Assembly (NCBI RefSeq): GCF_020921035.1
Contig: NC_063150.1
Span: 22,863,826-22,927,825, forward strand
DNA from: Rhodamnia argentea
Taxonomy: Eukaryota; Streptophyta; Magnoliopsida; Myrtales; Myrtaceae
Length of the DNA stretch: 64,000 nt
Reading direction: 5' to 3'
Of this stretch, positions 1 to 64,000 are shown piece after piece. The notes below the pieces were generated by a model, which saw only the letters and a program-made list of their open reading frames with translations, was not told where the DNA came from and ran no database searches. Numbering within the stretch: position 1 is the stretch's first letter; each line of letters begins with the position of its first letter. Made by a program: the position numbers and the translations under genes.

Positions 1-394
1 CCGCCCAGAATCGGACCGAACCGGATCCGAAAATGCTTTTGTGGCCAAGAGTTGACCGTCATTCTCCATAAAATTGACAGCACCATTAGCTAATCATCTT
101 CCAATAAATAAAGGGTATTCGTTCGACTCGAGTTGCAATTATCAATTTGCTTTGAGTTTGGATGATAACTTTTTTGTGGACCGAAATTATTGATTTGTGT
201 TTGAACTGAACCGCGAACCAAATTAAATCAAACCGTGCTAATTTATTTCCAGAATTCTGCATATACATATTATCCAACCTCCACTCAAAAAAAAAAAAAA
301 AAACATTCTTGACTGCTCATTTACTCGAATTTTATTTATCCACTTGGTAATGTAAGCAAGTAGATCCCGACCATGACCCCTCTCTCTCTCTCTC
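1..394. other. 3' flank of the LysM receptor gene
   Basis: No gene is visible. The stretch is AT-rich, with an A-run at about 286-303 and a short CT microsatellite at 381-396 that touches the stop codon of the receptor gene on the other strand. It probably holds that gene's 3' UTR and the start of the next spacer. I could not single out a polyadenylation signal with confidence. Confidence 0.5.
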
Positions 395-3300
395 TCATCT
401 CGCCGAAACTTGAGCCTCAGCTGAAAAACCATCCTCGGAGAAATCGAAGACGTCGTCGCTCTTGCACAAGGCGTACACTATGTCCACCATGCTCGGCCTC
501 TTCGCCGGGTCCCGGTTCAGGCAGGAGATCGCGACGCTCACCACGCTCGCGACGCTCTCCACCGAGCACGACGAGTCCGCCACCAGGGCCTCGTCCATCC
601 ACCCCCTCAGCCTCTCGGCCTTCCCGATCTCCTCGCTGCTGCGCCCACCGAAGGCCTCGACCGCGGCGGCCCACATCACCCTCCCCTCCTCGTCCATCGC
701 CTCCCTCCCCGAGACCAGCTCGAGCAGGACGACCCCGAACGAGAACACGTCCATCCTCGTGGACACGACCCCGTCGGACAGGTACTCCGGGGCGATGTAG
801 CCCTGGGTGCCCACGATGTGCATGGTGATGGCGTTGCAGCCCGACTTGGCGAGGCCGAAGTTGGCGATCTTGGCCCGCATGTTGGAGTCCAGCAGGATGT
901 TGCTGCTCTTGATGTCCTTGTGGACGACCCGCGGGCGGGTGTGCTCGTGGATGTACTGGAGGCCGTTGGCCACGTCGAACGCGATGCGCAGCCGGGTCTT
1001 CCAGCTCAGCCTCCCCTGGTGGCCGCCGGCATCGTGGAGCCACGAGTGGAGCGACCCGTTGGGCAGGAACTCGTAGATGAGGTAGCAGTTCGCGTCCTCC
1101 GGGTCGATGCAGAAGCCCTCTAGCCTCACTAGATTGCCATGGTTCACCTTCAAAGCCAAAACAGAGGAGGGTCTTGTTACAAATCAATCCCATCAATGGT
1201 TGAAAACTTGAAAACAGATGAAAAAATGTCAATCGAGCTATCATGTCATTATGTCAACTAAAATTTCTTAGAATCATTATGTCAATCGAGGGGCGGCGAT
1301 TAACATATTTGCTAGATTTCGTCGTTGGAGCTAGACAAATAACTATATCTTTAATTTCAAGTTTTCATTTTCGACCCAAAAAAAGAAAAATTCAAGTTTT
1401 CTTTTTGAGGATTAAAATGCATTATTGATATGTTAATTTCACGAAAAATTTATAACGTTTTCTGGTATTTTAATTTTTTTTAACAAAATACGATAGGAAT
1501 CCGAAGCAAAGACCTAGGACCGCCCAGACGTGCTGGTCAAGGGCTCTGAGGACCTGGGACCAACCATCGGGGTCACAAGCCCAGCATCGAGGTCCCGGGC
1601 ACAAGAATTGGGTACTTGGGCATGGCCACTAGAAGTCTAGGCCCGATCTGGGGAGACACGGGTGCAAGCACCTAGGAGCAACGGAGCACGAGAACCCGCT
1701 CCTGGACCCGAGACCTCGGCGCCCAGGCATTCGAACCCGAGACCCGGATTTTTGTTTTTGTTTTTTGGATCAGGCAGGACCCGGAATTAGACTCACAAGA
1801 CTTTCTTACTCAAACAACGTGTTTCCAGTTCATCTATTCCCCACAAAGCCGAACTTAATTAAAACGGGAATATTATACAGCTCAAGTCCAGACAATAAAA
1901 CAAAACAAAAACTATAAATTAAATATCATAACCATACTACACACATCGCGATAATAGGACCATTAACATAATTAAGTGCAAAAAAACTAAGTAGATTCGT
2001 GCCCAAGGAATCAGCCAAGCACCACATGCATAAGGGACATTTACAAGATAAAATTCATGGCTAAAGCACAAAATAATATGTGTGGGGGGCATAACCGGAA
2101 TGGATGGAGACAACCCATCTTGACTTCTTCTTCTTCTTTTCGAAATTTCGTTTTCGGGCAAACCTAGATTTGCTTAAATAAGTAGGCAAAGAAGGTAAAT
2201 TATAATCAAAATCGGGACAAAATAATTATAAAACCTCGAAAAAGAACCATTGAGTTTCTTTTCTCCCCCATGTAAGGAAAATTGGAAAAAACACACCCAA
2301 CATCGCAAATGATCAAATCCTTATAAAGGACTCATCATAGATAAAAAAGACGCGATAAAAATGCTTACTTTCGGTCTCATACTCGAGATCGATATCCCTT
2401 TTAATCCCGGTGCTTCGACTTTTTTTTTTTCCCTTATAACTTAGTCATGAAATATGAAATTTCGACATCCTTAATCCGCCGTTTAGGTCTATGTAATCGA
2501 ATTTGCATTTAAAGATTTGACAGGTCACACACCTAAACTCCCCTAAACCATAAATAAGCAGCTGAAAATCTGTATTAATTCATTTTAAAAACAATTAGGC
2601 AAATACGCCTGCTGTTCATAATATGATATCACCATCCAAGACTAATGTTCACTCCATTATTACACATAATAATATAAAATTTATAAGAAATTATCAAACT
2701 TTATTCAGATTCAAAACGCATGATTATCGCCGCCATCATAATTGACCCCTTCGCAAATTCCACAGGCTCGTGAGAATAGTCAAAACCATTAACAAAAAAA
2801 AAATTTCAAGACCTCCATCATTTTGACCACTTAATTACAATTAGTGCGCGATAAGGAGAGCCATTAACGCTCTCACATGTCAAGAAAGTCACGCCCACTC
2901 ACGTGAAGGCTTGCCTCTGGGTTACGCCGTTTAAAGAGTCAACGACTGTCGTTTTCTCCACGTGATTTCTGCAATTCTTTGGATCTTTTAGAATGGCTCC
3001 TATGAGAAAACCTAGATTGTTTTAAATAGCTTTTAAAAAAAATAATTCCAAAATAATGGATACCCAGGTAAACCCTAGATGATATTGGAAAAATTATAAA
3101 AGAAGTTACCCAATCAATTTTCGTTGTCTAACTTACAGAAAAAGAAAAAAAGATTTAGATTGTCCAAAAAAGTAATTGAATAGAAATAATGTGTTGCATC
3201 GTAAAATTAAATCAGAACCGTGATCAACAATAATACTTACTAAATTCCGTTTATTTCGCGAAAAATAAATATTTTTAAAAAAATATTTTATAAAATATAA

Positions 3301-4967
3301 CCACTTATATCGCATGAAACAATTAGCAAATGAAAAGTATTTTCATTGTCGACTATAATTATGCTATACATTTTCGTGGACAATAAAAATATTTTTTGTT
3401 TTTTTTGTATTTTTATAAACGATACAAACGATGTTTCTACAAAATAAAAAATATTTTTCAAATTATTCTTTTTTCGCGAATCAAATAGAGTCATAGTGAT
3501 CTAATCACTAATCTAGGCAAAAAAGAATTGAGGTATTCCATTAAATGGGTCAATATAAGTCATGGTCACAGCTAATTAAACCCCAAACTAATCTATTTAT
3601 TATACATGTGAATTAAACCCTAACATCATCATCCATTTTATTAACCCATGTCATGTAATTTAGCTCAATTTTACCATAAATGTACCGTTACCACCATTCC
3701 AACTTATCCCAAGCGCAGCAACAAAGATAACATGTGAAAATAAATAAAAAAAATTGGAACCCTAGGCAAACCAGAGAATCAATCAAGTTGAAGAGATAAT
3801 AACCGAGACATTAGCGACGGGAAAACCCCTTACCTTCTGCAGAATCTTGAGCTCCTCGTAGGCGTTCCACTTCATCTTCTTGATCGCGAACACCTCGCCG
3901 TCCAGAAAACCCTTGTACACCGACCCCTGGATCAGACACCTCGAGCTGAACCCGTCGGTCGCTTCCTTGAGCTCGTCGATCCCGAACACCCTGTACTTGT
4001 CCAAGCAGCCCGACACGTCCGCCATCAGATTCACCTCCATCTCCCTCGGCCCTTTCTCGCCGCGCGCCATCCTCTTCTCTCCATCTCCCTCCAGATTGGC
4101 CGGCCCCGGACCCGGAACCCTCTTCTTGTTCGATCTTTCTCTGTGGAGCCAGAGCGCGATCCCCAGAATCAAGAATACCCCGAGGACTCCGACCCCGATT
4201 GCCAGCCCCACGATGAGCCCTGTTCTTTCTTCTCTCGCGGATGGCGCGGAGGTGTTGGCGGAGACGATGGGTTGGGTCAGACTTGGGAGCTTAGAGAAGG
4301 GCAGGAAGAGTGTCTCGGTAGATTTGGTGTTGTTGCTCACTATGCTCTGTTCTTGGATCCCGAATCTCGACGCCACGCTTGAGAGGTTGTCGCTGGGCTG
4401 AAGCACGTACGAGACCAGGAAATTGACCCCACCCGTCGACTGGGTCTCGTTGGGGCACTTGCAGAAGATCGGGAACACCGCGTCGACCCCGATGGTCAGG
4501 TTCGTGGCGACCAGGTCGGGGTTCACGAGCTCGACCGACTGGTAGGAGGTGAGGTTCTCGAAGGGCCCGGTGGAGAGGCGCAAGAAGGTGTCGCCGGCGC
4601 GGATGGTGTAGGTGATGTTGGCGTAGGAGATGTTGGTGCCGTTGTGGGGGTTGCACGAGCAGGTCAGAGGGACGAACAGGGGTTGGTCGGCGGCGAGGGT
4701 TGCGGAGAGGGCGGAGGACGAGATGTTGCTGGGGTCGGCGATCATGAGGCGGCTGACGCCGAAGAGGTCGCCGATGGAGGCGAGGTCGGTGTAGTTCTGG
4801 GAGAGGCTGGCCCGGTAGAAGGCGTAGGTCTGGCACGGGGAGTGGGTCTGGTTCGCCGTGCAGGTGTAGCCGGTGATGTTGGGCTGGGCGTGCGAACGGT
4901 GAAGGAAGAGGACGACGACGAAGAAGAGGAGGAGGAGAGGGGACCGGTGGAGTTGGCTTCCCATCAT
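395..4967 (-). CDS. LYK4/5-like: LysM domain receptor-like (pseudo)kinase, LYK4/LYK5 type, two exons
   Basis: Exon 1 is 4967-3834 and exon 2 is 1147-395. The junction reads ..CTGCAGAAG|gtaagg to ..ttgaag|GTGAACCAT, giving ILQK-VNHGNLVRL and a protein of about 628 residues. Order: signal peptide (1-27), three LysM repeats with the usual spacer cysteines (C103/C105 and C169/C171, plus C36 and C45), many N-glycosylation sites, one membrane segment (about 250-274), then a cytoplasmic kinase fold. The kinase looks inactive as a phosphotransferase. The glycine loop is degenerate (LIQGSVYKG), DFG is NFG (474-476) and HRD is HKD (454-456), while the VAIK-type lysine at 363 is kept. In Arabidopsis, LYK4 and LYK5 bind chitin oligomers at the plasma membrane and signal with CERK1; the same role is inferred here. 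Either of two adjacent Met codons could be the start. CERK1-type active LYKs are excluded by the NFG motif. Confidence 0.93.
1148..3833 (-). other. Intron of the LysM receptor gene (2686 bp)
   Basis: The intron has a canonical gt donor and ag acceptor and phase 0. It is AT-rich and non-coding, except for an odd GC-rich block at about 1500-1760. As I recall the Arabidopsis relatives lack an intron at this point, but I could not check that. No transposon ends were recognised inside it. Confidence 0.75.
1500..1760. repeat. GC-rich purine/pyrimidine block inside the LYK intron
   Basis: About 260 bp of GC-rich sequence is built from imperfect repeats of motifs such as GACCTGGGACC, GAGGTCCCGGGC and GACCCGAGACC. 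The surrounding intron is strongly AT-rich. There is no open reading frame. It looks like a degenerate minisatellite or the core of a decayed element. Ends and target duplications were not found. Confidence 0.5.
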
Positions 4968-5736
4968 TTCCTTTGTCTTAAGGTTTGATGTATTTTTGGG
5001 TTTTGGGATGTTTTATGTCATGTTTGAGAGGAGGGGTTTATAACTTTATATGCAGTATATTGTTTTTCGAGTTTTAAGGTTTGTTTTCCAATTTTTTAGC
5101 GAATTTGTATCCCCGACTTGTCCGTCACGAATTGAGTGGTCCTCGGCCGAAAATTATTAGATGAATGGATCTCCTCTGCTTAATTAATACGAAAAGATCA
5201 GTTATTTAAATTCGAGTCCACTCAATTCAGCAAGACTCGGGGCTCGGATCTTTAATTGTTAAATTCGAAATCGTTTTCGCAAAATATTTCATGAGCATGA
5301 TGAGATGGAATTGAGAATCCGATTTATTTACGTGGGTAGATACGATTGGAGTGAAATTTCTCCAATGGAGAAAAAATGTGGGAAGTGGGGTTTGGATTTG
5401 TCAAGACATTGGGTCAAAATTGGGCAAATTGGTGGAGAATGGAGATGGGGGGCAGTAGCGTTGGGTCAAGATAAGGTTTCTGGAACGGCGGATGTGGCCA
5501 CGGAAGTCCCTAGTCCTTTCACATCGGTGACTGACTTTGACTTCTCGTAGGCACGTGGCTCCAACGGCATTGACGGACTTAGTCGAGTTTCTATTCTCAT
5601 TTTCGAAAGTACTTAATAACTATTAAAAAAAAATGGCGAATAAGTGCTGGAAAAATATTCCTAACTTATTAAACTAGAGGTCAATTGAGGTGCTCGATTT
5701 TTTTTTTAACTCGAAAAGGCACTTTCGTTTATTCAT
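4968..5736. other. Upstream region of the LysM receptor gene
   Basis: This is the presumed promoter and 5' leader of the minus-strand LYK gene. It is AT-rich near the start codon. A short open frame on the plus strand at 5305-5550 has no recognisable domain and is treated as chance. No specific cis element is claimed. Confidence 0.4.
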
Positions 5737-5988
5737 TCATAAAAAAAAACGAGCCCCGGTAGGGCTAGACAATTCGAGTTTCTGAACGCAAAATATTCCA
5801 AAGAAATTGAGGATGGGTAAAGGCAACCTGTTGATGGGAAGAGTCTTATTTCGGTGGGCTTTAACAACACAGTCCGCAGCTTGGTTGGTCTCTCGAGGGG
5901 GGCAATAGACAACTTTCGCCAAATCTAAATGAGCTAACGGAGTCCGACGGTCTTCAATGACATTTGGGCAGCCGCGGATGTGTCTCAA
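5737..5988 (-). pseudogene. RNase H-like fragment of a non-LTR retrotransposon
   Basis: An 83-codon open stretch on the minus strand reads ..DLAKVVYCPPRETNQAADCVVKAHRNK... This resembles the end of the RNase H-like domain (RVT_3 type) that plant LINE-derived sequences carry, where the motif is R-E-x-N-x-x-A-D-x-x-A-K. The catalytic Asp-Glu residues that should lie upstream are absent, and stops appear just upstream, so it is a broken remnant. Assignment rests on this one motif. Confidence 0.5.
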
Positions 5989-6707
5989 TTGTCGTGCCTA
6001 ACACATTGCCCTAGCAAACAAGCTCTCATGAGATACAATTTGCATAGACAGGTTAAAATTTGGACGGGGCCGGGTTTTCTCGTGTGAGGACGTCGCCCAA
6101 ATCTATTCATTCGTTTCTCGCGTCTCTCGGGCCTGGATAGGGCAAGGAGGCTGCCTACCTATTTATCACCTCTAGAGCTCGAGCTCGAGTTGATATATAA
6201 AGTCGAGCTTGAATATCCTTTTTTTTTTCTTGGAACAAAGTTCGAAACAAGGGATTTAATACTTGATTGAGATCGGAGTCGAGTTTAGGGTACATAGCAT
6301 GCAACGCTGGTTGAACACTATGTCGACTCAACTAGATTACACCCCTGTTCTTGGGCACAGTTATCACTATAAAGAGTATCTTTAGGACAAATTTCAAGTT
6401 ACTAAGAAGAGCCATTGTTGTTCTCAAGTACTGGGAAATGAAAATGTTTCGGTTGCAAACAATTTTACATGTAGGAACAAATATAAGATATATCAGTCTC
6501 CGTGTTAGGCTTGTTGGACTTTGAAAATGGCTAAATTTCATGTATTTATTATCTCTACCCACTTTTCTAAATCAAGTCAATTACTAAGATTACCCAATTA
6601 GCTCTAAATTAATTTAGGACTAAATTGGACAGTAAGGGCAAGCATGGATATTCTGATTCCTTGGCGGGGGGAATCAACAGAGGAAGCTGCTCCAATAGCT
6701 TTAGTAC

Positions 6708-7134
6708 GGGATAATGGCATAAATGATCCATGAACTTTCATTTAATATGCAATGTGGTTCCTGAATTTTTAATTTTATTAATATAGTCAATGACTTTTAG
6801 CCCAATATGCAATGTAGTCCCCGAACTTTTAATTTGACCGATATAGTCCATGAACTTGAAGAACATGTTCAACTTAGTCCATGAATTATAGAAATATGTT
6901 CGATGTAGTCCTTTCGTTAATTCAAGTTCAAGGACGACCTTGAATATTTTCTTATAATTAAGAAACTAAGTTGAATATGTTTGAAAATTTCGAGAAACAT
7001 ATTGAACAAATTGAAGGTTTATGGACCACATTATATATTGAGCTAAAGTTCGGGAATCATATTGGTCAAATTAAAAATTCAGGAATCACATTGCACATCG
7101 GACCAAAGTTTGTGGACTATTTGTGTTATTTTCC
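6708..7134. mobile_element. Fold-back MITE (about 427 bp)
   Basis: The two ends are long inverted repeats. The left end starts GGGATAATGGCATAAATGA. The right end, read on the minus strand, starts GGAAAATAACACAAATAGT, and similarity continues inward through AACTTT and TGCAATGTG. The element has no coding capacity. It belongs to the same loose family as copies at 27783, 46535, 49584 and 50218. A clean target duplication was not seen here. Confidence 0.7.
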
Positions 7135-7170
7135 TCTTAGTTAAGGCCCCAACCCTTATCCAAGAAAAGC

Positions 7171-7325
7171 CAAGTATCTACAACTACAGCTCTGATCACT
7201 TATGATCTTTCTAGAGATGTGTTTGGTAATACTTCTACAGCAATAATGTCACCAATATGAGCATATCGGCGATTACTTGCTCCCATGATTGTAATACATA
7301 TGCATTCTCGGGCCCTGCCATTATT
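7171..7325 (-). pseudogene. rpl14 (plastid-derived): Nuclear plastid DNA insertion: fragment of rpl14
   Basis: Read on the minus strand, this gives [15 protein letters not shown] followed by [10 protein letters not shown], flanked by a degraded copy of the NSGARE stretch. Plastid ribosomal protein L14 has [32 protein letters not shown] at this place. The DNA also matches the chloroplast gene closely (CTAGAAAGATCA then AAGTGATCAGAGCTGTA). An in-frame stop replaces the Glu codon after LERS, and several other changes are present, so it is a non-functional, fairly old nuclear copy (NUPT). Only about 50 codons are recognisable. No plastid neighbours such as rps8 or rpl16 were identified beside it. 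Confidence 0.85.
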
Positions 7326-8015
7326 CACTACATTGAAAAAATTGAAGAATTGTCATGGTACTTTTGATCGAAAAATAAATCTCTCGTACCCTTTGCTCAA
7401 AGAAAAATGGCCTAGATTCTATGGTATCAAACCTATGGGACTTAAGAAATGATGGAAGGGAATGGGTTGATACCCATTGATACTGAATTTCAATGATTAG
7501 TACATTGTTAATGGTAATATAAGAACATTCTTTTGACTCTAAAACGAATTATGGAATGTACTTTATCTGCTATATTACATTACGGGCAGATAGTTCACCA
7601 GAAGTATACATTGTATTAATCTAATCTTGTGTTATTCCTTCTAAAGCATATACCAAGAGGGTGGGTGTAGGGCGGACGATTTCAAAAAAGATTCCCCTTA
7701 TGTATTTACAAAATACTATCAAAATTCATCATATTTTATCATATCTAGGATGTGATATGATTCCTAAGGATTAAGTGGATAGATTAGCATTTGTTCCGAT
7801 TTTGGATGGCTTATATTTTTCATCATGGAGTACTTGAAATTAATCTTTGCCTACCTGATGGAAAGCAAATTGAAGTTGGTCAAGCGAGAAATATAGCGCA
7901 TAGGTTTAGAGGACTAAATTGGCAAATTGAAAAGTTTTGGGAGTAAATTGTCTTTCATATTGTGGGCATGTTTGATAACCACGTCGAAGTGATGAAATAA
8001 AATTTTTAACACTTA
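7326..8015. other. Intergenic spacer, no gene recognised
   Basis: AT-rich sequence with no convincing reading frame. A stretch near 7800-7910 has weak coding flavour (YIFHHGVLEINLCLP on the plus strand), but I cannot match it to any family and it is interrupted. It could be decayed transposon or organelle-derived DNA continuing from the rpl14 fragment. Confidence 0.4.
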
Positions 8016-8616
8016 GGGTGCGTTTGTTTGGGGGGAAAACTTCATGTTAATGAAAATAACTTTCAGGAAAATAGTTAGTTTTCCTTTAATTGGTGATATG
8101 TGACCAAAAATATTTTATAGAGTTTGGATCTCATTTAGAAAATGATTTCAATATCATAATTTTATCTTAGCAAAAAAATTCTTTCTTTTTTCTTTTCTCT
8201 TTTTCTTTCTTTTTCTTTTCCTTTCCTCCTCCTCTGTGATCGGTCGTGACAGCCACGAGCGAGCTCAAGCATCACCGGGTCTCGACCGGCTCGAGCTCGC
8301 CCATGGCCACCATCGGCCAATCTCGGTGGAGGAGGAAGGAAAAAGAAAAAGAAAGAGAAATAAAATAGACATAACATAAAATGTAACATTAAGACATAAC
8401 ATTTAAATATTAAAATATTTTAAAAAAATTGAGAGGACCAATTCCGGAAAGTGTTTTTACCTCTTTAAATTTGTGAATTCACTTTTCTAATTTTATGCAT
8501 GAATTTTTCGTTGACCAAAAAGCGTTTTTTGATGACTAAGTCATTTTCAGCAATCAAATGGGTGAAAGTTCAAAAAACTAATTCCCAGAAAATATTTTCA
8601 CTCAAATGTTGCACAC
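8016..8616. mobile_element. Tourist-like MITE, left of two adjacent copies
   Basis: It begins GGGTGCGTTTGTTTGG after a TTA trinucleotide (8013-8015) and runs to another TTA at 8617-8619. The right end is only weakly complementary to the left. The centre (about 8230-8335) is GC-rich while the arms are T/A-rich. TTA target duplications and G-rich ends are typical of PIF/Harbinger (Tourist) MITEs. The weak right end makes this less sure than its neighbour. Confidence 0.45.
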
Positions 8617-8619
8617 TTA

Positions 8620-9018
8620 GGCTTCATTCGTTTAGGGAAAAATGTTTATTTCTCACAAATATTTTTTGGGAAGTCATTTTTCTAGAAAATGACAATATTC
8701 TTCGGTGTTTGACTGAAAATGAACTGAAAAATATTTTTCGCCGTTTGGTATAAAAATTGGATTTAATTTTTCTCTGTGAACTCATTTTAATAATTTTTTA
8801 ATCAAATTTTAATTATTTTTCATTTTTCTCTTTTTTTTTTAAATTTTCCCTTCATCACTGCGACTGCCCAAAAAATAAAAGAACCAAATGCCAGAAAATC
8901 CGAAAAGTATATTTTTCTTTTCCCTTCTTCTTCCTTGACTCATTTTTCCGTGAATCAAACGCGGAAAAATTCGGAAAATATTTTAATGTAGATTATTTTT
9001 TGCAAGACGAACGAAGCC
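8620..9018. mobile_element. Tourist-like MITE (399 bp) with TTA target duplication
   Basis: The left end is GGCTTCATTCGTTTAGGG. The right end on the minus strand is GGCTTCGTTCGTCTTGC. Both sides are flanked by TTA (8617-8619 and 9019-9021), the hallmark of PIF/Harbinger-type insertion. The body is AT-rich and non-coding. It shares its left TTA with the right border of the preceding element. Confidence 0.7.
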
Positions 9019-9229
9019 TTAATAGCATTGAATGTGTGTGATAATCTTCAACTCACACAACATAAAGATTTTTTTTTAAGCCAATCCCACTTGATGTCGT
9101 CAAGTGAGGAAGTACTTACTTAATTGGTTGAGTAACAAAATATCCAAGGGAAATTACTCTTATCAATTATTTTATCAAAACCTTCAAATAATATAATCGG
9201 TAAGTAAGGAAGGGTTTACTTAATTGGTT

Positions 9230-9400
9230 AAGGGCCTACATAGCAACGATTTTAATCCGAAAAAGTGATTATAATTACAATTGACTTTTTTTTAATTCTA
9301 TTTACCAGATGAGTTTTAGAGAATTAGAACATGTTTGGTAATCGCACAAAATTTCTATTCCTGGAATAGAAACGGGTTTGGTAATGCACAAAAAAGGAGA
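9230..9400. repeat. Dispersed repeat with palindrome, copy 1
   Basis: This carries GAGTTTTAGAGAATTA, then AAAATTTCTATTCC and TGGAATAGAAACG, which together make a near-perfect 21-bp palindrome at 9352-9372. A second, diverged copy lies at about 52660-52820. The motif set is probably part of a hAT-like MITE, since TTTGGTAATCGCACAAA also recurs. No ends were defined. Confidence 0.55.
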
Positions 9401-12400
9401 GATCATATTAGGTTAGTGTGTGATTTTAGATTAGGTCGAAATATCCTAAACCTATATCAAATCGCAACAAGGGAATATCGGATTCGATTTTAGTGTGATC
9501 GGCAGCATGTGTACGTGTACATATAAATGGAGTCGCCACTAGTCTTTGAGGAAGGTAGTTATCAAATCTTCCAATAATATTCGCTCTTCCATAAAATTTT
9601 TCATTTTCATTTTTAGTATTCTATTTAGTCTACCTTTATCATCAACAGATTAATTCTGTACAGAATTTTTTTTTTTTTGGCACAGCCCATCCCAAATATT
9701 AGTTGGTTAGACTTGTCCACTCTCAAATGCACCAGACATTCCTACGGTCAAACAACCTACGACTTCTCAACCTAAAAAACCACAACAGTAGTCTTATTTG
9801 TCTGGACTAGAATAGTTTCGGGCTGGATGACAGAGATTGATTCTCCCACTCCGCAGGAAGAAACCTTCTTGTTTGCGTCTCGTGCACGGTATGGCGAATT
9901 TGCCGGAGGATTCTTGATTAAGCGTGCGTTCGGGAGCGTTTTCACTTTGTGACTGTTGCACCTATGACAAAAGAATTTGATTCCAAGGATTTTCACCTAA
10001 TGCAAATATTGATTGGTGACCAATATGAAACATACTTCAGGAAACAACTTGTAAAATGAGAAAAATGAAATAAATGATTTGAAAAAAAAAATAACGAGAG
10101 AGCAACTATAGACACGATCCTCGCAAGGGCCGTGCAACCTTAGGTGATGCAACATTGATGCCGCGAGGCCACAAGCATAGCGCCGCCGCTGCACAACGCG
10201 CCGGTTTCCAAGCAATAAGCTAGATCTCGCCAAGATGAGACCACTTTGGCTAGATCCTGAAGGCGCGGCTCTCATAGGTGTTAGTCGAATCTCGGAATCT
10301 AACTCGCGCAACCCTCGGCGAACCCTTGTCGGCGGCCTCCGTCGCGAAGCTTCCTTGCCACAATTGTCCACCTCTCTGTCTCTCGAGCAGATCTGGCGCG
10401 AGAAAAGTTTAGAAGTGGGGTGAAAACAAGAATACTAATATAACAGGGAGGGCAGATACCCCATAAGTTGCATTCCAAAAATACTAAATGCCAAAGCAAG
10501 GGGGCTTGCCTTGAGTTTTGATCAGAAATCGCCGGCGTGAACGTTAGTCATCCTACGTAACACTGTTGGCACTGATGTGAATAATTTTTCTAATTTTTCT
10601 AAATTTTCTTTCTTTTCTTTGCTTTCCTTTTTTTCTTTTTTTTCTATTTCCCTATGTTGGTCGTTGAAGCCTCGACGATGCCCAGAGACCTTTGCTAGCC
10701 ATCACCGAGGCCCCAACCGAGGGAAATAGGAAAAAAAAAAAGATGAAAGGTAAATGAAAGAAAAGAGAAGGAAAATTTTCAAAAATTCAAAAGTGATTGC
10801 AAAAATTGTAACGTCAATGTCTGCCGCTAGCGCAAATCATGGGATAGGCAAGTATGGCCGATGGACGCTGACTGGATTGCTACGTCACGATATCCGGACG
10901 AAATTGACCAAAAGGACTACAATAGAAAGTTGTCAAAAGATTAAAACTAAATTGGTCAAATCAAAAAGTTTACGATTGAATTGGTCGGCGCACAATAGAT
11001 TTAGGACATTTGGACATTCCCAAAACTGTGTTATCGAACACCCAAACTTTAGATCAAGAGCCTTTAGAGAAGCAAAGCTTCTTATAAATGTTATCCCAAA
11101 CGCACCCAAAGAGTGGCTATATAGAACCAGCTGCATATTCAAGTTTACTCGTGAGGGCACCGTAAGGGTAAATATATCCACCAGCAACCCATGTTAATCG
11201 AAAGGGAAAACTCTATAAGGGGTATGTTAGCCTCAGCCTCAATTGTACTTATTTACTGTACTTATCAGCTATGTAGTATTGACACGACACGACACGCCGA
11301 CACGTAGTTTTTTAAAAAAACATGATAAATTATCATGTATACATAAAAATATTGGTGAGTTCCTTCTTCTTCTATTAAGGACTCATGATTATTTTTTTTG
11401 GTTGGATATATTAATTTTTGGGGTAGGTGGGTATATAATTTAAGTACTTATATTTTTGATAAATTTATATTTTGACCCCTAATATGTTGAAAATGCTCAA
11501 AATTGACCGTGTGCGTGTCGAAATAGTGTGTCAAAATGCCAGAATCGCCTATCGTTGGCGTGTCTAGAGCGCTAACCACACGTCGATTGCATGTCGGAGA
11601 GTTCCGAGAGTGTCTGAGAGTGTTGGAGTATCAAAAAGTGTCGGACAAGATACAAAGGCCTCCGAAGAGTGCTGGTGCTACATACCTTATCAGGAGCAGA
11701 AAGCAACATGTCAATCTACAATATTTTCTTGCCATATTTGGGCTCCATGAAAATGAAGAAGAGTCGAAGTTAGCGATTGCTTGAAAGCTCCCAAAAAAAA
11801 CAAAAAATGCTTGGCAATCTTCTCCTACTCCACCCATCCACACCATAAAACTCAAAAGGAAGAATAAAAATATGGCTTCGGTTGGGTAAATATTGGACAC
11901 GGGGTCATTGAATTTACATTGCATAAAAATGTGCCGGTACAAAAAATAAACGGGTCGGTTTGAGACTCATCTCCGACTCGTTCAACTCCGACCTGACCTA
12001 CTCATTTGACAGGCCTGCCTATCAGCTTAACTCCAAATGAAGGGGCTTGTTAAGCTCAGGCATATTATCCAGGGCCCAAAGAGGGTAGAAGGGAAGATGG
12101 TCCGCATCTGTGGTAAAAGAAATACTTGAAGATCGTTCGTGGAAGAACGAAGTGGAAAGATGGTAAATTGAAGATGTCAATTTGTTTTCTAAAATAGAGA
12201 TAAGGTGGGAGCTCGATCGAGGTTAGCATTATGGAAAGGCATTTTATCTCTATTTGTCTAGACCAAATAGCCACAAAATATACAAAAAGTCATCGACAAC
12301 ACCATACTGGCATCTCTAATCGGAACGAGAACCGTACAAGAAATTTTGTCCAAGGGTTATGTACACGACCAATACATGTTCCTCTCTAGCATTAGTTCAA

Positions 12401-12612
12401 ACCCATCCCCTTTCCTTTCTCTTGCACTACGAGGGTTTCACGTCGATACGAACAGCAACGCACTCTTGCATCGTTCTGCTTGAATCCTTCGATCCGAACT
12501 CTCCCGCCTGTTTTGGAACAAATTGTCATGCCGGTGTTGTTCGTCGTGGTCGTTGGGCGATGCCCTCGTCCGTCTCATATCTCGTCCTTAAAATTTCGGA
12601 TCAAGAAACTTC
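9401..12612. other. Long spacer, no gene recognised
   Basis: Mostly AT-rich. It contains a GC-richer patch at about 10120-10380 and a GC-rich core at 10660-10725 flanked by T- and A-runs, which resembles the cores of the fold-back elements elsewhere. A CACGA-rich stretch lies at 11280-11310 with related GTGTCGG motifs to 11650. Short open frames here have no domains. The last roughly 250 bp (about 12359-12612) are the displaced original 3' flank of the CIPK gene. Confidence 0.5.
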
Positions 12613-12619
12613 CTCGTGC
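12613..12619. repeat. Target-site repeat CTCGTGC, left copy
   Basis: CTCGTGC sits directly left of the left LTR and again directly right of the right LTR (24374-24380). The usual duplication for this type of integrase is 5 bp, so part of the 7-bp match may be chance or the exact LTR edge may be offset by 2 bp. On the minus strand it is GCACGAG, the His-Glu codons of the CIPK gene. Confidence 0.85.
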
Positions 12620-15121
12620 TGTCGCGACCTAAAAATTAATTTAGGTTAATGGATTATTAGGTTAATTAGATGAATTAACTAACCTAATACGGACTCTCCC
12701 AAGCCCTACCAATTCGCAACTTAGGTTTGATTTTTTTTTTGTAGGAGCCGCCACTAATCTTTTTTGGTAGGTAGATTAGATACCTAAATAAAATACGGGA
12801 GAATACTTTATTTTCTGCTAACCAGAGATTTAGGGTTCGGGGACTTGATTATGTTAATTTTTAATTAACACCCTTTCGGTACCGGATTTCATGAAAATGC
12901 CTTTTCTTGATTGACGATGCGAATTGAATGTTTTTCTTTTTCATTTTCCCTTTCATTATTTTTTTGTTTTTTCAAATTTCTTTTAAGCTTGAATTTGAAC
13001 AAAGTTAAACAAAAATGCCCATAATATACCTTAATTTCCGAATTTTCTGATAAATCTTCTCATTCCCGAAGATCCGAGCTAGAGCGAGATTTTATCCGCT
13101 ATATTCTCGAGGATTCGAGCTAATATGCAGATAATGGTATAAGATGTCATCATCCCCTATCGCCAAAGGGCAGAATACGAAATCTTATACTAAATTGCCG
13201 TCCCATCCCATAAGATCATGGTTAAGGCTTGCAATTTAATATTCTGACGGGACTAGGCACCGGGGAGCATACATTATAGGCAGTTTTGTTTAAAGATGTG
13301 CAAATATTTATTGAAATTTCGAAAATCCTTAGGGGATTCCGGAATTTTCAAGGGCATATGGCCCTATCCGCAAAGGATATTTATATCTTTTAAAATTGGA
13401 AAATTATCTCTTGAGATTTGAAAAGAATTTTCAGATAACTATCCAAATTTTAAAAGATATGATCAAAATTTTAGAAGATTTTAATCCAGACCATAAAATA
13501 ATCTTGAATATTTCAAAAGATATACACAAAGATATGATCGGGATTTTGATTATCTTAGATTCAAATCAAATATTCAAAAATATGCTCACGGAATCAAGTA
13601 TAATGTTTCAGATATGCATGACATCCCCAAGATATGATTAGATAAGAATAATTCGAAATAGGCAACAATATATCTAAAATATATTCAGATTACGATTGTT
13701 ACCTAATTCGTGGATAACTTTCCGAATTCGAACTTCAAAACAATCTCGTGATTCAAGCTTGAAAACTGAACCGATGGGCTAAGGGGATTTGTGCACGAAT
13801 CAAATGTGGTGTATTTGCAGCTTGTCCAGGCTCAATTTGCAGCAGTAATTTTGACAATGAATCCACCTAAAAATCAGCACAAAACAGTGAAGAAACCATG
13901 CATAAACAGCAGTGAAATTGATCACGGACAACGAGGCAAAATCTGCACTGAATAGTTAGTGAAATTGTCCAAAAACAGTGCTGTTTTTGGTCACAAACGG
14001 CAGCAAATTGAACTCTCCACAGCAGCGAACTAATCCCGCAACTTGTAGCAAAAATTCTGTACCGAAAAGGTAGGTAATCGCCCAAAACAGAGCTGTTTCG
14101 GGTATATGTCAGCAGCAAAACAGTGAGTATTTGAGCGCCGAAACAGCAGAAATTTCAGTATCAAAACAGCAGCCAAATAAGCCCAGAATAGCAGCAAACT
14201 CCAGCAACAAAGCAGTGACAAATCGGTCCCTGAACAGCGCCCAAACAGCAGAGAAAAAGACACAAAACAGCAGCTAGATAAACTACCCTGACAGTGGTGA
14301 AAATCAGCACGAACAGCGGTCGATTTGGTCTTCGAACAGCACTGAACAACTAAATTGTAGAGCTGAACAGAGGCGCGAAGGTTCTGCAGCGGCGGTGGTC
14401 GACTTCGGGCACGGTAGGAGATGCGAACGCACAAACGAGCGAAGCTTGGACTGCTTTTGTCCTTTTCCTCCACCGTAAAAACACCAAACAGCCACTCTCT
14501 TGCTCTCCCCTTTTTCACCTGAATTCCCTCAAATTTTCTGAATAAGATTGCCCCTCCCCCATTAACCCTAGGCATAATTGTGTACTTATAGAACAAAGGG
14601 TCGCACGCAAGCGTAGGGTTTACCGACGACCGTTCGATTCAGAAGCTCTTATTAGATATCGATCGTCGGATTGAAAATTCTGACTTTTGAGGAATCTTAT
14701 TTATTAAAAAGAGCTAGAATTTTCGTCCAAATGAGGACTCCCACAACTTGGACCAAAATCCTAGGCTTTTGTGGGCTCATTTTGTCATTCCGGACCCAAT
14801 TGGACCTTAACTAATCAAATGGATAATTAATTTAGCCCTTTTTGCAATTTTAAGGGTTCAAACGGGCTGTTTTAAGTCCAAAATTATGATGAAAAATTCG
14901 GCATCCCCTCTGGGCCTCATTCGAAATTTTCAAATTAGTCCGGTCCAGCCGCCTATCAAATTAAGCTCAATTGACTCGACATCCGATCCTAAATGCCATA
15001 ACATGCTTTTGAGTGACAGAAAATAAATGTGCTATGCATGATAAAATTATTTTTGTGAGAACCATTACTAATTCTCATTTTTATGAAATGATAAATTAAA
15101 ATTAAAATTTAGGTGTCAACA
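12620..15121 (-). repeat. 3' LTR of the TR-GAG-like element
   Basis: Nearly identical to 21873-24373. On the minus strand it begins TGTTGACACCTAAATTTT and ends GGTCGCGACA. Differences from the other LTR include a T indel plus A/G near 12830, A/G near 13489, C/G near 13610 and G/C near 15014. A CAGCAG/AACAG-rich tract occupies about 13860-14360. Open frames inside it are low-complexity and not taken as genes. Confidence 0.95.
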
Positions 15122-15134
15122 ACTGCCCCTCTTT
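15122..15134 (-). other. Polypurine tract
   Basis: Read on the minus strand, AAAGAGGGGCAGT lies immediately before the 3' LTR start TGTTGACACC. This is the expected position and base composition for the plus-strand primer of reverse transcription. It fixes the element's orientation independently of gag. Confidence 0.8.
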
Positions 15135-15540
15135 GAGTGGAGACTCGTAGAGGTTTCGCTCAAAGACCAAAATTGAAACCTAAATTTTGAAAATGCAAAT
15201 CACAGTAATTTTTGGTGGGACTGAATCCCATTTTCTGATGCAAGTGAAATGATACATAAAATGCAATGCTGTAAATAACATGTGTCAATGATTTCCCTTT
15301 TTTTCGTGTTAGAGAAACTTGCACATGGATCGCATACGAAAATACATGTTTTAGCAAATACCTCATACGCCGATGATTCCCTTAATTTCCAGACCTCCGG
15401 TGGATGCGAGAATACTAAGGTACTAAGCCCATCTGTTACCAGAAATTTCCTTCTGACGGGAGACAGCGCAAGATATGTGTTGTGAAGAAATATGCTTGAG
15501 TTATGGTTCAAGCTGACCATTTTTGTCTCTCGGGAAGTGG

Positions 15541-15975
15541 CCCTCGTGCACTATCAACCGTGAGTCGGTAGGTTGTCTCTTGGAAAGTCACCCTCGTGGA
15601 CTTCGACCATGAGTCGGTAAATTGTCTCTTAGGAAGTCGCCCTCGTGGACTTCAACTATGAGTCGGTAAGTTGTCTCTTGGGAAGTCACCCTCGTGGACT
15701 TCGACCATGAGTCGGTAAATTGTTATCGTGGGAAGTCACCCTCGTGGACTATCACCATGATTCAATAAATTGTCTCTCAGGAGATCACCCTCGTGGATCT
15801 CAACATGAGACGATAAATTAGGAAGTCACCCTCATGGACTTCAACCATGAAATTATCTCTCAAGAGATCACCATCGTGGATCTCAACGTGAGACAATAAA
15901 CTAGGAGTCACCCTCGTGGACTTCAACTAGGGACAAACAAGTTGGTTATTGGGAAATCACCCTCGTGGACTTCAA
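15541..15975 (-). repeat. Minisatellite in the retrotransposon 3' untranslated region
   Basis: Ten imperfect units carry the core CACCCTCGTGGACTTCAAC (plus-strand reading). Core starts are at 15541, 15591, 15640, 15689, 15739, 15788, 15829, 15871, 15911 and 15960, giving spacings of 50, 49, 49, 50, 49, 41, 42, 40 and 49 bp. Two length variants of the unit therefore coexist. Tandem arrays in the 3' UTR are known for Tat/Ogre elements, where they can seed satellite DNA. Confidence 0.85.
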
Positions 15976-18832
15976 CCAAGCATTGTGCCACCATGCCCAA
16001 TTCAATTATCTGAGAATTTGAAGGATTATCTTGTGGGTAGCTGCTAGCATGGCTTTGTTCATTGAATAATCCTTGGATGAACTTTGAGACTCGAAAAAGA
16101 AATTCGAACATAAAAAATGTGTTACCCGTCAGATAGTGTCAGAGGTAACACATGCAAGCATACACGACAAAATTCAACAATAAGATCATGCATAACTCTC
16201 TGTCGATCATCAATTCCTTTAGTTCTTGTTAAGCATGATTAAAAACAAAAATATGCATTTTGCTCATATGCTAGAATTGTTCACAATATGGTTTATGCAT
16301 AACTATTCTGTCAAGTTTACATTACCAAATATGTTCGGGAAGGTTATCACATCATGAATACCTCGAATGTAATATGAATAGGAAGTTTAGTCCGAAAGGG
16401 CATTCTCTCACTCTCGAGAAAAGATATTTATCCCGATTGCAGGATTTAAGAGAAATCACTCAATCTTACCATCACCACATTCAACAAGGATCCGAGTGAT
16501 CTCGCAATTGATACGATAAAACCGATCTTGAGGTCTTGATTAGGATCGTAATGAGGGCTAGGTCAAAGGTTTAATCAAAGGGGACTCCGGTCGAGTCAAA
16601 GCTTATGAAATGAAATTCTTCATTATCTACTCCGGGTTTACAAGCCAAGAACCCTGCGAAATAAGATAAAAATGATCTTGCTCGCACTTCTTCGAGCGAT
16701 ATTCATGAGCATTTGAAATCCTACGTTAACCCTAGTGCCCTAATCCGAAGAGACTTTTGGTAAGGGTTGTAATGTAGGTTCAAGGTAGGCTTGAAAATGA
16801 AAGGCCTATTCGGAACAAATGGGTGTATGATGATAAGATTGGTGATCATCCATCCTCGATACTTCAGCAAGAGTGCCATCGGTAATCTTCATTAATGTAC
16901 TTCAGAAATTGTCTTTCTTTGAGGAACATTTTATGGACCAATTCAGGTGGGACCTCCCTTCCTTCCGGAGATTTTTTTTTTAGAGAGCTCTTTTTCTTAT
17001 TCCCGATGGGAGTGGGCCCTTTCACTCTTTAGACATCATATACATTTTTTTTTGAATGCTTGAATTTCGGAATTTTTTTCTTTTTTTTTTTTCTCTCTCT
17101 TGCTTGCCTTTTTTTTGCATGGCAAGCTTTGCCTTTTTTTTTACTCCCTACTCCCATCTTTCTTGTTGAGCTCTTTTGTTAAGAGAAAAGAAAAGAGTCT
17201 CATCTAAATCTTTTGCATATTATCTTGTCGGATCTTCCAAGTTTCAGCTTGCCCCAAGGCACTTGGCGCGTCTATCAAATGGTCTAAAATGATTTCCTTT
17301 TAGGATGATCACCAATTGGGCTTCAAGAAACGAATTCGCCGCTCAAATTGGGTTAAGCAAGGGATAAATGTATATGATGTAGAAATGAAATGCTCTTCGT
17401 CATGTCTAAGGCCCTTGAGCTAACATAGAATTCGCATGCAACAAATACACTCAATAGATTGATGCAAGTGAAAGCAAGAAAATTTCACTCATTCTTTGCA
17501 TTTCTGAAATTGCCCCAATGTGGGGATATTCCTGGCAGGGGGTTTGAAACGAAACCACCGTTCGAAGGGGTTAAGCAAAGGGCAACATATAGTATTTGGA
17601 TAGAGGAACTGAATGCCTCTGTCATTTCGGCTGTCGTACCTTTCGCGAGAAAACCCTTTACCTTGTGAATGCGGAACCTAACTCTCGCTCAACTCACTGG
17701 GGGTTAAAATGTGGGACATATATGGAAATGGATTGCCTTTCATCATTCTGTCATGCCCCATTACGTACATTCGACGCATCATATATGTTTATACTTCCTA
17801 ATCAGAGTTGGTAAATTAAACATGAAGAACAATCACGCGTAAACCATGCAAGACATGAATACGGCAATTTCAAGCATTAGCCACATTTCATGAAAATCTC
17901 ACGCCTTTTGCTAAAAAAAAATGACTATGCAAGAATGCGAGAAAATTATCGGGAACGAGAAAATCTACGTTGCCCCGTAACATGTGAGTAGATCAACTAA
18001 GTCAGGAAGTCTACTCCTCGTGTTGAGGATTGGCTCATTCCTATCTTTGCCCCAGAGCAAGAAAAGCATGCATGAGCGAGTCGAGAGATGCTCCGACTTG
18101 TGCCACGATAGTTACCATCAAGTTGGTCATATGCTCCTGTAAGAAAGTAAGTGTTACCTTGAAAATAATGTGAGACAGAGAAACATACTCCCTCTTTCAA
18201 GTCGAGGTCCGCTCGCTCCATTTTCAATCAGAATAGGTATAGCTTTTACCAAAATGCGAGATTGCCCCAAACATGGCCAGCACCGGGGACCGAATTATGA
18301 GCTTTGGCAAGCTACTTTTTCCATACTTGATCCCTTGAAAGTTGTAGTGCCCCAGCTCGCATTAGATGTATCTTGCCCCCGAACCGGTTCCCAAACATGT
18401 AGCCGATGGATCAATAGAATAAGCAGGGTTAAACATCATGTAAGCCATTTTAAGAAGATTTTTCTTGAAAAACCTTTTGCTTTCGAAAACCTCGGGACAA
18501 TAATTCTTGAGAAGCCCAACCCTCAGTACTTACCATTGATAATAGATTGTTCGATCGTTGGTTATCGTCATTGGGTTAGTTTGGTATGCCTCAACAAGAT
18601 TCCAAAATAATGAAAACTTCTGTAATTTTATTGATCATGAATCAATTAAATTACATCTTATTGAATTCAAAATGCAAACAATTCCTCAATGGTGAGGAAT
18701 TTTGACTCTAATCAACCTAGGAAATGAAAATGCAACCTCGACACTTAGAATGCAGGAAATACCCACGCAGGGGATTGCATAAAAATAAAAATGATACTAA
18801 TTTGGGTCTACGCCCACTTCCTCAAAGATCCT
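15976..18832 (-). other. Non-coding tail of the retrotransposon (gag to minisatellite)
   Basis: About 2.9 kb lie between the gag stop and the minisatellite. An autonomous element would have pol here, but there is no open frame with enzyme motifs. It contains a pyrimidine-rich region (16965-17180) and many copies of TTGCCCC, which is GGGGCAA in element sense. Whether it is replaced or deleted pol cannot be told from this copy. Confidence 0.7.
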
Positions 18833-20296
18833 TCAATTGCTTGCATGATTTGGCAACGGGTTACTCTGCACATTAGGTTGGCCGACTGACCGGAATGTAA
18901 ATGCCCCTATTTCGAGCAAATCTTGAATTCGATTCTTAAGCACCATACAATCATCGGTTGAATGACCCGGTTCACCCGAATGATAATCACACTTCTTAGT
19001 CGGATCATATTTAGGGAATGAGGCATAATTGGGTCGTTGAAGATCCGAAGTAAGCAAGTTCTTCTTTCGCAAGATAGCCAAGACCCGCGAAGGAGTTCCC
19101 GGAAGAGGTGTAAATTGACGCTTGGGGCGGAATTGCCGACGTTGATTCTGATGGCCATAGTTAACTGTTTGTTGGGTTGCCATTGTTGCTTTAGGGGCTT
19201 GAACGGGAACCTTTTGGGCATAGGCCACATTCACCTCAGCGGCCGCTTCCTTGTCTTTTTTTCCGAAGAATCGCTTCCCCGAAGAACCGAAATCGCCATA
19301 CCAACCTTTCTTTAATCTGCTCTCTACTTCTTCAGCCATCGAGATCAATCGGCTAAACGACTGAGCAGATGCACCTAGTATATGAGAGCGCATGTTTTGT
19401 GGAAGCGTAGACACAAATAACTTCATCAATTCCCGTTCTGATGGCTCCGGCATAAGCTGGGCTGCCAAATTCCTCCACCTAGTCGCATCTTGTTTGACGG
19501 TCTCTCCTTTCTTCATCTCAGCTTGTTCCGGATCGTCCCTAGAGATGGTGATGTCTAGGTTAAATCCGAAATGTTTGATGAACGCTGCAGCCGTTCTTTC
19601 CCAAGTCTCAATGCGGTTGATATGATGGTTAGTGTACCATCTCATGGCTGGCCCTTTCGGACTTGCCTGGAAAGTTTGGACCATAAGAAGATCATTGGTG
19701 ACATACTTAGTCATCCGGGCCTGGTACATTTGGACATGTTCTACCGGGTTAGACGTGCCGTCATACTTTTCAAATTCCGGCAACTTGAATTTATCTGGGA
19801 CTTGAACCTTGGCATACATAGATAGGTCGATTGGGGAAACATGATGCGTCCCTTCTATTTCACGCAATCGTTGATCGAATTTTGCCAAAAGTTTGGCACT
19901 CTCATCATTTAACATACCGGTTGCAACATCGGGTACAATTGGTGTGGCGATCTGAAGCGCGGGTAAAACGACATTTCCGGGAGGCTGAGTAACACCTTGA
20001 ATGCCAAATGGAGGAACATTTGCAAGAGGCGGATTGTCACCTTGAGCTCCAAGTAAAACATCTTCAAGAGGTGGCATGTCATTCAACGCTCCATCACTTT
20101 GTGCGCTCGCTTGAGGATCGACAATTGCTGGGGGTTGAATCATGGATGCCACTGGGGTTTGTCTCTGAGTCATCATGAAATTAGTCATCATCTGAGTCAA
20201 CATAGCCATCTGGTCTTTCATATCCTTCATCTCTTCTTTGATCTGCATTTTTACTTGCGCTTCGACACGAGCTGCGATTTCAGCATCATCAGCCAT
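18833..20296 (-). CDS. gag: Retrotransposon Gag protein (487 aa), Tat/Ogre-like
   Basis: The single long open frame of the element. The N-terminus is charged and helical (about 1-45), followed by a Pro-rich linker. A retrotransposon gag domain spans about 165-330, with VPDKFKLPEFEKYDG, a GPAMRWY motif and WERTAAAFIKHF. The C-terminal segment has CDYHSGEPGHSTDDC (C436, H439, H445, C450), the Cys/His box typical of Gag in Tat-group elements, followed by LKNRIQDLLEIG. In autonomous relatives the frame continues toward protease; here it stops after PLPNHASN. Gag would build virus-like particles that package the element RNA. The frame is intact, as expected for so young a copy. The ATG at 20296 is the first in frame. 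Confidence 0.9.
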   Translation of the reverse strand: MADDAEIAARVEAQVKMQIKEEMKDMKDQMAMLTQMMTNFMMTQRQTPVASMIQPPAIVDPQASAQSDGALNDMPPLEDVLLGAQGDNPPLANVPPFGIQGVTQPPGNVVLPALQIATPIVPDVATGMLNDESAKLLAKFDQRLREIEGTHHVSPIDLSMYAKVQVPDKFKLPEFEKYDGTSNPVEHVQMYQARMTKYVTNDLLMVQTFQASPKGPAMRWYTNHHINRIETWERTAAAFIKHFGFNLDITISRDDPEQAEMKKGETVKQDATRWRNLAAQLMPEPSERELMKLFVSTLPQNMRSHILGASAQSFSRLISMAEEVESRLKKGWYGDFGSSGKRFFGKKDKEAAAEVNVAYAQKVPVQAPKATMATQQTVNYGHQNQRRQFRPKRQFTPLPGTPSRVLAILRKKNLLTSDLQRPNYASFPKYDPTKKCDYHSGEPGHSTDDCMVLKNRIQDLLEIGAFTFRSVGQPNVQSNPLPNHASN

Positions 20297-21851
20297 CTTT
20301 CTTGCTCTGGATCGAGTAACAATTGGTGCACGTGGGGTATCCGTAGTAAATTATCTGGAAGAGATGATCATATGGTGAGTATAGCATGTGAGAAACGTTG
20401 AGTCGATCCATGGCTAGACTAGACTCATGAATACCACTCAAACTTGATTCGTGACACTGACCAGGAAATTCCTGCTTCGTCGGATTTCGGAAAACAATTC
20501 GTCAAAAATCACCGGAGGGTCAAAATGGTGTGAAAAATTACAAGCTCATAGTTGAGAGGATGAGGAACAACTTTCATGTTTGGTGGTTTAGCTGAAAATG
20601 AACGGATTAGCTCAGTTTAGTGCATTTTCTCAAAAAATCACATCCGGAAAACTGTCTCGTCCGCCTTCTGTTAAATGAACGAAGGACCCCCTAAAAATGT
20701 GAATTAAAATCTGAAATTTTGTAGGCTATCAGTTGAAACATCAACCTACAACTTTTATGTTTGGAAATTTAGCAATACAGCACGTTTACTAGTGGTAAAT
20801 CGCAAAATGAATCTGTAGTCTGAGAAGTGCGAGATCCCAGCCTGCTTGACCCCGGCCATTAATTCCATAATAAATAGAAAACAGACTGAATTACCACGAA
20901 ATTTTTCGATATGATGGTTCAAGATCTTATGAACATTTTTCATTTGAAGTGAGGAAATTGAATCCAACGTAAAAGGGTTGTAAAAATTCGTACAAGACTG
21001 CAAGGTCAGAATGAAAACAGAGCTGTTTTGTTAATCTAAAAGTGTAATCAAAGTATGACCACCATAAAATCCGAAAAAAAAAAATCCTAAACAAGAGACT
21101 TAGCAATGTAAAGATACAAGTAAAAAGACGGGACTCGACGAGACCACAAAGACAAACCTAATTTGCCATGGACCGACTCATGAAATGAAGGGAGAAAATA
21201 CATGTGCGATCATGATTTCAGAGACAAGCGGAATGACATATGCATGCTTTATTAGCCAGATTTTTACAGCTTTCAAAAGCGAGCCCGACTTAAAGATGTA
21301 AGTCGTGTTTTCGCCCTTTTAAGCTTAGGGAATGTTAAGAAAAACCCCTCGTGCCCGCAGATTCAGGCCTGAACGGGGAATCTTAACATAATCGGAGTCG
21401 AAGGTAAGGTCGTCCATTCCTCCATCCCGAGGCCGGGCAAATTCTTACCCGGACACCATCCTAGGTTCATCTAGCATTTTAGGTCCAATGCAATGTAATG
21501 AATCATGCATAACAAGTTTAATCCACTCAATTATGGAATTTGCAAAATAATTAAACTAATGACCCTGCAAAACAAAGGTTAGAAAATAACATTTACATAA
21601 CCTGCAAAAACATTTAACACCTAAGGGAAGTTAAGAATAAACACAATCCGTGAATTCAAGAATCAAGAGAAAATTCACGTTTAATCAATCAAGGCATAGA
21701 TCATGAAAATTAACGGCTTAAGTCCACAAAAATTTTAATTTTTTGAAAATTACGGGTGACTTAAAAAAAATCCGAAAATTAATGTTAATTTTCAAAAATT
21801 CATGAGAAGTTCAGTTCACCTTTTAATTTTCAAAAAGAATTAAAATTTTAA
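20297..21851 (-). other. 5' untranslated region of the retrotransposon
   Basis: About 1.55 kb between the primer-binding-like site and the gag start. There are no long frames and the sequence is AT-rich. It presumably holds the leader and packaging signals, but none can be pointed to from sequence alone. Confidence 0.55.
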
Positions 21852-21869
21852 TCCCCAAATGAGTCGCCA
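21852..21869 (-). other. Candidate primer-binding site
   Basis: Three bases inside the 5' LTR, the minus strand reads TGGCGACTCATTTGGGGA. It starts with TGG, which pairs with the CCA end of a tRNA. It is not the common initiator-Met site. The GGCGACTC..GGGGA form resembles primer sites of some Tat/Ogre elements, but I cannot name the tRNA with certainty. Confidence 0.55.
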
Positions 21870-21872
21870 AGC

Positions 21873-24373
21873 TGTCGCGACCTAAAAATTAATTTAGGTT
21901 AATGGATTATTAGGTTAATTAGATGAATTAACTAACCTAATACGGACTCTCCCAAGCCCTACCAATTCGCAACTTAGGTTTGATTTTTTTTTTGTAGGAG
22001 CCGCCACTAATCTTTTTTGGTAGGTAGATTAGATACCTAAATAAAATACGGGAGAATACTTTATTTTCGCTAACCGGAGATTTAGGGTTCGGGGACTTGA
22101 TTATGTTAATTTTTAATTAACACCCTTTCGGTACCGGATTTCATGAAAATGCCTTTTCTTGATTGACGATGCGAATTGAATGTTTTTCTTTTTCATTTTC
22201 CCTTTCATTATTTTTTTGTTTTTTCAAATTTCTTTTAAGCTTGAATTTGAACAAAGTTAAACAAAAATGCCCATAATATACCTTAATTTCCGAATTTTCT
22301 GATAAATCTTCTCATTCCCGAAGATCCGAGCTAGAGCGAGATTTTATCCGCTATATTCTCGAGGATTCGAGCTAATATGCAGATAATGGTATAAGATGTC
22401 ATCATCCCCTATCGCCAAAGGGCAGAATACGAAATCTTATACTAAATTGCCGTCCCATCCCATAAGATCATGGTTAAGGCTTGCAATTTAATATTCTGAC
22501 GGGACTAGGCACCGGGGAGCATACATTATAGGCAGTTTTGTTTAAAGATGTGCAAATATTTATTGAAATTTCGAAAATCCTTAGGGGATTCCGGAATTTT
22601 CAAGGGCATATGGCCCTATCCGCAAAGGATATTTATATCTTTTAAAATTGGAAAATTATCTCTTGAGATTTGAAAAGAATTTTCAGATAACTATCCAAAT
22701 TTTAAAAGATATGATCAAAATTTTAGAAGATTTTAATCCGGACCATAAAATAATCTTGAATATTTCAAAAGATATACACAAAGATATGATCGGGATTTTG
22801 ATTATCTTAGATTCAAATCAAATATTCAAAAATATGCTCACGGAATCAAGTATAATGTTTGAGATATGCATGACATCCCCAAGATATGATTAGATAAGAA
22901 TAATTCGAAATAGGCAACAATATATCTAAAATATATTCAGATTACGATTGTTACCTAATTCGTGGATAACTTTCCGAATTCGAACTTCAAAACAATCTCG
23001 TGATTCAAGCTTGAAAACTGAACCGATGGGCTAAGGGGATTTGTGCACGAATCAAATGTGGTGTATTTGCAGCTTGTCCAGGCTCAATTTGCAGCAGTAA
23101 TTTTGACAATGAATCCACCTAAAAATCAGCACAAAACAGTGAAGAAACCATGCATAAACAGCAGTGAAATTGATCACGGACAACGAGGCAAAATCTGCAC
23201 TGAATAGTTAGTGAAATTGTCCAAAAACAGTGCTGTTTTTGGTCACAAACGGCAGCAAATTGAACTCTCCACAGCAGCGAACTAATCCCGCAACTTGTAG
23301 CAAAAATTCTGTACCGAAAAGGTAGGTAATCGCCCAAAACAGAGCTGTTTCGGGTATATGTCAGCAGCAAAACAGTGAGTATTTGAGCGCCGAAACAGCA
23401 GAAATTTCAGTATCAAAACAGCAGCCAAATAAGCCCAGAATAGCAGCAAACTCCAGCAACAAAGCAGTGACAAATCGGTCCCTGAACAGCGCCCAAACAG
23501 CAGAGAAAAAGACACAAAACAGCAGCTAGATAAACTACCCTGACAGTGGTGAAAATCAGCACGAACAGCGGTCGATTTGGTCTTCGAACAGCACTGAACA
23601 ACTAAATTGTAGAGCTGAACAGAGGCGCGAAGGTTCTGCAGCGGCGGTGGTCGACTTCGGGCACGGTAGGAGATGCGAACGCACAAACGAGCGAAGCTTG
23701 GACTGCTTTTGTCCTTTTCCTCCACCGTAAAAACACCAAACAGCCACTCTCTTGCTCTCCCCTTTTTCACCTGAATTCCCTCAAATTTTCTGAATAAGAT
23801 TGCCCCTCCCCCATTAACCCTAGGCATAATTGTGTACTTATAGAACAAAGGGTCGCACGCAAGCGTAGGGTTTACCGACGACCGTTCGATTCAGAAGCTC
23901 TTATTAGATATCGATCGTCGGATTGAAAATTCTGACTTTTGAGGAATCTTATTTATTAAAAAGAGCTAGAATTTTCGTCCAAATGAGGACTCCCACAACT
24001 TGGACCAAAATCCTAGGCTTTTGTGGGCTCATTTTGTCATTCCGGACCCAATTGGACCTTAACTAATCAAATGGATAATTAATTTAGCCCTTTTTGCAAT
24101 TTTAAGGGTTCAAACGGGCTGTTTTAAGTCCAAAATTATGATGAAAAATTCGGCATCCCCTCTGGGCCTCATTCGAAATTTTCAAATTAGTCCGGTCCAG
24201 CCGCCTATCAAATTAAGCTCAATTGACTCGACATCCGATCCTAAATGCCATAACATGCTTTTGACTGACAGAAAATAAATGTGCTATGCATGATAAAATT
24301 ATTTTTGTGAGAACCATTACTAATTCTCATTTTTATGAAATGATAAATTAAAATTAAAATTTAGGTGTCAACA
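21873..24373 (-). repeat. 5' LTR of the TR-GAG-like element
   Basis: It matches the 3' LTR almost base for base. Because the element lies in the same orientation as the CIPK gene, this LTR is the first sequence met downstream of the truncated CIPK coding region. It should supply that gene's stop codon and 3' UTR. Confidence 0.95.
23836..23843 (-). promoter_or_regulatory. Possible LTR TATA box
   Basis: CTATAAGT on the minus strand lies about 530 bp inside the 5' LTR, a reasonable distance for a U3/R border. No transcript data support it. The same octamer occurs at the matching place in the 3' LTR. Confidence 0.35.
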
Positions 24374-26461
24374 CTCGTGCCATGAGACGACGATGTCCTC
24401 GAGCCCGACCTTCCAGTCCCCCCAATGAGCCTCCTCAAACTCGCCGCCACCGTCGACCACCACCTTTGCCTCCACCAACACCGCCTTCTCCACAACCTCC
24501 ACCACTTCCACCGCCAAAACCAACCTCCCTTTCCCCAAGATAACGCTCCTTCCCTTCCCTCTCTCCACACTGTACCCTAATCTCCCACCAACCTCCTTCA
24601 ACTTCCCCATTATCACCTCCATGGAAGCATTGGACACGAACCTCCTCTCGTTCCTAGTATCAATCTCGAAAAGCCCGGACAAATCGAGACCCGACGACAT
24701 GGAAATAAGGTCGAACGCATTTAGGCTCGGACCGACATCGAAGTCACTACAATCCTTTTCACCGGCTAACAAGTGTTCGATGTCTGCGAAGCTATTGTGG
24801 GACTTCAAAGGGAGCGATTTCTTGAACCAAGAAGTGGCCGCCAAAGCTTGCAAGCTCATTCTCGTCTTGGGATTGGGATCGAGAAGCTGGTGGATGATGT
24901 GTTTCGCCGGCTTGGCAATCCAATCGGGGAACCGGTAGTCCCTCTTGTGGATTCTCTTGTACATGGTGATGAGGTTGTTGTCGTCGAAGGGCATGTAGCC
25001 GCACAGCAGCATGTACAAGATAACGCCGCAAGACCAAGCGTCCGCCTTGGGACCGTCGTAGCCATGCCGGCAAATAACCTGAACCAGGATGGAAAACTTG
25101 GAGAGATGTAAAACCATTTGACCGCTAAGCTCATAACACAGCAAGCTGTGGATATCGATATAGTACTCGGCGTTGTAGTGCCTTCTTGCATCCCATGTAA
25201 GATGATAAGGAAAGTGTTTCACGCTTCATAAATTAGAAGACTATTGTATTCCGAGTTAAAGAGAGTGGACAATTTCGGACATAGGAAGCGAAAAGGTGCG
25301 TTCTTTTCTCATTGTAAATTCAATTAGTCCGTAACTATTTTCTTCAATTTTCAGATTTTCACTTCTTTGTCGGTAACCATTTTCTTTAATTTCTAGATTT
25401 TCATTTTTTTGTTGGTAACCATTAAGAATGTTATGCCGCAAATAATTCCTTAAAGAGAGTACTATCACGATTCGTAGTCCGATTCCGTCGTTCATTTCAG
25501 CACTAAATTTCCAACACTTAGTTCATAATAGAGCCAAGGTGACTATAATATATGCTAAGATAAATTCATCCGTTCTGATGGACTAAGTTGAAAGATTTTA
25601 AGTTAAATCGAAGAATTTTATGGATATCGACCTTACGCAATTACGTCCCCGTGATGCCCGTCGGCGTCATGAAACACTGGTCAAATTATTCGAAGCATAT
25701 TCACGGCCTCATCTTGGACATTCAACAACGTGACAACCTTAACTACCGTAAGGTTGACTCGACGTCGTACTTAACAAATTAGTCAGAGCCGACAAACAAA
25801 CCTCGGGAGCCGCGAAAGCCGGGGTCCCGCGGGCGGTGTGTAGCAAGCCGTCCCGTAGCCGCTCCGGCAGTGCAGACGAGCCGAAGTCCGACACCTTCGT
25901 ATTCCCCTTGTGGTCCAGCAGCGGGTTCTGCGGCTTGACGTCCCGGTGCGCGACGCCGTTCTCGTGGCGATAGTTGAGGGCCGACACGAGCTGCTGGAAG
26001 TAGCGGCGGGCGGCCGGCTCGGCGAACCGGCCGCGGCGGACGATCCGGGAGAAGAGCTCGCCGCCGGCGGCGAGCTCCATGACGAGGTAGATGCGGGACC
26101 GGGTCGCCATCACCTCGTGGATCCGGAAGATGTTGGGGTGGGACCGGAGCCGCCGCATGGCGGCAACCTCGCGGAGGATCCGGGGCTCGAAGGCGGGGGA
26201 CTTGAGAGCGTACTTGTCCTTGTTGATGACTTTTATCGCGACGTGGGTGTTGTCGGCGAGGGACGGGGCTTGGTAGACCTTCGCGAAGCTGCCCCGGCCG
26301 AGGAGGCGGCCCGGTTGATACTTGTTTTGGAGCGTGGTGGTGGACCGGGAGGCGGGGGCGGCTGGTGGAAGCGGTGGCGGAAGCGGTGGTGGCGGTTCCA
26401 TGGACTGCTGGTGGTGGTGGTGGTGGTGGTTGGGACTCGGGGGAGGAGCGATTCGGTGCAA
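24368..26461 (-). CDS. CIPK (CIPK4/7-like): CBL-interacting protein kinase, one intron, last codons replaced by an LTR
   Basis: Exon 1 is 26461-25802 and exon 2 is 25078-24368 (456 aa; the second Met at 26401 gives 436 aa and fits the family better). The glycine loop GRGSFAKV is at 54-62, the catalytic Lys is K77, HRD is 172-174, DFG is 192-194 and APE is 218-220. The NAF motif ([19 protein letters not shown], from about 340) binds CBL calcium sensors, and a phosphatase-interaction region follows. CIPKs phosphorylate ion transporters after CBL recruitment. Oddities: HRDVKPQN is followed by Pro instead of Leu; DFG-S-SAL replaces DFG-L-SAL; the activation loop has [12 protein letters not shown] where CGTPAY/N is expected. 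These suggest weakened constraint. The C-terminus once read WHEEVS-stop and now reads WHEC-stop, with the stop inside the LTR. A late pseudogene is possible, although the frame is open. Confidence 0.88.
24374..24380. repeat. Target-site repeat CTCGTGC, right copy
   Basis: Matches 12613-12619 exactly and abuts the right LTR. It lies within the last codons of the CIPK gene (His-Glu on the minus strand). Joining left and right flanks through one copy restores an uninterrupted CIPK 3' end. Confidence 0.85.
25079..25801 (-). other. Intron of the CIPK gene (723 bp), possibly a recent gain
   Basis: The donor is CCCGAG|gtttgt and the acceptor is ggttcag|GTTATTTGC, phase 0, joining APE to VICRHGYDG exactly as family members read. 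The pentamer AGGTT occurs at both borders (25799-25803 and 25076-25080), as expected if a 718-bp insertion duplicated AGGTT and so created both splice sites. Inside is a roughly 46-bp tandem duplication near 25330-25425. The source of the inserted DNA is not recognised. Many CIPKs of this subgroup are intronless. Confidence 0.7.
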
Positions 26462-26873
26462 GGAACAAGTTTTTCGTGCGGGGAGGATTGTGGGGTTAAT
26501 TATAAGAGGACCGGTCCGGTTTGGCGGTTGGGTTTGTACCGTCAGTCAAATCTAGGAGTCGCGTTTTTTTTTTCTGGGTTTCCGGAATTGCCCTCGTTCA
26601 TGTTGTTTTTTCATCAATGAAAAATGCCCTTTTCCTAATTTTCACTTTTTTTGTGAATAAGTCGGATCTCGAAGTGGATCTCGGGTCTCGACAGCGATGT
26701 GGACAGATCTCTCGAGATCTTGATGCGCGATACGGCCCTCGCCTTCACGCACGCACCAAAACTTGCCTTATAACATAAAGCTATTTTCAATAAGTAATTA
26801 AATTGTTACAAAAATTGTCTCTTGCCCCAAACCTAAGGCTTTTCAATAAGTAATCAAATGTTTATAACCCTTA
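26462..26873. other. Upstream region of the CIPK gene
   Basis: Presumed promoter and leader of the minus-strand CIPK gene. A CCA/CAC-rich stretch coding for the Pro/His-rich N-terminus gives way to AT-rich DNA. Reading minus, GTTATAAGGCAAG near 26765-26775 is a possible TATA-like site, but its distance of about 300 bp makes that doubtful. Confidence 0.3.
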
Positions 26874-27713
26874 GGGTGGGTTTAGTTCAGCATTTTCAAA
26901 ATCCATTGAAACCCTAAAGCCCCTTGAAAAAATACGGGGCTTTTGCCAACCAATCTCAAAGAGCTTTGAGATGAAAGTCGATCTTGAGAATGCTGAAAGC
27001 TCAATGCTGGTAGGGATCAGCATTGGGCTTTTAGCATTTAGCTAAATATTGAGCTATGATTTTTTCTTTGAAACTTACCCCTACTTATTTTCTCGAATTC
27101 CAATTTTGCCCCTAATTTTTTTGTTATATCATTTTTAAATAAAAAAAATTCAAACCAAGGTTATAGTCGCCAGCCAACTAGATCTGCGGCCATCGGCCAA
27201 GGCTGCCATGGGTGGGGCGACCCCCGGCGACTCGTGAGCCCAAGCGAGAGTTACCCGGGTCGTGTGAATCCAAGTCACGGCCATCGACGTCGCACGACCC
27301 CAAGCGACGGCAGCCGGGCGTTGCACTACCCCAAGCCGACCCTCGGCCGTGAGCCCAAGCGAGGGTCGTGCGACCCCCGGCGACCCTAGTCTAGGCTAGC
27401 GTGGCCCAAGCGACGACCACCGGTGGTTGCGCAACCCGTGGTGGCCCTCGTCGGGATTCGTTCGACCCTTGGTGGCCTCGGCCCACAGTCGCCGGCGAGC
27501 TCGCCCACCGTTTTAACCCTAGGGTTTTGATTTTCTTTTATTTGTGATAGAAAGCCCTTTGCAAATTTGTTTTGCCAAACACTAGTTAGCCCAAAGCTAT
27601 TTTCCAAATGAGTTTTTTTATCAAATGCAATTTGAATTTTCCCAAAGTCCCTTAAGATATATTGTATTTGCATTTCCCCAAAGCTCATTTCTAAAGTTAA
27701 ACCAAACCCACCC
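26874..27713. mobile_element. TIR element with a GC-rich core (840 bp)
   Basis: The left end is GGGTGGGTTTAGTTCAGC. The right end on the minus strand is GGGTGGGTTTGGTTTAAC. The borders are TTA on the left and TAA on the right, which as written are inverted rather than direct. Arms are AT-rich, but about 27170-27510 is strongly GC-rich with repeated GGCGAC and CCAAGCGA motifs. No gene is encoded. The family is unsettled (Tourist- or hAT-like). Confidence 0.65.
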
Positions 27714-27782
27714 TAAGTCCATACATTTAGTGGCTGACTTCTCTAAATTTCAGCACCCAATATTGTCTTGGCTTATTACTTA

Positions 27783-28148
27783 GGGATAATTATCTAAATA
27801 GTCCCTAAATTTTGACCCAATATATGATATGATCCATAAAATCTAAATTTATTCAATGTGGTCCTGAATTTAGCCCAATGTGTAATATCGTCCCGAACTT
27901 TTAATTTGTTCAATGTAATTTATGAATTTTTGGTATATGTTCAAATTAGTTCTTGGACCGCATGGAAATATTTAATATGGTTTTTTTATTAATTCAAGTT
28001 CGGAGACAACATTGAACAATTTTATACAGTCTATGGACTAAATCAAATATATACCAAAATTTTAGAGATCACAATGAATAAAATTAAAAGTCTAGGAACG
28101 AAATTGTAGATTGAGATAAAATTCAGGCACTATTTATGTCATTTATTC
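27783..28148. mobile_element. Fold-back MITE (366 bp) with 9-bp target duplication
   Basis: Left end GGGATAATTATCTAAATAGT; right end on the minus strand GAATAAATGACATAAATAGT. The flanks are TATTACTTA (27774-27782) and TATTGCTTA (28149-28157), a 9-bp duplication with one mismatch, which points to Mutator-like transposition. Arms pair over much of the element's length. Same family as 6708-7134. Confidence 0.72.
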
Positions 28149-29168
28149 TATTGCTTACTTGAAGTATCTTAGTAAATGATGCATTAAGTCGTTCCTCGAG
28201 CACAATTTGAAGAGAGCAAGAGGATTCATCCAATGTCGGCTGAAACCACAAAAGGATGTGAAATCAAATTAATAATGACAGGACAGCTTAGTGAAAAGTA
28301 CTCCCACTAAGAAATAAAGACGAAAATTTCGACCCAAAAAAAAAAAAGAAATAAAGACGAAAATGACAACGTTGTTAGTCACAAAAATCAAACCCAAGCC
28401 GAAACATGACAATTCAAGACTGTGACGCCAAATATTTAAGTAATGTCAAATGGGAAATAAACAAAGATATATCGGGCTCTCTGCAAAATCTAGAGCAACA
28501 AATCGCATGCGAGGAAGCAAAGACTTCATCGCATTCTCAGCTTCTTCTAAGTCCACTCGATCGAAGCAACCTGTCCAAACCCCGCCGAAAACATCACCTC
28601 ATTCATCAATTGGACACAGCTAATCAGCCGGTTGTGTTCTCATCTCTCCATATTTTAATTTATCCGCTTTTACGATTACATCGACATGTAAATTTGTCTT
28701 GTTACGGCGGTTGAAAAAGTATTATCTTGTATCACTTGACGACGGATCTCGGATGCTCTATTTAGTCATGTACTCTTCGTCCAATCTATCGGTTTAAGGT
28801 TTAAGTTTTTAGGTTGCACTTTCTATCATGATATTAGAGCCGGTGTTATTTCTCTCATGACATGTGTCCATCTTTCATTAGTCAAATTTCGTGCCCCTTG
28901 TAATTCGGCTTAGAGGAGGTATTAAAGTATTCTCTTACATCGCTTGATAATAAGTCCCAAATGCTCTATATACTCGTGTGCTCTCACTTCATGTATCGAC
29001 TTAAAATTTTTTAAGTTGAATTTTCTATCCAAAACTCGTTGACGTATGCACTTACAAGCAACCTTAACTTGTCCTTTCTTTGTTCAACATTTCTCCGATT
29101 CCGCGAAAGGTGAATGAACTCAAACACGCTCGACCTAATTTGATATCGCCAGGATTTGATTTGCCCTT
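28149..29168. other. Spacer with old LTR remnants
   Basis: Two diverged copies of one roughly 110-140-bp segment occur at about 28711-28850 and 28923-29035, sharing TCTTRYATCRCTTGA and GATGCTCTATWTA-type motifs. The first is followed by TGATATTAGAGCC (28829-28841), one or two changes from the initiator-tRNA primer site TGGTATCAGAGCC. This looks like the 3' end of a Copia-type LTR plus its primer site, in two degenerate copies. No coding sequence survives. Confidence 0.5.
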
Positions 29169-29178
29169 ACTTTATTTT
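29169..29178. repeat. Target-site duplication ACTTTATTTT, left
   Basis: ACTTTATTTT is repeated exactly at 30275-30284, abutting both ends of the Pack-MULE-like element. A 9-11 bp duplication is characteristic of Mutator-like elements. The sequence is AT-rich, so one base of the match could be chance. Confidence 0.8.
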
Positions 29179-29390
29179 AGGGGTGTCAAAACTGAACCGC
29201 GAATCGAACCAAAATCTGAACCGAACCGAACTGAATTGGAATTTCGTTCATTTTCGGTTCAGTTCGGTTTTCGGTTCGGATAATCAAAAGAATCACAATT
29301 TATTTTTTAGTTCAATTTTTTTCGGTTCGGTTCAGTTAACTAAACCGAACCATAAAAATAAAAAGTTAAAAACTTAAGCTCACGGTTGCC

Positions 29391-29510
29391 ATGGAAGATG
29401 ACATCGTGGACTTGCCTCCGGGCTTCAAATTCCACCCGACGGATGAGGATATCATCACTCACTACCTCGCGAAGAAATTCCTCAACCCTAATTTCGCCGC
29501 CCGCGCCATT
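29391..29510 (+). pseudogene. Captured NAC-domain fragment (40 codons)
   Basis: It starts with ATG and reads [19 protein letters not shown], then a [13 protein letters not shown] segment, which is NAC subdomain A of CUC/NAM-type factors (usually LPPGFRFHPTDEELITHYL..ARAI). It ends at a GTAAGT that could act as a splice donor, and the rest of the NAC DNA-binding domain is missing. It cannot make a working transcription factor but could provide a start codon for a chimeric transcript. Confidence 0.85.
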
Positions 29511-29568
29511 GTAAGTCCTCGTCATTTCCAATCTCTCTTCTCCAACTGCAGATTCACAAGCTAAGAGA

Positions 29569-29811
29569 CACAGAAATGACTACACCTCCTCGTTTCGCCT
29601 CCTCAAGAGCGCATTTTCCACCTCCCCGCAAGCCAGCGACTTGGTCACCACCCTCAAATCGGCACACGATTTCCTCTACAAGGAGCGCGGCTTGAAGCGC
29701 GTGGTCGCGCAGTTCAAGAAGTCATCGGCTTTCGACCATTTCCGCACCCAAATCGGCACGTGTCGGCACGCCGTCCGGCGCCTCGCCTCCGCTAGGCGCT
29801 TCGACTTGATC
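29569..29811 (+). pseudogene. Captured PPR-protein fragment
   Basis: About 80 open codons include DYTSSFRLLKSAF, LYKERGLKRVVAQFKKSS and RRLASARRFDLI. This is the N-terminal part of small mitochondrial P-type pentatricopeptide proteins such as Arabidopsis At1g55890 or At3g13150, just before the first PPR repeat. The frame is open but differs from that of the NAC fragment across the putative intron (29511-29551). Beyond 29811 the similarity stops and an unrelated GC-rich tail follows. Confidence 0.7.
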
Positions 29812-30274
29812 GGAAGGCAAGGGCGCGGGCTTCTTGGCATGTGTGAGCTGAAAGATGAGGATGAAGCGAAACAGGGAAGAAGAAGGAGAAAGTGGGGACT
29901 AGGGCTCAATTGGGATTGGCGACGAACATGGCGGCAGATTCGATTCAGTGGAATGGGAAAATTTATGATCCGGTTCGGATGGCTTGCAAATTAGGATTTT
30001 TCTCAAGAAGAAGGAGGTGGAGGTGGGTTTTGGGCTGGGGGAGAGAGAAACAGTGGGCGGCTTGCGATACAGCTGGGAAGAGGAAATAATCCGAGTTGCA
30101 CTGATTCGTCAAAAACCATGAACCAAACTGAACCGAACCGAACTAAATTGAATTTTTCAGCTCGGTTCGATTCAGTTCAAGATGAGTTTTGGTTCGGTTC
30201 AAGCGCATTCCCTAATAGTTCGGTTCGGTTCGGTTTTTTGAAAAACCGAATCGAACTGAACCATTGACACCCCT

Positions 30275-30284
30275 ACTTTATTTT
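30275..30284. repeat. Target-site duplication ACTTTATTTT, right
   Basis: Exact copy of 29169-29178, directly after the right terminal inverted repeat of the Pack-MULE-like element. Confidence 0.8.
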
Positions 30285-33200
30285 GTCAATAGGATATTCC
30301 TTATCACCTTATCTTTTGTTTTTGCTTGATTGTTTCGCAGTTGAAAGATTGGCCATCTTGGCTTTTTATGACCTTTCTCGGGGTCATCTTGATCTTACAT
30401 TATATAGTGGCCCACAGTAATTACTTTACACTAAATTAAGATATTTTAGTTAATTTCCGCGAGAATTCTAGTTGCAATATTCATTTATCCATACGCATAA
30501 CCCATCATCGTTATCATCTCGAATTACCACAAAGTAGCTCTAAGTCCAAACATCATATCACCCTTCTTCACCTTTTGCAAGTTTATAAGAGCCAATCAAT
30601 CATCCAAAGCATATGAATGTCCGTCCTTCTAGAGCATGGCATTATTATACGAAGTCATCTTCAGAAGGAATCAAAAAAGCAAAAACTCAGCTATTTTGCG
30701 GTCGCCGCCATATCCATGACCATAAGCCACCACGGGCATTGGCGGCAGATTGTGTGCCGACTATCGGTGCTAGCGTTATCATCTAGAGGGGGCGAAGAGT
30801 TAATTTTAAAATATTTTTTAAATCAATGCAAAAATTCAAACGGATAAGCTCAGAGCTTCGTTCGTAAGATGATCGCTAAACAAGATCTAAGGTGTCCTTA
30901 GATGCAGTAATGTGCATAATACTACTATCACCGAATAACAGAGAGTTTAAGGAATAGAAAATTTGCACAAAGAGTTTATAGTGGTTCGGCTTTGTTTAAG
31001 CCTACGTCCACTTCTTCATGCCGATAGCCAAACGACCGGATTCCACTAGCAAATAACTTGGATGTTACAACTTAGTGATAGCCCTTTAGTCGAAAGACTT
31101 TATGCATAACACTCACATACTCGAATGTTCTCCTTTAAGTCTTACATTGTTTGGATCAAAGGTATGTAAAGAATGTAAAGCTCTCTTGATCTTGAAATTT
31201 TGAATTTTGTTCTCTTGCAAGCTCTTTTTCTTCAACTATGAGATGTTTTCTTATACTCCTCCAACTTCAACTACAAATTGCAAGGCATCTAAGGATCACT
31301 CTCCAAACTTCCCCATTTGGACAACATTGTATCAAAAAGATCTCATAGCCATTGAGGCTGACAAAGGAAAGAATCCCTCGTTGGATCAAATACAATCATG
31401 ATCCTAGGTTTCCATAGATAGAGTTCTTCGTTAGGTGAGTCATCCTCGTTTCCTTTAATTCACTTCTTTTATTGATCTTTAAGAATGAGAATCTCCAAGA
31501 ACGATCTAGCTTGATTTATTAGCCATTGTGATGATACTCTAGTCATTGCACATGAAATACTCTCTCGGATCTTGAGCTTCATTCCAACATTTAAGCTCCC
31601 CGCTCCACATCCGAGCTCCATACAGCATCTGAGCCCCTCAAAACATCATCCGAACCTTTTCAACTGATTCAATCCTGTGTAATTTACACCCTTGGTCAAT
31701 CTATAAAACAAAATTTCATTGCATTAATCGAGATATTAGAGATTATAGATTGTTTTCTCAACGCCGATCGCCAATTAGCCACATATGTTATTCGGGACAT
31801 CGTCAAACCAATACAGGCTTGACCTTGGCCTGGCTCTACTCAACTTGCCTTTCTATTGCTTTTCTTTTGTTATATTACTATTGGTTTTCTAACATTACCA
31901 TCTACATTAATTCCGAAAATCTCTTTATGTATTGTTAATAGGATTACCTATGGCAATAGTACAACGCAACGCAATATAAGAAAATTACAAAAACTTTGTC
32001 ATTTTAGGAATATCCACAATATTACAAGAAGGATGCCAACAACAACAACAACAACAACAATAACGACAATAAAAATGAAAAATCACATACGTAACTACAT
32101 ACTAAATAATCACGAAAGAAAATCTCCAGCATACGGAATTTCAAGAGTGAAGTTTCTATTTTTTTTTTTTATCCATGATATGATGTTAAATGCACCCTTA
32201 CCAATTGTGATTTTTCTACAACCATTTGGTTTTCTCTTTATTATCTACAAAATAACTTTTCGTTATAAGAGTAATGAATCATAAAGCACGCAAAGTGAGA
32301 GAAAAATGCTATCTAATAAACTAATTTTATCACAAGGTGGTGGAAGAAAATGTGGCATTTTTTACAATCCCACTTAAGACCATTTTCGTAATTTCCACAA
32401 GCGACCCCAAGCGTAAATTTTGCGACCATTGAACAGTAGGACCGATCCTGGCCCTCGGATCGGTCATACGGGAGTCAAAACAAAAGGGGCATGACCTCAG
32501 GTGGGCCCTGCTTTTGTCGTCGGCGTCCAGCCATTGGTGGTTCCGCCGTCGCGGTGGAACCGGTATCGACGGCCAATATCGTCACACGTGCAAGAGGCGT
32601 GGGTCCCACGTCATGATGCCGGGGCTCCACTGCAAAGCGAGAAAACGATCGCGCATGATGCTTTTTTTTTTTAAGAGGTACATTTTTCTCGGTTTAAAAA
32701 AAAGAAAAAAGAAAAGAAAAGAAAAGAGGTACCTCAAATAATTAAGGAGGTTGGGAGGAATATATTTGGAGGATCTACGATTAATTTAATACTTATAGTG
32801 CCTTTCAATATAAGTGCGAATAATTATTAATTACGTATTGGCACACTCATATTTGTGTCGGATGTCATGTCAAATGCACAGTAACATTCTCCAAGACTCT
32901 GCTTATTTTGCGAAAAATAGATGATTTAAACAATATTTTCCTAAATACGATCCTTTGTAGTTTGTGTCGCCCGAAATAAATTGTTAATGTAAAATGATTT
33001 TGCTATCGAAAAAAATTTATGTCTAAATATTTTCGTGGACGGTGAAATTTTTTTTTTCGTTAGTTTATTTTTATAAGCGATATAAGATATCACATTTAAG
33101 AAATGTTATCAAATCATTTATATTTCGCTAATGAAACACATCCTAAAAGAAGGATCCACTGTATTCGAGGAATGTTCGAGATAATATATGGACACTCATT

Positions 33201-35744
33201 ATTAATCGTGGATTAGTAAAGCGGGACTCAATTTCGAATCTCTTAAAAAATGATAAGTCGTGATTTTAGCTCTTCCAAGGAAGGCTCGAAAATTTACATA
33301 AAACATGGCTTGTATCTTTGAACGTTTTCTTTTCCTAAACGACTTTCTTAAAGATGTAATTACCGAAAATCCTTGCCGGTCAATTAGGAGAGATCCATTA
33401 GAATTTTTAAAAAAATTATAGAATGAACCGGATCCACGTGTAATTGATGCACCATAGTTGTATTTCCCCGTTTCTCTATTTTTCTATTTCGAAGAACAGG
33501 TTTAGAATATAAATCTATTTGATAACGCAATTTCATTTTTTTATTTTGGGAAAAAAATTGCCTAGAAATAGGTTTGAAATAGAAATGAAAAAAAATTTAT
33601 ACTTTTCTTTTTCTGGAACAAAAAGAAATATAAGAATTTTTCGCATTACTCATTCCCTCTCTTTTGTGTACCCGTCGCTAGACACCATCCACTGGTTTCC
33701 AGTCCCCGGCTGCCATTTGTTGGCCATCAGTCTCCGTCCACTCATTGCCTTCCTCCGATCGCCGGCCATTAGTCCATCTGGTGGTCGCCTCTCTTGCATC
33801 TCTACTGCCAGTTGCCGTTCGTCCAACTGCCAACCACTAGTCCATTCACTAGTCGCCTCTCTCGCGTCTCTGTTGCCGGTCATCAGTTGTTGGTCTCAGG
33901 TCCCCCGCTGCCATTCGCAGGCCGCCAATCTTTGTTTCTTGCTATGTGTCGCCCTTTACGCTCTCTTCTCCACTTTTATTCTCTTTTATTTGCTAAAGAT
34001 TTTGGATCTTTACAGCATATACTTTAAAAAATCAAATTTTAAATAAGAGAAAGCGTTCAGCTGCAACTTTGTTAAATAAAAAATGGTGCCGCTAGTAGAG
34101 CGTGGAGGAAGCATCATCCTTTTGCTATCATGTACTATTCTTAATTATTCCCTCAATGTTTGCTATGCATATTTTGGTGTACCTCAGCATGACTTCTATT
34201 GTATAAAGCACTCTTGTTTCATTAACGTATGTTTGTTCTGAATGAATGGTATGAGAACATTTCAATCGAAAACGAAAGATTCTACTTTCGCAAAGTATTC
34301 GTGAATGTTAGACAATATGCACAAAATAAAATTCCGTAATAGATATATAGGGAAACACTAGCATTTTTTATTCTTTTTGGCAGTAGGTATGAATTACATT
34401 ATGACGAGAAAGATCACCTACGCATATAAATCTCGAACTCATAAGACGACCTGCTAATCTCATAGGTAACACGTACATTTTGACTGAAAAGGAAAGGATT
34501 CTACTGCACAATGCATATGATGGTATTCATAGGTCGTGCACGAAATTGTTTCTGTAACGTTCGGCTTGTCTAATGTCGAATCCTAAGATCGAGAAATAAA
34601 AAATCTTGATCACTACACCCCCCACGGTCGTGCTAATGATATGACCCCATGTAATAATTCAGGGCGAATTGTCTTTTTTTAGCTCCTCCTTGAGGAAGCG
34701 TGCGTGTTGGGTGGAGATTAAAAGAATTGAAAACCCTAATGAGGCCCCAAATCCCATGATTGCTATATGGTTGATTGGAGCCTGTGGGTCATTTATGATC
34801 GTTAATTAAGATTATTCTTTGTGGAAAAAACACTCTTTCTGGCATTTCGTGGAGGGTGGTGAGAAGAGGGGACTCTGTCCTCCCTCTCGTCGAAGGTTCT
34901 ATTCCTACTGGTCTAGAGAAAAGTCAATGGTATGCAATGAATGTAGGTCAGGGACATAATCAATTTATATCAGCACAAGTCGAGATTATAAGTATAAAAT
35001 AAATAAATAATAAGAGTGCGTTTATTTCAGAAATTTTTTTAATAATAAAGCAAAATACTTTACACGATCGGGATTTCATTTTATCAACTTAAAGCGTTCA
35101 TATTTTCTTCCACCGTAAGTGATTTTATGTTGATTAATTATTTCAGCACGCTAAATGCGTGGAAGTCCAGAAAAGTAATTCGCAAAATATGCCCTTATTT
35201 AGTGCAATTATACTTAACGAATTAGTTTACAATTAAAAAAAAAAGGCTTCTCTTTATCTATTTTTTAACTTACAATTCCTATATTTGTCTTCTTTCTTAG
35301 TGAAATATAGATTTTCTGGAGACTATAAAGGGTTTAGACTGGAGGTGAGCAGGAGGGGCATTTTGGGCATCTGAATTTGTTTTCATCCTCCAATCTTCAC
35401 CTAATTTTTGTCCAAGAGTAGAAGTTGAACCTAGCGTTCCTCGGTGTGCTTCTTCAGTCCTGTTCTCTGATGAACGCTTCTTTGAAATCAGAGATGGTCT
35501 ACACAAAGAAACGATGAGTACAATCCATCACAAGTTCACAACCACAAGCATAAATCGTGCACATCCTCGACCCTTTTCTTTACATGTGTCTCTATTTACT
35601 TGATGGGATAGGAAGGAGAACGAGACAGCGACTTCACTAAGAAGTTAGAACACGTACAAGCCTTATTTGTGTACGCGTCTCGCATCATGATCTTACTAGT
35701 ACAAGTTAGCCGAGAAAGTCCGACGCACATCGGAGAGCAGCTGT
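30285..35744. other. Gene-poor spacer with repeat remnants
   Basis: No gene is recognised over 5.4 kb. About 30960-31150 carries TATAGTGGTTCGGC and AAGCCTACGTCCACTTC, a motif pair common in plant Copia-type LTRs, so a solo or broken LTR is likely. GC-rich islands occur at 32430-32640 and 33660-33960; both sit in AT-rich arms and the second has repeated GTCGCCTCTC and CCACTAGTCCA motifs. Short frames in these islands have no domains. Confidence 0.45.
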
Positions 35745-37831
35745 TTATTGACCGTTTCTCTTGCGAGCAATCTCTCTCGCCATCTCCCTCAACTCTTCAG
35801 GTGAAGGCGGCCTTGGTCCCTCCGGTGGATAGACCACGTAAGATTTCTGGACAGACAAAAAAGAAACTTCAGGATCGTATTCATAGCCAGATAGAAGTGC
35901 CAGCATTTAATCTCCCCCCAAAAAACGAATTTTGGAATCAAGACTCAATCCTGAGTGAACAAGTTTCAGAAGATGGAATATCGACGATCTTAAGAAGCAT
36001 TGACGTGCGCATAAGCAGCAAAGTTCTGTCATCTCAGTACAAGATTTGGAGTTTTCACATTCATAAGACGATAAACAAAAGCTTCAACCATGCAGCATGG
36101 AATCACCAGATCTGGAGCAATTAGCGGGTCCTCATGCTCATCGTGAACTTCCAAATCAAAGTGGGCTAAGATGTCATCCCTAACATTAGTTCAATTTTTA
36201 CTACTAAAAGAACCGTAACACATCCTTGGCCCACAAATTCACTTAGCAAGAAAAAGTCGATGGAAGCTTGTAATAGGTCCAATATGATTCATCACTGCCC
36301 TCGCCATTTATGAACTTGATCCATATGTGCCACAAAAGGAAGCGCGAATTCTAACTTTTAAGTTAATTCTAAGTCCATCTACAACGTAGCAGCAAGCATT
36401 CTTCTGTAATTCTGGTTAAAAGAATCCTTTAAGCAATGAAAAGACTAAATAAATCTGGACAATCAAATAAAAAGCAGTGTGCCCATCGCAAATAATTCTT
36501 TGTGCAGCTATTACTAGGGAAAAACTTAAGCAGGAAAATGTTATTAGGCTTCAAACCAAAATTGTTAGAAAAGTCTACAAAGCATGTACAGTAATAAGCA
36601 TTCACAAAACTGAAAGTCCATCGTGAAGAACCCAGTGGATACTGAAGTTCATGGAAGATGCAAGATGCGGTAAAATAATTGGGCTCATTCTTTGAAGGCA
36701 CCAAATTGATCCCATTAAACAGAGGACAAAGGGATTATGCAACCTTACTAGTTACTAAAGTGTGCAAAGCAATGTCTATGGATGAGCCCGTTTGCCAAAC
36801 AATCGTCCAAGTACTATGAGTTCTGTCGCTGCATTAGATGGTCATCGTCCCAGCTTTGATATCATCATCCTCGACTACTTATTGATGTCACGAGGATGTA
36901 TGTGGTATAGTATATCCTCCTAAATTTAATTTGGAACTGATGCTTCCTAGAAGGAAATGCAAATTACTGGAGTAATTGAGAAGTCTATCACCCTAAGAGA
37001 TTGGATTCAAGCATAGGTTTAACACTGTCATCATGACCCATCAGATGCTCAAAGACAGGCCTCAGGGAACCATCGATGATGATACAAGTGAAGAGCTGTT
37101 CGCGAGAATGCGAACAGCTCAAAGTGCATCGTCTTTTTGCGATTCGATACTGAAGGCGGACAAGCTTGGCGACCAAACAACAAGGCAACCAAAACCGTTC
37201 TTTGAAATTCAAATGACAGACCCTTCATCGAGGTTCCATTCCCTTGAGGTTATATTCATCGAGGTTCACATTAAAACAGTTGTATTCATTGAGGTTCCAT
37301 TCCCTCGCCATAGATCCCCAAAAGCATACAAGACAAGCAAATACAGGCAATTTGCAAAAACAACATCTTTCAAATCGCTGCAACCTTTAGGACACAAATA
37401 AATTCAGCAAACCGAACTATGTCCGACGCAGAAAAAAACTCCCGTGCTTCTCGCCAAGCACCATTTCCAATCCAAACAAGCTCAAACTCCAAAATTCTCC
37501 AACACAAACAGCTCAACGCACCGACAGTTTCAGCCGCCTAAAACCCTAAAGTCGCCTAGCAAATTTAGCCAACTAAAAAAAGAAAGAAACCAACATATAT
37601 CATTCCAATCCGACACTCACCCGCATAGATAGGGCTATCGATTTTATAGGACGCAAACATGAATCCCGAGAGGGAGGGAGGGAGGGAGGGAGAGAAACTC
37701 ACATTGCCCATGAATTTCTGGATATTCTTGGAGTTGTTGGCGAAGGCGTACATGAGAACGATCGGGACTGTCACATAGACGCCGAACTTGGCAATCTCTA
37801 AGATACCCTTCGAAGTTCCGATAGATGACAT
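35745..37831 (-). CDS. PET100: PET100-like cytochrome c oxidase assembly protein (76 aa), two exons
   Basis: Exon 1 is 37831-37703 (MSSIGTSKGILEIAKFGVYV..NIQKFMGN) and exon 2 is 35846-35745 (KSYVVYPPEGPRPPSPEELR..ARKRNGQ). The junction is GGCAAT|gtgagt to tgtccag|AAATCTTAC, with an 1856-bp intron. The protein has one membrane segment (about 14-32) with a short N-terminus and a Pro-rich, charged C-tail. Plant homologues (for example At4g14615) have the same length and the same GN-(R/K)SYVVYP junction. In yeast, Pet100 is an inner-membrane chaperone for complex IV assembly; that role is inferred for the plant protein. Exon 2 encodes only about 33 residues, so gene finders could easily miss it. 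Confidence 0.88.
35847..37702 (-). other. Intron of the PET100-like gene (1856 bp)
   Basis: Canonical gt..ag borders. It contains no recognised element. GAGGTTCCATTCCCT-type motifs repeat near 37230-37310. A GGGA microsatellite (about 37668-37692) lies just inside the donor end. Short frames on both strands inside the intron show no domains. Confidence 0.65.
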
Positions 37832-37903
37832 TTTCTCGCCGGAAACACCGCGAACTAGAAAATTCTCGGCGAACGAAGATCACTGCAACACCCGAGAGAA
37901 CGA

Positions 37904-37921
37904 GAGAGAGAGAGAGAGAGG
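37904..37921. repeat. GA microsatellite upstream of the PET100-like gene
   Basis: A GAGAGA run (CT on the coding strand) lies about 75-90 bp upstream of the start codon, within the likely 5' leader. Pyrimidine tracts on the coding strand near plant transcription starts are common. Function is not implied by sequence alone. Confidence 0.5.
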
Positions 37922-38060
37922 GGACACGCGAGCAATTTGAGAACACTGCAGCAAAATGGGCCGAGCCGGGCCTGGTAAGAAGTGAATTGGGCTGCCACGT
38001 TTAAAAGAGAGATAACTGATAGTACCGAGGGACCGTTGGTTTTACAAGAGTACGGAAGTA

Positions 38061-38659
38061 GGGTTTTTTTCCCAAATAATTTTTTTAAAAAAAATATTTA
38101 CAAAATTATTTTTTTATAAATAATATTTACTGATTCGTCTCGAAAAATTACGTGAAATAAAAAAAATCGTCTTAAACGGACATCCGAGCAATGAGATATG
38201 CTTTTCCAAAGTTTTGCCCTTTCTTTTCTCGTTTCCACTCTTTTGTTGCGGTTTTTAACTCTTTTACTGTGGTTTCCCATCTACAAATATTTACATTAAT
38301 TATTGCTAATAATGTTATAAATATAAGCTTCACAAGAAAAAAAATTTATAAATAAAATAAATATTCTAAGTATCAATAATTAAAAAAAATATGAAATTTA
38401 CAAAAAAAAAAAGACACGCGGGCCCGGTGGCTGCCTTGTTTGGCGGTGGGCCTGTCGAACAAGAGCTTCTCGGCAGCCCAACCGCCGAGCAAGGGGCAGC
38501 CCGGCCCCTTGCTCGGCAACCCAACCGCCGAGCAAGGGGCAGCCCAGCCCCTTGTTGGGCAACCCAACCGCCGAGCGAGGCCCAAATCCGTAAATATTTA
38601 TTTTTAAAATTTTTTTTTGTAAATATTTTTTTAAAAAAATTATTTTGGAAAAAGAACCC
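38061..38659. mobile_element. Fold-back MULE-like element (599 bp) with perfect 9-bp target duplication
   Basis: Ends pair as inverted repeats of about 45 bp: left GGGTTTTTTTCCCAAATAAT, right (minus strand) GGGTTCTTTTTCCAAAATAA, both continuing through TTTTTTTAAAAAAA and ATATTTACAAAA. Flanks are ACGGAAGTA at 38052-38060 and 38660-38668, exact. The core at 38418-38585 is GC-rich and palindromic. The 9-bp duplication points to a Mutator-type transposase. Confidence 0.85.
38418..38585. repeat. GC-rich tandem/palindromic core of the fold-back element
   Basis: Two to three copies of CAACCCAACCGCCGAGCAAG followed by GGGCAGCCC and then the complement CCCCTTGCTCGG form stacked hairpins. The first unit folds as GAGCAAGGGGC against GCCCCTTGCTC. 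The contrast with the surrounding arms, which are nearly pure A/T, is extreme. Confidence 0.75.
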
Positions 38660-38668
38660 ACGGAAGTA

Positions 38669-39205
38669 CCGTGGTCCGCCCTTATATGCTATCCCAGCCT
38701 TTTACCAAAAAAGAATAAATGCCAATGGCAATTATAATCTTAAATGTGATTAAAAAAAAAGAATCAAGTTTCTTCGGTCATTAGTTTTTACGTTCCTTCA
38801 AGAGAAAACATAGAGAACAGCGTAAGAAAAAAGAAGAACGACGATGAACTCATGCTCCTTTCTCGAACGCGAGATCCAAGACGAAAGGGTGTGTCATTTA
38901 CATGATATGCTTCTACAATCGGTGATTCAAATATGTTCTTGGGCATGTTTCGCATGTCATCCGCTGCGTATGTAATGATGATGCGTTTCCTTCGGAGACA
39001 AACCGAATAATGAGGATATGAGTTACTCCGAGGATAGCATAATGTTTGCATCCAGTGAAAAAAAACAACAACTCAAATGACACCCCGAAGGATCCAACGT
39101 GGGTACGAGTTAAATATCTCCGAGGAATTTTCACAAACATTTGGCATAAACAAAAGAGGGATAAATGGAAGAAACTAATGTAACTAAAGATTAATTAGAG
39201 GCAAA

Positions 39206-39239
<34 letters not shown>

Positions 39240-40540
39240 ATACCTAGAATAAATGTAAAGATTCTTTGTATTTATGTATAGCACGGTGACAAAATTAAAT
39301 AAGGTATTTAAGAGAAAATAAGCGAAAAGGCAAAAGAAATAATTAATAAAAAGTTCCCTTGACAAAATCAACCATCCGTATCTATATATACATACGCACA
39401 AAAGTTTGTAAATATTTGACCGAGTTAAAAAATCGTGATGTTACAAAAATGCTCGATGCCGAGAATAAATAGATTTATGGGAAATTTCTCTTTTCAAAAA
39501 AGCTAAAATAGAGTGAGGTGTAACCTAAAAGAAAAAGAAAAAGAAAAAGAAAAAGAAAAAGAAGAAGAAGACATGGTACCTTAAATAAATAAAAAAAGGC
39601 AATACCCACTTAAAAAAAAAAAAACATGTAATAGGGGCTTAAAGTGTGGATTAACCTTATGCTTTTGGAATTGTCCACCCACGACAAATGAAAATTCAAT
39701 TTTTTTTTGGTCTATAAATGAAAATTCAATTTCGTAAGAAGTAAAGACTTTCCAGAAAGTTTTCTAACCGGCTTTCGATTTTTCACAAACGACGTGACCA
39801 GAAAATTCAATTTCTTGTCCTCCACAAGTAATTTGGACTTTATGGACTTGTCGCTGCTACTGAGGGAGACCGACAATTGATGATGCTGTCCAGGAACTAA
39901 CCACGCAGGTCGTACTAACGGAAGATGAACGACTAACCGTCACATCAACTGTCTCCCACCACAAAGACCGGGGAAACGGTGAGAAAAGAAGCAAACTTGC
40001 CCGGATAATTCCTGACCCAATGGAGAGGTTCAGAAGAAATGACGAAATTTCTGAGCAGACGCCCCGAGGACTTTCCCGGAAAGTTTCAACGACTTCGCCT
40101 CGGTTTTGCCAGAGTCGAGAAAGAACGAACGAACGAACTTCCTCCTGGACCACGTCGAAACGAAACGGGATTATCATATAAAATGTTTTTAGCATGCAAA
40201 GACGGGGACTTTCTCGCCCAAGGAAAGCATTGACTCGGGCAAGTCTTCGTTCTTCGTATGGAAACGGACAGTCAGCAATGTTTGTGCTTTGTGTCTGCCC
40301 ACTTCTCACTGCATGCTCGAGAATTTCTGTTTCTCTTTTTGGGGATTTTCCAGGAATGAAGTTCGAGTAATTGCAGAGACACTGAACTTGTGGGGATTCT
40401 CGGGGGCTCACGCAGCCCTTTAGAGGTAATTGATGAAATGCGTGAGAGGTGAAATTTTCCATTTTTGGATGTTTGTGTTTGGTTACTAGTGGGAGAGAGA
40501 TTCATGGTTTTTCTGCATGTGGAATTCACTCAGCTGAGCG
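38669..40540. other. Spacer between PET100-like and U-box genes
   Basis: No gene. It holds a TA microsatellite (about 39208-39238), an AAAAAG hexamer run (about 39531-39566) and AT-rich DNA up to about 39800. From there the composition becomes gene-like and may include the distal promoter or first non-coding exon of the U-box gene. Frames on both strands at 39857-40529 lack any domain. Confidence 0.45.
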
Positions 40541-41350
40541 CAATGAAAAGATGGGCTTCGTTGGAATTTTTTTTTCCTTTTGTATAATTTGCTAGTTTGT
40601 TGTAGTCACTTGAATCTCTCTCTCTCTCTCGGATCTCCCAGTTTTTATGCTTTCAAGGAAAAATTCGCTGAAAGAAAATCAATCTTCTTGGTCCTGTTCT
40701 GGGAATTTGGGAAGTTGGATGATTAACGAAGCTATCATTCTGGATATAAGAGTTGCTTATGGCTGTCACATTTCAGGTCGAGTTTGTTTTGGGTCTATGA
40801 AATGTTTGGTTATGATGTTTGTCTCTGCTTCTTTTAAACTTCCTCAGTTTCTTATCCTTTTTGCACACGCCTAAAGCGCGAAATGATGCGTCCTACAAAG
40901 CGCGGCAGTTAAAATGGTTGGCGTTGAGGCATTTGCATATCATTGGTCTTCATACTGTGTTGGAAAATGATGACCCATTAAGTTCCAAGGTGAAGGAACC
41001 TTCATATGTTAATGCTACAATTAATCAGGAAAACAGAGAGATTGGGAGACGTTTATCTCTTCTATCCTGTGGCCTTGTGGATGTCGTTTAGATTCCTTAA
41101 GCCTTTGGTTCATCCCATTTGATCTTCGATTCATCTAGACAGAACACAAGAGAACTTGTTTACAATGCCATTTTTCCATCAACAAATAGCTGTGCTGAAT
41201 CCTTTTGCCTTATGGATTGGAATGTGACTTGTTATAGTCTGCAGGTCATATGGATGCTGCTCGAATCTGAAGATGATGATGCTGTTGAACCTTTGAGCAA
41301 GGAAATAATTTATTGTCTTAAACTTGTGCTTGGCCTCACAAATACGTATT
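40541..41350 (+). promoter_or_regulatory. Probable 5' leader of the U-box gene
   Basis: A CT run at about 40615-40630 and mixed-composition DNA precede the start codon at 41351. A splice-acceptor-like CTGCAG|GT at about 41241-41246 suggests a leader intron, which is common in this gene family, but no transcript supports it. Several short upstream frames are present. Confidence 0.3.
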
Positions 41351-44300
41351 ATGGCCTTGGAGCTCATTCCCATTGGCACAATCTTGGCCGTGCTGACTAA
41401 CCAGGTCATCAAAACAGCTCAAGCTGCAAAAGACATTCTTGTCGAGAAAGATAGTTTCAAAGTCCTGTCGAAACACCTGTTTGACATAGAACCTGTTCTG
41501 AAGGAATTGCAGCTCCAAGAGTTAAACGATTCGCAAGCTGCTCGGCTAGCACTGGAATCCCTTGAAACCGATGTTAAGAAGGCTAATAGCTTGATCGAGA
41601 AGTATAAGAACCGATCCCGGTTTTACTTATTGGTCAGGTGTAGGTACATTGTGAAGGAGGTACAACAAGTGACGAGGGACATAGGAAGGTCCTTGGCTGC
41701 CCTATCTCTCGCAAACACCGAAGTCTTGTCTAACATTTCAGATCAGGTAAATAGGCTGCAGAATGAAATGCAGAGAGTGGAGCTTGAAACTTCGCATTCT
41801 CAGCTCCAAATAATCGACAAGTTAAACCAGGGCATTAAGGACCAAAAATGGGATCAAGGCTTTGCGAATGACATGCTTGAAGAAATAGCACGTGCCGTTG
41901 GTGTAAATGTTGAGCCATCTGCGATAAATGAGGAATTGGAAAGTTTCAGGAAGGAAAAGGAAGAAGCCGTACAACGAAAGGAAAAGGCTGAAGAATATTT
42001 CTTGCAACAGGTTATTGCGCTGCTCTCTCGGGCGGATGCCGCAATTAATTACGAAGAATTAAGAACCCGCTATCTCCAAAGATTCCAGGTCATTGTGGGT
42101 TATGATGAAAGGGAAAAACAAATCCCTCCACTGAATGCCTTTTTTTGTCCTATAAATTGGACAATAATGGTTGATCCTGTGAGCCTTTGCACTGGTACCA
42201 CCTGTGAAAGAGCGGCCATCAAGGCTTGGCTTGAGCTTGGCGAGAGAACTGATCCCGGAACAGGAAAGGTTCTTCAGGACACTTCTCTGAGGTCAAACCT
42301 TCTGCTGAGACAGTCGATAGAAGAATGGAGAGAGCTTAATTACTGTCTGAGAATCAGATGCTGCAAAAGTAACTTGTCATCTGGTTCTGATGAGTTGGTG
42401 AAAGAGGCTCTCTGCCAAGTTCAAGAACTTGTGAGAGAAGATTCTGTTAACAAGGATTGGATCTTCATAGGGGGACTGGCGGACATCATTATCTCTATTC
42501 TAGGGAACTCACACAGCAAAGATGTGAAGAGGAAGATACTTATTACCTTAAAGGAGGTCGTGAAAGGGCATGCAAAAAGTAAGGTAAGTGACGGCGACTT
42601 CTGTTAATGGGGATACTCGTACATAGTTTTTGAAAGGAAGTAATTGACGTCTGAAACAAAATCAGGTCGATTTTCCATGAATAATTGGCTTTTCCCTTGA
42701 TTGTTTTTATTGATGTTGAGGATTTACCACGTGCTAAATTGACGAGTAGAGTACCAGCATTCTCTTAATCAGGTGCCTAAGTTGGTCAGAACTCTAATCT
42801 CAATCTTGGATGCACCCAATTTTCCAGGAGCAACTGGTTGAGTCCAAAGGTTGGGATTACATCATTCCTTGTTTGGGGCGTGATCCAAGCATCTCAAAGC
42901 CAGCTGTCGCGTTGTTATTTGAGCTATTGCAAGATAGATCTGGTTGGAATGTGTCTGCATGCGAGAAACTGTCTCAGCAGTGCAGCGCTATTCTTTTCCT
43001 TGTAACACTTTTGAGAGGGCCGGAGACGGAATCGGCAGAGTATGCCAAGAAGATCTTGGATAAGTTGCTTGATGTGGATGAGGAGAACATATCTCGTGCT
43101 GCTAGGTCAGGCTGGTACAATCCGCTTGTCGATCGCATAGTTCAAGGTTGAAACTCTTTACACCATCTTCCAATGCTGTTGATGCTTGTGGCGAATGCAC
43201 TAAATTCCTAGTTTTTGAATGCCATTTTATTTCATGTGGCTAAATTGGTGGATGCTTCAGAATTGCTGACTGCTTTTGAGTCTTATAACTCCTTGCAACC
43301 TATTTATTATGGGAAATAAGAAATTCCACGGAGCTGATCACCCGAGTAAAATAAGCCTATGCCAGACTAGTGGATTAGAAACACCTGATAAAAGGAAAAA
43401 TCACACGCTATATCAAGGTCAAAATTGGGCTTTGGAGTGGATTAGTTAGACATAAAATAAAGTTAAGTACACGACTGTAATGCCATTTCCATGTATCTCA
43501 AAATGCAGGCCACTGTAAAGACATCAGACTACACATGAAGAGAAAACATTATACTCTTATGTAGCAAAGACTAGTTGGAGTGAATTGAGCACGTGTTAAT
43601 TTGCAGCGTCATCATGATAGGTCTTTCTGACATCTTTTATGCTCTTTTTCTATGACGAGTGATGGCACACGTTTTATAATTGGCTTTTCTTGTTTGTTGG
43701 TTACCCGGAATATTGCCAGGTCCACAGTCATCGAGAACGTCAATGGTGAGATCTCTGGTCAATATGGAATTGGTCGATGCTAATCTGGAGATCATTGGTA
43801 AGATGGGGATAATACCACCTTTGCTTGAGATGCTATCGGACAGATCTGAATCAAAGGAGCTGTCTCTCCGTGCGCTGGTCAAGCTATCAAGTTGCGTCGC
43901 CAACAAAGAACTTCTATCTGCTTCCGATGGGGTCTCTCTTGTTATAAAACTAATGTTCACATCCCACGAGCGTCCAGCTATAATAATCAAATGCTGTGAA
44001 CTCCTTGAGAAACTCACTTTTGATAAAGATGGGATCAAATTCCTTGTCGATGGAAGAGGCATTCAACTCGAGTTAGAACCGATCATAACTGGCATGTTGG
44101 CATTTCAACATAGTGCCAGCTCAACCCATGTGCGGAGACCAGCCTTGCGTGTGATTCTAGCTATTTGCAACTCCGAACCCGAACTGGTCAAGAAGGCAGT
44201 TTTGGCTGCAAATGGAATATCCATAGTCCTTCCACTCATCGATGACTCAGACTCAGAAATCCGTGAAGTTGCAATAAATCTTCTCTTCCTCTTTTCACAG

Positions 44301-45203
44301 CACGAGCTGCAAGGAGTTGTCGAGTACCTTCTCAGGCCGAGGAGATTGGAGGCCTTGGTGGGGTTTCTTGAGAATGAAGATAAGAGTGATGTGCAGATGG
44401 CAGCAGCTGGCTTACTGGCCAATCTTCCAAAATCAGAAGTATCGCTGACTACGAGGCTAATCGAGTTGGATGGAGTTGAAAAAATTGTGAAAGTATTGAG
44501 ATCAGGAACCATGGAAGCAAAAGAGAATGCCCTGAGCACTCTCTTCAGGTTCACAGACCCCACAGATGTGGAGTCACAGCGTATTGTGGTCGAGCAAGGA
44601 GTTTATCCTCTATTAGTAAACTTTCTCCGGGTCGGTTCTGTGACGGCCATGGCAAGAGCAGCAGCTCTCATTGGTAACCTGTCATCGAGCACTCCAAGGC
44701 TCGTTATGGCCACTAAACCTAGCTTTTGCTGGTGTTTCAGTGCACGTGTGCCCCTATGCCCGGCCCATGGCGGCAAATGTAGTGTTGCCTCCACATTCTG
44801 TCTCCTGGAGGCCAATGCTTTGCGTGATTTAGTTGAACTCTTGAGCATACAGGTTCATGCAACAGCATACGAAGCAATTCAGGCACTTTCCACGCTGGTG
44901 AGGGAAGGATCTCCCAACAGAGGCACAAGCGTTCTGCACGAAGCCAATGCAATCAAGCCCATCTTGGAGATCTTGACGTGGGGAACGGATTCACTCAAGG
45001 AAGAGGCCTTGGGATTCCTGGAGAAGATTTTCTGCTCAAAGGATATAGTGGAACACTATGGATCAACTGCTAAATTGCTTCTCATTCGCATGACTGGCCA
45101 GAACATTCATGATGAAAGTCATATTGGAAGGAGGGCCGCCCGGGTTTTGTCGCTGTTGGAACGATACTCAAAATCGTCAATATCTATTCTTCCAGGAATA
45201 TAA
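41351..45203 (+). CDS. PUB43/44-like: U-box/ARM-repeat E3 ubiquitin ligase, PUB43/PUB44 type, three exons
   Basis: Exons are 41351-42583, 42828-43146 and 43720-45203, with junctions AAG|gtaagt to tttccag|GAG and CAAG|gttgaa to ttgccag|GTCC. The product is 1011 aa. An N-terminal helical UND-like region (1-250) starts MALELIPIGTILAVLTNQV. The U-box (260-330) has FFCPINWTIMVDPVSL and ends RQSIEEWRELN, and it recruits the E2 enzyme. ARM repeats fill about 380-1011, including GWDYIIPCLGRD and an unusual Cys-rich insertion (CWCFSARVPLCPAHGGKC) found in this subfamily. It should ubiquitinate immune or senescence targets at the plasma membrane; Arabidopsis PUB44 (SAUL1) is about 800 aa, so this is the longer 1000-aa type seen in woody plants. 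Met 41351 was chosen over an earlier in-frame ATG (41324) because the family begins MA-E-L-(I/V)-P-I-G. Confidence 0.92.
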
Positions 45204-46534
45204 ATGGATAGTCATCATCTTAGGATCTGGAAAAACTCTGCTGCAATTTATGGTGAGTCAACTATGCATGTATTTGCCCAGATTTTCCATGTCCCAAGTA
45301 CTTAAGGTGCACAGATGGCCCCTTTAACTTGTCTATTATTATGTGAATGACGAAATTTCGTAGTTAAGTGAGGATTAAGTATATCAGATTATTATCAGTG
45401 TGACATGTTGCAGAGTACTTTACTATGCTCAAGACAGGATTACTGCAACTTAGACTTAGCAAACATTGTGACCTCTGAAGTGTTTTGCCAATATAAAGGG
45501 AAGCTTGCCGACTTAGGAATTGTACAATGACACTGAAGTTCAAAATATCTTTGCATCATAGCGCGGAACCTCTCTCTTTTCCAATATCACTGTTTAATTG
45601 ATAAATGTTCTCTAGGTAATGTTCTCAACCATGCTTTCAATTGTGACGTCTAGATTTGCTTATTCATTTGGACAAAGACAAACAGGGCTAAACTTCCAGC
45701 AGACATTGGCGAGCATCCTCCGATGATTCCTGCAAACGAGATAGCTGCATGCATCAAAACACCCCATTTTGGAAGAGAATGCTATCGGTGCAAAATCCTA
45801 CTCGAATCAAGCGGTCGTCATCGATTTTGAGAGTTCTCTGCTCGGTGGACCGACCAACACACCCGATATTGTCACTAGTAATGCAAGTGGATAAGTAGCT
45901 CCATCGAATTTTTGGAACTTTCCTGTCATTTCATCCGAGGTTTCTGTGTACTTGTCCCTCGGTGTCTCCGTGGTGGGATGCCGTTAAAACGCCGTCCCTA
46001 ATAGGACCGTTGTGCGCGAGCGTCCCGCGAAATGTGTCCCTAGTACAACTGCTTGTTGCAGTGATTGCTGAGGGCATTGCACTTTCAGTTCTGCATCAGT
46101 TACAAGTCCAAGTTCTTGGACTGCAATTTGTTCATGAACAGTAGAGTACTATGATGCATTAGTGTTTTACTCGAAAAATAAAAACTTACTTTCATGGAAG
46201 GTTGTAAGTTCCTCCTTATTTTGCAAGATGTAAACAACCATACTAAGAGACATGTTTCTTGTCTGTTCATTGATTATGAAAGTAAGACAGGAAATTTTTT
46301 GATAAACATCATTTTTTGGTCGAAGAAAAACATTTACAACGAGAGGTTTAAAAAAAAGAAAAACAAAGTTGTAGAAATAGAGAAGCCAAAACAAAATAAT
46401 GTAACCCTTCGACAGGCAGTTCAAGGTTGGACTCGGTCAGTCCCTGAAATTGTTTGGCCTTTTGGGCCTCTCATAATGAGTTATGGGGCCACGGGGCCAC
46501 AGTCCCTGCTTGCTCCGCCTGGCTTCATTTTCGT
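45204..46534. other. 3' flank of the U-box gene
   Basis: The first several hundred bases are presumably 3' UTR. No other gene is recognised. AT content rises after about 46150. Short frames have no domains. Confidence 0.45.
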
Positions 46535-47080
46535 GGGAATATTGTCCAAAAAAACCTAAATTTGAAACATCTTTGCCAATTCAACTTAAAACCTTTTCAT
46601 ATTTTGGTAGTTGAATTGTTTTTTTTATTGAAATTGATAGGAAATCACTACATGAACGCTGATAGTCCTACGTGGTGCGATTGATGCTGACATGGACAAT
46701 TATTAATATTTTAATTTTTTTTTCTTCCCTTCTTCCTTTAGCCGGTAGTTGGGCCTATGTGATCGGTCGGAGGCAAAGGCCGGCGAGGTCAGCCTCGCCG
46801 GTGGCTGGACGGGACTCGACCCAAAGAAAGGAAAAATGAAAAGAATAAATGATTAAAATTCGATAATATATAAAATACTATTGAAATTTCCACGTTAGAG
46901 TGGGTCGTGACATGTAGGATGTCCGGTGTCCATGATAGCCATTTCTAGTGAAAATCGGCTAAATAGACTCAATTGGCAAAATATGTAAACGTTTATGACT
47001 CAATTGGCACAATTGAAAGGTTTAGGATTGAATTAGCAAAATGTAGAATAAATTCAATACTTTTTGGATAATTTTTCCCC
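46535..47080. mobile_element. Fold-back element with GC-rich core (546 bp)
   Basis: Left end GGGAATATTGTCCAAAAAAA; right end on the minus strand GGGGAAAAATTATCCAAAAA. Arms share CAATTGGCAAA/GACTCAATT motifs with other elements in the window. The core at 46738-46812 is GC-rich and self-complementary (GCCGGCGAGG with CCTCGCCGG). A target duplication was not clear. Confidence 0.65.
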
Positions 47081-47314
47081 GCTTCCATAGATGGTTGTTT
47101 TTCACGGATACGGGTATAAAGAGTCTATTACTTGGAAACTTATGAAATACCCTGCAATTTTCACGGATCAATTCATGATTGCCTTGGCTCGAATAAAAAT
47201 TGCCTTGATTGAGAGTAATTTAGATGGTGAGATTTCAATTCATGGCCTCCGCCTATTCTTGAGCGGGAGAATCCCCTAATGCCTTAAAGGAAAATGCCGA
47301 CCTCGAGGGGCTAT

Positions 47315-47974
47315 AATATTAACAGCAAAAGTACAACAAAAGTGTCAGTATTTGTGTACGGCGTTCACTTTAGTGCTAATATTTTTTTTTTTAAGATCAC
47401 TTGAGCGCCAATTTTTTTGAAAAACGGTTATTTCGGTGCCAACTCCGATGAGTTATGCCAGAAATCTTATGTCGCGTCCACGTGGCTCGCTGGAGCTTCC
47501 AAGTCAGCAATAAAAAAAAAGCCAAAAGTTAAAAATATTAAAAAATAAAATAAAATAAAAAAGAGAACTCTGTTGCAGCGGTGAGGGCTCACAGCCCTCG
47601 TCACACGTTTCCTTCTCTTTTTATTTTATTTTATTTTTTAGGCTATTTTTTTTTGTTTAATTACGTGGATGCCACATGGGGTCCACGATGAATGCCACGT
47701 GGGGTCGATGTGGACGCCACGTGGGGTCGATGTGGATGCCACATGGATTGATTTTTATAAAAAAATTGACACGTAATATTAAACAATAAAATAAAAAAGT
47801 CACGTGTGCTATTTAGCCAGAATTGACACTTAAATAATCATTTTTGGTCTGAATTGGTACTTCAGTGATCGTTTTTTCTTCGATTTGACAATTAAGCGAT
47901 AAAAAAATATTAATACTAAAATGAGCAATGTATATAAATATTGGCACTCTGCTGTACTTTGGCCCAATATTAAC
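47315..47974. mobile_element. Fold-back element with perfect 9-bp target duplication AATATTAAC
   Basis: The element proper is 47324-47965 (642 bp). AATATTAAC flanks it at 47315-47323 and 47966-47974. The left arm AGCAAAAGTACAACAAAAGT pairs with the right arm (minus strand) GGGCCAAAGTACAGCAGAGT, and similarity extends about 90 bp inward through CAGTATTTGTG. The core has GTGAGGGCTCACAGCCCTCG and tandem CCACGTGGGGTCGATGTGGA units (about 47680-47745). Non-coding; a MULE-type mechanism is inferred. Confidence 0.82.
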
Positions 47975-49574
47975 TGTTCTGAAACTTTTGAGCTGTTCTC
48001 CCTCCCTCGCACTTAAAGCATCCAGTACAAGTTGAAATCAATTCTCCGTTCAGCTCATTCTTTTCAATATCGTCCAGCTGTGATATCTCACAGCACATGG
48101 AATTGCTTTTTTCCCAGCTAATATGTATCTCAAAGCGGAGTTTCATAATTGTGATGGGATGTGTTCTGGACCTCCCGGTTGTGCCCAAGAAAAGACTACC
48201 TAAACGGGAAAAATATATAAAAAAAAAAGTCTTCAATTTATTGTAATTATGTCAATTGAGGCGCGTGGCTACAGCCGAAGTTTTCTCGTGCATATTTGAG
48301 CGAGGGTAGCCTTGCCAGCCGTGGGCGAAGGAGGCCTTGGTCTCGATTCATGAGGTGCGGCCGCAGGAGAGGCTGCCTAGCCCAGATCTAGGCAAGGCCG
48401 GTGTAAACTGCGAGGGCCTTGCCCACGTCCGAACAAGGCCGGGCAAGGGCCGTGGCACTCACGGGAGGCTGGCGAGGACTTTGAGGCCCTCGGCCGGTGG
48501 CTGGCGAGCTTTGGTGACCCTCGCCGACCGCATTCTCGCCGGCCACGGTGGGTTACAATTTAGCGTCCGCCGGTTAAGATGACTGAATTGACAAAAATAT
48601 AAAAATTTTAGGACTCAATTAGAAAAAAACAAAGATATTTATGACTGAACCGACACAATTGTAATAAATTTAGGACTTTTTTTTGGTACTTTTCTCTTAT
48701 CTAAATAGATCATGATACTGTACGTACAACTAATTGAAACACCGAAATTGTGCGAGAACTCACGTCTTTCACACGATCCACAAAACATATCGTATCGACT
48801 CGTCCTATAGGCGTGTGATGGACACTGATCGGTCATGGTGCATAAGTTCCACACGAAAAATCGCAAACTTTTTAGTAGGACCTGGTGCTATTAGTTGCAA
48901 AGATTTTATCAAACGTAATCAACTTAGTTTAAAGAACAAATGAATCTCGACGACACTTACCGTGAGCAACACCCGTAGCTCTATTGCTCTCGAGATGGAT
49001 TGATTTGACATGACAAAATGAGTTTGGATGAAGATAGTTCGGGCCTGCTGCCGCAATTTATGTCAATTTTTCTCCCAATTAGCAGGGTCGACTAAATTAT
49101 CATTTTTTTTCACTAATTCCCTAATTATTCTTTCTTGTAATTGACGTGCATATGAGTTGACCAGTTGACTGTTGGCTGTTGCCCTAATTGTGCAAGTGAC
49201 ATGGGAGGGGGACACCCTTTTGAATAGGTTCAAGCATTCAATGCCCGCAAGAAACTACAAGGAATCTGTACTGTAATTCCAAGAAGTTTCGCCCTAATTT
49301 GGTTGTTGGGTGCACTCAAAGCAAATAAAAGAAAAGATTGTCCTTAACCAGTTGTTGGGATCTCTCCTTCCTTCTCCTGTACATCTTTCTTTATTTCCCT
49401 TCGTGGAGGATTTGTTTCTACGTGAATTAATACGACAGTAGCAAGTCCTGATGATGGCTGTTTGCTTCAAGGTTTTGCATTTTGAAGGTAGAGAAGGGTC
49501 GTTCGGAAAAAATGTTTGGACTCTGACCCGAACGCTTTAAGCGCCGACGGTCTTGAATGTTGAACACCGATGAC
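47975..49574. other. Spacer with a decayed GC-island element
   Basis: No gene is recognised. A GC-rich island at about 48290-48560 with repeated GGCAAGGCCG/GGCGAGG motifs sits between arms holding TGTCAATTGAGG and GGACTCAATTAGAAAAAAAC, so it is probably another, partly eroded fold-back element. The remainder is AT-rich. Confidence 0.45.
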
Positions 49575-49583
49575 TAGTTAGAG

Positions 49584-49947
49584 GGGAAATTACCGACTGA
49601 ATCTTAAAACTATTATGCGGATGCTAATACGGTCTTAAACTTCCTAATTATGCCAATATAATCATAAACCTTAAATTGAACTTCTAATGTAGTCCTTTCC
49701 AGAAATCGGTGACGTGTCGATCTACATAGGACGCTGTTTTGAGTAAAGTTATCCACGTCGGCGTGTGCCATATAGGATTGCTGGTGATGATTGAATGCCA
49801 GTTAGTAATTTTTGACGACAGTTGGCCAAAAGAATTATGTTGAAATTTCATGCAAAAGTTTATGATAATATTGATAAAATTAAAAAATTTAGAACTAAAC
49901 TGACATTTCTTATAATAAGGTTTATGACTGATTAGTTAATTATCCCC
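49584..49947. mobile_element. Fold-back MITE (364 bp)
   Basis: Left end GGGAAATTACCGACTGAATC; right end on the minus strand GGGGATAATTAACTAATCAG. Possible 9-bp target duplication with two mismatches: TAGTTAGAG (49575-49583) and TAGCTAAAG (49948-49956). Same family as 6708 and 27783, but the core here is not GC-rich. Confidence 0.6.
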
Positions 49948-50217
49948 TAGCTAAAGCTATTCGATGCACGAATAAAATTTGGAAAGCTTGGTTATAGACT
50001 CGAGAAAGCACTCTATTTTCCTTTGCTCCGGGAACAATTCCTATTATTGTTAGGTCATAAGCGATGGACGTCAACAAATTGTAAACAAAGCTAAAATTAA
50101 AAGTGGGTGATGTCTATATTTGTAACCCACCCATAGAGGTAGTTAACAGGCGGGGCCGGGGCAGGCCTTTCATATCTAGCTAAGATTACAATCTTGCCTC
50201 GCCTACGAAGAGTTTAA

Positions 50218-50918
50218 GGATATATTTGTTGGACGTCCTAAAATTTACCATAAAAGTACAATTGAGTCTTAAAACTTGTAAAAAAGTACAGTTAAGTCCT
50301 AAAATTTGTCAAATTGTGCAATCGAGTTCTTCTATTAACTCCGTTAAACTTAGTTAACGAGAATTGTTGACGTGATTTTTTTAAATATTTTCTCTGGTTT
50401 TCCTTGGAGGTGGAAAATTCGTCCACCTCATACGAGGCGATAACGTGGCTAAAATGACATTTTTTTTGGTTCAAATTTGACTTTTAATATATTTTTATTT
50501 AATAAAAATAAGTGAAAAAAAAGAAGAAGTAGCGACTCGATGGCGGGGGGCCCTCACTTTCAGTAGGTGGGGGTCGCTGGTCCCCAGTGAGGGCTTCCCC
50601 TCACCGCCTGATTCTAGCTGTTGTTGTTTTTTTTTTTTTAAGCTTAGTTTTTAATAAAATTTAAATGAAAAAAATATACTAAAAATCATATTTGAACAGA
50701 AACAACGTCATTTTAACCATGTCATCGTCATGTAGAGAGAGAAAATATATAAAAAGTCACGTTAGCATTTCTAGTTAGCCAAATTTAGTGGAGTTAGAGA
50801 AATGACTCGATTGCAACCATTTAATAAGTTTTAGGACTTGATTGCATTTTCCGAATGGCTTTTTAAGATTCAATTACACTTTCGTTACAAGTTTTAATAC
50901 TTCCAACGTACCTATCCC
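50218..50918. mobile_element. Fold-back element with GC-rich core (about 700 bp)
   Basis: Left end GGATATATTTGTTGGACGTC; right end on the minus strand GGGATAGGTACGTTGGAAGT. Arms share AAAGTACAATTGAGTCTTAAAA-like sequence. The core at 50535-50610 is GC-rich (GTGAGGG with CCCTCAC). The flanks AGAGTTTAA and AAAAGTTAA are only roughly alike, so the target duplication is uncertain. Confidence 0.62.
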
Positions 50919-51061
50919 AAAAGTTAAAATAGCAGTAGTACCACTTCATAGACGCTTGAGTGTGAAGAAAAGAAAAAGGGGTTCCTTCAACTAAGCTGAT
51001 AGCATCATTCTAAGACGCAATCCACGATCAAATTGAGCATGATTATTTACAAAGTTAGATC

Positions 51062-51067
<6 letters not shown>

Positions 51068-51115
<48 letters not shown>

Positions 51116-51216
51116 ATCACTGGATCAGAGTATCGGATACGAGGAACAAAAAAGAAAAGAAAAAGGTTGTGAGATGGCGTGGGAGCTCCGTTTCTTGTCT
51201 ACCCAACAAATGATAC

Positions 51217-51269
<53 letters not shown>

Positions 51270-51375
51270 ATCACTGGATCAGAGTACCGGATACGAGGAA
51301 CAAAAAAGAAAAGAAAAAGGTTGTGAGATGGCGTGGGAGCTCCGTTTCTTGTCTACCCAACAAATGATACGCAGA
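51068..51375. repeat. Tandem duplication of a GA microsatellite plus 109-bp unit
   Basis: Two 154-bp units each consist of a long GA run (51068-51111 and 51219-51265) followed by the same 109 bp starting GTTCATCACTGGATCAGAGT (from 51112 and 51266). The 109-bp parts differ at one base seen by eye (TATCGG versus TACCGG). The near identity indicates a recent duplication. Confidence 0.88.
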
Positions 51376-51602
51376 CATTGATGTCCATACACAAAAATCT
51401 TCAGATAGCAAGTGGGGAAATCGGGTCGTGTAGGTGAGAAAATGGGAGGGTTTTGTTGAATGGATTCTTGAAAATGCGTCGCTGAGATGGACACACAGAT
51501 CGCAGTCGCATCAGGGATTTTGAATTCACTTTCTGGTGGAGTCAATAGGAAGAGATGAACTTCTCTTGTGAGGTCAAAGACCAGATGTGCCTGTTGGCCC
51601 AT
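51279..51602 (-). other. Open frame of unknown status (107 codons)
   Basis: A minus-strand frame starting MGQQAHLVFDLTREVHLFLL is open for 107 codons, with protein-like composition in its first 75 residues. Its tail runs into the duplicated GA-repeat unit, so the C-terminus is probably not original. I recognise no domain. It could be the first exon of a lost or divergent gene, or chance. Confidence 0.25.
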
Positions 51603-54002
51603 CGCACCTGTCTCTCACCAGCGAGATTGAAGTGAGAGGCAAATACGAAAACAAATACTTTTATCATATGAAACTGCAAGAAGCGAGGTTCAAACGGGAA
51701 ACTCAACTAGCCCCCTATCGGACACGTGTCGTCATCGATGCGGGTGTAATCGAATTAAGTTGAAACGGGTCACGCTCTGTTCTCGATTCGACAGTCAAAT
51801 ATGGAGTAAAACACGAACTCCAGATCGATTTTGGAAAATACATATCGCAGAGTAATAAGTAAAAGGAGTAGATAGTATAATGATACAGATACTTGGTTAG
51901 AACTCGAACTCAACCCGCTATACACTCCTTAACAAAATTCGCATAACATGCAGCTAATTATAACTAACTTTCGAATAAGTAGGCCATCTTCAAAATACAA
52001 TATAATGTTCGGCCACATCTCTTGATGGACCGATCTTTTAATTCGGTAGTACTATACACACGACAATGTTGTATATGCTGGAAAACAGGAGTTTCCTGAA
52101 ATCATTTCATCTAAAAAAACATAACCTATAGAGTAAGAACACTTGTTTTCATGGTAGTACACTAGGTTTCCATTATACCAGTATTGACACTAAGCAACAT
52201 CAATATTTTGTTATAATCGACAAGTGATAGGCATAATCGATAACTGAAGTTGTCGATGAACCGAACGGTCGACAACTTGAAGAAAATTGACAACTCTCTG
52301 ATAAATTTATCGACAGCAAACATCTGTGATCGCATATGTAATTTGTTGTGGATAAGTGTTGCTAGATAATAGGAGATTGTGTTACCTCTTACAACCGCCG
52401 ATAGAATTAGGAAGTTATGTAATCGGCGTATATAATCAGCGGTAAGGGATTATAAATACCTTAAACATACTCTTTGTAAATCCCTTCAATCAATCAAAGA
52501 AATAAACGTTCTCACAAACCACCATTCAAAACTTTCGACTATTCATATCCATCCATCCATCCATCCATCCATCCATCCATATTCTTGTGGTGTATTTTAT
52601 CATTTTCGGTGAAACAACCAGACACTTGTCCTTTTTTCCAAAAACAAAAAAAATGGACACTTAGGATTTGATTGGTGACGTTTATGTTCCAAAAAAGTGA
52701 TTCTGATTATAATTATTTTTTTTTATTATGTTCCCTGGATAAGTTTTAGAGAATTAAATGCATTTCGTCACTTCATAAAATTTCTATTCCTGGAATAGAA
52801 ACGCATTTAGTAATCGCACAAAATTTATGTTTTGAAAAATAATTTTTCTTTCCAATTTGTCATTTAAATTAAATGATTACATAATCATATTTGATGACTT
52901 TCCTCAAATCCCACCGGTGCGATCCTCTTGCACCATGACATCTTTTTGGCCAAAATAGGGATGTTGTAGATTTATTCCTTAGAAGGATAATACGCTAAAA
53001 TTGTTATTTGCCCATGCTTCTCTTGAGGCTATGCATATGTCAAGGATGAAAAAGGTGACTCTGATTATCTTTTAATGCTCGGAATAAATAAAATCTATCG
53101 CTACCACATAAATGGTTCGGTTTTACCCTTGCATACCATGCAAATAGTTACCGATGCAGCATTGTACTCTGCCAACAAATTGCAAGGCTTAGAAAAATCG
53201 AAAGACAAAATTACCAAAAATAGGATTGGCCACCATTTTTTATTTTTTGAGATTCTTTTTTATAATTTTCAAGATTTTTTGGAACGATTTGCCCATGAGG
53301 GACAAAATACAATTTGGGAGAAATCGAAAGGCAAAATTATCAAAAATAGGATTGGCCAGTTGTAATGACTCATCTCCTAATTTTTTAGATTTTTTTGGAA
53401 TTTTTGGAATTTTTATAATTTTTATAATTTTTTTTTATATTTTTCAAATTTTTTTATTGATTTCAAAAATTTTTATTGAAAAAAATTATCTGGACCGGAT
53501 TGGGTTGACCTGGCTCAAGCCTCACGGGCACCAGAGAAAAGTGAAAGAAGACTATCGTTGCTTTTTTTATTCTCAAAAGTGTCCTTTTTTTGGAGAAATA
53601 TTTTTTTTTTGTTTCTTATTAAAGTGTTTCCGGAAGCGGAATCAAAATTAGAGTTATTTGCGTTACCAAACATATTTCTGATTCTTTTTTGTTTTGAAAA
53701 ACGGAAACAGAGGAACAGAAACATTACCAAGCATGCCCTTATTCCACTTCAACTATGTGTTATGTTTTTATTTATTTCATTAAATGAAAAACGAACGTCC
53801 CATTGAACATTTCTTCTTTCGTTAATGGGTCCCATAAACTGGACCGGTGGGTCCCGCTTGCGATTAATCTGAAAAGCGAGGGAAATAAAATTGGACACCC
53901 AGACAATAAATTTGACCAAACATCACGCTTTCATTTAAGTCTCCAACCTGTCTTCCTGACCCAAAAAAATAAAATAAAAAAATTAAGTCTCCAACCTGTC
54001 CT

Positions 54003-54044
<42 letters not shown>

Positions 54045-54912
54045 ACTACATTTAAATATATTGATGACGTGTCGCCTCCGTTCCGAAGAATTACCCACGG
54101 AACGATTGATTTTATGCTTCATCGAATCATCGATCATGGACTCGCTATTTAATGATTTTAAAGAGTGCAACTTACGTAGTTCACCAAAATATGTGACCAT
54201 ATCAGTAGCCCATTTCTTGCTCTTAACGCATATTTCGATCGATCGTATAATAGTTCTGAGTTAGACTTAGCAATATAAGATAAAAGATGATTTGAAGGAT
54301 TTCAAGACAAGCAGGAACAGGCTCTTAAAAACTCTTACGCCGTGACATAACCCTAGATAACAAGTTGCATGGGAATGTACATCATGCCCGTACGTACGTA
54401 CAAAAGACGTTATAATACTAAGGCCCCATTCTCCAACTCCTTTATAGGAGGAATTCAAAATAGATAGAGTTTGGTTAGTTCTAGACAAATTCCCAACATA
54501 AAAAGTTACGGGATCTCAAGGATTACACGTCTATAAGGGGACCTTCCATCCAAAATTTGGGGCGGTCTCGGAATCATCGAACTCTAACCATTACCGACAT
54601 GTTGATTATATGAACCAATCGAAATACATACACACCTCCATTCAGTATCCGCGATACCGGGATATATAAAAGAAAATAGAAAAAGAGTCGAGCTAAGGTA
54701 TTTTATTGATCTTTTTTAATCTTAGTTCAACAATCTCTTACCCAGCCGCAGGTGGCCGGTGGCTAAGTTTAACTTGCAAGAACATGGGAGAAAGACACTA
54801 CCATTTTTTACGATAATGCCACAGTATGTGAACCAAAATCTGCCACTCAAGTTGGCACTTTTGATGAATCCCAATTAAAAGTTCGTTGGTGGTAGTTGCA
54901 TCGACCATCCAA
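51603..54912. other. Spacer with LTR-like and repeat fragments
   Basis: No gene is recognised. About 52341-52600 has features of a Copia-type LTR (start TGTTGTGGATAAGTG, a TATAAATACC box near 52451, then AATAAACG). A CCAT tetramer microsatellite spans about 52549-52581. A second copy of the palindromic repeat lies at 52660-52820. A CT microsatellite is at about 54007-54040. Confidence 0.45.
52660..52820. repeat. Dispersed repeat with palindrome, copy 2
   Basis: Counterpart of 9230-9400. It has AAGTTTTAGAGAATTAAATG, the palindrome TTTCTATTCCTGGAATAGAA at 52781-52800, then AGTAATCGCACAAAATTTA. Copies differ at many sites, so both are old. Confidence 0.55.
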
Positions 54913-55067
54913 TCTCTTCCTCTCTCTCTCTCTCTTTCGTTCTCTCTCTTTAAATTCACTACGTTTCTGCGAGTCTTTGCGAGGCACAGCTTATAACTCT
55001 TGTACCCTTTTGTAGTTTGTAGACTGGACGATCACGGCTTCGTAGCTAGTGCTCGGAGAGATCTCCA
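54913..55067 (+). promoter_or_regulatory. Likely core promoter and leader of the KCS gene
   Basis: A CT-rich pyrimidine patch (about 54915-54950) is followed by TTTAAATTC and a gene-like leader up to the start codon at 55068. A pyrimidine patch close to the transcription start is common in plant promoters. The exact start is not determined. Confidence 0.35.
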
Positions 55068-56654
55068 ATGGCTGATAAAGAAAACGAGAAGAACCTCGGC
55101 CCGGGGACGGCCACGCCGTCTGCGAGAGTTTCCGTCCCTCGACCGGAAACGGGGCGAAGCAGCCGCAATCTTCCCAACTTTCTCTTGTCGGTCAAGCTCA
55201 AATACGTCAAGCTAGGTTACCACTACTTGATTTCCAACGCCATGTACATCTTCCTCTTGCCACTCCTCCTCGCGGCCTCGGCCCACTTGTCGACGCTCAC
55301 CGCCGACGACCTCACCAACCTGTGGGACCAGCTCAAGTTTAACCTCGTCGCCGTCGTCGTCTGCTCGGCCCTGATAGTCTTCGTCGCGACCCTCCACTTC
55401 ATGACCAGGCCGCGGCGGGTCTACCTGGTGGACTTCGAGTGCTACAAGCCGGAGCCGGCCCGGAAGTGCATGCGGGAGGTGTTCATGGAGCGTTCCGCGC
55501 TCACAGGGAGCTTCACAGGGGAGAACCTCACGTTCCAGAGGAAGATCCTCGAGCGGGCCGGGCTGGGCCAGGACACGTACCTGCCCGAGGCCGTGATGCG
55601 GGTCCCACCCAACCCGTGCATGGCCGAGGCGAGGAGGGAGGCTGAGGTCGTGATGTTCGGGGCGATCGACGAGCTGCTGGCGAAGACCGGGGTCAAGGCC
55701 AAGGACATCGGGGTGTTGGTGGTGAATTGCAGCTTGTTTAATCCCACACCTTCGCTCTCTGCCATGGTGGTGAATCACTACAAGCTCAGAGGCAACATCT
55801 TGAGCTATAATCTTGGTGGGATGGGTTGCAGTGCAGGCTTGATCTCCATAGATTTGGCCAAACAGCTCTTGCAGGTGCAACCCAACTCTTATGCTCTAGT
55901 AGTGAGCATGGAGAACATCACCCTCAACTGGTACTTCGGAAACGACCGGTCGATGCTCCTCTCGAACTGCCTCTTCCGGATGGGCGGGGCCGCAATCCTC
56001 CTGTCGAACCGGTCCACTGACCGACATCGCTCCAAGTACCAGCTCATGCACACGGTCCGCACCCACAAGGGCGCGGACGACAAATCCTACGGCTGCGTCT
56101 TCCAGCGGGAGGATGAGACCAAGAGGATTGGGGTCGCACTCTCGAAGGACCTGATGGCCGTGGCCGGGGAAGCCCTCAAGACCAACATAACAACGCTTGG
56201 CCCTCTAGTCCTTCCCATGTCCGAGCAGCTCCTCTTCTTCGTCACCCTAGTGGCCCGGAAAGTGTTCAAGATGAAGATCAAGCCTTACATCCCGGACTTC
56301 AAGCTGGCCTTCGAGCACTTCTGCATCCATGCCGGAGGCAGGGCGGTGCTCGACGAGCTCGAGAAGAGCCTCGAATTGACCGAGCGTCACATGGAGCCCT
56401 CGAGAATGACCCTATACAGATTCGGGAACACCTCGAGCAGCTCCTTGTGGTATGAGCTGGCGTACTCCGAGGCCAAAGGGAGGATCAGGAAGGGCGACCG
56501 GACGTGGCAGATCGCGTTCGGGTCTGGGTTCAAGTGCAACAGTGCGGTGTGGCGCGCGCTGAGGACGATCGACCCGGCGAAGGAGAAGAACCCTTGGATG
56601 GATGAGATTGGCAAGTTCCCAGTTGATGTCCCCAAAGTGGCATCCATCAGCTAA
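55068..56654 (+). CDS. KCS (KCS4/11-like): 3-ketoacyl-CoA synthase, intronless (528 aa)
   Basis: It condenses malonyl-CoA with long-chain acyl-CoA, the first and rate-setting step of very-long-chain fatty acid elongation in the ER, feeding wax, suberin and sphingolipids. Two N-terminal membrane helices lie at about 56-75 and 92-112. The FAE1/CUT1 domain follows, with the catalytic triad C254 (GMGCSAG), H421 ([10 protein letters not shown]) and N454 (RFGNTSSSS). The segment [23 protein letters not shown] and the C-terminal [14 protein letters not shown] are typical of the KCS4/KCS9/KCS11/KCS17 subgroup, which is also intronless. Length and all active-site residues are normal, so it should be functional. 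Exact subgroup membership was judged by memory of the family. Confidence 0.95.
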
Positions 56655-56908
56655 GTCCTTGAGAATTATACATGTCTTCATCTTTCAGGGGAGCAGAAAG
56701 GGAGAGAGAGATTTTCCCGTTTGGGGGATCATTATACAGTAAAAGCCAATTCAATCTCTCAGCATTACATTTTAGAGAAGTTGAAGCCTGATCGATTCTT
56801 TTTGTGTTTTCTTTATTGAGAAGGATTGTCTGATTTGTGCATTTAGAGTTGGTTTAACTTCACACAGATTCATAGAGCTAGCCTGTCGGAACTTTCATTC
56901 TTTACGTG

Positions 56909-56914
56909 AATAAA
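56909..56914 (+). terminator. Possible polyadenylation signal of the KCS gene
   Basis: AATAAA lies 255 bp after the KCS stop codon, a plausible 3' UTR length for a plant gene. Plant signals are loose, so this is only a candidate. Confidence 0.35.
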
Positions 56915-57352
56915 AATGGGATTTTATTTTGTGTACGGCCTCGCGTATGTATAGTCTCTACGGTTCGTCCCGAATGTATATTTATTCGTATGTCGGAAAG
57001 CCATTTTTGGATGCAAAATCTACTTGAAGTCAAGTGCATACATGTCCTGCCGATAGGACAATACGCGGAAGGCCTTAACTTAGCTCTTTGATATGCCTTT
57101 CACGTTCAAGATCACTTCATTTATGTAGCTAGGATCCCCCAAGTTCTTTCCCTTCTTTTCATAGTTAAAGTCGAAGTTGTCCGAGCATGTAACAGTTGGA
57201 AAAGTCCTAAACCTATTATATTATATTAATTCAGTCTTAAACTTTTTAATTTAATAGATTAGTTCTAAATCATTTTACGATTTGCCAACGTAGTCCTTTC
57301 AGCCAATTTTAGTCGGAATCACTGAAGTGAACACTGACCATTCTATATGTCA

Positions 57353-57751
57353 CTACCTGTGACACCCTGGATTTAACTCAATGAGATATTGTCCGCTTTG
57401 ACCCATCCTATTGTCCGCTTTGGCCCATCCCATACTGAACCTCACGATTTTGTCCTTTGACGTATAGGTGGGTACCTTCCTAGGAGGTTACCCATTTTTG
57501 GGAGTGCTCCTACTTAAGCACATTTAACATTGTCGTTATGTCAAAAGGTGCCTTGGTGAGCTACTTCCAACTTTCACACACACACACGCACACACACACA
57601 CACAAATCGTTATCCTTCTGTTCGGTCCACAGTTCAATTTATTTTTGTCTCCTTCACCATCCTAGCAGTTTGCTAGGAACTGCTCCTTATCCACTCCCTC
57701 CGGCCCTGGCGATCACTTCCCGTCCTTGTCGGATCAAGTCGTTACACTACC
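57353..57751 (+). mobile_element. Solo LTR of a Cassandra-type TRIM, with TSD CTACC
   Basis: The LTR is 57358-57746 (389 bp), starting TGTGACACCC and ending GTCGTTACA. It is flanked by a perfect 5-bp duplication CTACC (57353-57357 and 57747-57751). It contains the Cassandra hallmarks GAGATATTGTCCGCTTTG and TTGTCCGCTTTGGCCC, then a segment complementary to 5S rRNA. Only one LTR and no internal region remain, so it arose by LTR recombination. A CA microsatellite has expanded inside at about 57575-57604. Confidence 0.88.
57475..57535 (-). repeat. 5S-rRNA-like segment within the Cassandra LTR
   Basis: The plus strand reads CTTCCTAGGAGGTTACCCAT, then TTTTGGGAGTGCTCC, then AAGCACATTTAAC. The complement of plant 5S rRNA reads CTTCCCAGGAGGTCACCCAT..AAGCACGCTTAAC over the same span. 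The match covers roughly the middle of 5S rRNA, where the internal RNA polymerase III promoter boxes lie. Several changes suggest it is no longer a working promoter. Confidence 0.82.
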
Positions 57752-58129
57752 AACGCCGACATGAACAATTTTCTTATATATGTTTTCTTGACTTTTTGTT
57801 TTTTATTTTTATACTTTTCCCGACCACTTGGGAAGACCCTGCAAGTCCTCTCTAGCTACGGGTGAGGGCTTGCAGGCCCTTGCGGGATCTAGCAAAGGGC
57901 CGCCCAACCACGAAGGCTTTTTGTAATATGGCTGGTATTTACAACAGTGATTTCTATTTGAAATTTACTAGAATGACTATATTTGCGAATTGTCAAAAGG
58001 TTTAGGATTGAATTGATCAAATTGAAAGTGTATGAATGAATTGACATCCATAAGACTTTTTTCGTAATTTTCCCAAGCAAGATTGTTAATCAAATCCAAT
58101 ACCAACTTTTTCTATTGTGAGTTTTTTTT

Positions 58130-58910
58130 TTGGCAGGTTCGGTCAAGGTGGAAAAAAGAGAGATGCTTTCTATAAGTCAAAAGCGGATACTCTTGCCTTA
58201 TAAAAGCGAGACTCTAACCGCTAAGTCAAGTAGATCAAGCTGAGTCAAGTTAGAGAAAATAAGACCCCTATAAGAGAAAGCCCGCGCCATCGCGAGCGGC
58301 CCTATGTTGAGTAAGGGGGCAGGTGTTACTAGTAAGAAGTTCGTAATGTCCCTTCATGGCCAACTAGCCCGATCAGTATGGAGCCAAAGGCGAAGGTTTC
58401 GAGCCAGCCCCCTTCTCTTGCTTCCCCTTAAAATCTTTCATTCTCGATTCAAACCAATCCGGATTCAGAGTCGACCATTTCTTCTGGCACGTTTTAGTAA
58501 TTACCCTGCTCTTCATTTGAGGGTAGGTGGAGTTTGGCCGAGGGAGGAAGGAAGAACCTGCAGTCGTGTTCTTGGTAGGAATTTCTTGAGCCCTTTGCAT
58601 TTCTGCTTCTATTTTAGTTTATCTGCCGTTAGACAGGTCAGATTTCAATTGGGGGAAACGCACACGCGAACGGATGGATTGGTAAGAAAACTTTGATCCA
58701 AGTTAAGGAACTTCTGTTTAGATTAAGGTTTGAGTGTCTTGTTAGGACACGAGTGGTTTCAAGATTACACCTCTCTCAAAGAATCAAAGTCCTAATGTTC
58801 TTCGACCACTCCGGACCTGAGGTACCAGTCGGCCAGAAATTCATAATCAGTAATGAGAATTCGATCTATTATCAGCAAAACATCCTAGAAAAATACAAAA
58901 AGCCCTAGCC
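58130..58910. other. Possible mitochondrial DNA insertion
   Basis: This block differs in texture from the spacer around it: about 45% GC, few homopolymers, with stretches such as GAAAGCCCGCGCCATCGCGA and GGAGCCAAAGGCGAAGGTTT. It carries a 131-codon open frame at 58304-58696 without a recognised domain. The style is that of plant mitochondrial intergenic DNA, but I recognise no mitochondrial gene in it, so the call is an impression. Confidence 0.3.
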
Positions 58911-60425
58911 TGTCTTTATCCTGTCTCCGCCTTTTCTCATTCTCTCTTTCTCCCATTTTACAAAATCTCACTCACCCTCCACGGCCACCATGCCACGACC
59001 ATTGCACCGCCGTCGCGCCTCCACTAGTCGCAATCCATTATCTCAGCCTCTCTCCATCTCTTCTCTTTGATCCACGCAGTAGGCTCGCACCACCAACACT
59101 GCCACGCCTCCTCTCTCGAGCGACTCAAGTGAAGGAAGTGGGAAAAAAGATGATCACAACATCGTATCCGAGTTTTCCATTACTATCTTTTTCTTGTTAT
59201 GACTAATGCAGAGATATGAACACGCGAAACGATTCGAGCAAGAAGTGAACTGCAAAATTTAAACCCGAACAAAGCACATATATGTGGTTCAATGGTAGGT
59301 ATACCCCACCGGGAAGAGATCGACGAAATGATTCCCTTATAATTGGCTAAAAGAGGATCACAATCACTTGAAACGCTCACACTCAAGTGTTTTTACCAAT
59401 CCTAAATGACCCTCAAACCAATCAGAAAAGAGGAGTACTCTCACTCTCTCAACTCATTAGCGAGGCGCGTCTCCAATTAACCTGTCTTCATGTGCCCACA
59501 ACCGAAAAACAAAGCTTTTTTGTAAGCAATTAACTCCGAGCCATAATCGACGTTTCTGTTTCCAAATCTCCCGAATTTCGTTCCAAAAAAACTGGAAAGC
59601 ATTATTTGGAGCCCCTTTGGTATACAGTGGCTAAACTATGACCACTTTGCCTCATAGACATGCTATGAAGCGTTGGGATTTATACCTTCTGTAATACAAG
59701 TTTTAAACCTGCCACAACTTTACATTCGGTAACGTAAGCACTATATAAAAACTACAGTACTCTTGTTCACAGTTCAAATTGCTACGAGAAAGTTGTATCA
59801 AACAATTTCTTGGTAGATTAGATTGCGAACGGGTATTGGTATTCATGTTCATGATGCTTGGTCAAGATAAATATACATGCTCTATTATTAAATTTTGTGT
59901 AATTCTAAAATTCTAACTTGTATAGCCTCTATAGGATGTTGAATGCGATATTTTGTATTCTGTGATTTAGGGCTTGGCTCGAATTGCTCGAGCTATGTAT
60001 GGGATATAAGGACTTCAATATGCTTAACAGTATTAGCTGCTCAAGAAAAGTATTTATCAAAATTGAGGCACCCCAAGTGCTCATGCAGATACACACTTAG
60101 ATATCCTAAACCAAACATGAGAATTAACCAGGGATGTGGCATTACAACTAAGCCAGCAATGTACACAATTAGACATGAGAACTCAGGAAACTTCAATGCA
60201 CAGCAATTGCTACAACAAAGCATGTGCTCATTAGCAAGGGACTGTGAAGTGACCAAGGATGTGGCATTAGAATTTATCGATCACTTGACTACTGTTTAGC
60301 TTAAATATAATTGCTACTGCTTACCTGAAACCGAAGCTCGGGTGAGCTAGCAATTACTTGGGCTTTACTATCCTAACTGTCGCATCATTAAGCCACACTG
60401 CTATACTACAAAATGAAGGTTAAAC
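58911..60425. other. 3' flank of LFR and spacer
   Basis: No gene is recognised. About 59240-59400 holds TATGTGGTTCAATGGTAGGTATACC-like sequence, the same motif class as at 30960-31150, so it is probably another Copia-type LTR fragment. The stretch next to 60425 should include the LFR 3' UTR. Confidence 0.4.
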
Positions 60426-63400
60426 TTACATGCCCCATACTCCACGAGCTGCCACCATTTTGTTGTTTGGTCTCGCCGTAAGCTCATACAATATCCTTGC
60501 AAATGTATCCGAATGCCTGACATCTGAAAAAAGTATCTCTGCAAAGGCATTCTCGTACGCTAGCAGCAGAGGCCTGTTCTGTGGCTCGGATACAAGGCTT
60601 TCCAGAATCATTGCAGCTTTCCTGCAAATCTCTGGCACTGGATGCGGTGTCCTGATCACTTTAAGCAGGCGATCAATGGCCCTATAGATTATATTCTTTT
60701 TGTGAGCCACATGGATGATGTGAAGTGCCATTAATAAGCTTGTCCATTGTGTCTCATGAAAGGGGACGTATAGAGTTTACCATCGTTCACTGGCAAGCTT
60801 CAATCTGCAGTCCATATTAACTTCAGCAAGATTATACAGAGCACCAACAGCAGCCGCTTGTGCATCGTGTGTTGGTAAGCTCATGAGATCCACCATACGC
60901 TTATGTATCTGCATGTTTAATTCCAAACAGATAAAAAGTTGTCATATGGATAAGGTGCAATTAATTACATTATAAGGTAAAGAATAGAGCAGTCGTAGTC
61001 TCGTCAACCTGAGGAACAAAGGGAAGAAGAAAAGGTTCATTATCGGGATTTATAATTAAACGGCCAATCAGTTCAGCAGCTCCACAATGCCAAGCTCTGA
61101 CAGGAGATTCCAGCATCCCCAAAATGGCTTGAACTGCACGCTTTTCTCTGTTTGACAAAAAGAATTAGAAATGATTGAACACAAAATACATAAGGAACAC
61201 AAAAAGAAAAAGCTGGAAAACAGTTCTCACGTTATTCTGATGAAAGAAGGCTTATTTGAGCTAAAAATCCGTAGATCGAGCAAAGGAGCCAAATTCACAA
61301 TTGTCTCAAGGGCATTGGTGACAAGTTCTTCATCCTCTGCACATAGTGTAAACTCCTTAAGGTTTTTAGAACAGATAAGCATAATAAATAACTGAACGGA
61401 AGAGAAAGATGCACAAACAAATCTAGTTTTTCCAAAAAAGAAGTAAGATGAAACATTAATAGAAAACAAGGCAACTACAAGCAAAACAAGCTTGCATTTA
61501 AATATATAGACTTCTTATGCATAAAAGGAACTTGGAAGTAGTGATCCATCAACTGCTTCAGCTCCAACATATTCACAAAAGCCATTATCTCATATTACTT
61601 GCACATGGTCATGTATTGTAATAATTTAATGATGCAATACTCTCACAAGTATCCACGATGATTGACATCATAATTCTAATTGGGTCAAACCTCAGTCAGG
61701 GCAAGAGAAGTTTGAGGCCTTAAAACTTCAAGGAACACAGATTTCACATTTTACCAGATCGTAATAAAGCAATCAGCAGCCATACAAGGGAACTTCCATA
61801 GTGCCCCAAGCATCAATAGTGTACAACAGATGCTCCAATTGTTTATGTGGCATAATTAAATTCAAACATGCAATTAAAAGTGAGACTTAGCAACTGTTCC
61901 TGGAAGAGCACGACATATATACGTATATAAATGGATGCATGAGTATAAGTACATACGTGCAAACTATGTACAAAGACGCTTTGGGGATTGCATAGTGCCA
62001 GTGGTTGAAATAGAGGAAACCCAATATCTAATTTTTACTGTGTGACAATAAAGATGGCTCCGACAATGAATAAGTCCTATCATGCTTTTTATTGGACCTT
62101 ATACTTAGCGTCAGTCAGCAACCGGTACTCTACCAGTTGCTGTGCTGGAATCCTGAAACTATTTTGAAAGGATCAAATACAGAAAAGCAAGAAACAAATT
62201 TTAGATGGATGTTGAAATGAATACTCTTAAATGATAAAATGCCAGAAAACCATCCTATTCCTACATATTATTCCTGATTTAACACCTTAATCTAATGGAG
62301 ATGATCGAATGTCACATCTAGATTATACAATGCAAAAGATTGGATCGGGAATTACTGTCTCACATCACAAAGGATCTATTGGGAAAGGCACATGAGCAAT
62401 CAGTCAATAAAAGATCTGATCTACTGAATTGTATATAACAGGCTTCTCAAGTTTCAGTCTAAAAGCATATCAGTATGAAGGTATTATTACTTCCCCTGAC
62501 CCTCCACCCAAAAAATTCCAAATAGAGTAAAAGGAAAATAGACAAAACAAGGAAAGGTACCCAGAAAAGGCTTAACCATATCAACAACTAATCCTCCGTT
62601 TGCACATAATTTGAAATAGACATAAAGCAAGGGCAAGCTGGCATACTAAAAATATCTCCCCTCATGAACTACAACCTCCCCAAGTTGAGAAACTCCGAGC
62701 TGCTAGTACACGCATCCTTTTTCTCATTGCCAAATAATATAAAAACTCAAGAATATCTGATAATCCTTATGCACCTAGACCTGCTATTTGATATCCGTCA
62801 TACACTGAAAAACATCCCATGAAAGTAGCAGCTGGGTGTATTGTCAACATAACCAAGGCAACATCAAAATAAAGCTTAGACAACAAATTTTACACCATCA
62901 TGCCCACTTTATGTTTCCATGGAAAAAAGTAGGATAACTATGAACCTTGTTAACAGTAATATCTTAAGTGAACTCAACAAGACAATCCTCATACTGCTGA
63001 AAATAAATAGAAATTGCATCTAAAGAAAAACTTAGACAAATACAATCCACGAGATAAGATGCAATGGGCATGGATTAACAAAAATGGAATCCCATAAAGG
63101 GAGAAACTTGTACGCCATGACAACAAATAAATCAAGAATTGTGACATGTTATCTGTTCTTCTTCCTTTTTTTTCGCTTTCTTTCTTTGGAAAGTTCTATT
63201 TATATCTTTATATACTCATCCCGAATACTAAATGTTCATTCCAATTCTCCCATTCCGACTAAACAAATGGGGACTCCCAACTAAACCAGATGGCGCGCTT
63301 GGAATTACTGTCTAGCACAGGAGAGAAAAGTTCCACTCTAAAGAATTACTTTCCAACAGAGTAATGCCAGGACACATAAAAACAGAGCATCCCAGTTATA

Positions 63401-63917
63401 TCAGGAACAAAACAAACCTGTGTCGCGGTCCTCTAAGCACTGGAATGCTGTTTCCAAGCAATGCCTGTGTTGTGCCATGATGACTTCATTTTCCGGCATG
63501 AAAGAGAAATTGCGAATAACATTTGAAGCAGCAACAGCACACTGTTGCTTTTCTGTTCGCCCTTCATCATCCAGATTAAATAGACCATCTTCATCAGACC
63601 ACCACTCGGCAGGACGAGGTCTGGTCAGATTTTTCTGCAAAGAAGCTTCTGTCACAGAAGTACCAGGAGCCACTCTGCCAATAAGAACATCTATGCATTA
63701 ACAATACAATTACATAGCTTTCTGTTGTGGAAATCATTAACACACACACACTTACAAACACAGAAGAAAAAGGTTAGCATGATTGAAATTACCCAGTGGA
63801 GCCTAAAGCATCATATTCATTCCCAAACCCTGTTACGGTAGAATTTGAACCTAATGTTCTGACCCTTGGTGTCCTAACAAGTTCCTTCGGAAGAGCTATG
63901 TCACGCCAATCATCTAT
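60426..63917 (-). CDS. LFR: SWI/SNF complex subunit LFR (ARM-repeat protein), 3' part, six exons
   Basis: Coding exons on the minus strand are 63917-63793, 63674-63418, 61336-61231, 61147-61009, 60908-60781 and 60681-60426, with a stop at 60426-60428. All junctions have GT-AG borders and keep frame. The product reads IDDWRDIALPKELVRTPRVR.., DEDGLFNLDDEGR.., DEELVTNALETIVNLAPLLD, EKRAVQAILGMLESPVRAWH, KRMVDLMSLPTHDAQAAAVG, and ends LYELTARPNNKMVAARGVWGM. These match Arabidopsis LEAF AND FLOWER RELATED, the ARID1/BAF250-like ARM subunit of plant BAS-type SWI/SNF chromatin remodelers, a nuclear protein needed for leaf and flower development. The 5' exons (basic N-terminus, about 130 residues) lie beyond the right edge. 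Exon DNA is regular, with no sign of decay. Confidence 0.92.
61337..63417 (-). other. Large intron of LFR (2081 bp)
   Basis: Lies between ..LEDRDT and EDEELVT.., donor ACAG|gtttgt, acceptor tgtgcag|AGGATGAAG. AT-rich with no mobile element recognised. Short frames inside carry no domains. Confidence 0.7.
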
Positions 63918-64000
63918 CTGTTTTGCACAACAAAAAGCATTCCTTCTGTCAAGATTGATGGCGTAGGAAAAAGAGTTGGTCAATCAAGAGAAAAGCCTTG

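Follow-up and report, generated by a model that had tools for sequence, protein, structure and literature searches.

A long terminal repeat retrotransposon in the last codons of a predicted CIPK gene of Rhodamnia argentea

Chimeric transcripts of transposable elements (TEs) and genes, with TE-associated termination, are described in the excerpted part of a report on Arabidopsis, the cases being ATCOPIA4 in RPP4 and Gypsy/ATGP2 in RPP5-like (PMC10241880), and excerpts of a second report give a new ONSEN insertion in RAV2 from which truncated proteins with C-terminal residues encoded by the long terminal repeat (LTR) are predicted (PMC12112155). Here we describe an LTR retrotransposon of 11,754 bp that occupies positions 12620–24373 (reverse strand) of the window (the whole 64-kb stretch of Rhodamnia argentea DNA that was analyzed, to which all coordinates refer), inside a CIPK gene and in sense to it. 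The insertion is of a familiar, ordinary kind, and mechanisms of its type have been described before. No title or abstract among the literature matches listed mentioned either a CIPK or a retrotransposon insertion, which does not prove that none has been published, and the search on insertions at the end of a coding region returned a match on splicing in cancer only.

Two near-identical LTRs, starting with TG and ending with CA, bound the element: a 5' LTR of 2501 bp (21873–24373, reverse strand) and a 3' LTR of 2502 bp (12620–15121, reverse strand). Read on the reverse strand, the element opens with TGTTGACACC and closes with GGTCGCGACA. A short direct repeat, CTCGTGC, stands next to it on the distal side at 12613–12619 and on the CIPK side at 24374–24380, as a target-site duplication. 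The interrupted CIPK frame reads, on the reverse strand, GTC GTC TCA TGG CAC GAG and then enters the LTR, whose TGT-TGA at 24373–24368 supplies the last Cys codon and the stop codon of the gene (SWHE-C-stop). Beyond the element, the distal flank reads GCACGAG GAA GTT TCT TGA, within which GAAGTTTCTTGA continues the CIPK frame at 12612–12601 (reverse strand) as an orphaned native end, E-V-S-stop; when the flanks are joined without the element, the reconstructed empty site reads SWHE-E-V-S-stop. The closest relative found (P0001, 88% identical) ends in VVSWHDEQVS, in the same place as WHEEVS, and the distal flank is therefore very likely the true C-terminus of the CIPK.

These observations, which we regard as real, sharply resolved, and well preserved, bear out most of a first-pass annotation of this DNA. 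It had placed a retrotransposon in the last codons of a CIPK gene, and the junctions, the LTR ends, and the joined flanks all agree with that; the meeting of the CIPK frame with a Cys-stop in the LTR and the GCACGAG repeat as the join are found at the positions given above, and its ancestral end, WHEEVS-stop, is what the joined flanks read, with independent support from the P0001 tail (WHDEQVS). The 5' LTR does lie in sense orientation, CIPK and Gag both being on the reverse strand, and the native 3' flank is displaced by 11.75 kb, the length of the element between the flanks. Its title spoke of four residues replaced by one, which would hold only if the stop codon were counted; its reasoning had the exchange right, three residues (E-V-S) being replaced by one (C).

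The LTR termini of the element are intact, and the exact 7-bp repeat next to them is not a chance match (about 6e-5 for 7 bp by simple arithmetic). The same repeat and termini speak against the element having been wrongly joined into the CIPK during assembly, as do the differences between the two LTRs and the distal flank, in which the CIPK frame runs on into a relative-like tail; such an artefact is scarcely credible, and chance or misassembly was judged unlikely on the evidence of the repeat, the termini, and the P0001 tail. Plant target-site duplications are usually 5 bp long according to excerpts of a study of Retand/Tat elements (PMC11963269). Since the interior of the element also starts with GC directly after the 5' LTR, the duplication may be 7 bp, or it may be ACGAG (5 bp) with two element bases left at the end of the 3' LTR, next to a GC that the target happened to have; the empty site is identical under both readings.

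The LTR pair differs by four substitutions (two transitions and two transversions) and one indel over 2501 aligned sites, a Kimura two-parameter (K2P) divergence of 0.0016. At substitution rates of 1.3e-8 and 7e-9 per site per year, this corresponds to 0.06 My and 0.11 My, respectively, and by this estimate the insertion is recent, at about 0.06–0.11 My. The interior (6751 bp, 15122–21872, reverse strand) begins, next to the 5' LTR, with GCTTGGCGACTCATTTGGGG, where a primer-binding site would lie, and ends, next to the 3' LTR, with AAAGAGGGGCAGT, where a polypurine tract would lie, both of which we take to resemble such sequences of Ogre/Tat elements. Tandem repeats with units of about 40–49 bp lie between gag and the 3' LTR (15523–15936), and no further copy of the element was found within the 64-kb window.

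The only long interior open reading frame (ORF) in gene orientation is an intact Gag-like ORF of 487 aa (18833–20296, reverse strand), which matches Pfam Ty3_capsid weakly (22 bits, E 1.2e-4, below the curated cut-off of 29.1 bits) and shares 93% identity with a protein of Rhodamnia argentea. It matched 25 proteins as relatives, of which the 20 with a named organism all belong to Rhodamnia, Psidium, Eucalyptus, or Syzygium (presumably all Myrtaceae); 14 of the 25 carry PF03732, which we take to be the Pfam retrotransposon-gag accession, and four are named retrotransposon gag domain-containing. All 34 interior ORFs of at least 50 aa, including antisense ORFs, were scanned against the Pfam cut-offs. 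Among the 33 other than Gag no pol domain was found (the five matches with E no higher than 1 fell short of their cut-offs), and the reverse transcriptase, RNase H, and integrase of the Tat/Retand lineage were not found in any of the 34; an autonomous element was rejected on the lack of a pol domain in this set. With no retroelement domain other than Gag among these ORFs, the element looks non-autonomous and Gag-only, and from its Gag it is probably of the Ty3/gypsy type. It resembles Retand/Tat-type Ty3/gypsy elements, as excerpts of their description present them (PMC11963269), in its long tandem-repeat region before the 3' LTR and in that some recently active Retand/Tat members are without coding domains, and it differs from them in having no detected pol and no antisense-ORF Pfam match above the cut-off. 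The excerpts also state that the Tat/Retand lineage is classified by reverse transcriptase (PMC11963269), which was not found in the ORFs scanned here; for that reason we do not file the element under Retand/Tat, and would say that it appears to work like Retand.

The host gene comprises an exon 1 running from the kinase N-lobe to APE (25802–26401, GC 68.5%), an intron-like interruption of 723 bp (25079–25801, GC 37.8%) with GT...AG ends and AGGTT at both edges, and an exon 2 with the remaining kinase and the NAF domain (24368–25078, GC 0.539), ending in the LTR-derived Cys-stop, all on the reverse strand. The presence of Pkinase and NAF domains marks the product as a CIPK (SnRK3), a kinase of calcium signalling, with CBL binding and kinase activity predicted. 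Of the 3682 proteins that a homology search recovered with an E-value of 0.001 or lower, the best 120 were used; the best solved relative is CIPK23 (E 9.5e-98), and among the 120 listed, those given a CIPK number in a source are all CIPK4 or CIPK7. The gene thus appears to be of the CIPK4/7 type, and in the CIPK tree it groups with Punica and Trapa (support 96/91).

On this likeness to CIPK4/7, and partly from general knowledge, we place it in the intron-poor CIPK clade, for which it has a suitably low count of fewer than three introns (one putative intron, the intron-like gap). The gap, absent from the first-pass annotation, interrupts the activation segment at APEV, after GAG and before GTT. 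In the excerpted account of the corresponding soybean clade (subgroup IV), most members are intronless and seven genes have one or two introns (PMC4911590); since some members do have introns, the window CIPK may have one too, without this necessarily being a defect. The likeness to soybean subgroup IV is in having fewer than three introns per gene, a feature of that clade in the same excerpts (PMC4911590), and the difference is that the window copy ends in LTR sequence and carries its intron-like gap within the activation segment.

To describe the state of the kinase, we aligned the window CIPK with the 120 listed relatives (121 rows) and dropped columns with fewer than 110 residues from the column counts. 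Among the 132 columns that are at least 95% conserved, the window sequence departs at six, tied for fourth of the 121 rows (median one; P0001 one), more departures being found only in P0108, P0038, and P0049; among the 97 columns with a conservation of 98% or more it has three departures, tied with two other rows for the most. Changes were polarized between the window and P0001 by the other 119 rows, leaving 36 further differences that could not be polarized. Derived changes number 14 in the window versus 7 in P0001 overall (P = 0.19, not significant) and 7 versus 0 at sites with a conservation of 95% or more (two-sided P = 0.016), the two comparisons being cuts of the same data of which the second alone is significant. 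The seven private changes, which the first-pass annotation had not mentioned, include C145R, L160P, L175S, and C191R; L160P adjoins the catalytic-loop Asn, L175S comes directly after DFG, and C191R lies within TACGTP. A KCS control from the same window, compared with P0122, had no such skew, with 9 versus 9 derived changes, and 1 versus 2 at sites at least 95% conserved. The trees point the same way: terminal branches are 0.11 for the window CIPK versus 0.049 for P0001 (window plus 30 hand-chosen of the 120 relatives) and 0.061 for the window KCS versus 0.054 for its relative (window plus 28 of 120 relatives), the KCS grouping with Melastoma, Punica, and Trapa rows (support 99/96).

Base-calling errors in the GC-rich exon 1 could place such changes at conserved sites of a normal gene, and eight of the ten window-derived changes in exon 1 do lie in codons that now contain CG. 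However, the window-derived changes of the KCS lack this pattern (CG in one of nine codons), although the KCS is less GC-rich (0.591 vs. 0.685), and we consider it very unlikely that errors of this sort account for the data. Only about one substitution is expected in the 1311-bp CIPK coding sequence since the insertion, so nearly all of the private kinase changes should predate the element, and because they fall at conserved sites, the CIPK was probably under relaxed constraint before the element arrived. It may nevertheless still work: all of its 436 codons are open, and K57, D154, N159, and D172, invariant in 13 aligned rows, are kept, so that the death of the gene is not proven. In neutral simulations (300 runs each) no stop appeared in 60%, 46%, and 26% of runs after 14, 25, and 40 changes, respectively; with 26–60% of neutral runs staying open, the open frame decides little either way.

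The C-terminal tail is variable across the family. After the SW motif it measures five or six residues in 67 of the 121 rows, with a range of 0 to 27 plus one row of 178, and there is no majority residue beyond its second position, whereas the W of the SW column is kept in 116 of 121 rows (the other five having C twice, L, G, and a gap). Given this variability, the loss of E-V-S is likely a mild change. The first-pass view of a near-neutral insertion holds for the smallness of the protein change but probably not for an altered tail as the whole story, given the seemingly older changes at conserved sites and the 723-bp gap.

We consider it likely that a Gag-only element inserted recently and in sense in a CIPK4/7-type gene and was tolerated as a low-cost insertion in a gene already relaxed. 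The sequence shows the element in the last codons and in sense, and the CIPK frame now ends at the TGA within the first six bases of the LTR, E-V-S giving way to C. Any CIPK transcript would then have to enter the 5' LTR and end within or beyond it. In sense orientation this LTR has AATAAT at position 71 and AATAAA at position 417, and polyadenylation inside it would leave a 3' UTR of some hundred bases, which use of the LTR's own site would lengthen. In plants, nonsense-mediated decay can be set off by long 3' UTRs. The insertion would have persisted mainly through its low cost, to which the variable tail and, presumably, the prior relaxation of constraint contributed.

By analogy, rewiring of mRNA stability, termination, or silencing by the LTR is plausible. 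In its functional form, this would make the CIPK a still active kinase whose 3' UTR, poly(A) site, and chromatin state come from the 5' LTR, with altered stability or silencing as the outcome. The open frame, the kept catalytic residues, the two LTR motifs, which would permit such a 3' UTR, and the LTR-ended transcripts in the Arabidopsis excerpts are consistent with this, but the intron-like gap of 723 bp and the private changes at conserved positions of the kinase argue against it, and we think it unlikely; the gene being probably already relaxed, rewiring is possible and the functional inference is weakened. The stronger version, in which a young Gag-only element took over the 3' end of a CIPK that is still active, the stop, 3' UTR, and poly(A) being LTR-made, the calcium-stress kinase coming under the silencing of the element, and empty-site and filled-site alleles perhaps segregating, is in our judgment quite improbable. 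Splicing of the element from the mRNA as an intron, restoring a near-native C-terminus, is reported for a full-length LTR element in an exon in the ONSEN excerpts (PMC12112155), but by eye no GT/AG pair lies right at the junctions here that would restore WHEEVS, and we hold it to be extremely improbable.

With low-cost tolerance as the favored reading, the locus offers a clean natural case in which a host gene, with minimal damage to its protein, takes its final codon and its stop from the first six bases of an LTR. If insertion and empty alleles segregate and the CIPK is expressed, it could be seen here in isolation how an LTR-made 3' end affects a gene; if the CIPK was already decaying, it exemplifies a tolerated insertion in a relaxed gene.

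Compared with ATCOPIA4 in RPP4 and ATGP2 in the RPP5-like gene, as far as the excerpts describe them, the element here likewise lies in the 3' part of the gene and the TE is expected to give the transcript its end, whereas this insertion sits in the coding tail, also provides the stop codon, and is known from sequence alone. With the excerpted ONSEN case in RAV2 it shares LTR sequence in frame at the C-terminus of the protein. It differs in that the insertion in RAV2 causes truncation, with isoforms that were measured, whereas the CIPK changes only in its last three residues, and in that the insertion here is natural, older, and due to a different element, probably of the Ty3/gypsy type.

The element-encoded Gag and two other genes of the window give discordant signals of relatedness. 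Gag, the 487-aa ORF (18833-20296) of the LTR retrotransposon inserted in the last codons of the CIPK4/7-type kinase gene (CIPK), shares 93% identity with a protein from Rhodamnia argentea (Myrtaceae), whereas the window CIPK groups with Punica and Trapa sequences (in a tree of the window and 30 of the 120 listed relatives) and KCS, the second gene, with those of Melastoma, Punica and Trapa (window and 28 of the 120 listed relatives). Among the matches listed, the nearest Myrtaceae sequences are 65% identical for CIPK and 82% for KCS. The host may belong to Myrtaceae, in which case its locus would be a paralogous one that has been lost elsewhere; alternatively, the element may have been transferred between lineages. 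CIPK and KCS, ~29 kb apart in the window (24368-56654), may represent an old linked locus, because the pair also seems close in other plants, judging by neighboring locus numbers (Bauhinia L6164_025753/025748, Clitoria RJT34_23416/23412 and Citrus WN944_025854/025853).

In CIPK exon 1 (25802-26401), eight of the ten residues changed on the window branch (L30P, Q86R, C145R, L160P, L168T, L175S, Q181R and C191R) now have CG in their codons, against one of nine in KCS. Judged from present rather than ancestral codons, it is as if TG or CA had become CG, a pattern that could stem from biased conversion or from errors in base calling.

Elsewhere in the window, a LYK4/5-like LysM receptor kinase gene (395-5012) is divided by ~2.6 kb of low-GC DNA with intron-like edges (AAG|GTAAGG and TTGAAG|GTGAAC). 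U-box and ARM-repeat ORFs (41309-45203), with a break between 42607 and 43680, probably constitute a single gene. An inverted repeat (6709-7134; 205-bp arms, 71% complementarity, 16-bp spacer) and a tandem duplication (51064-51375; 154-bp unit with GA repeats, 98% matching) are also present.

The CIPK activation segment is itself broken by a 723-bp intron-like interruption (25079-25801), which is low in GC, has GT...AG ends and carries AGGTT on each edge. The interruption could be an intron, either old or gained, or else an insertion that is not spliced out; the soybean intron-poor CIPK clade is described as mostly intronless in PMC4911590.
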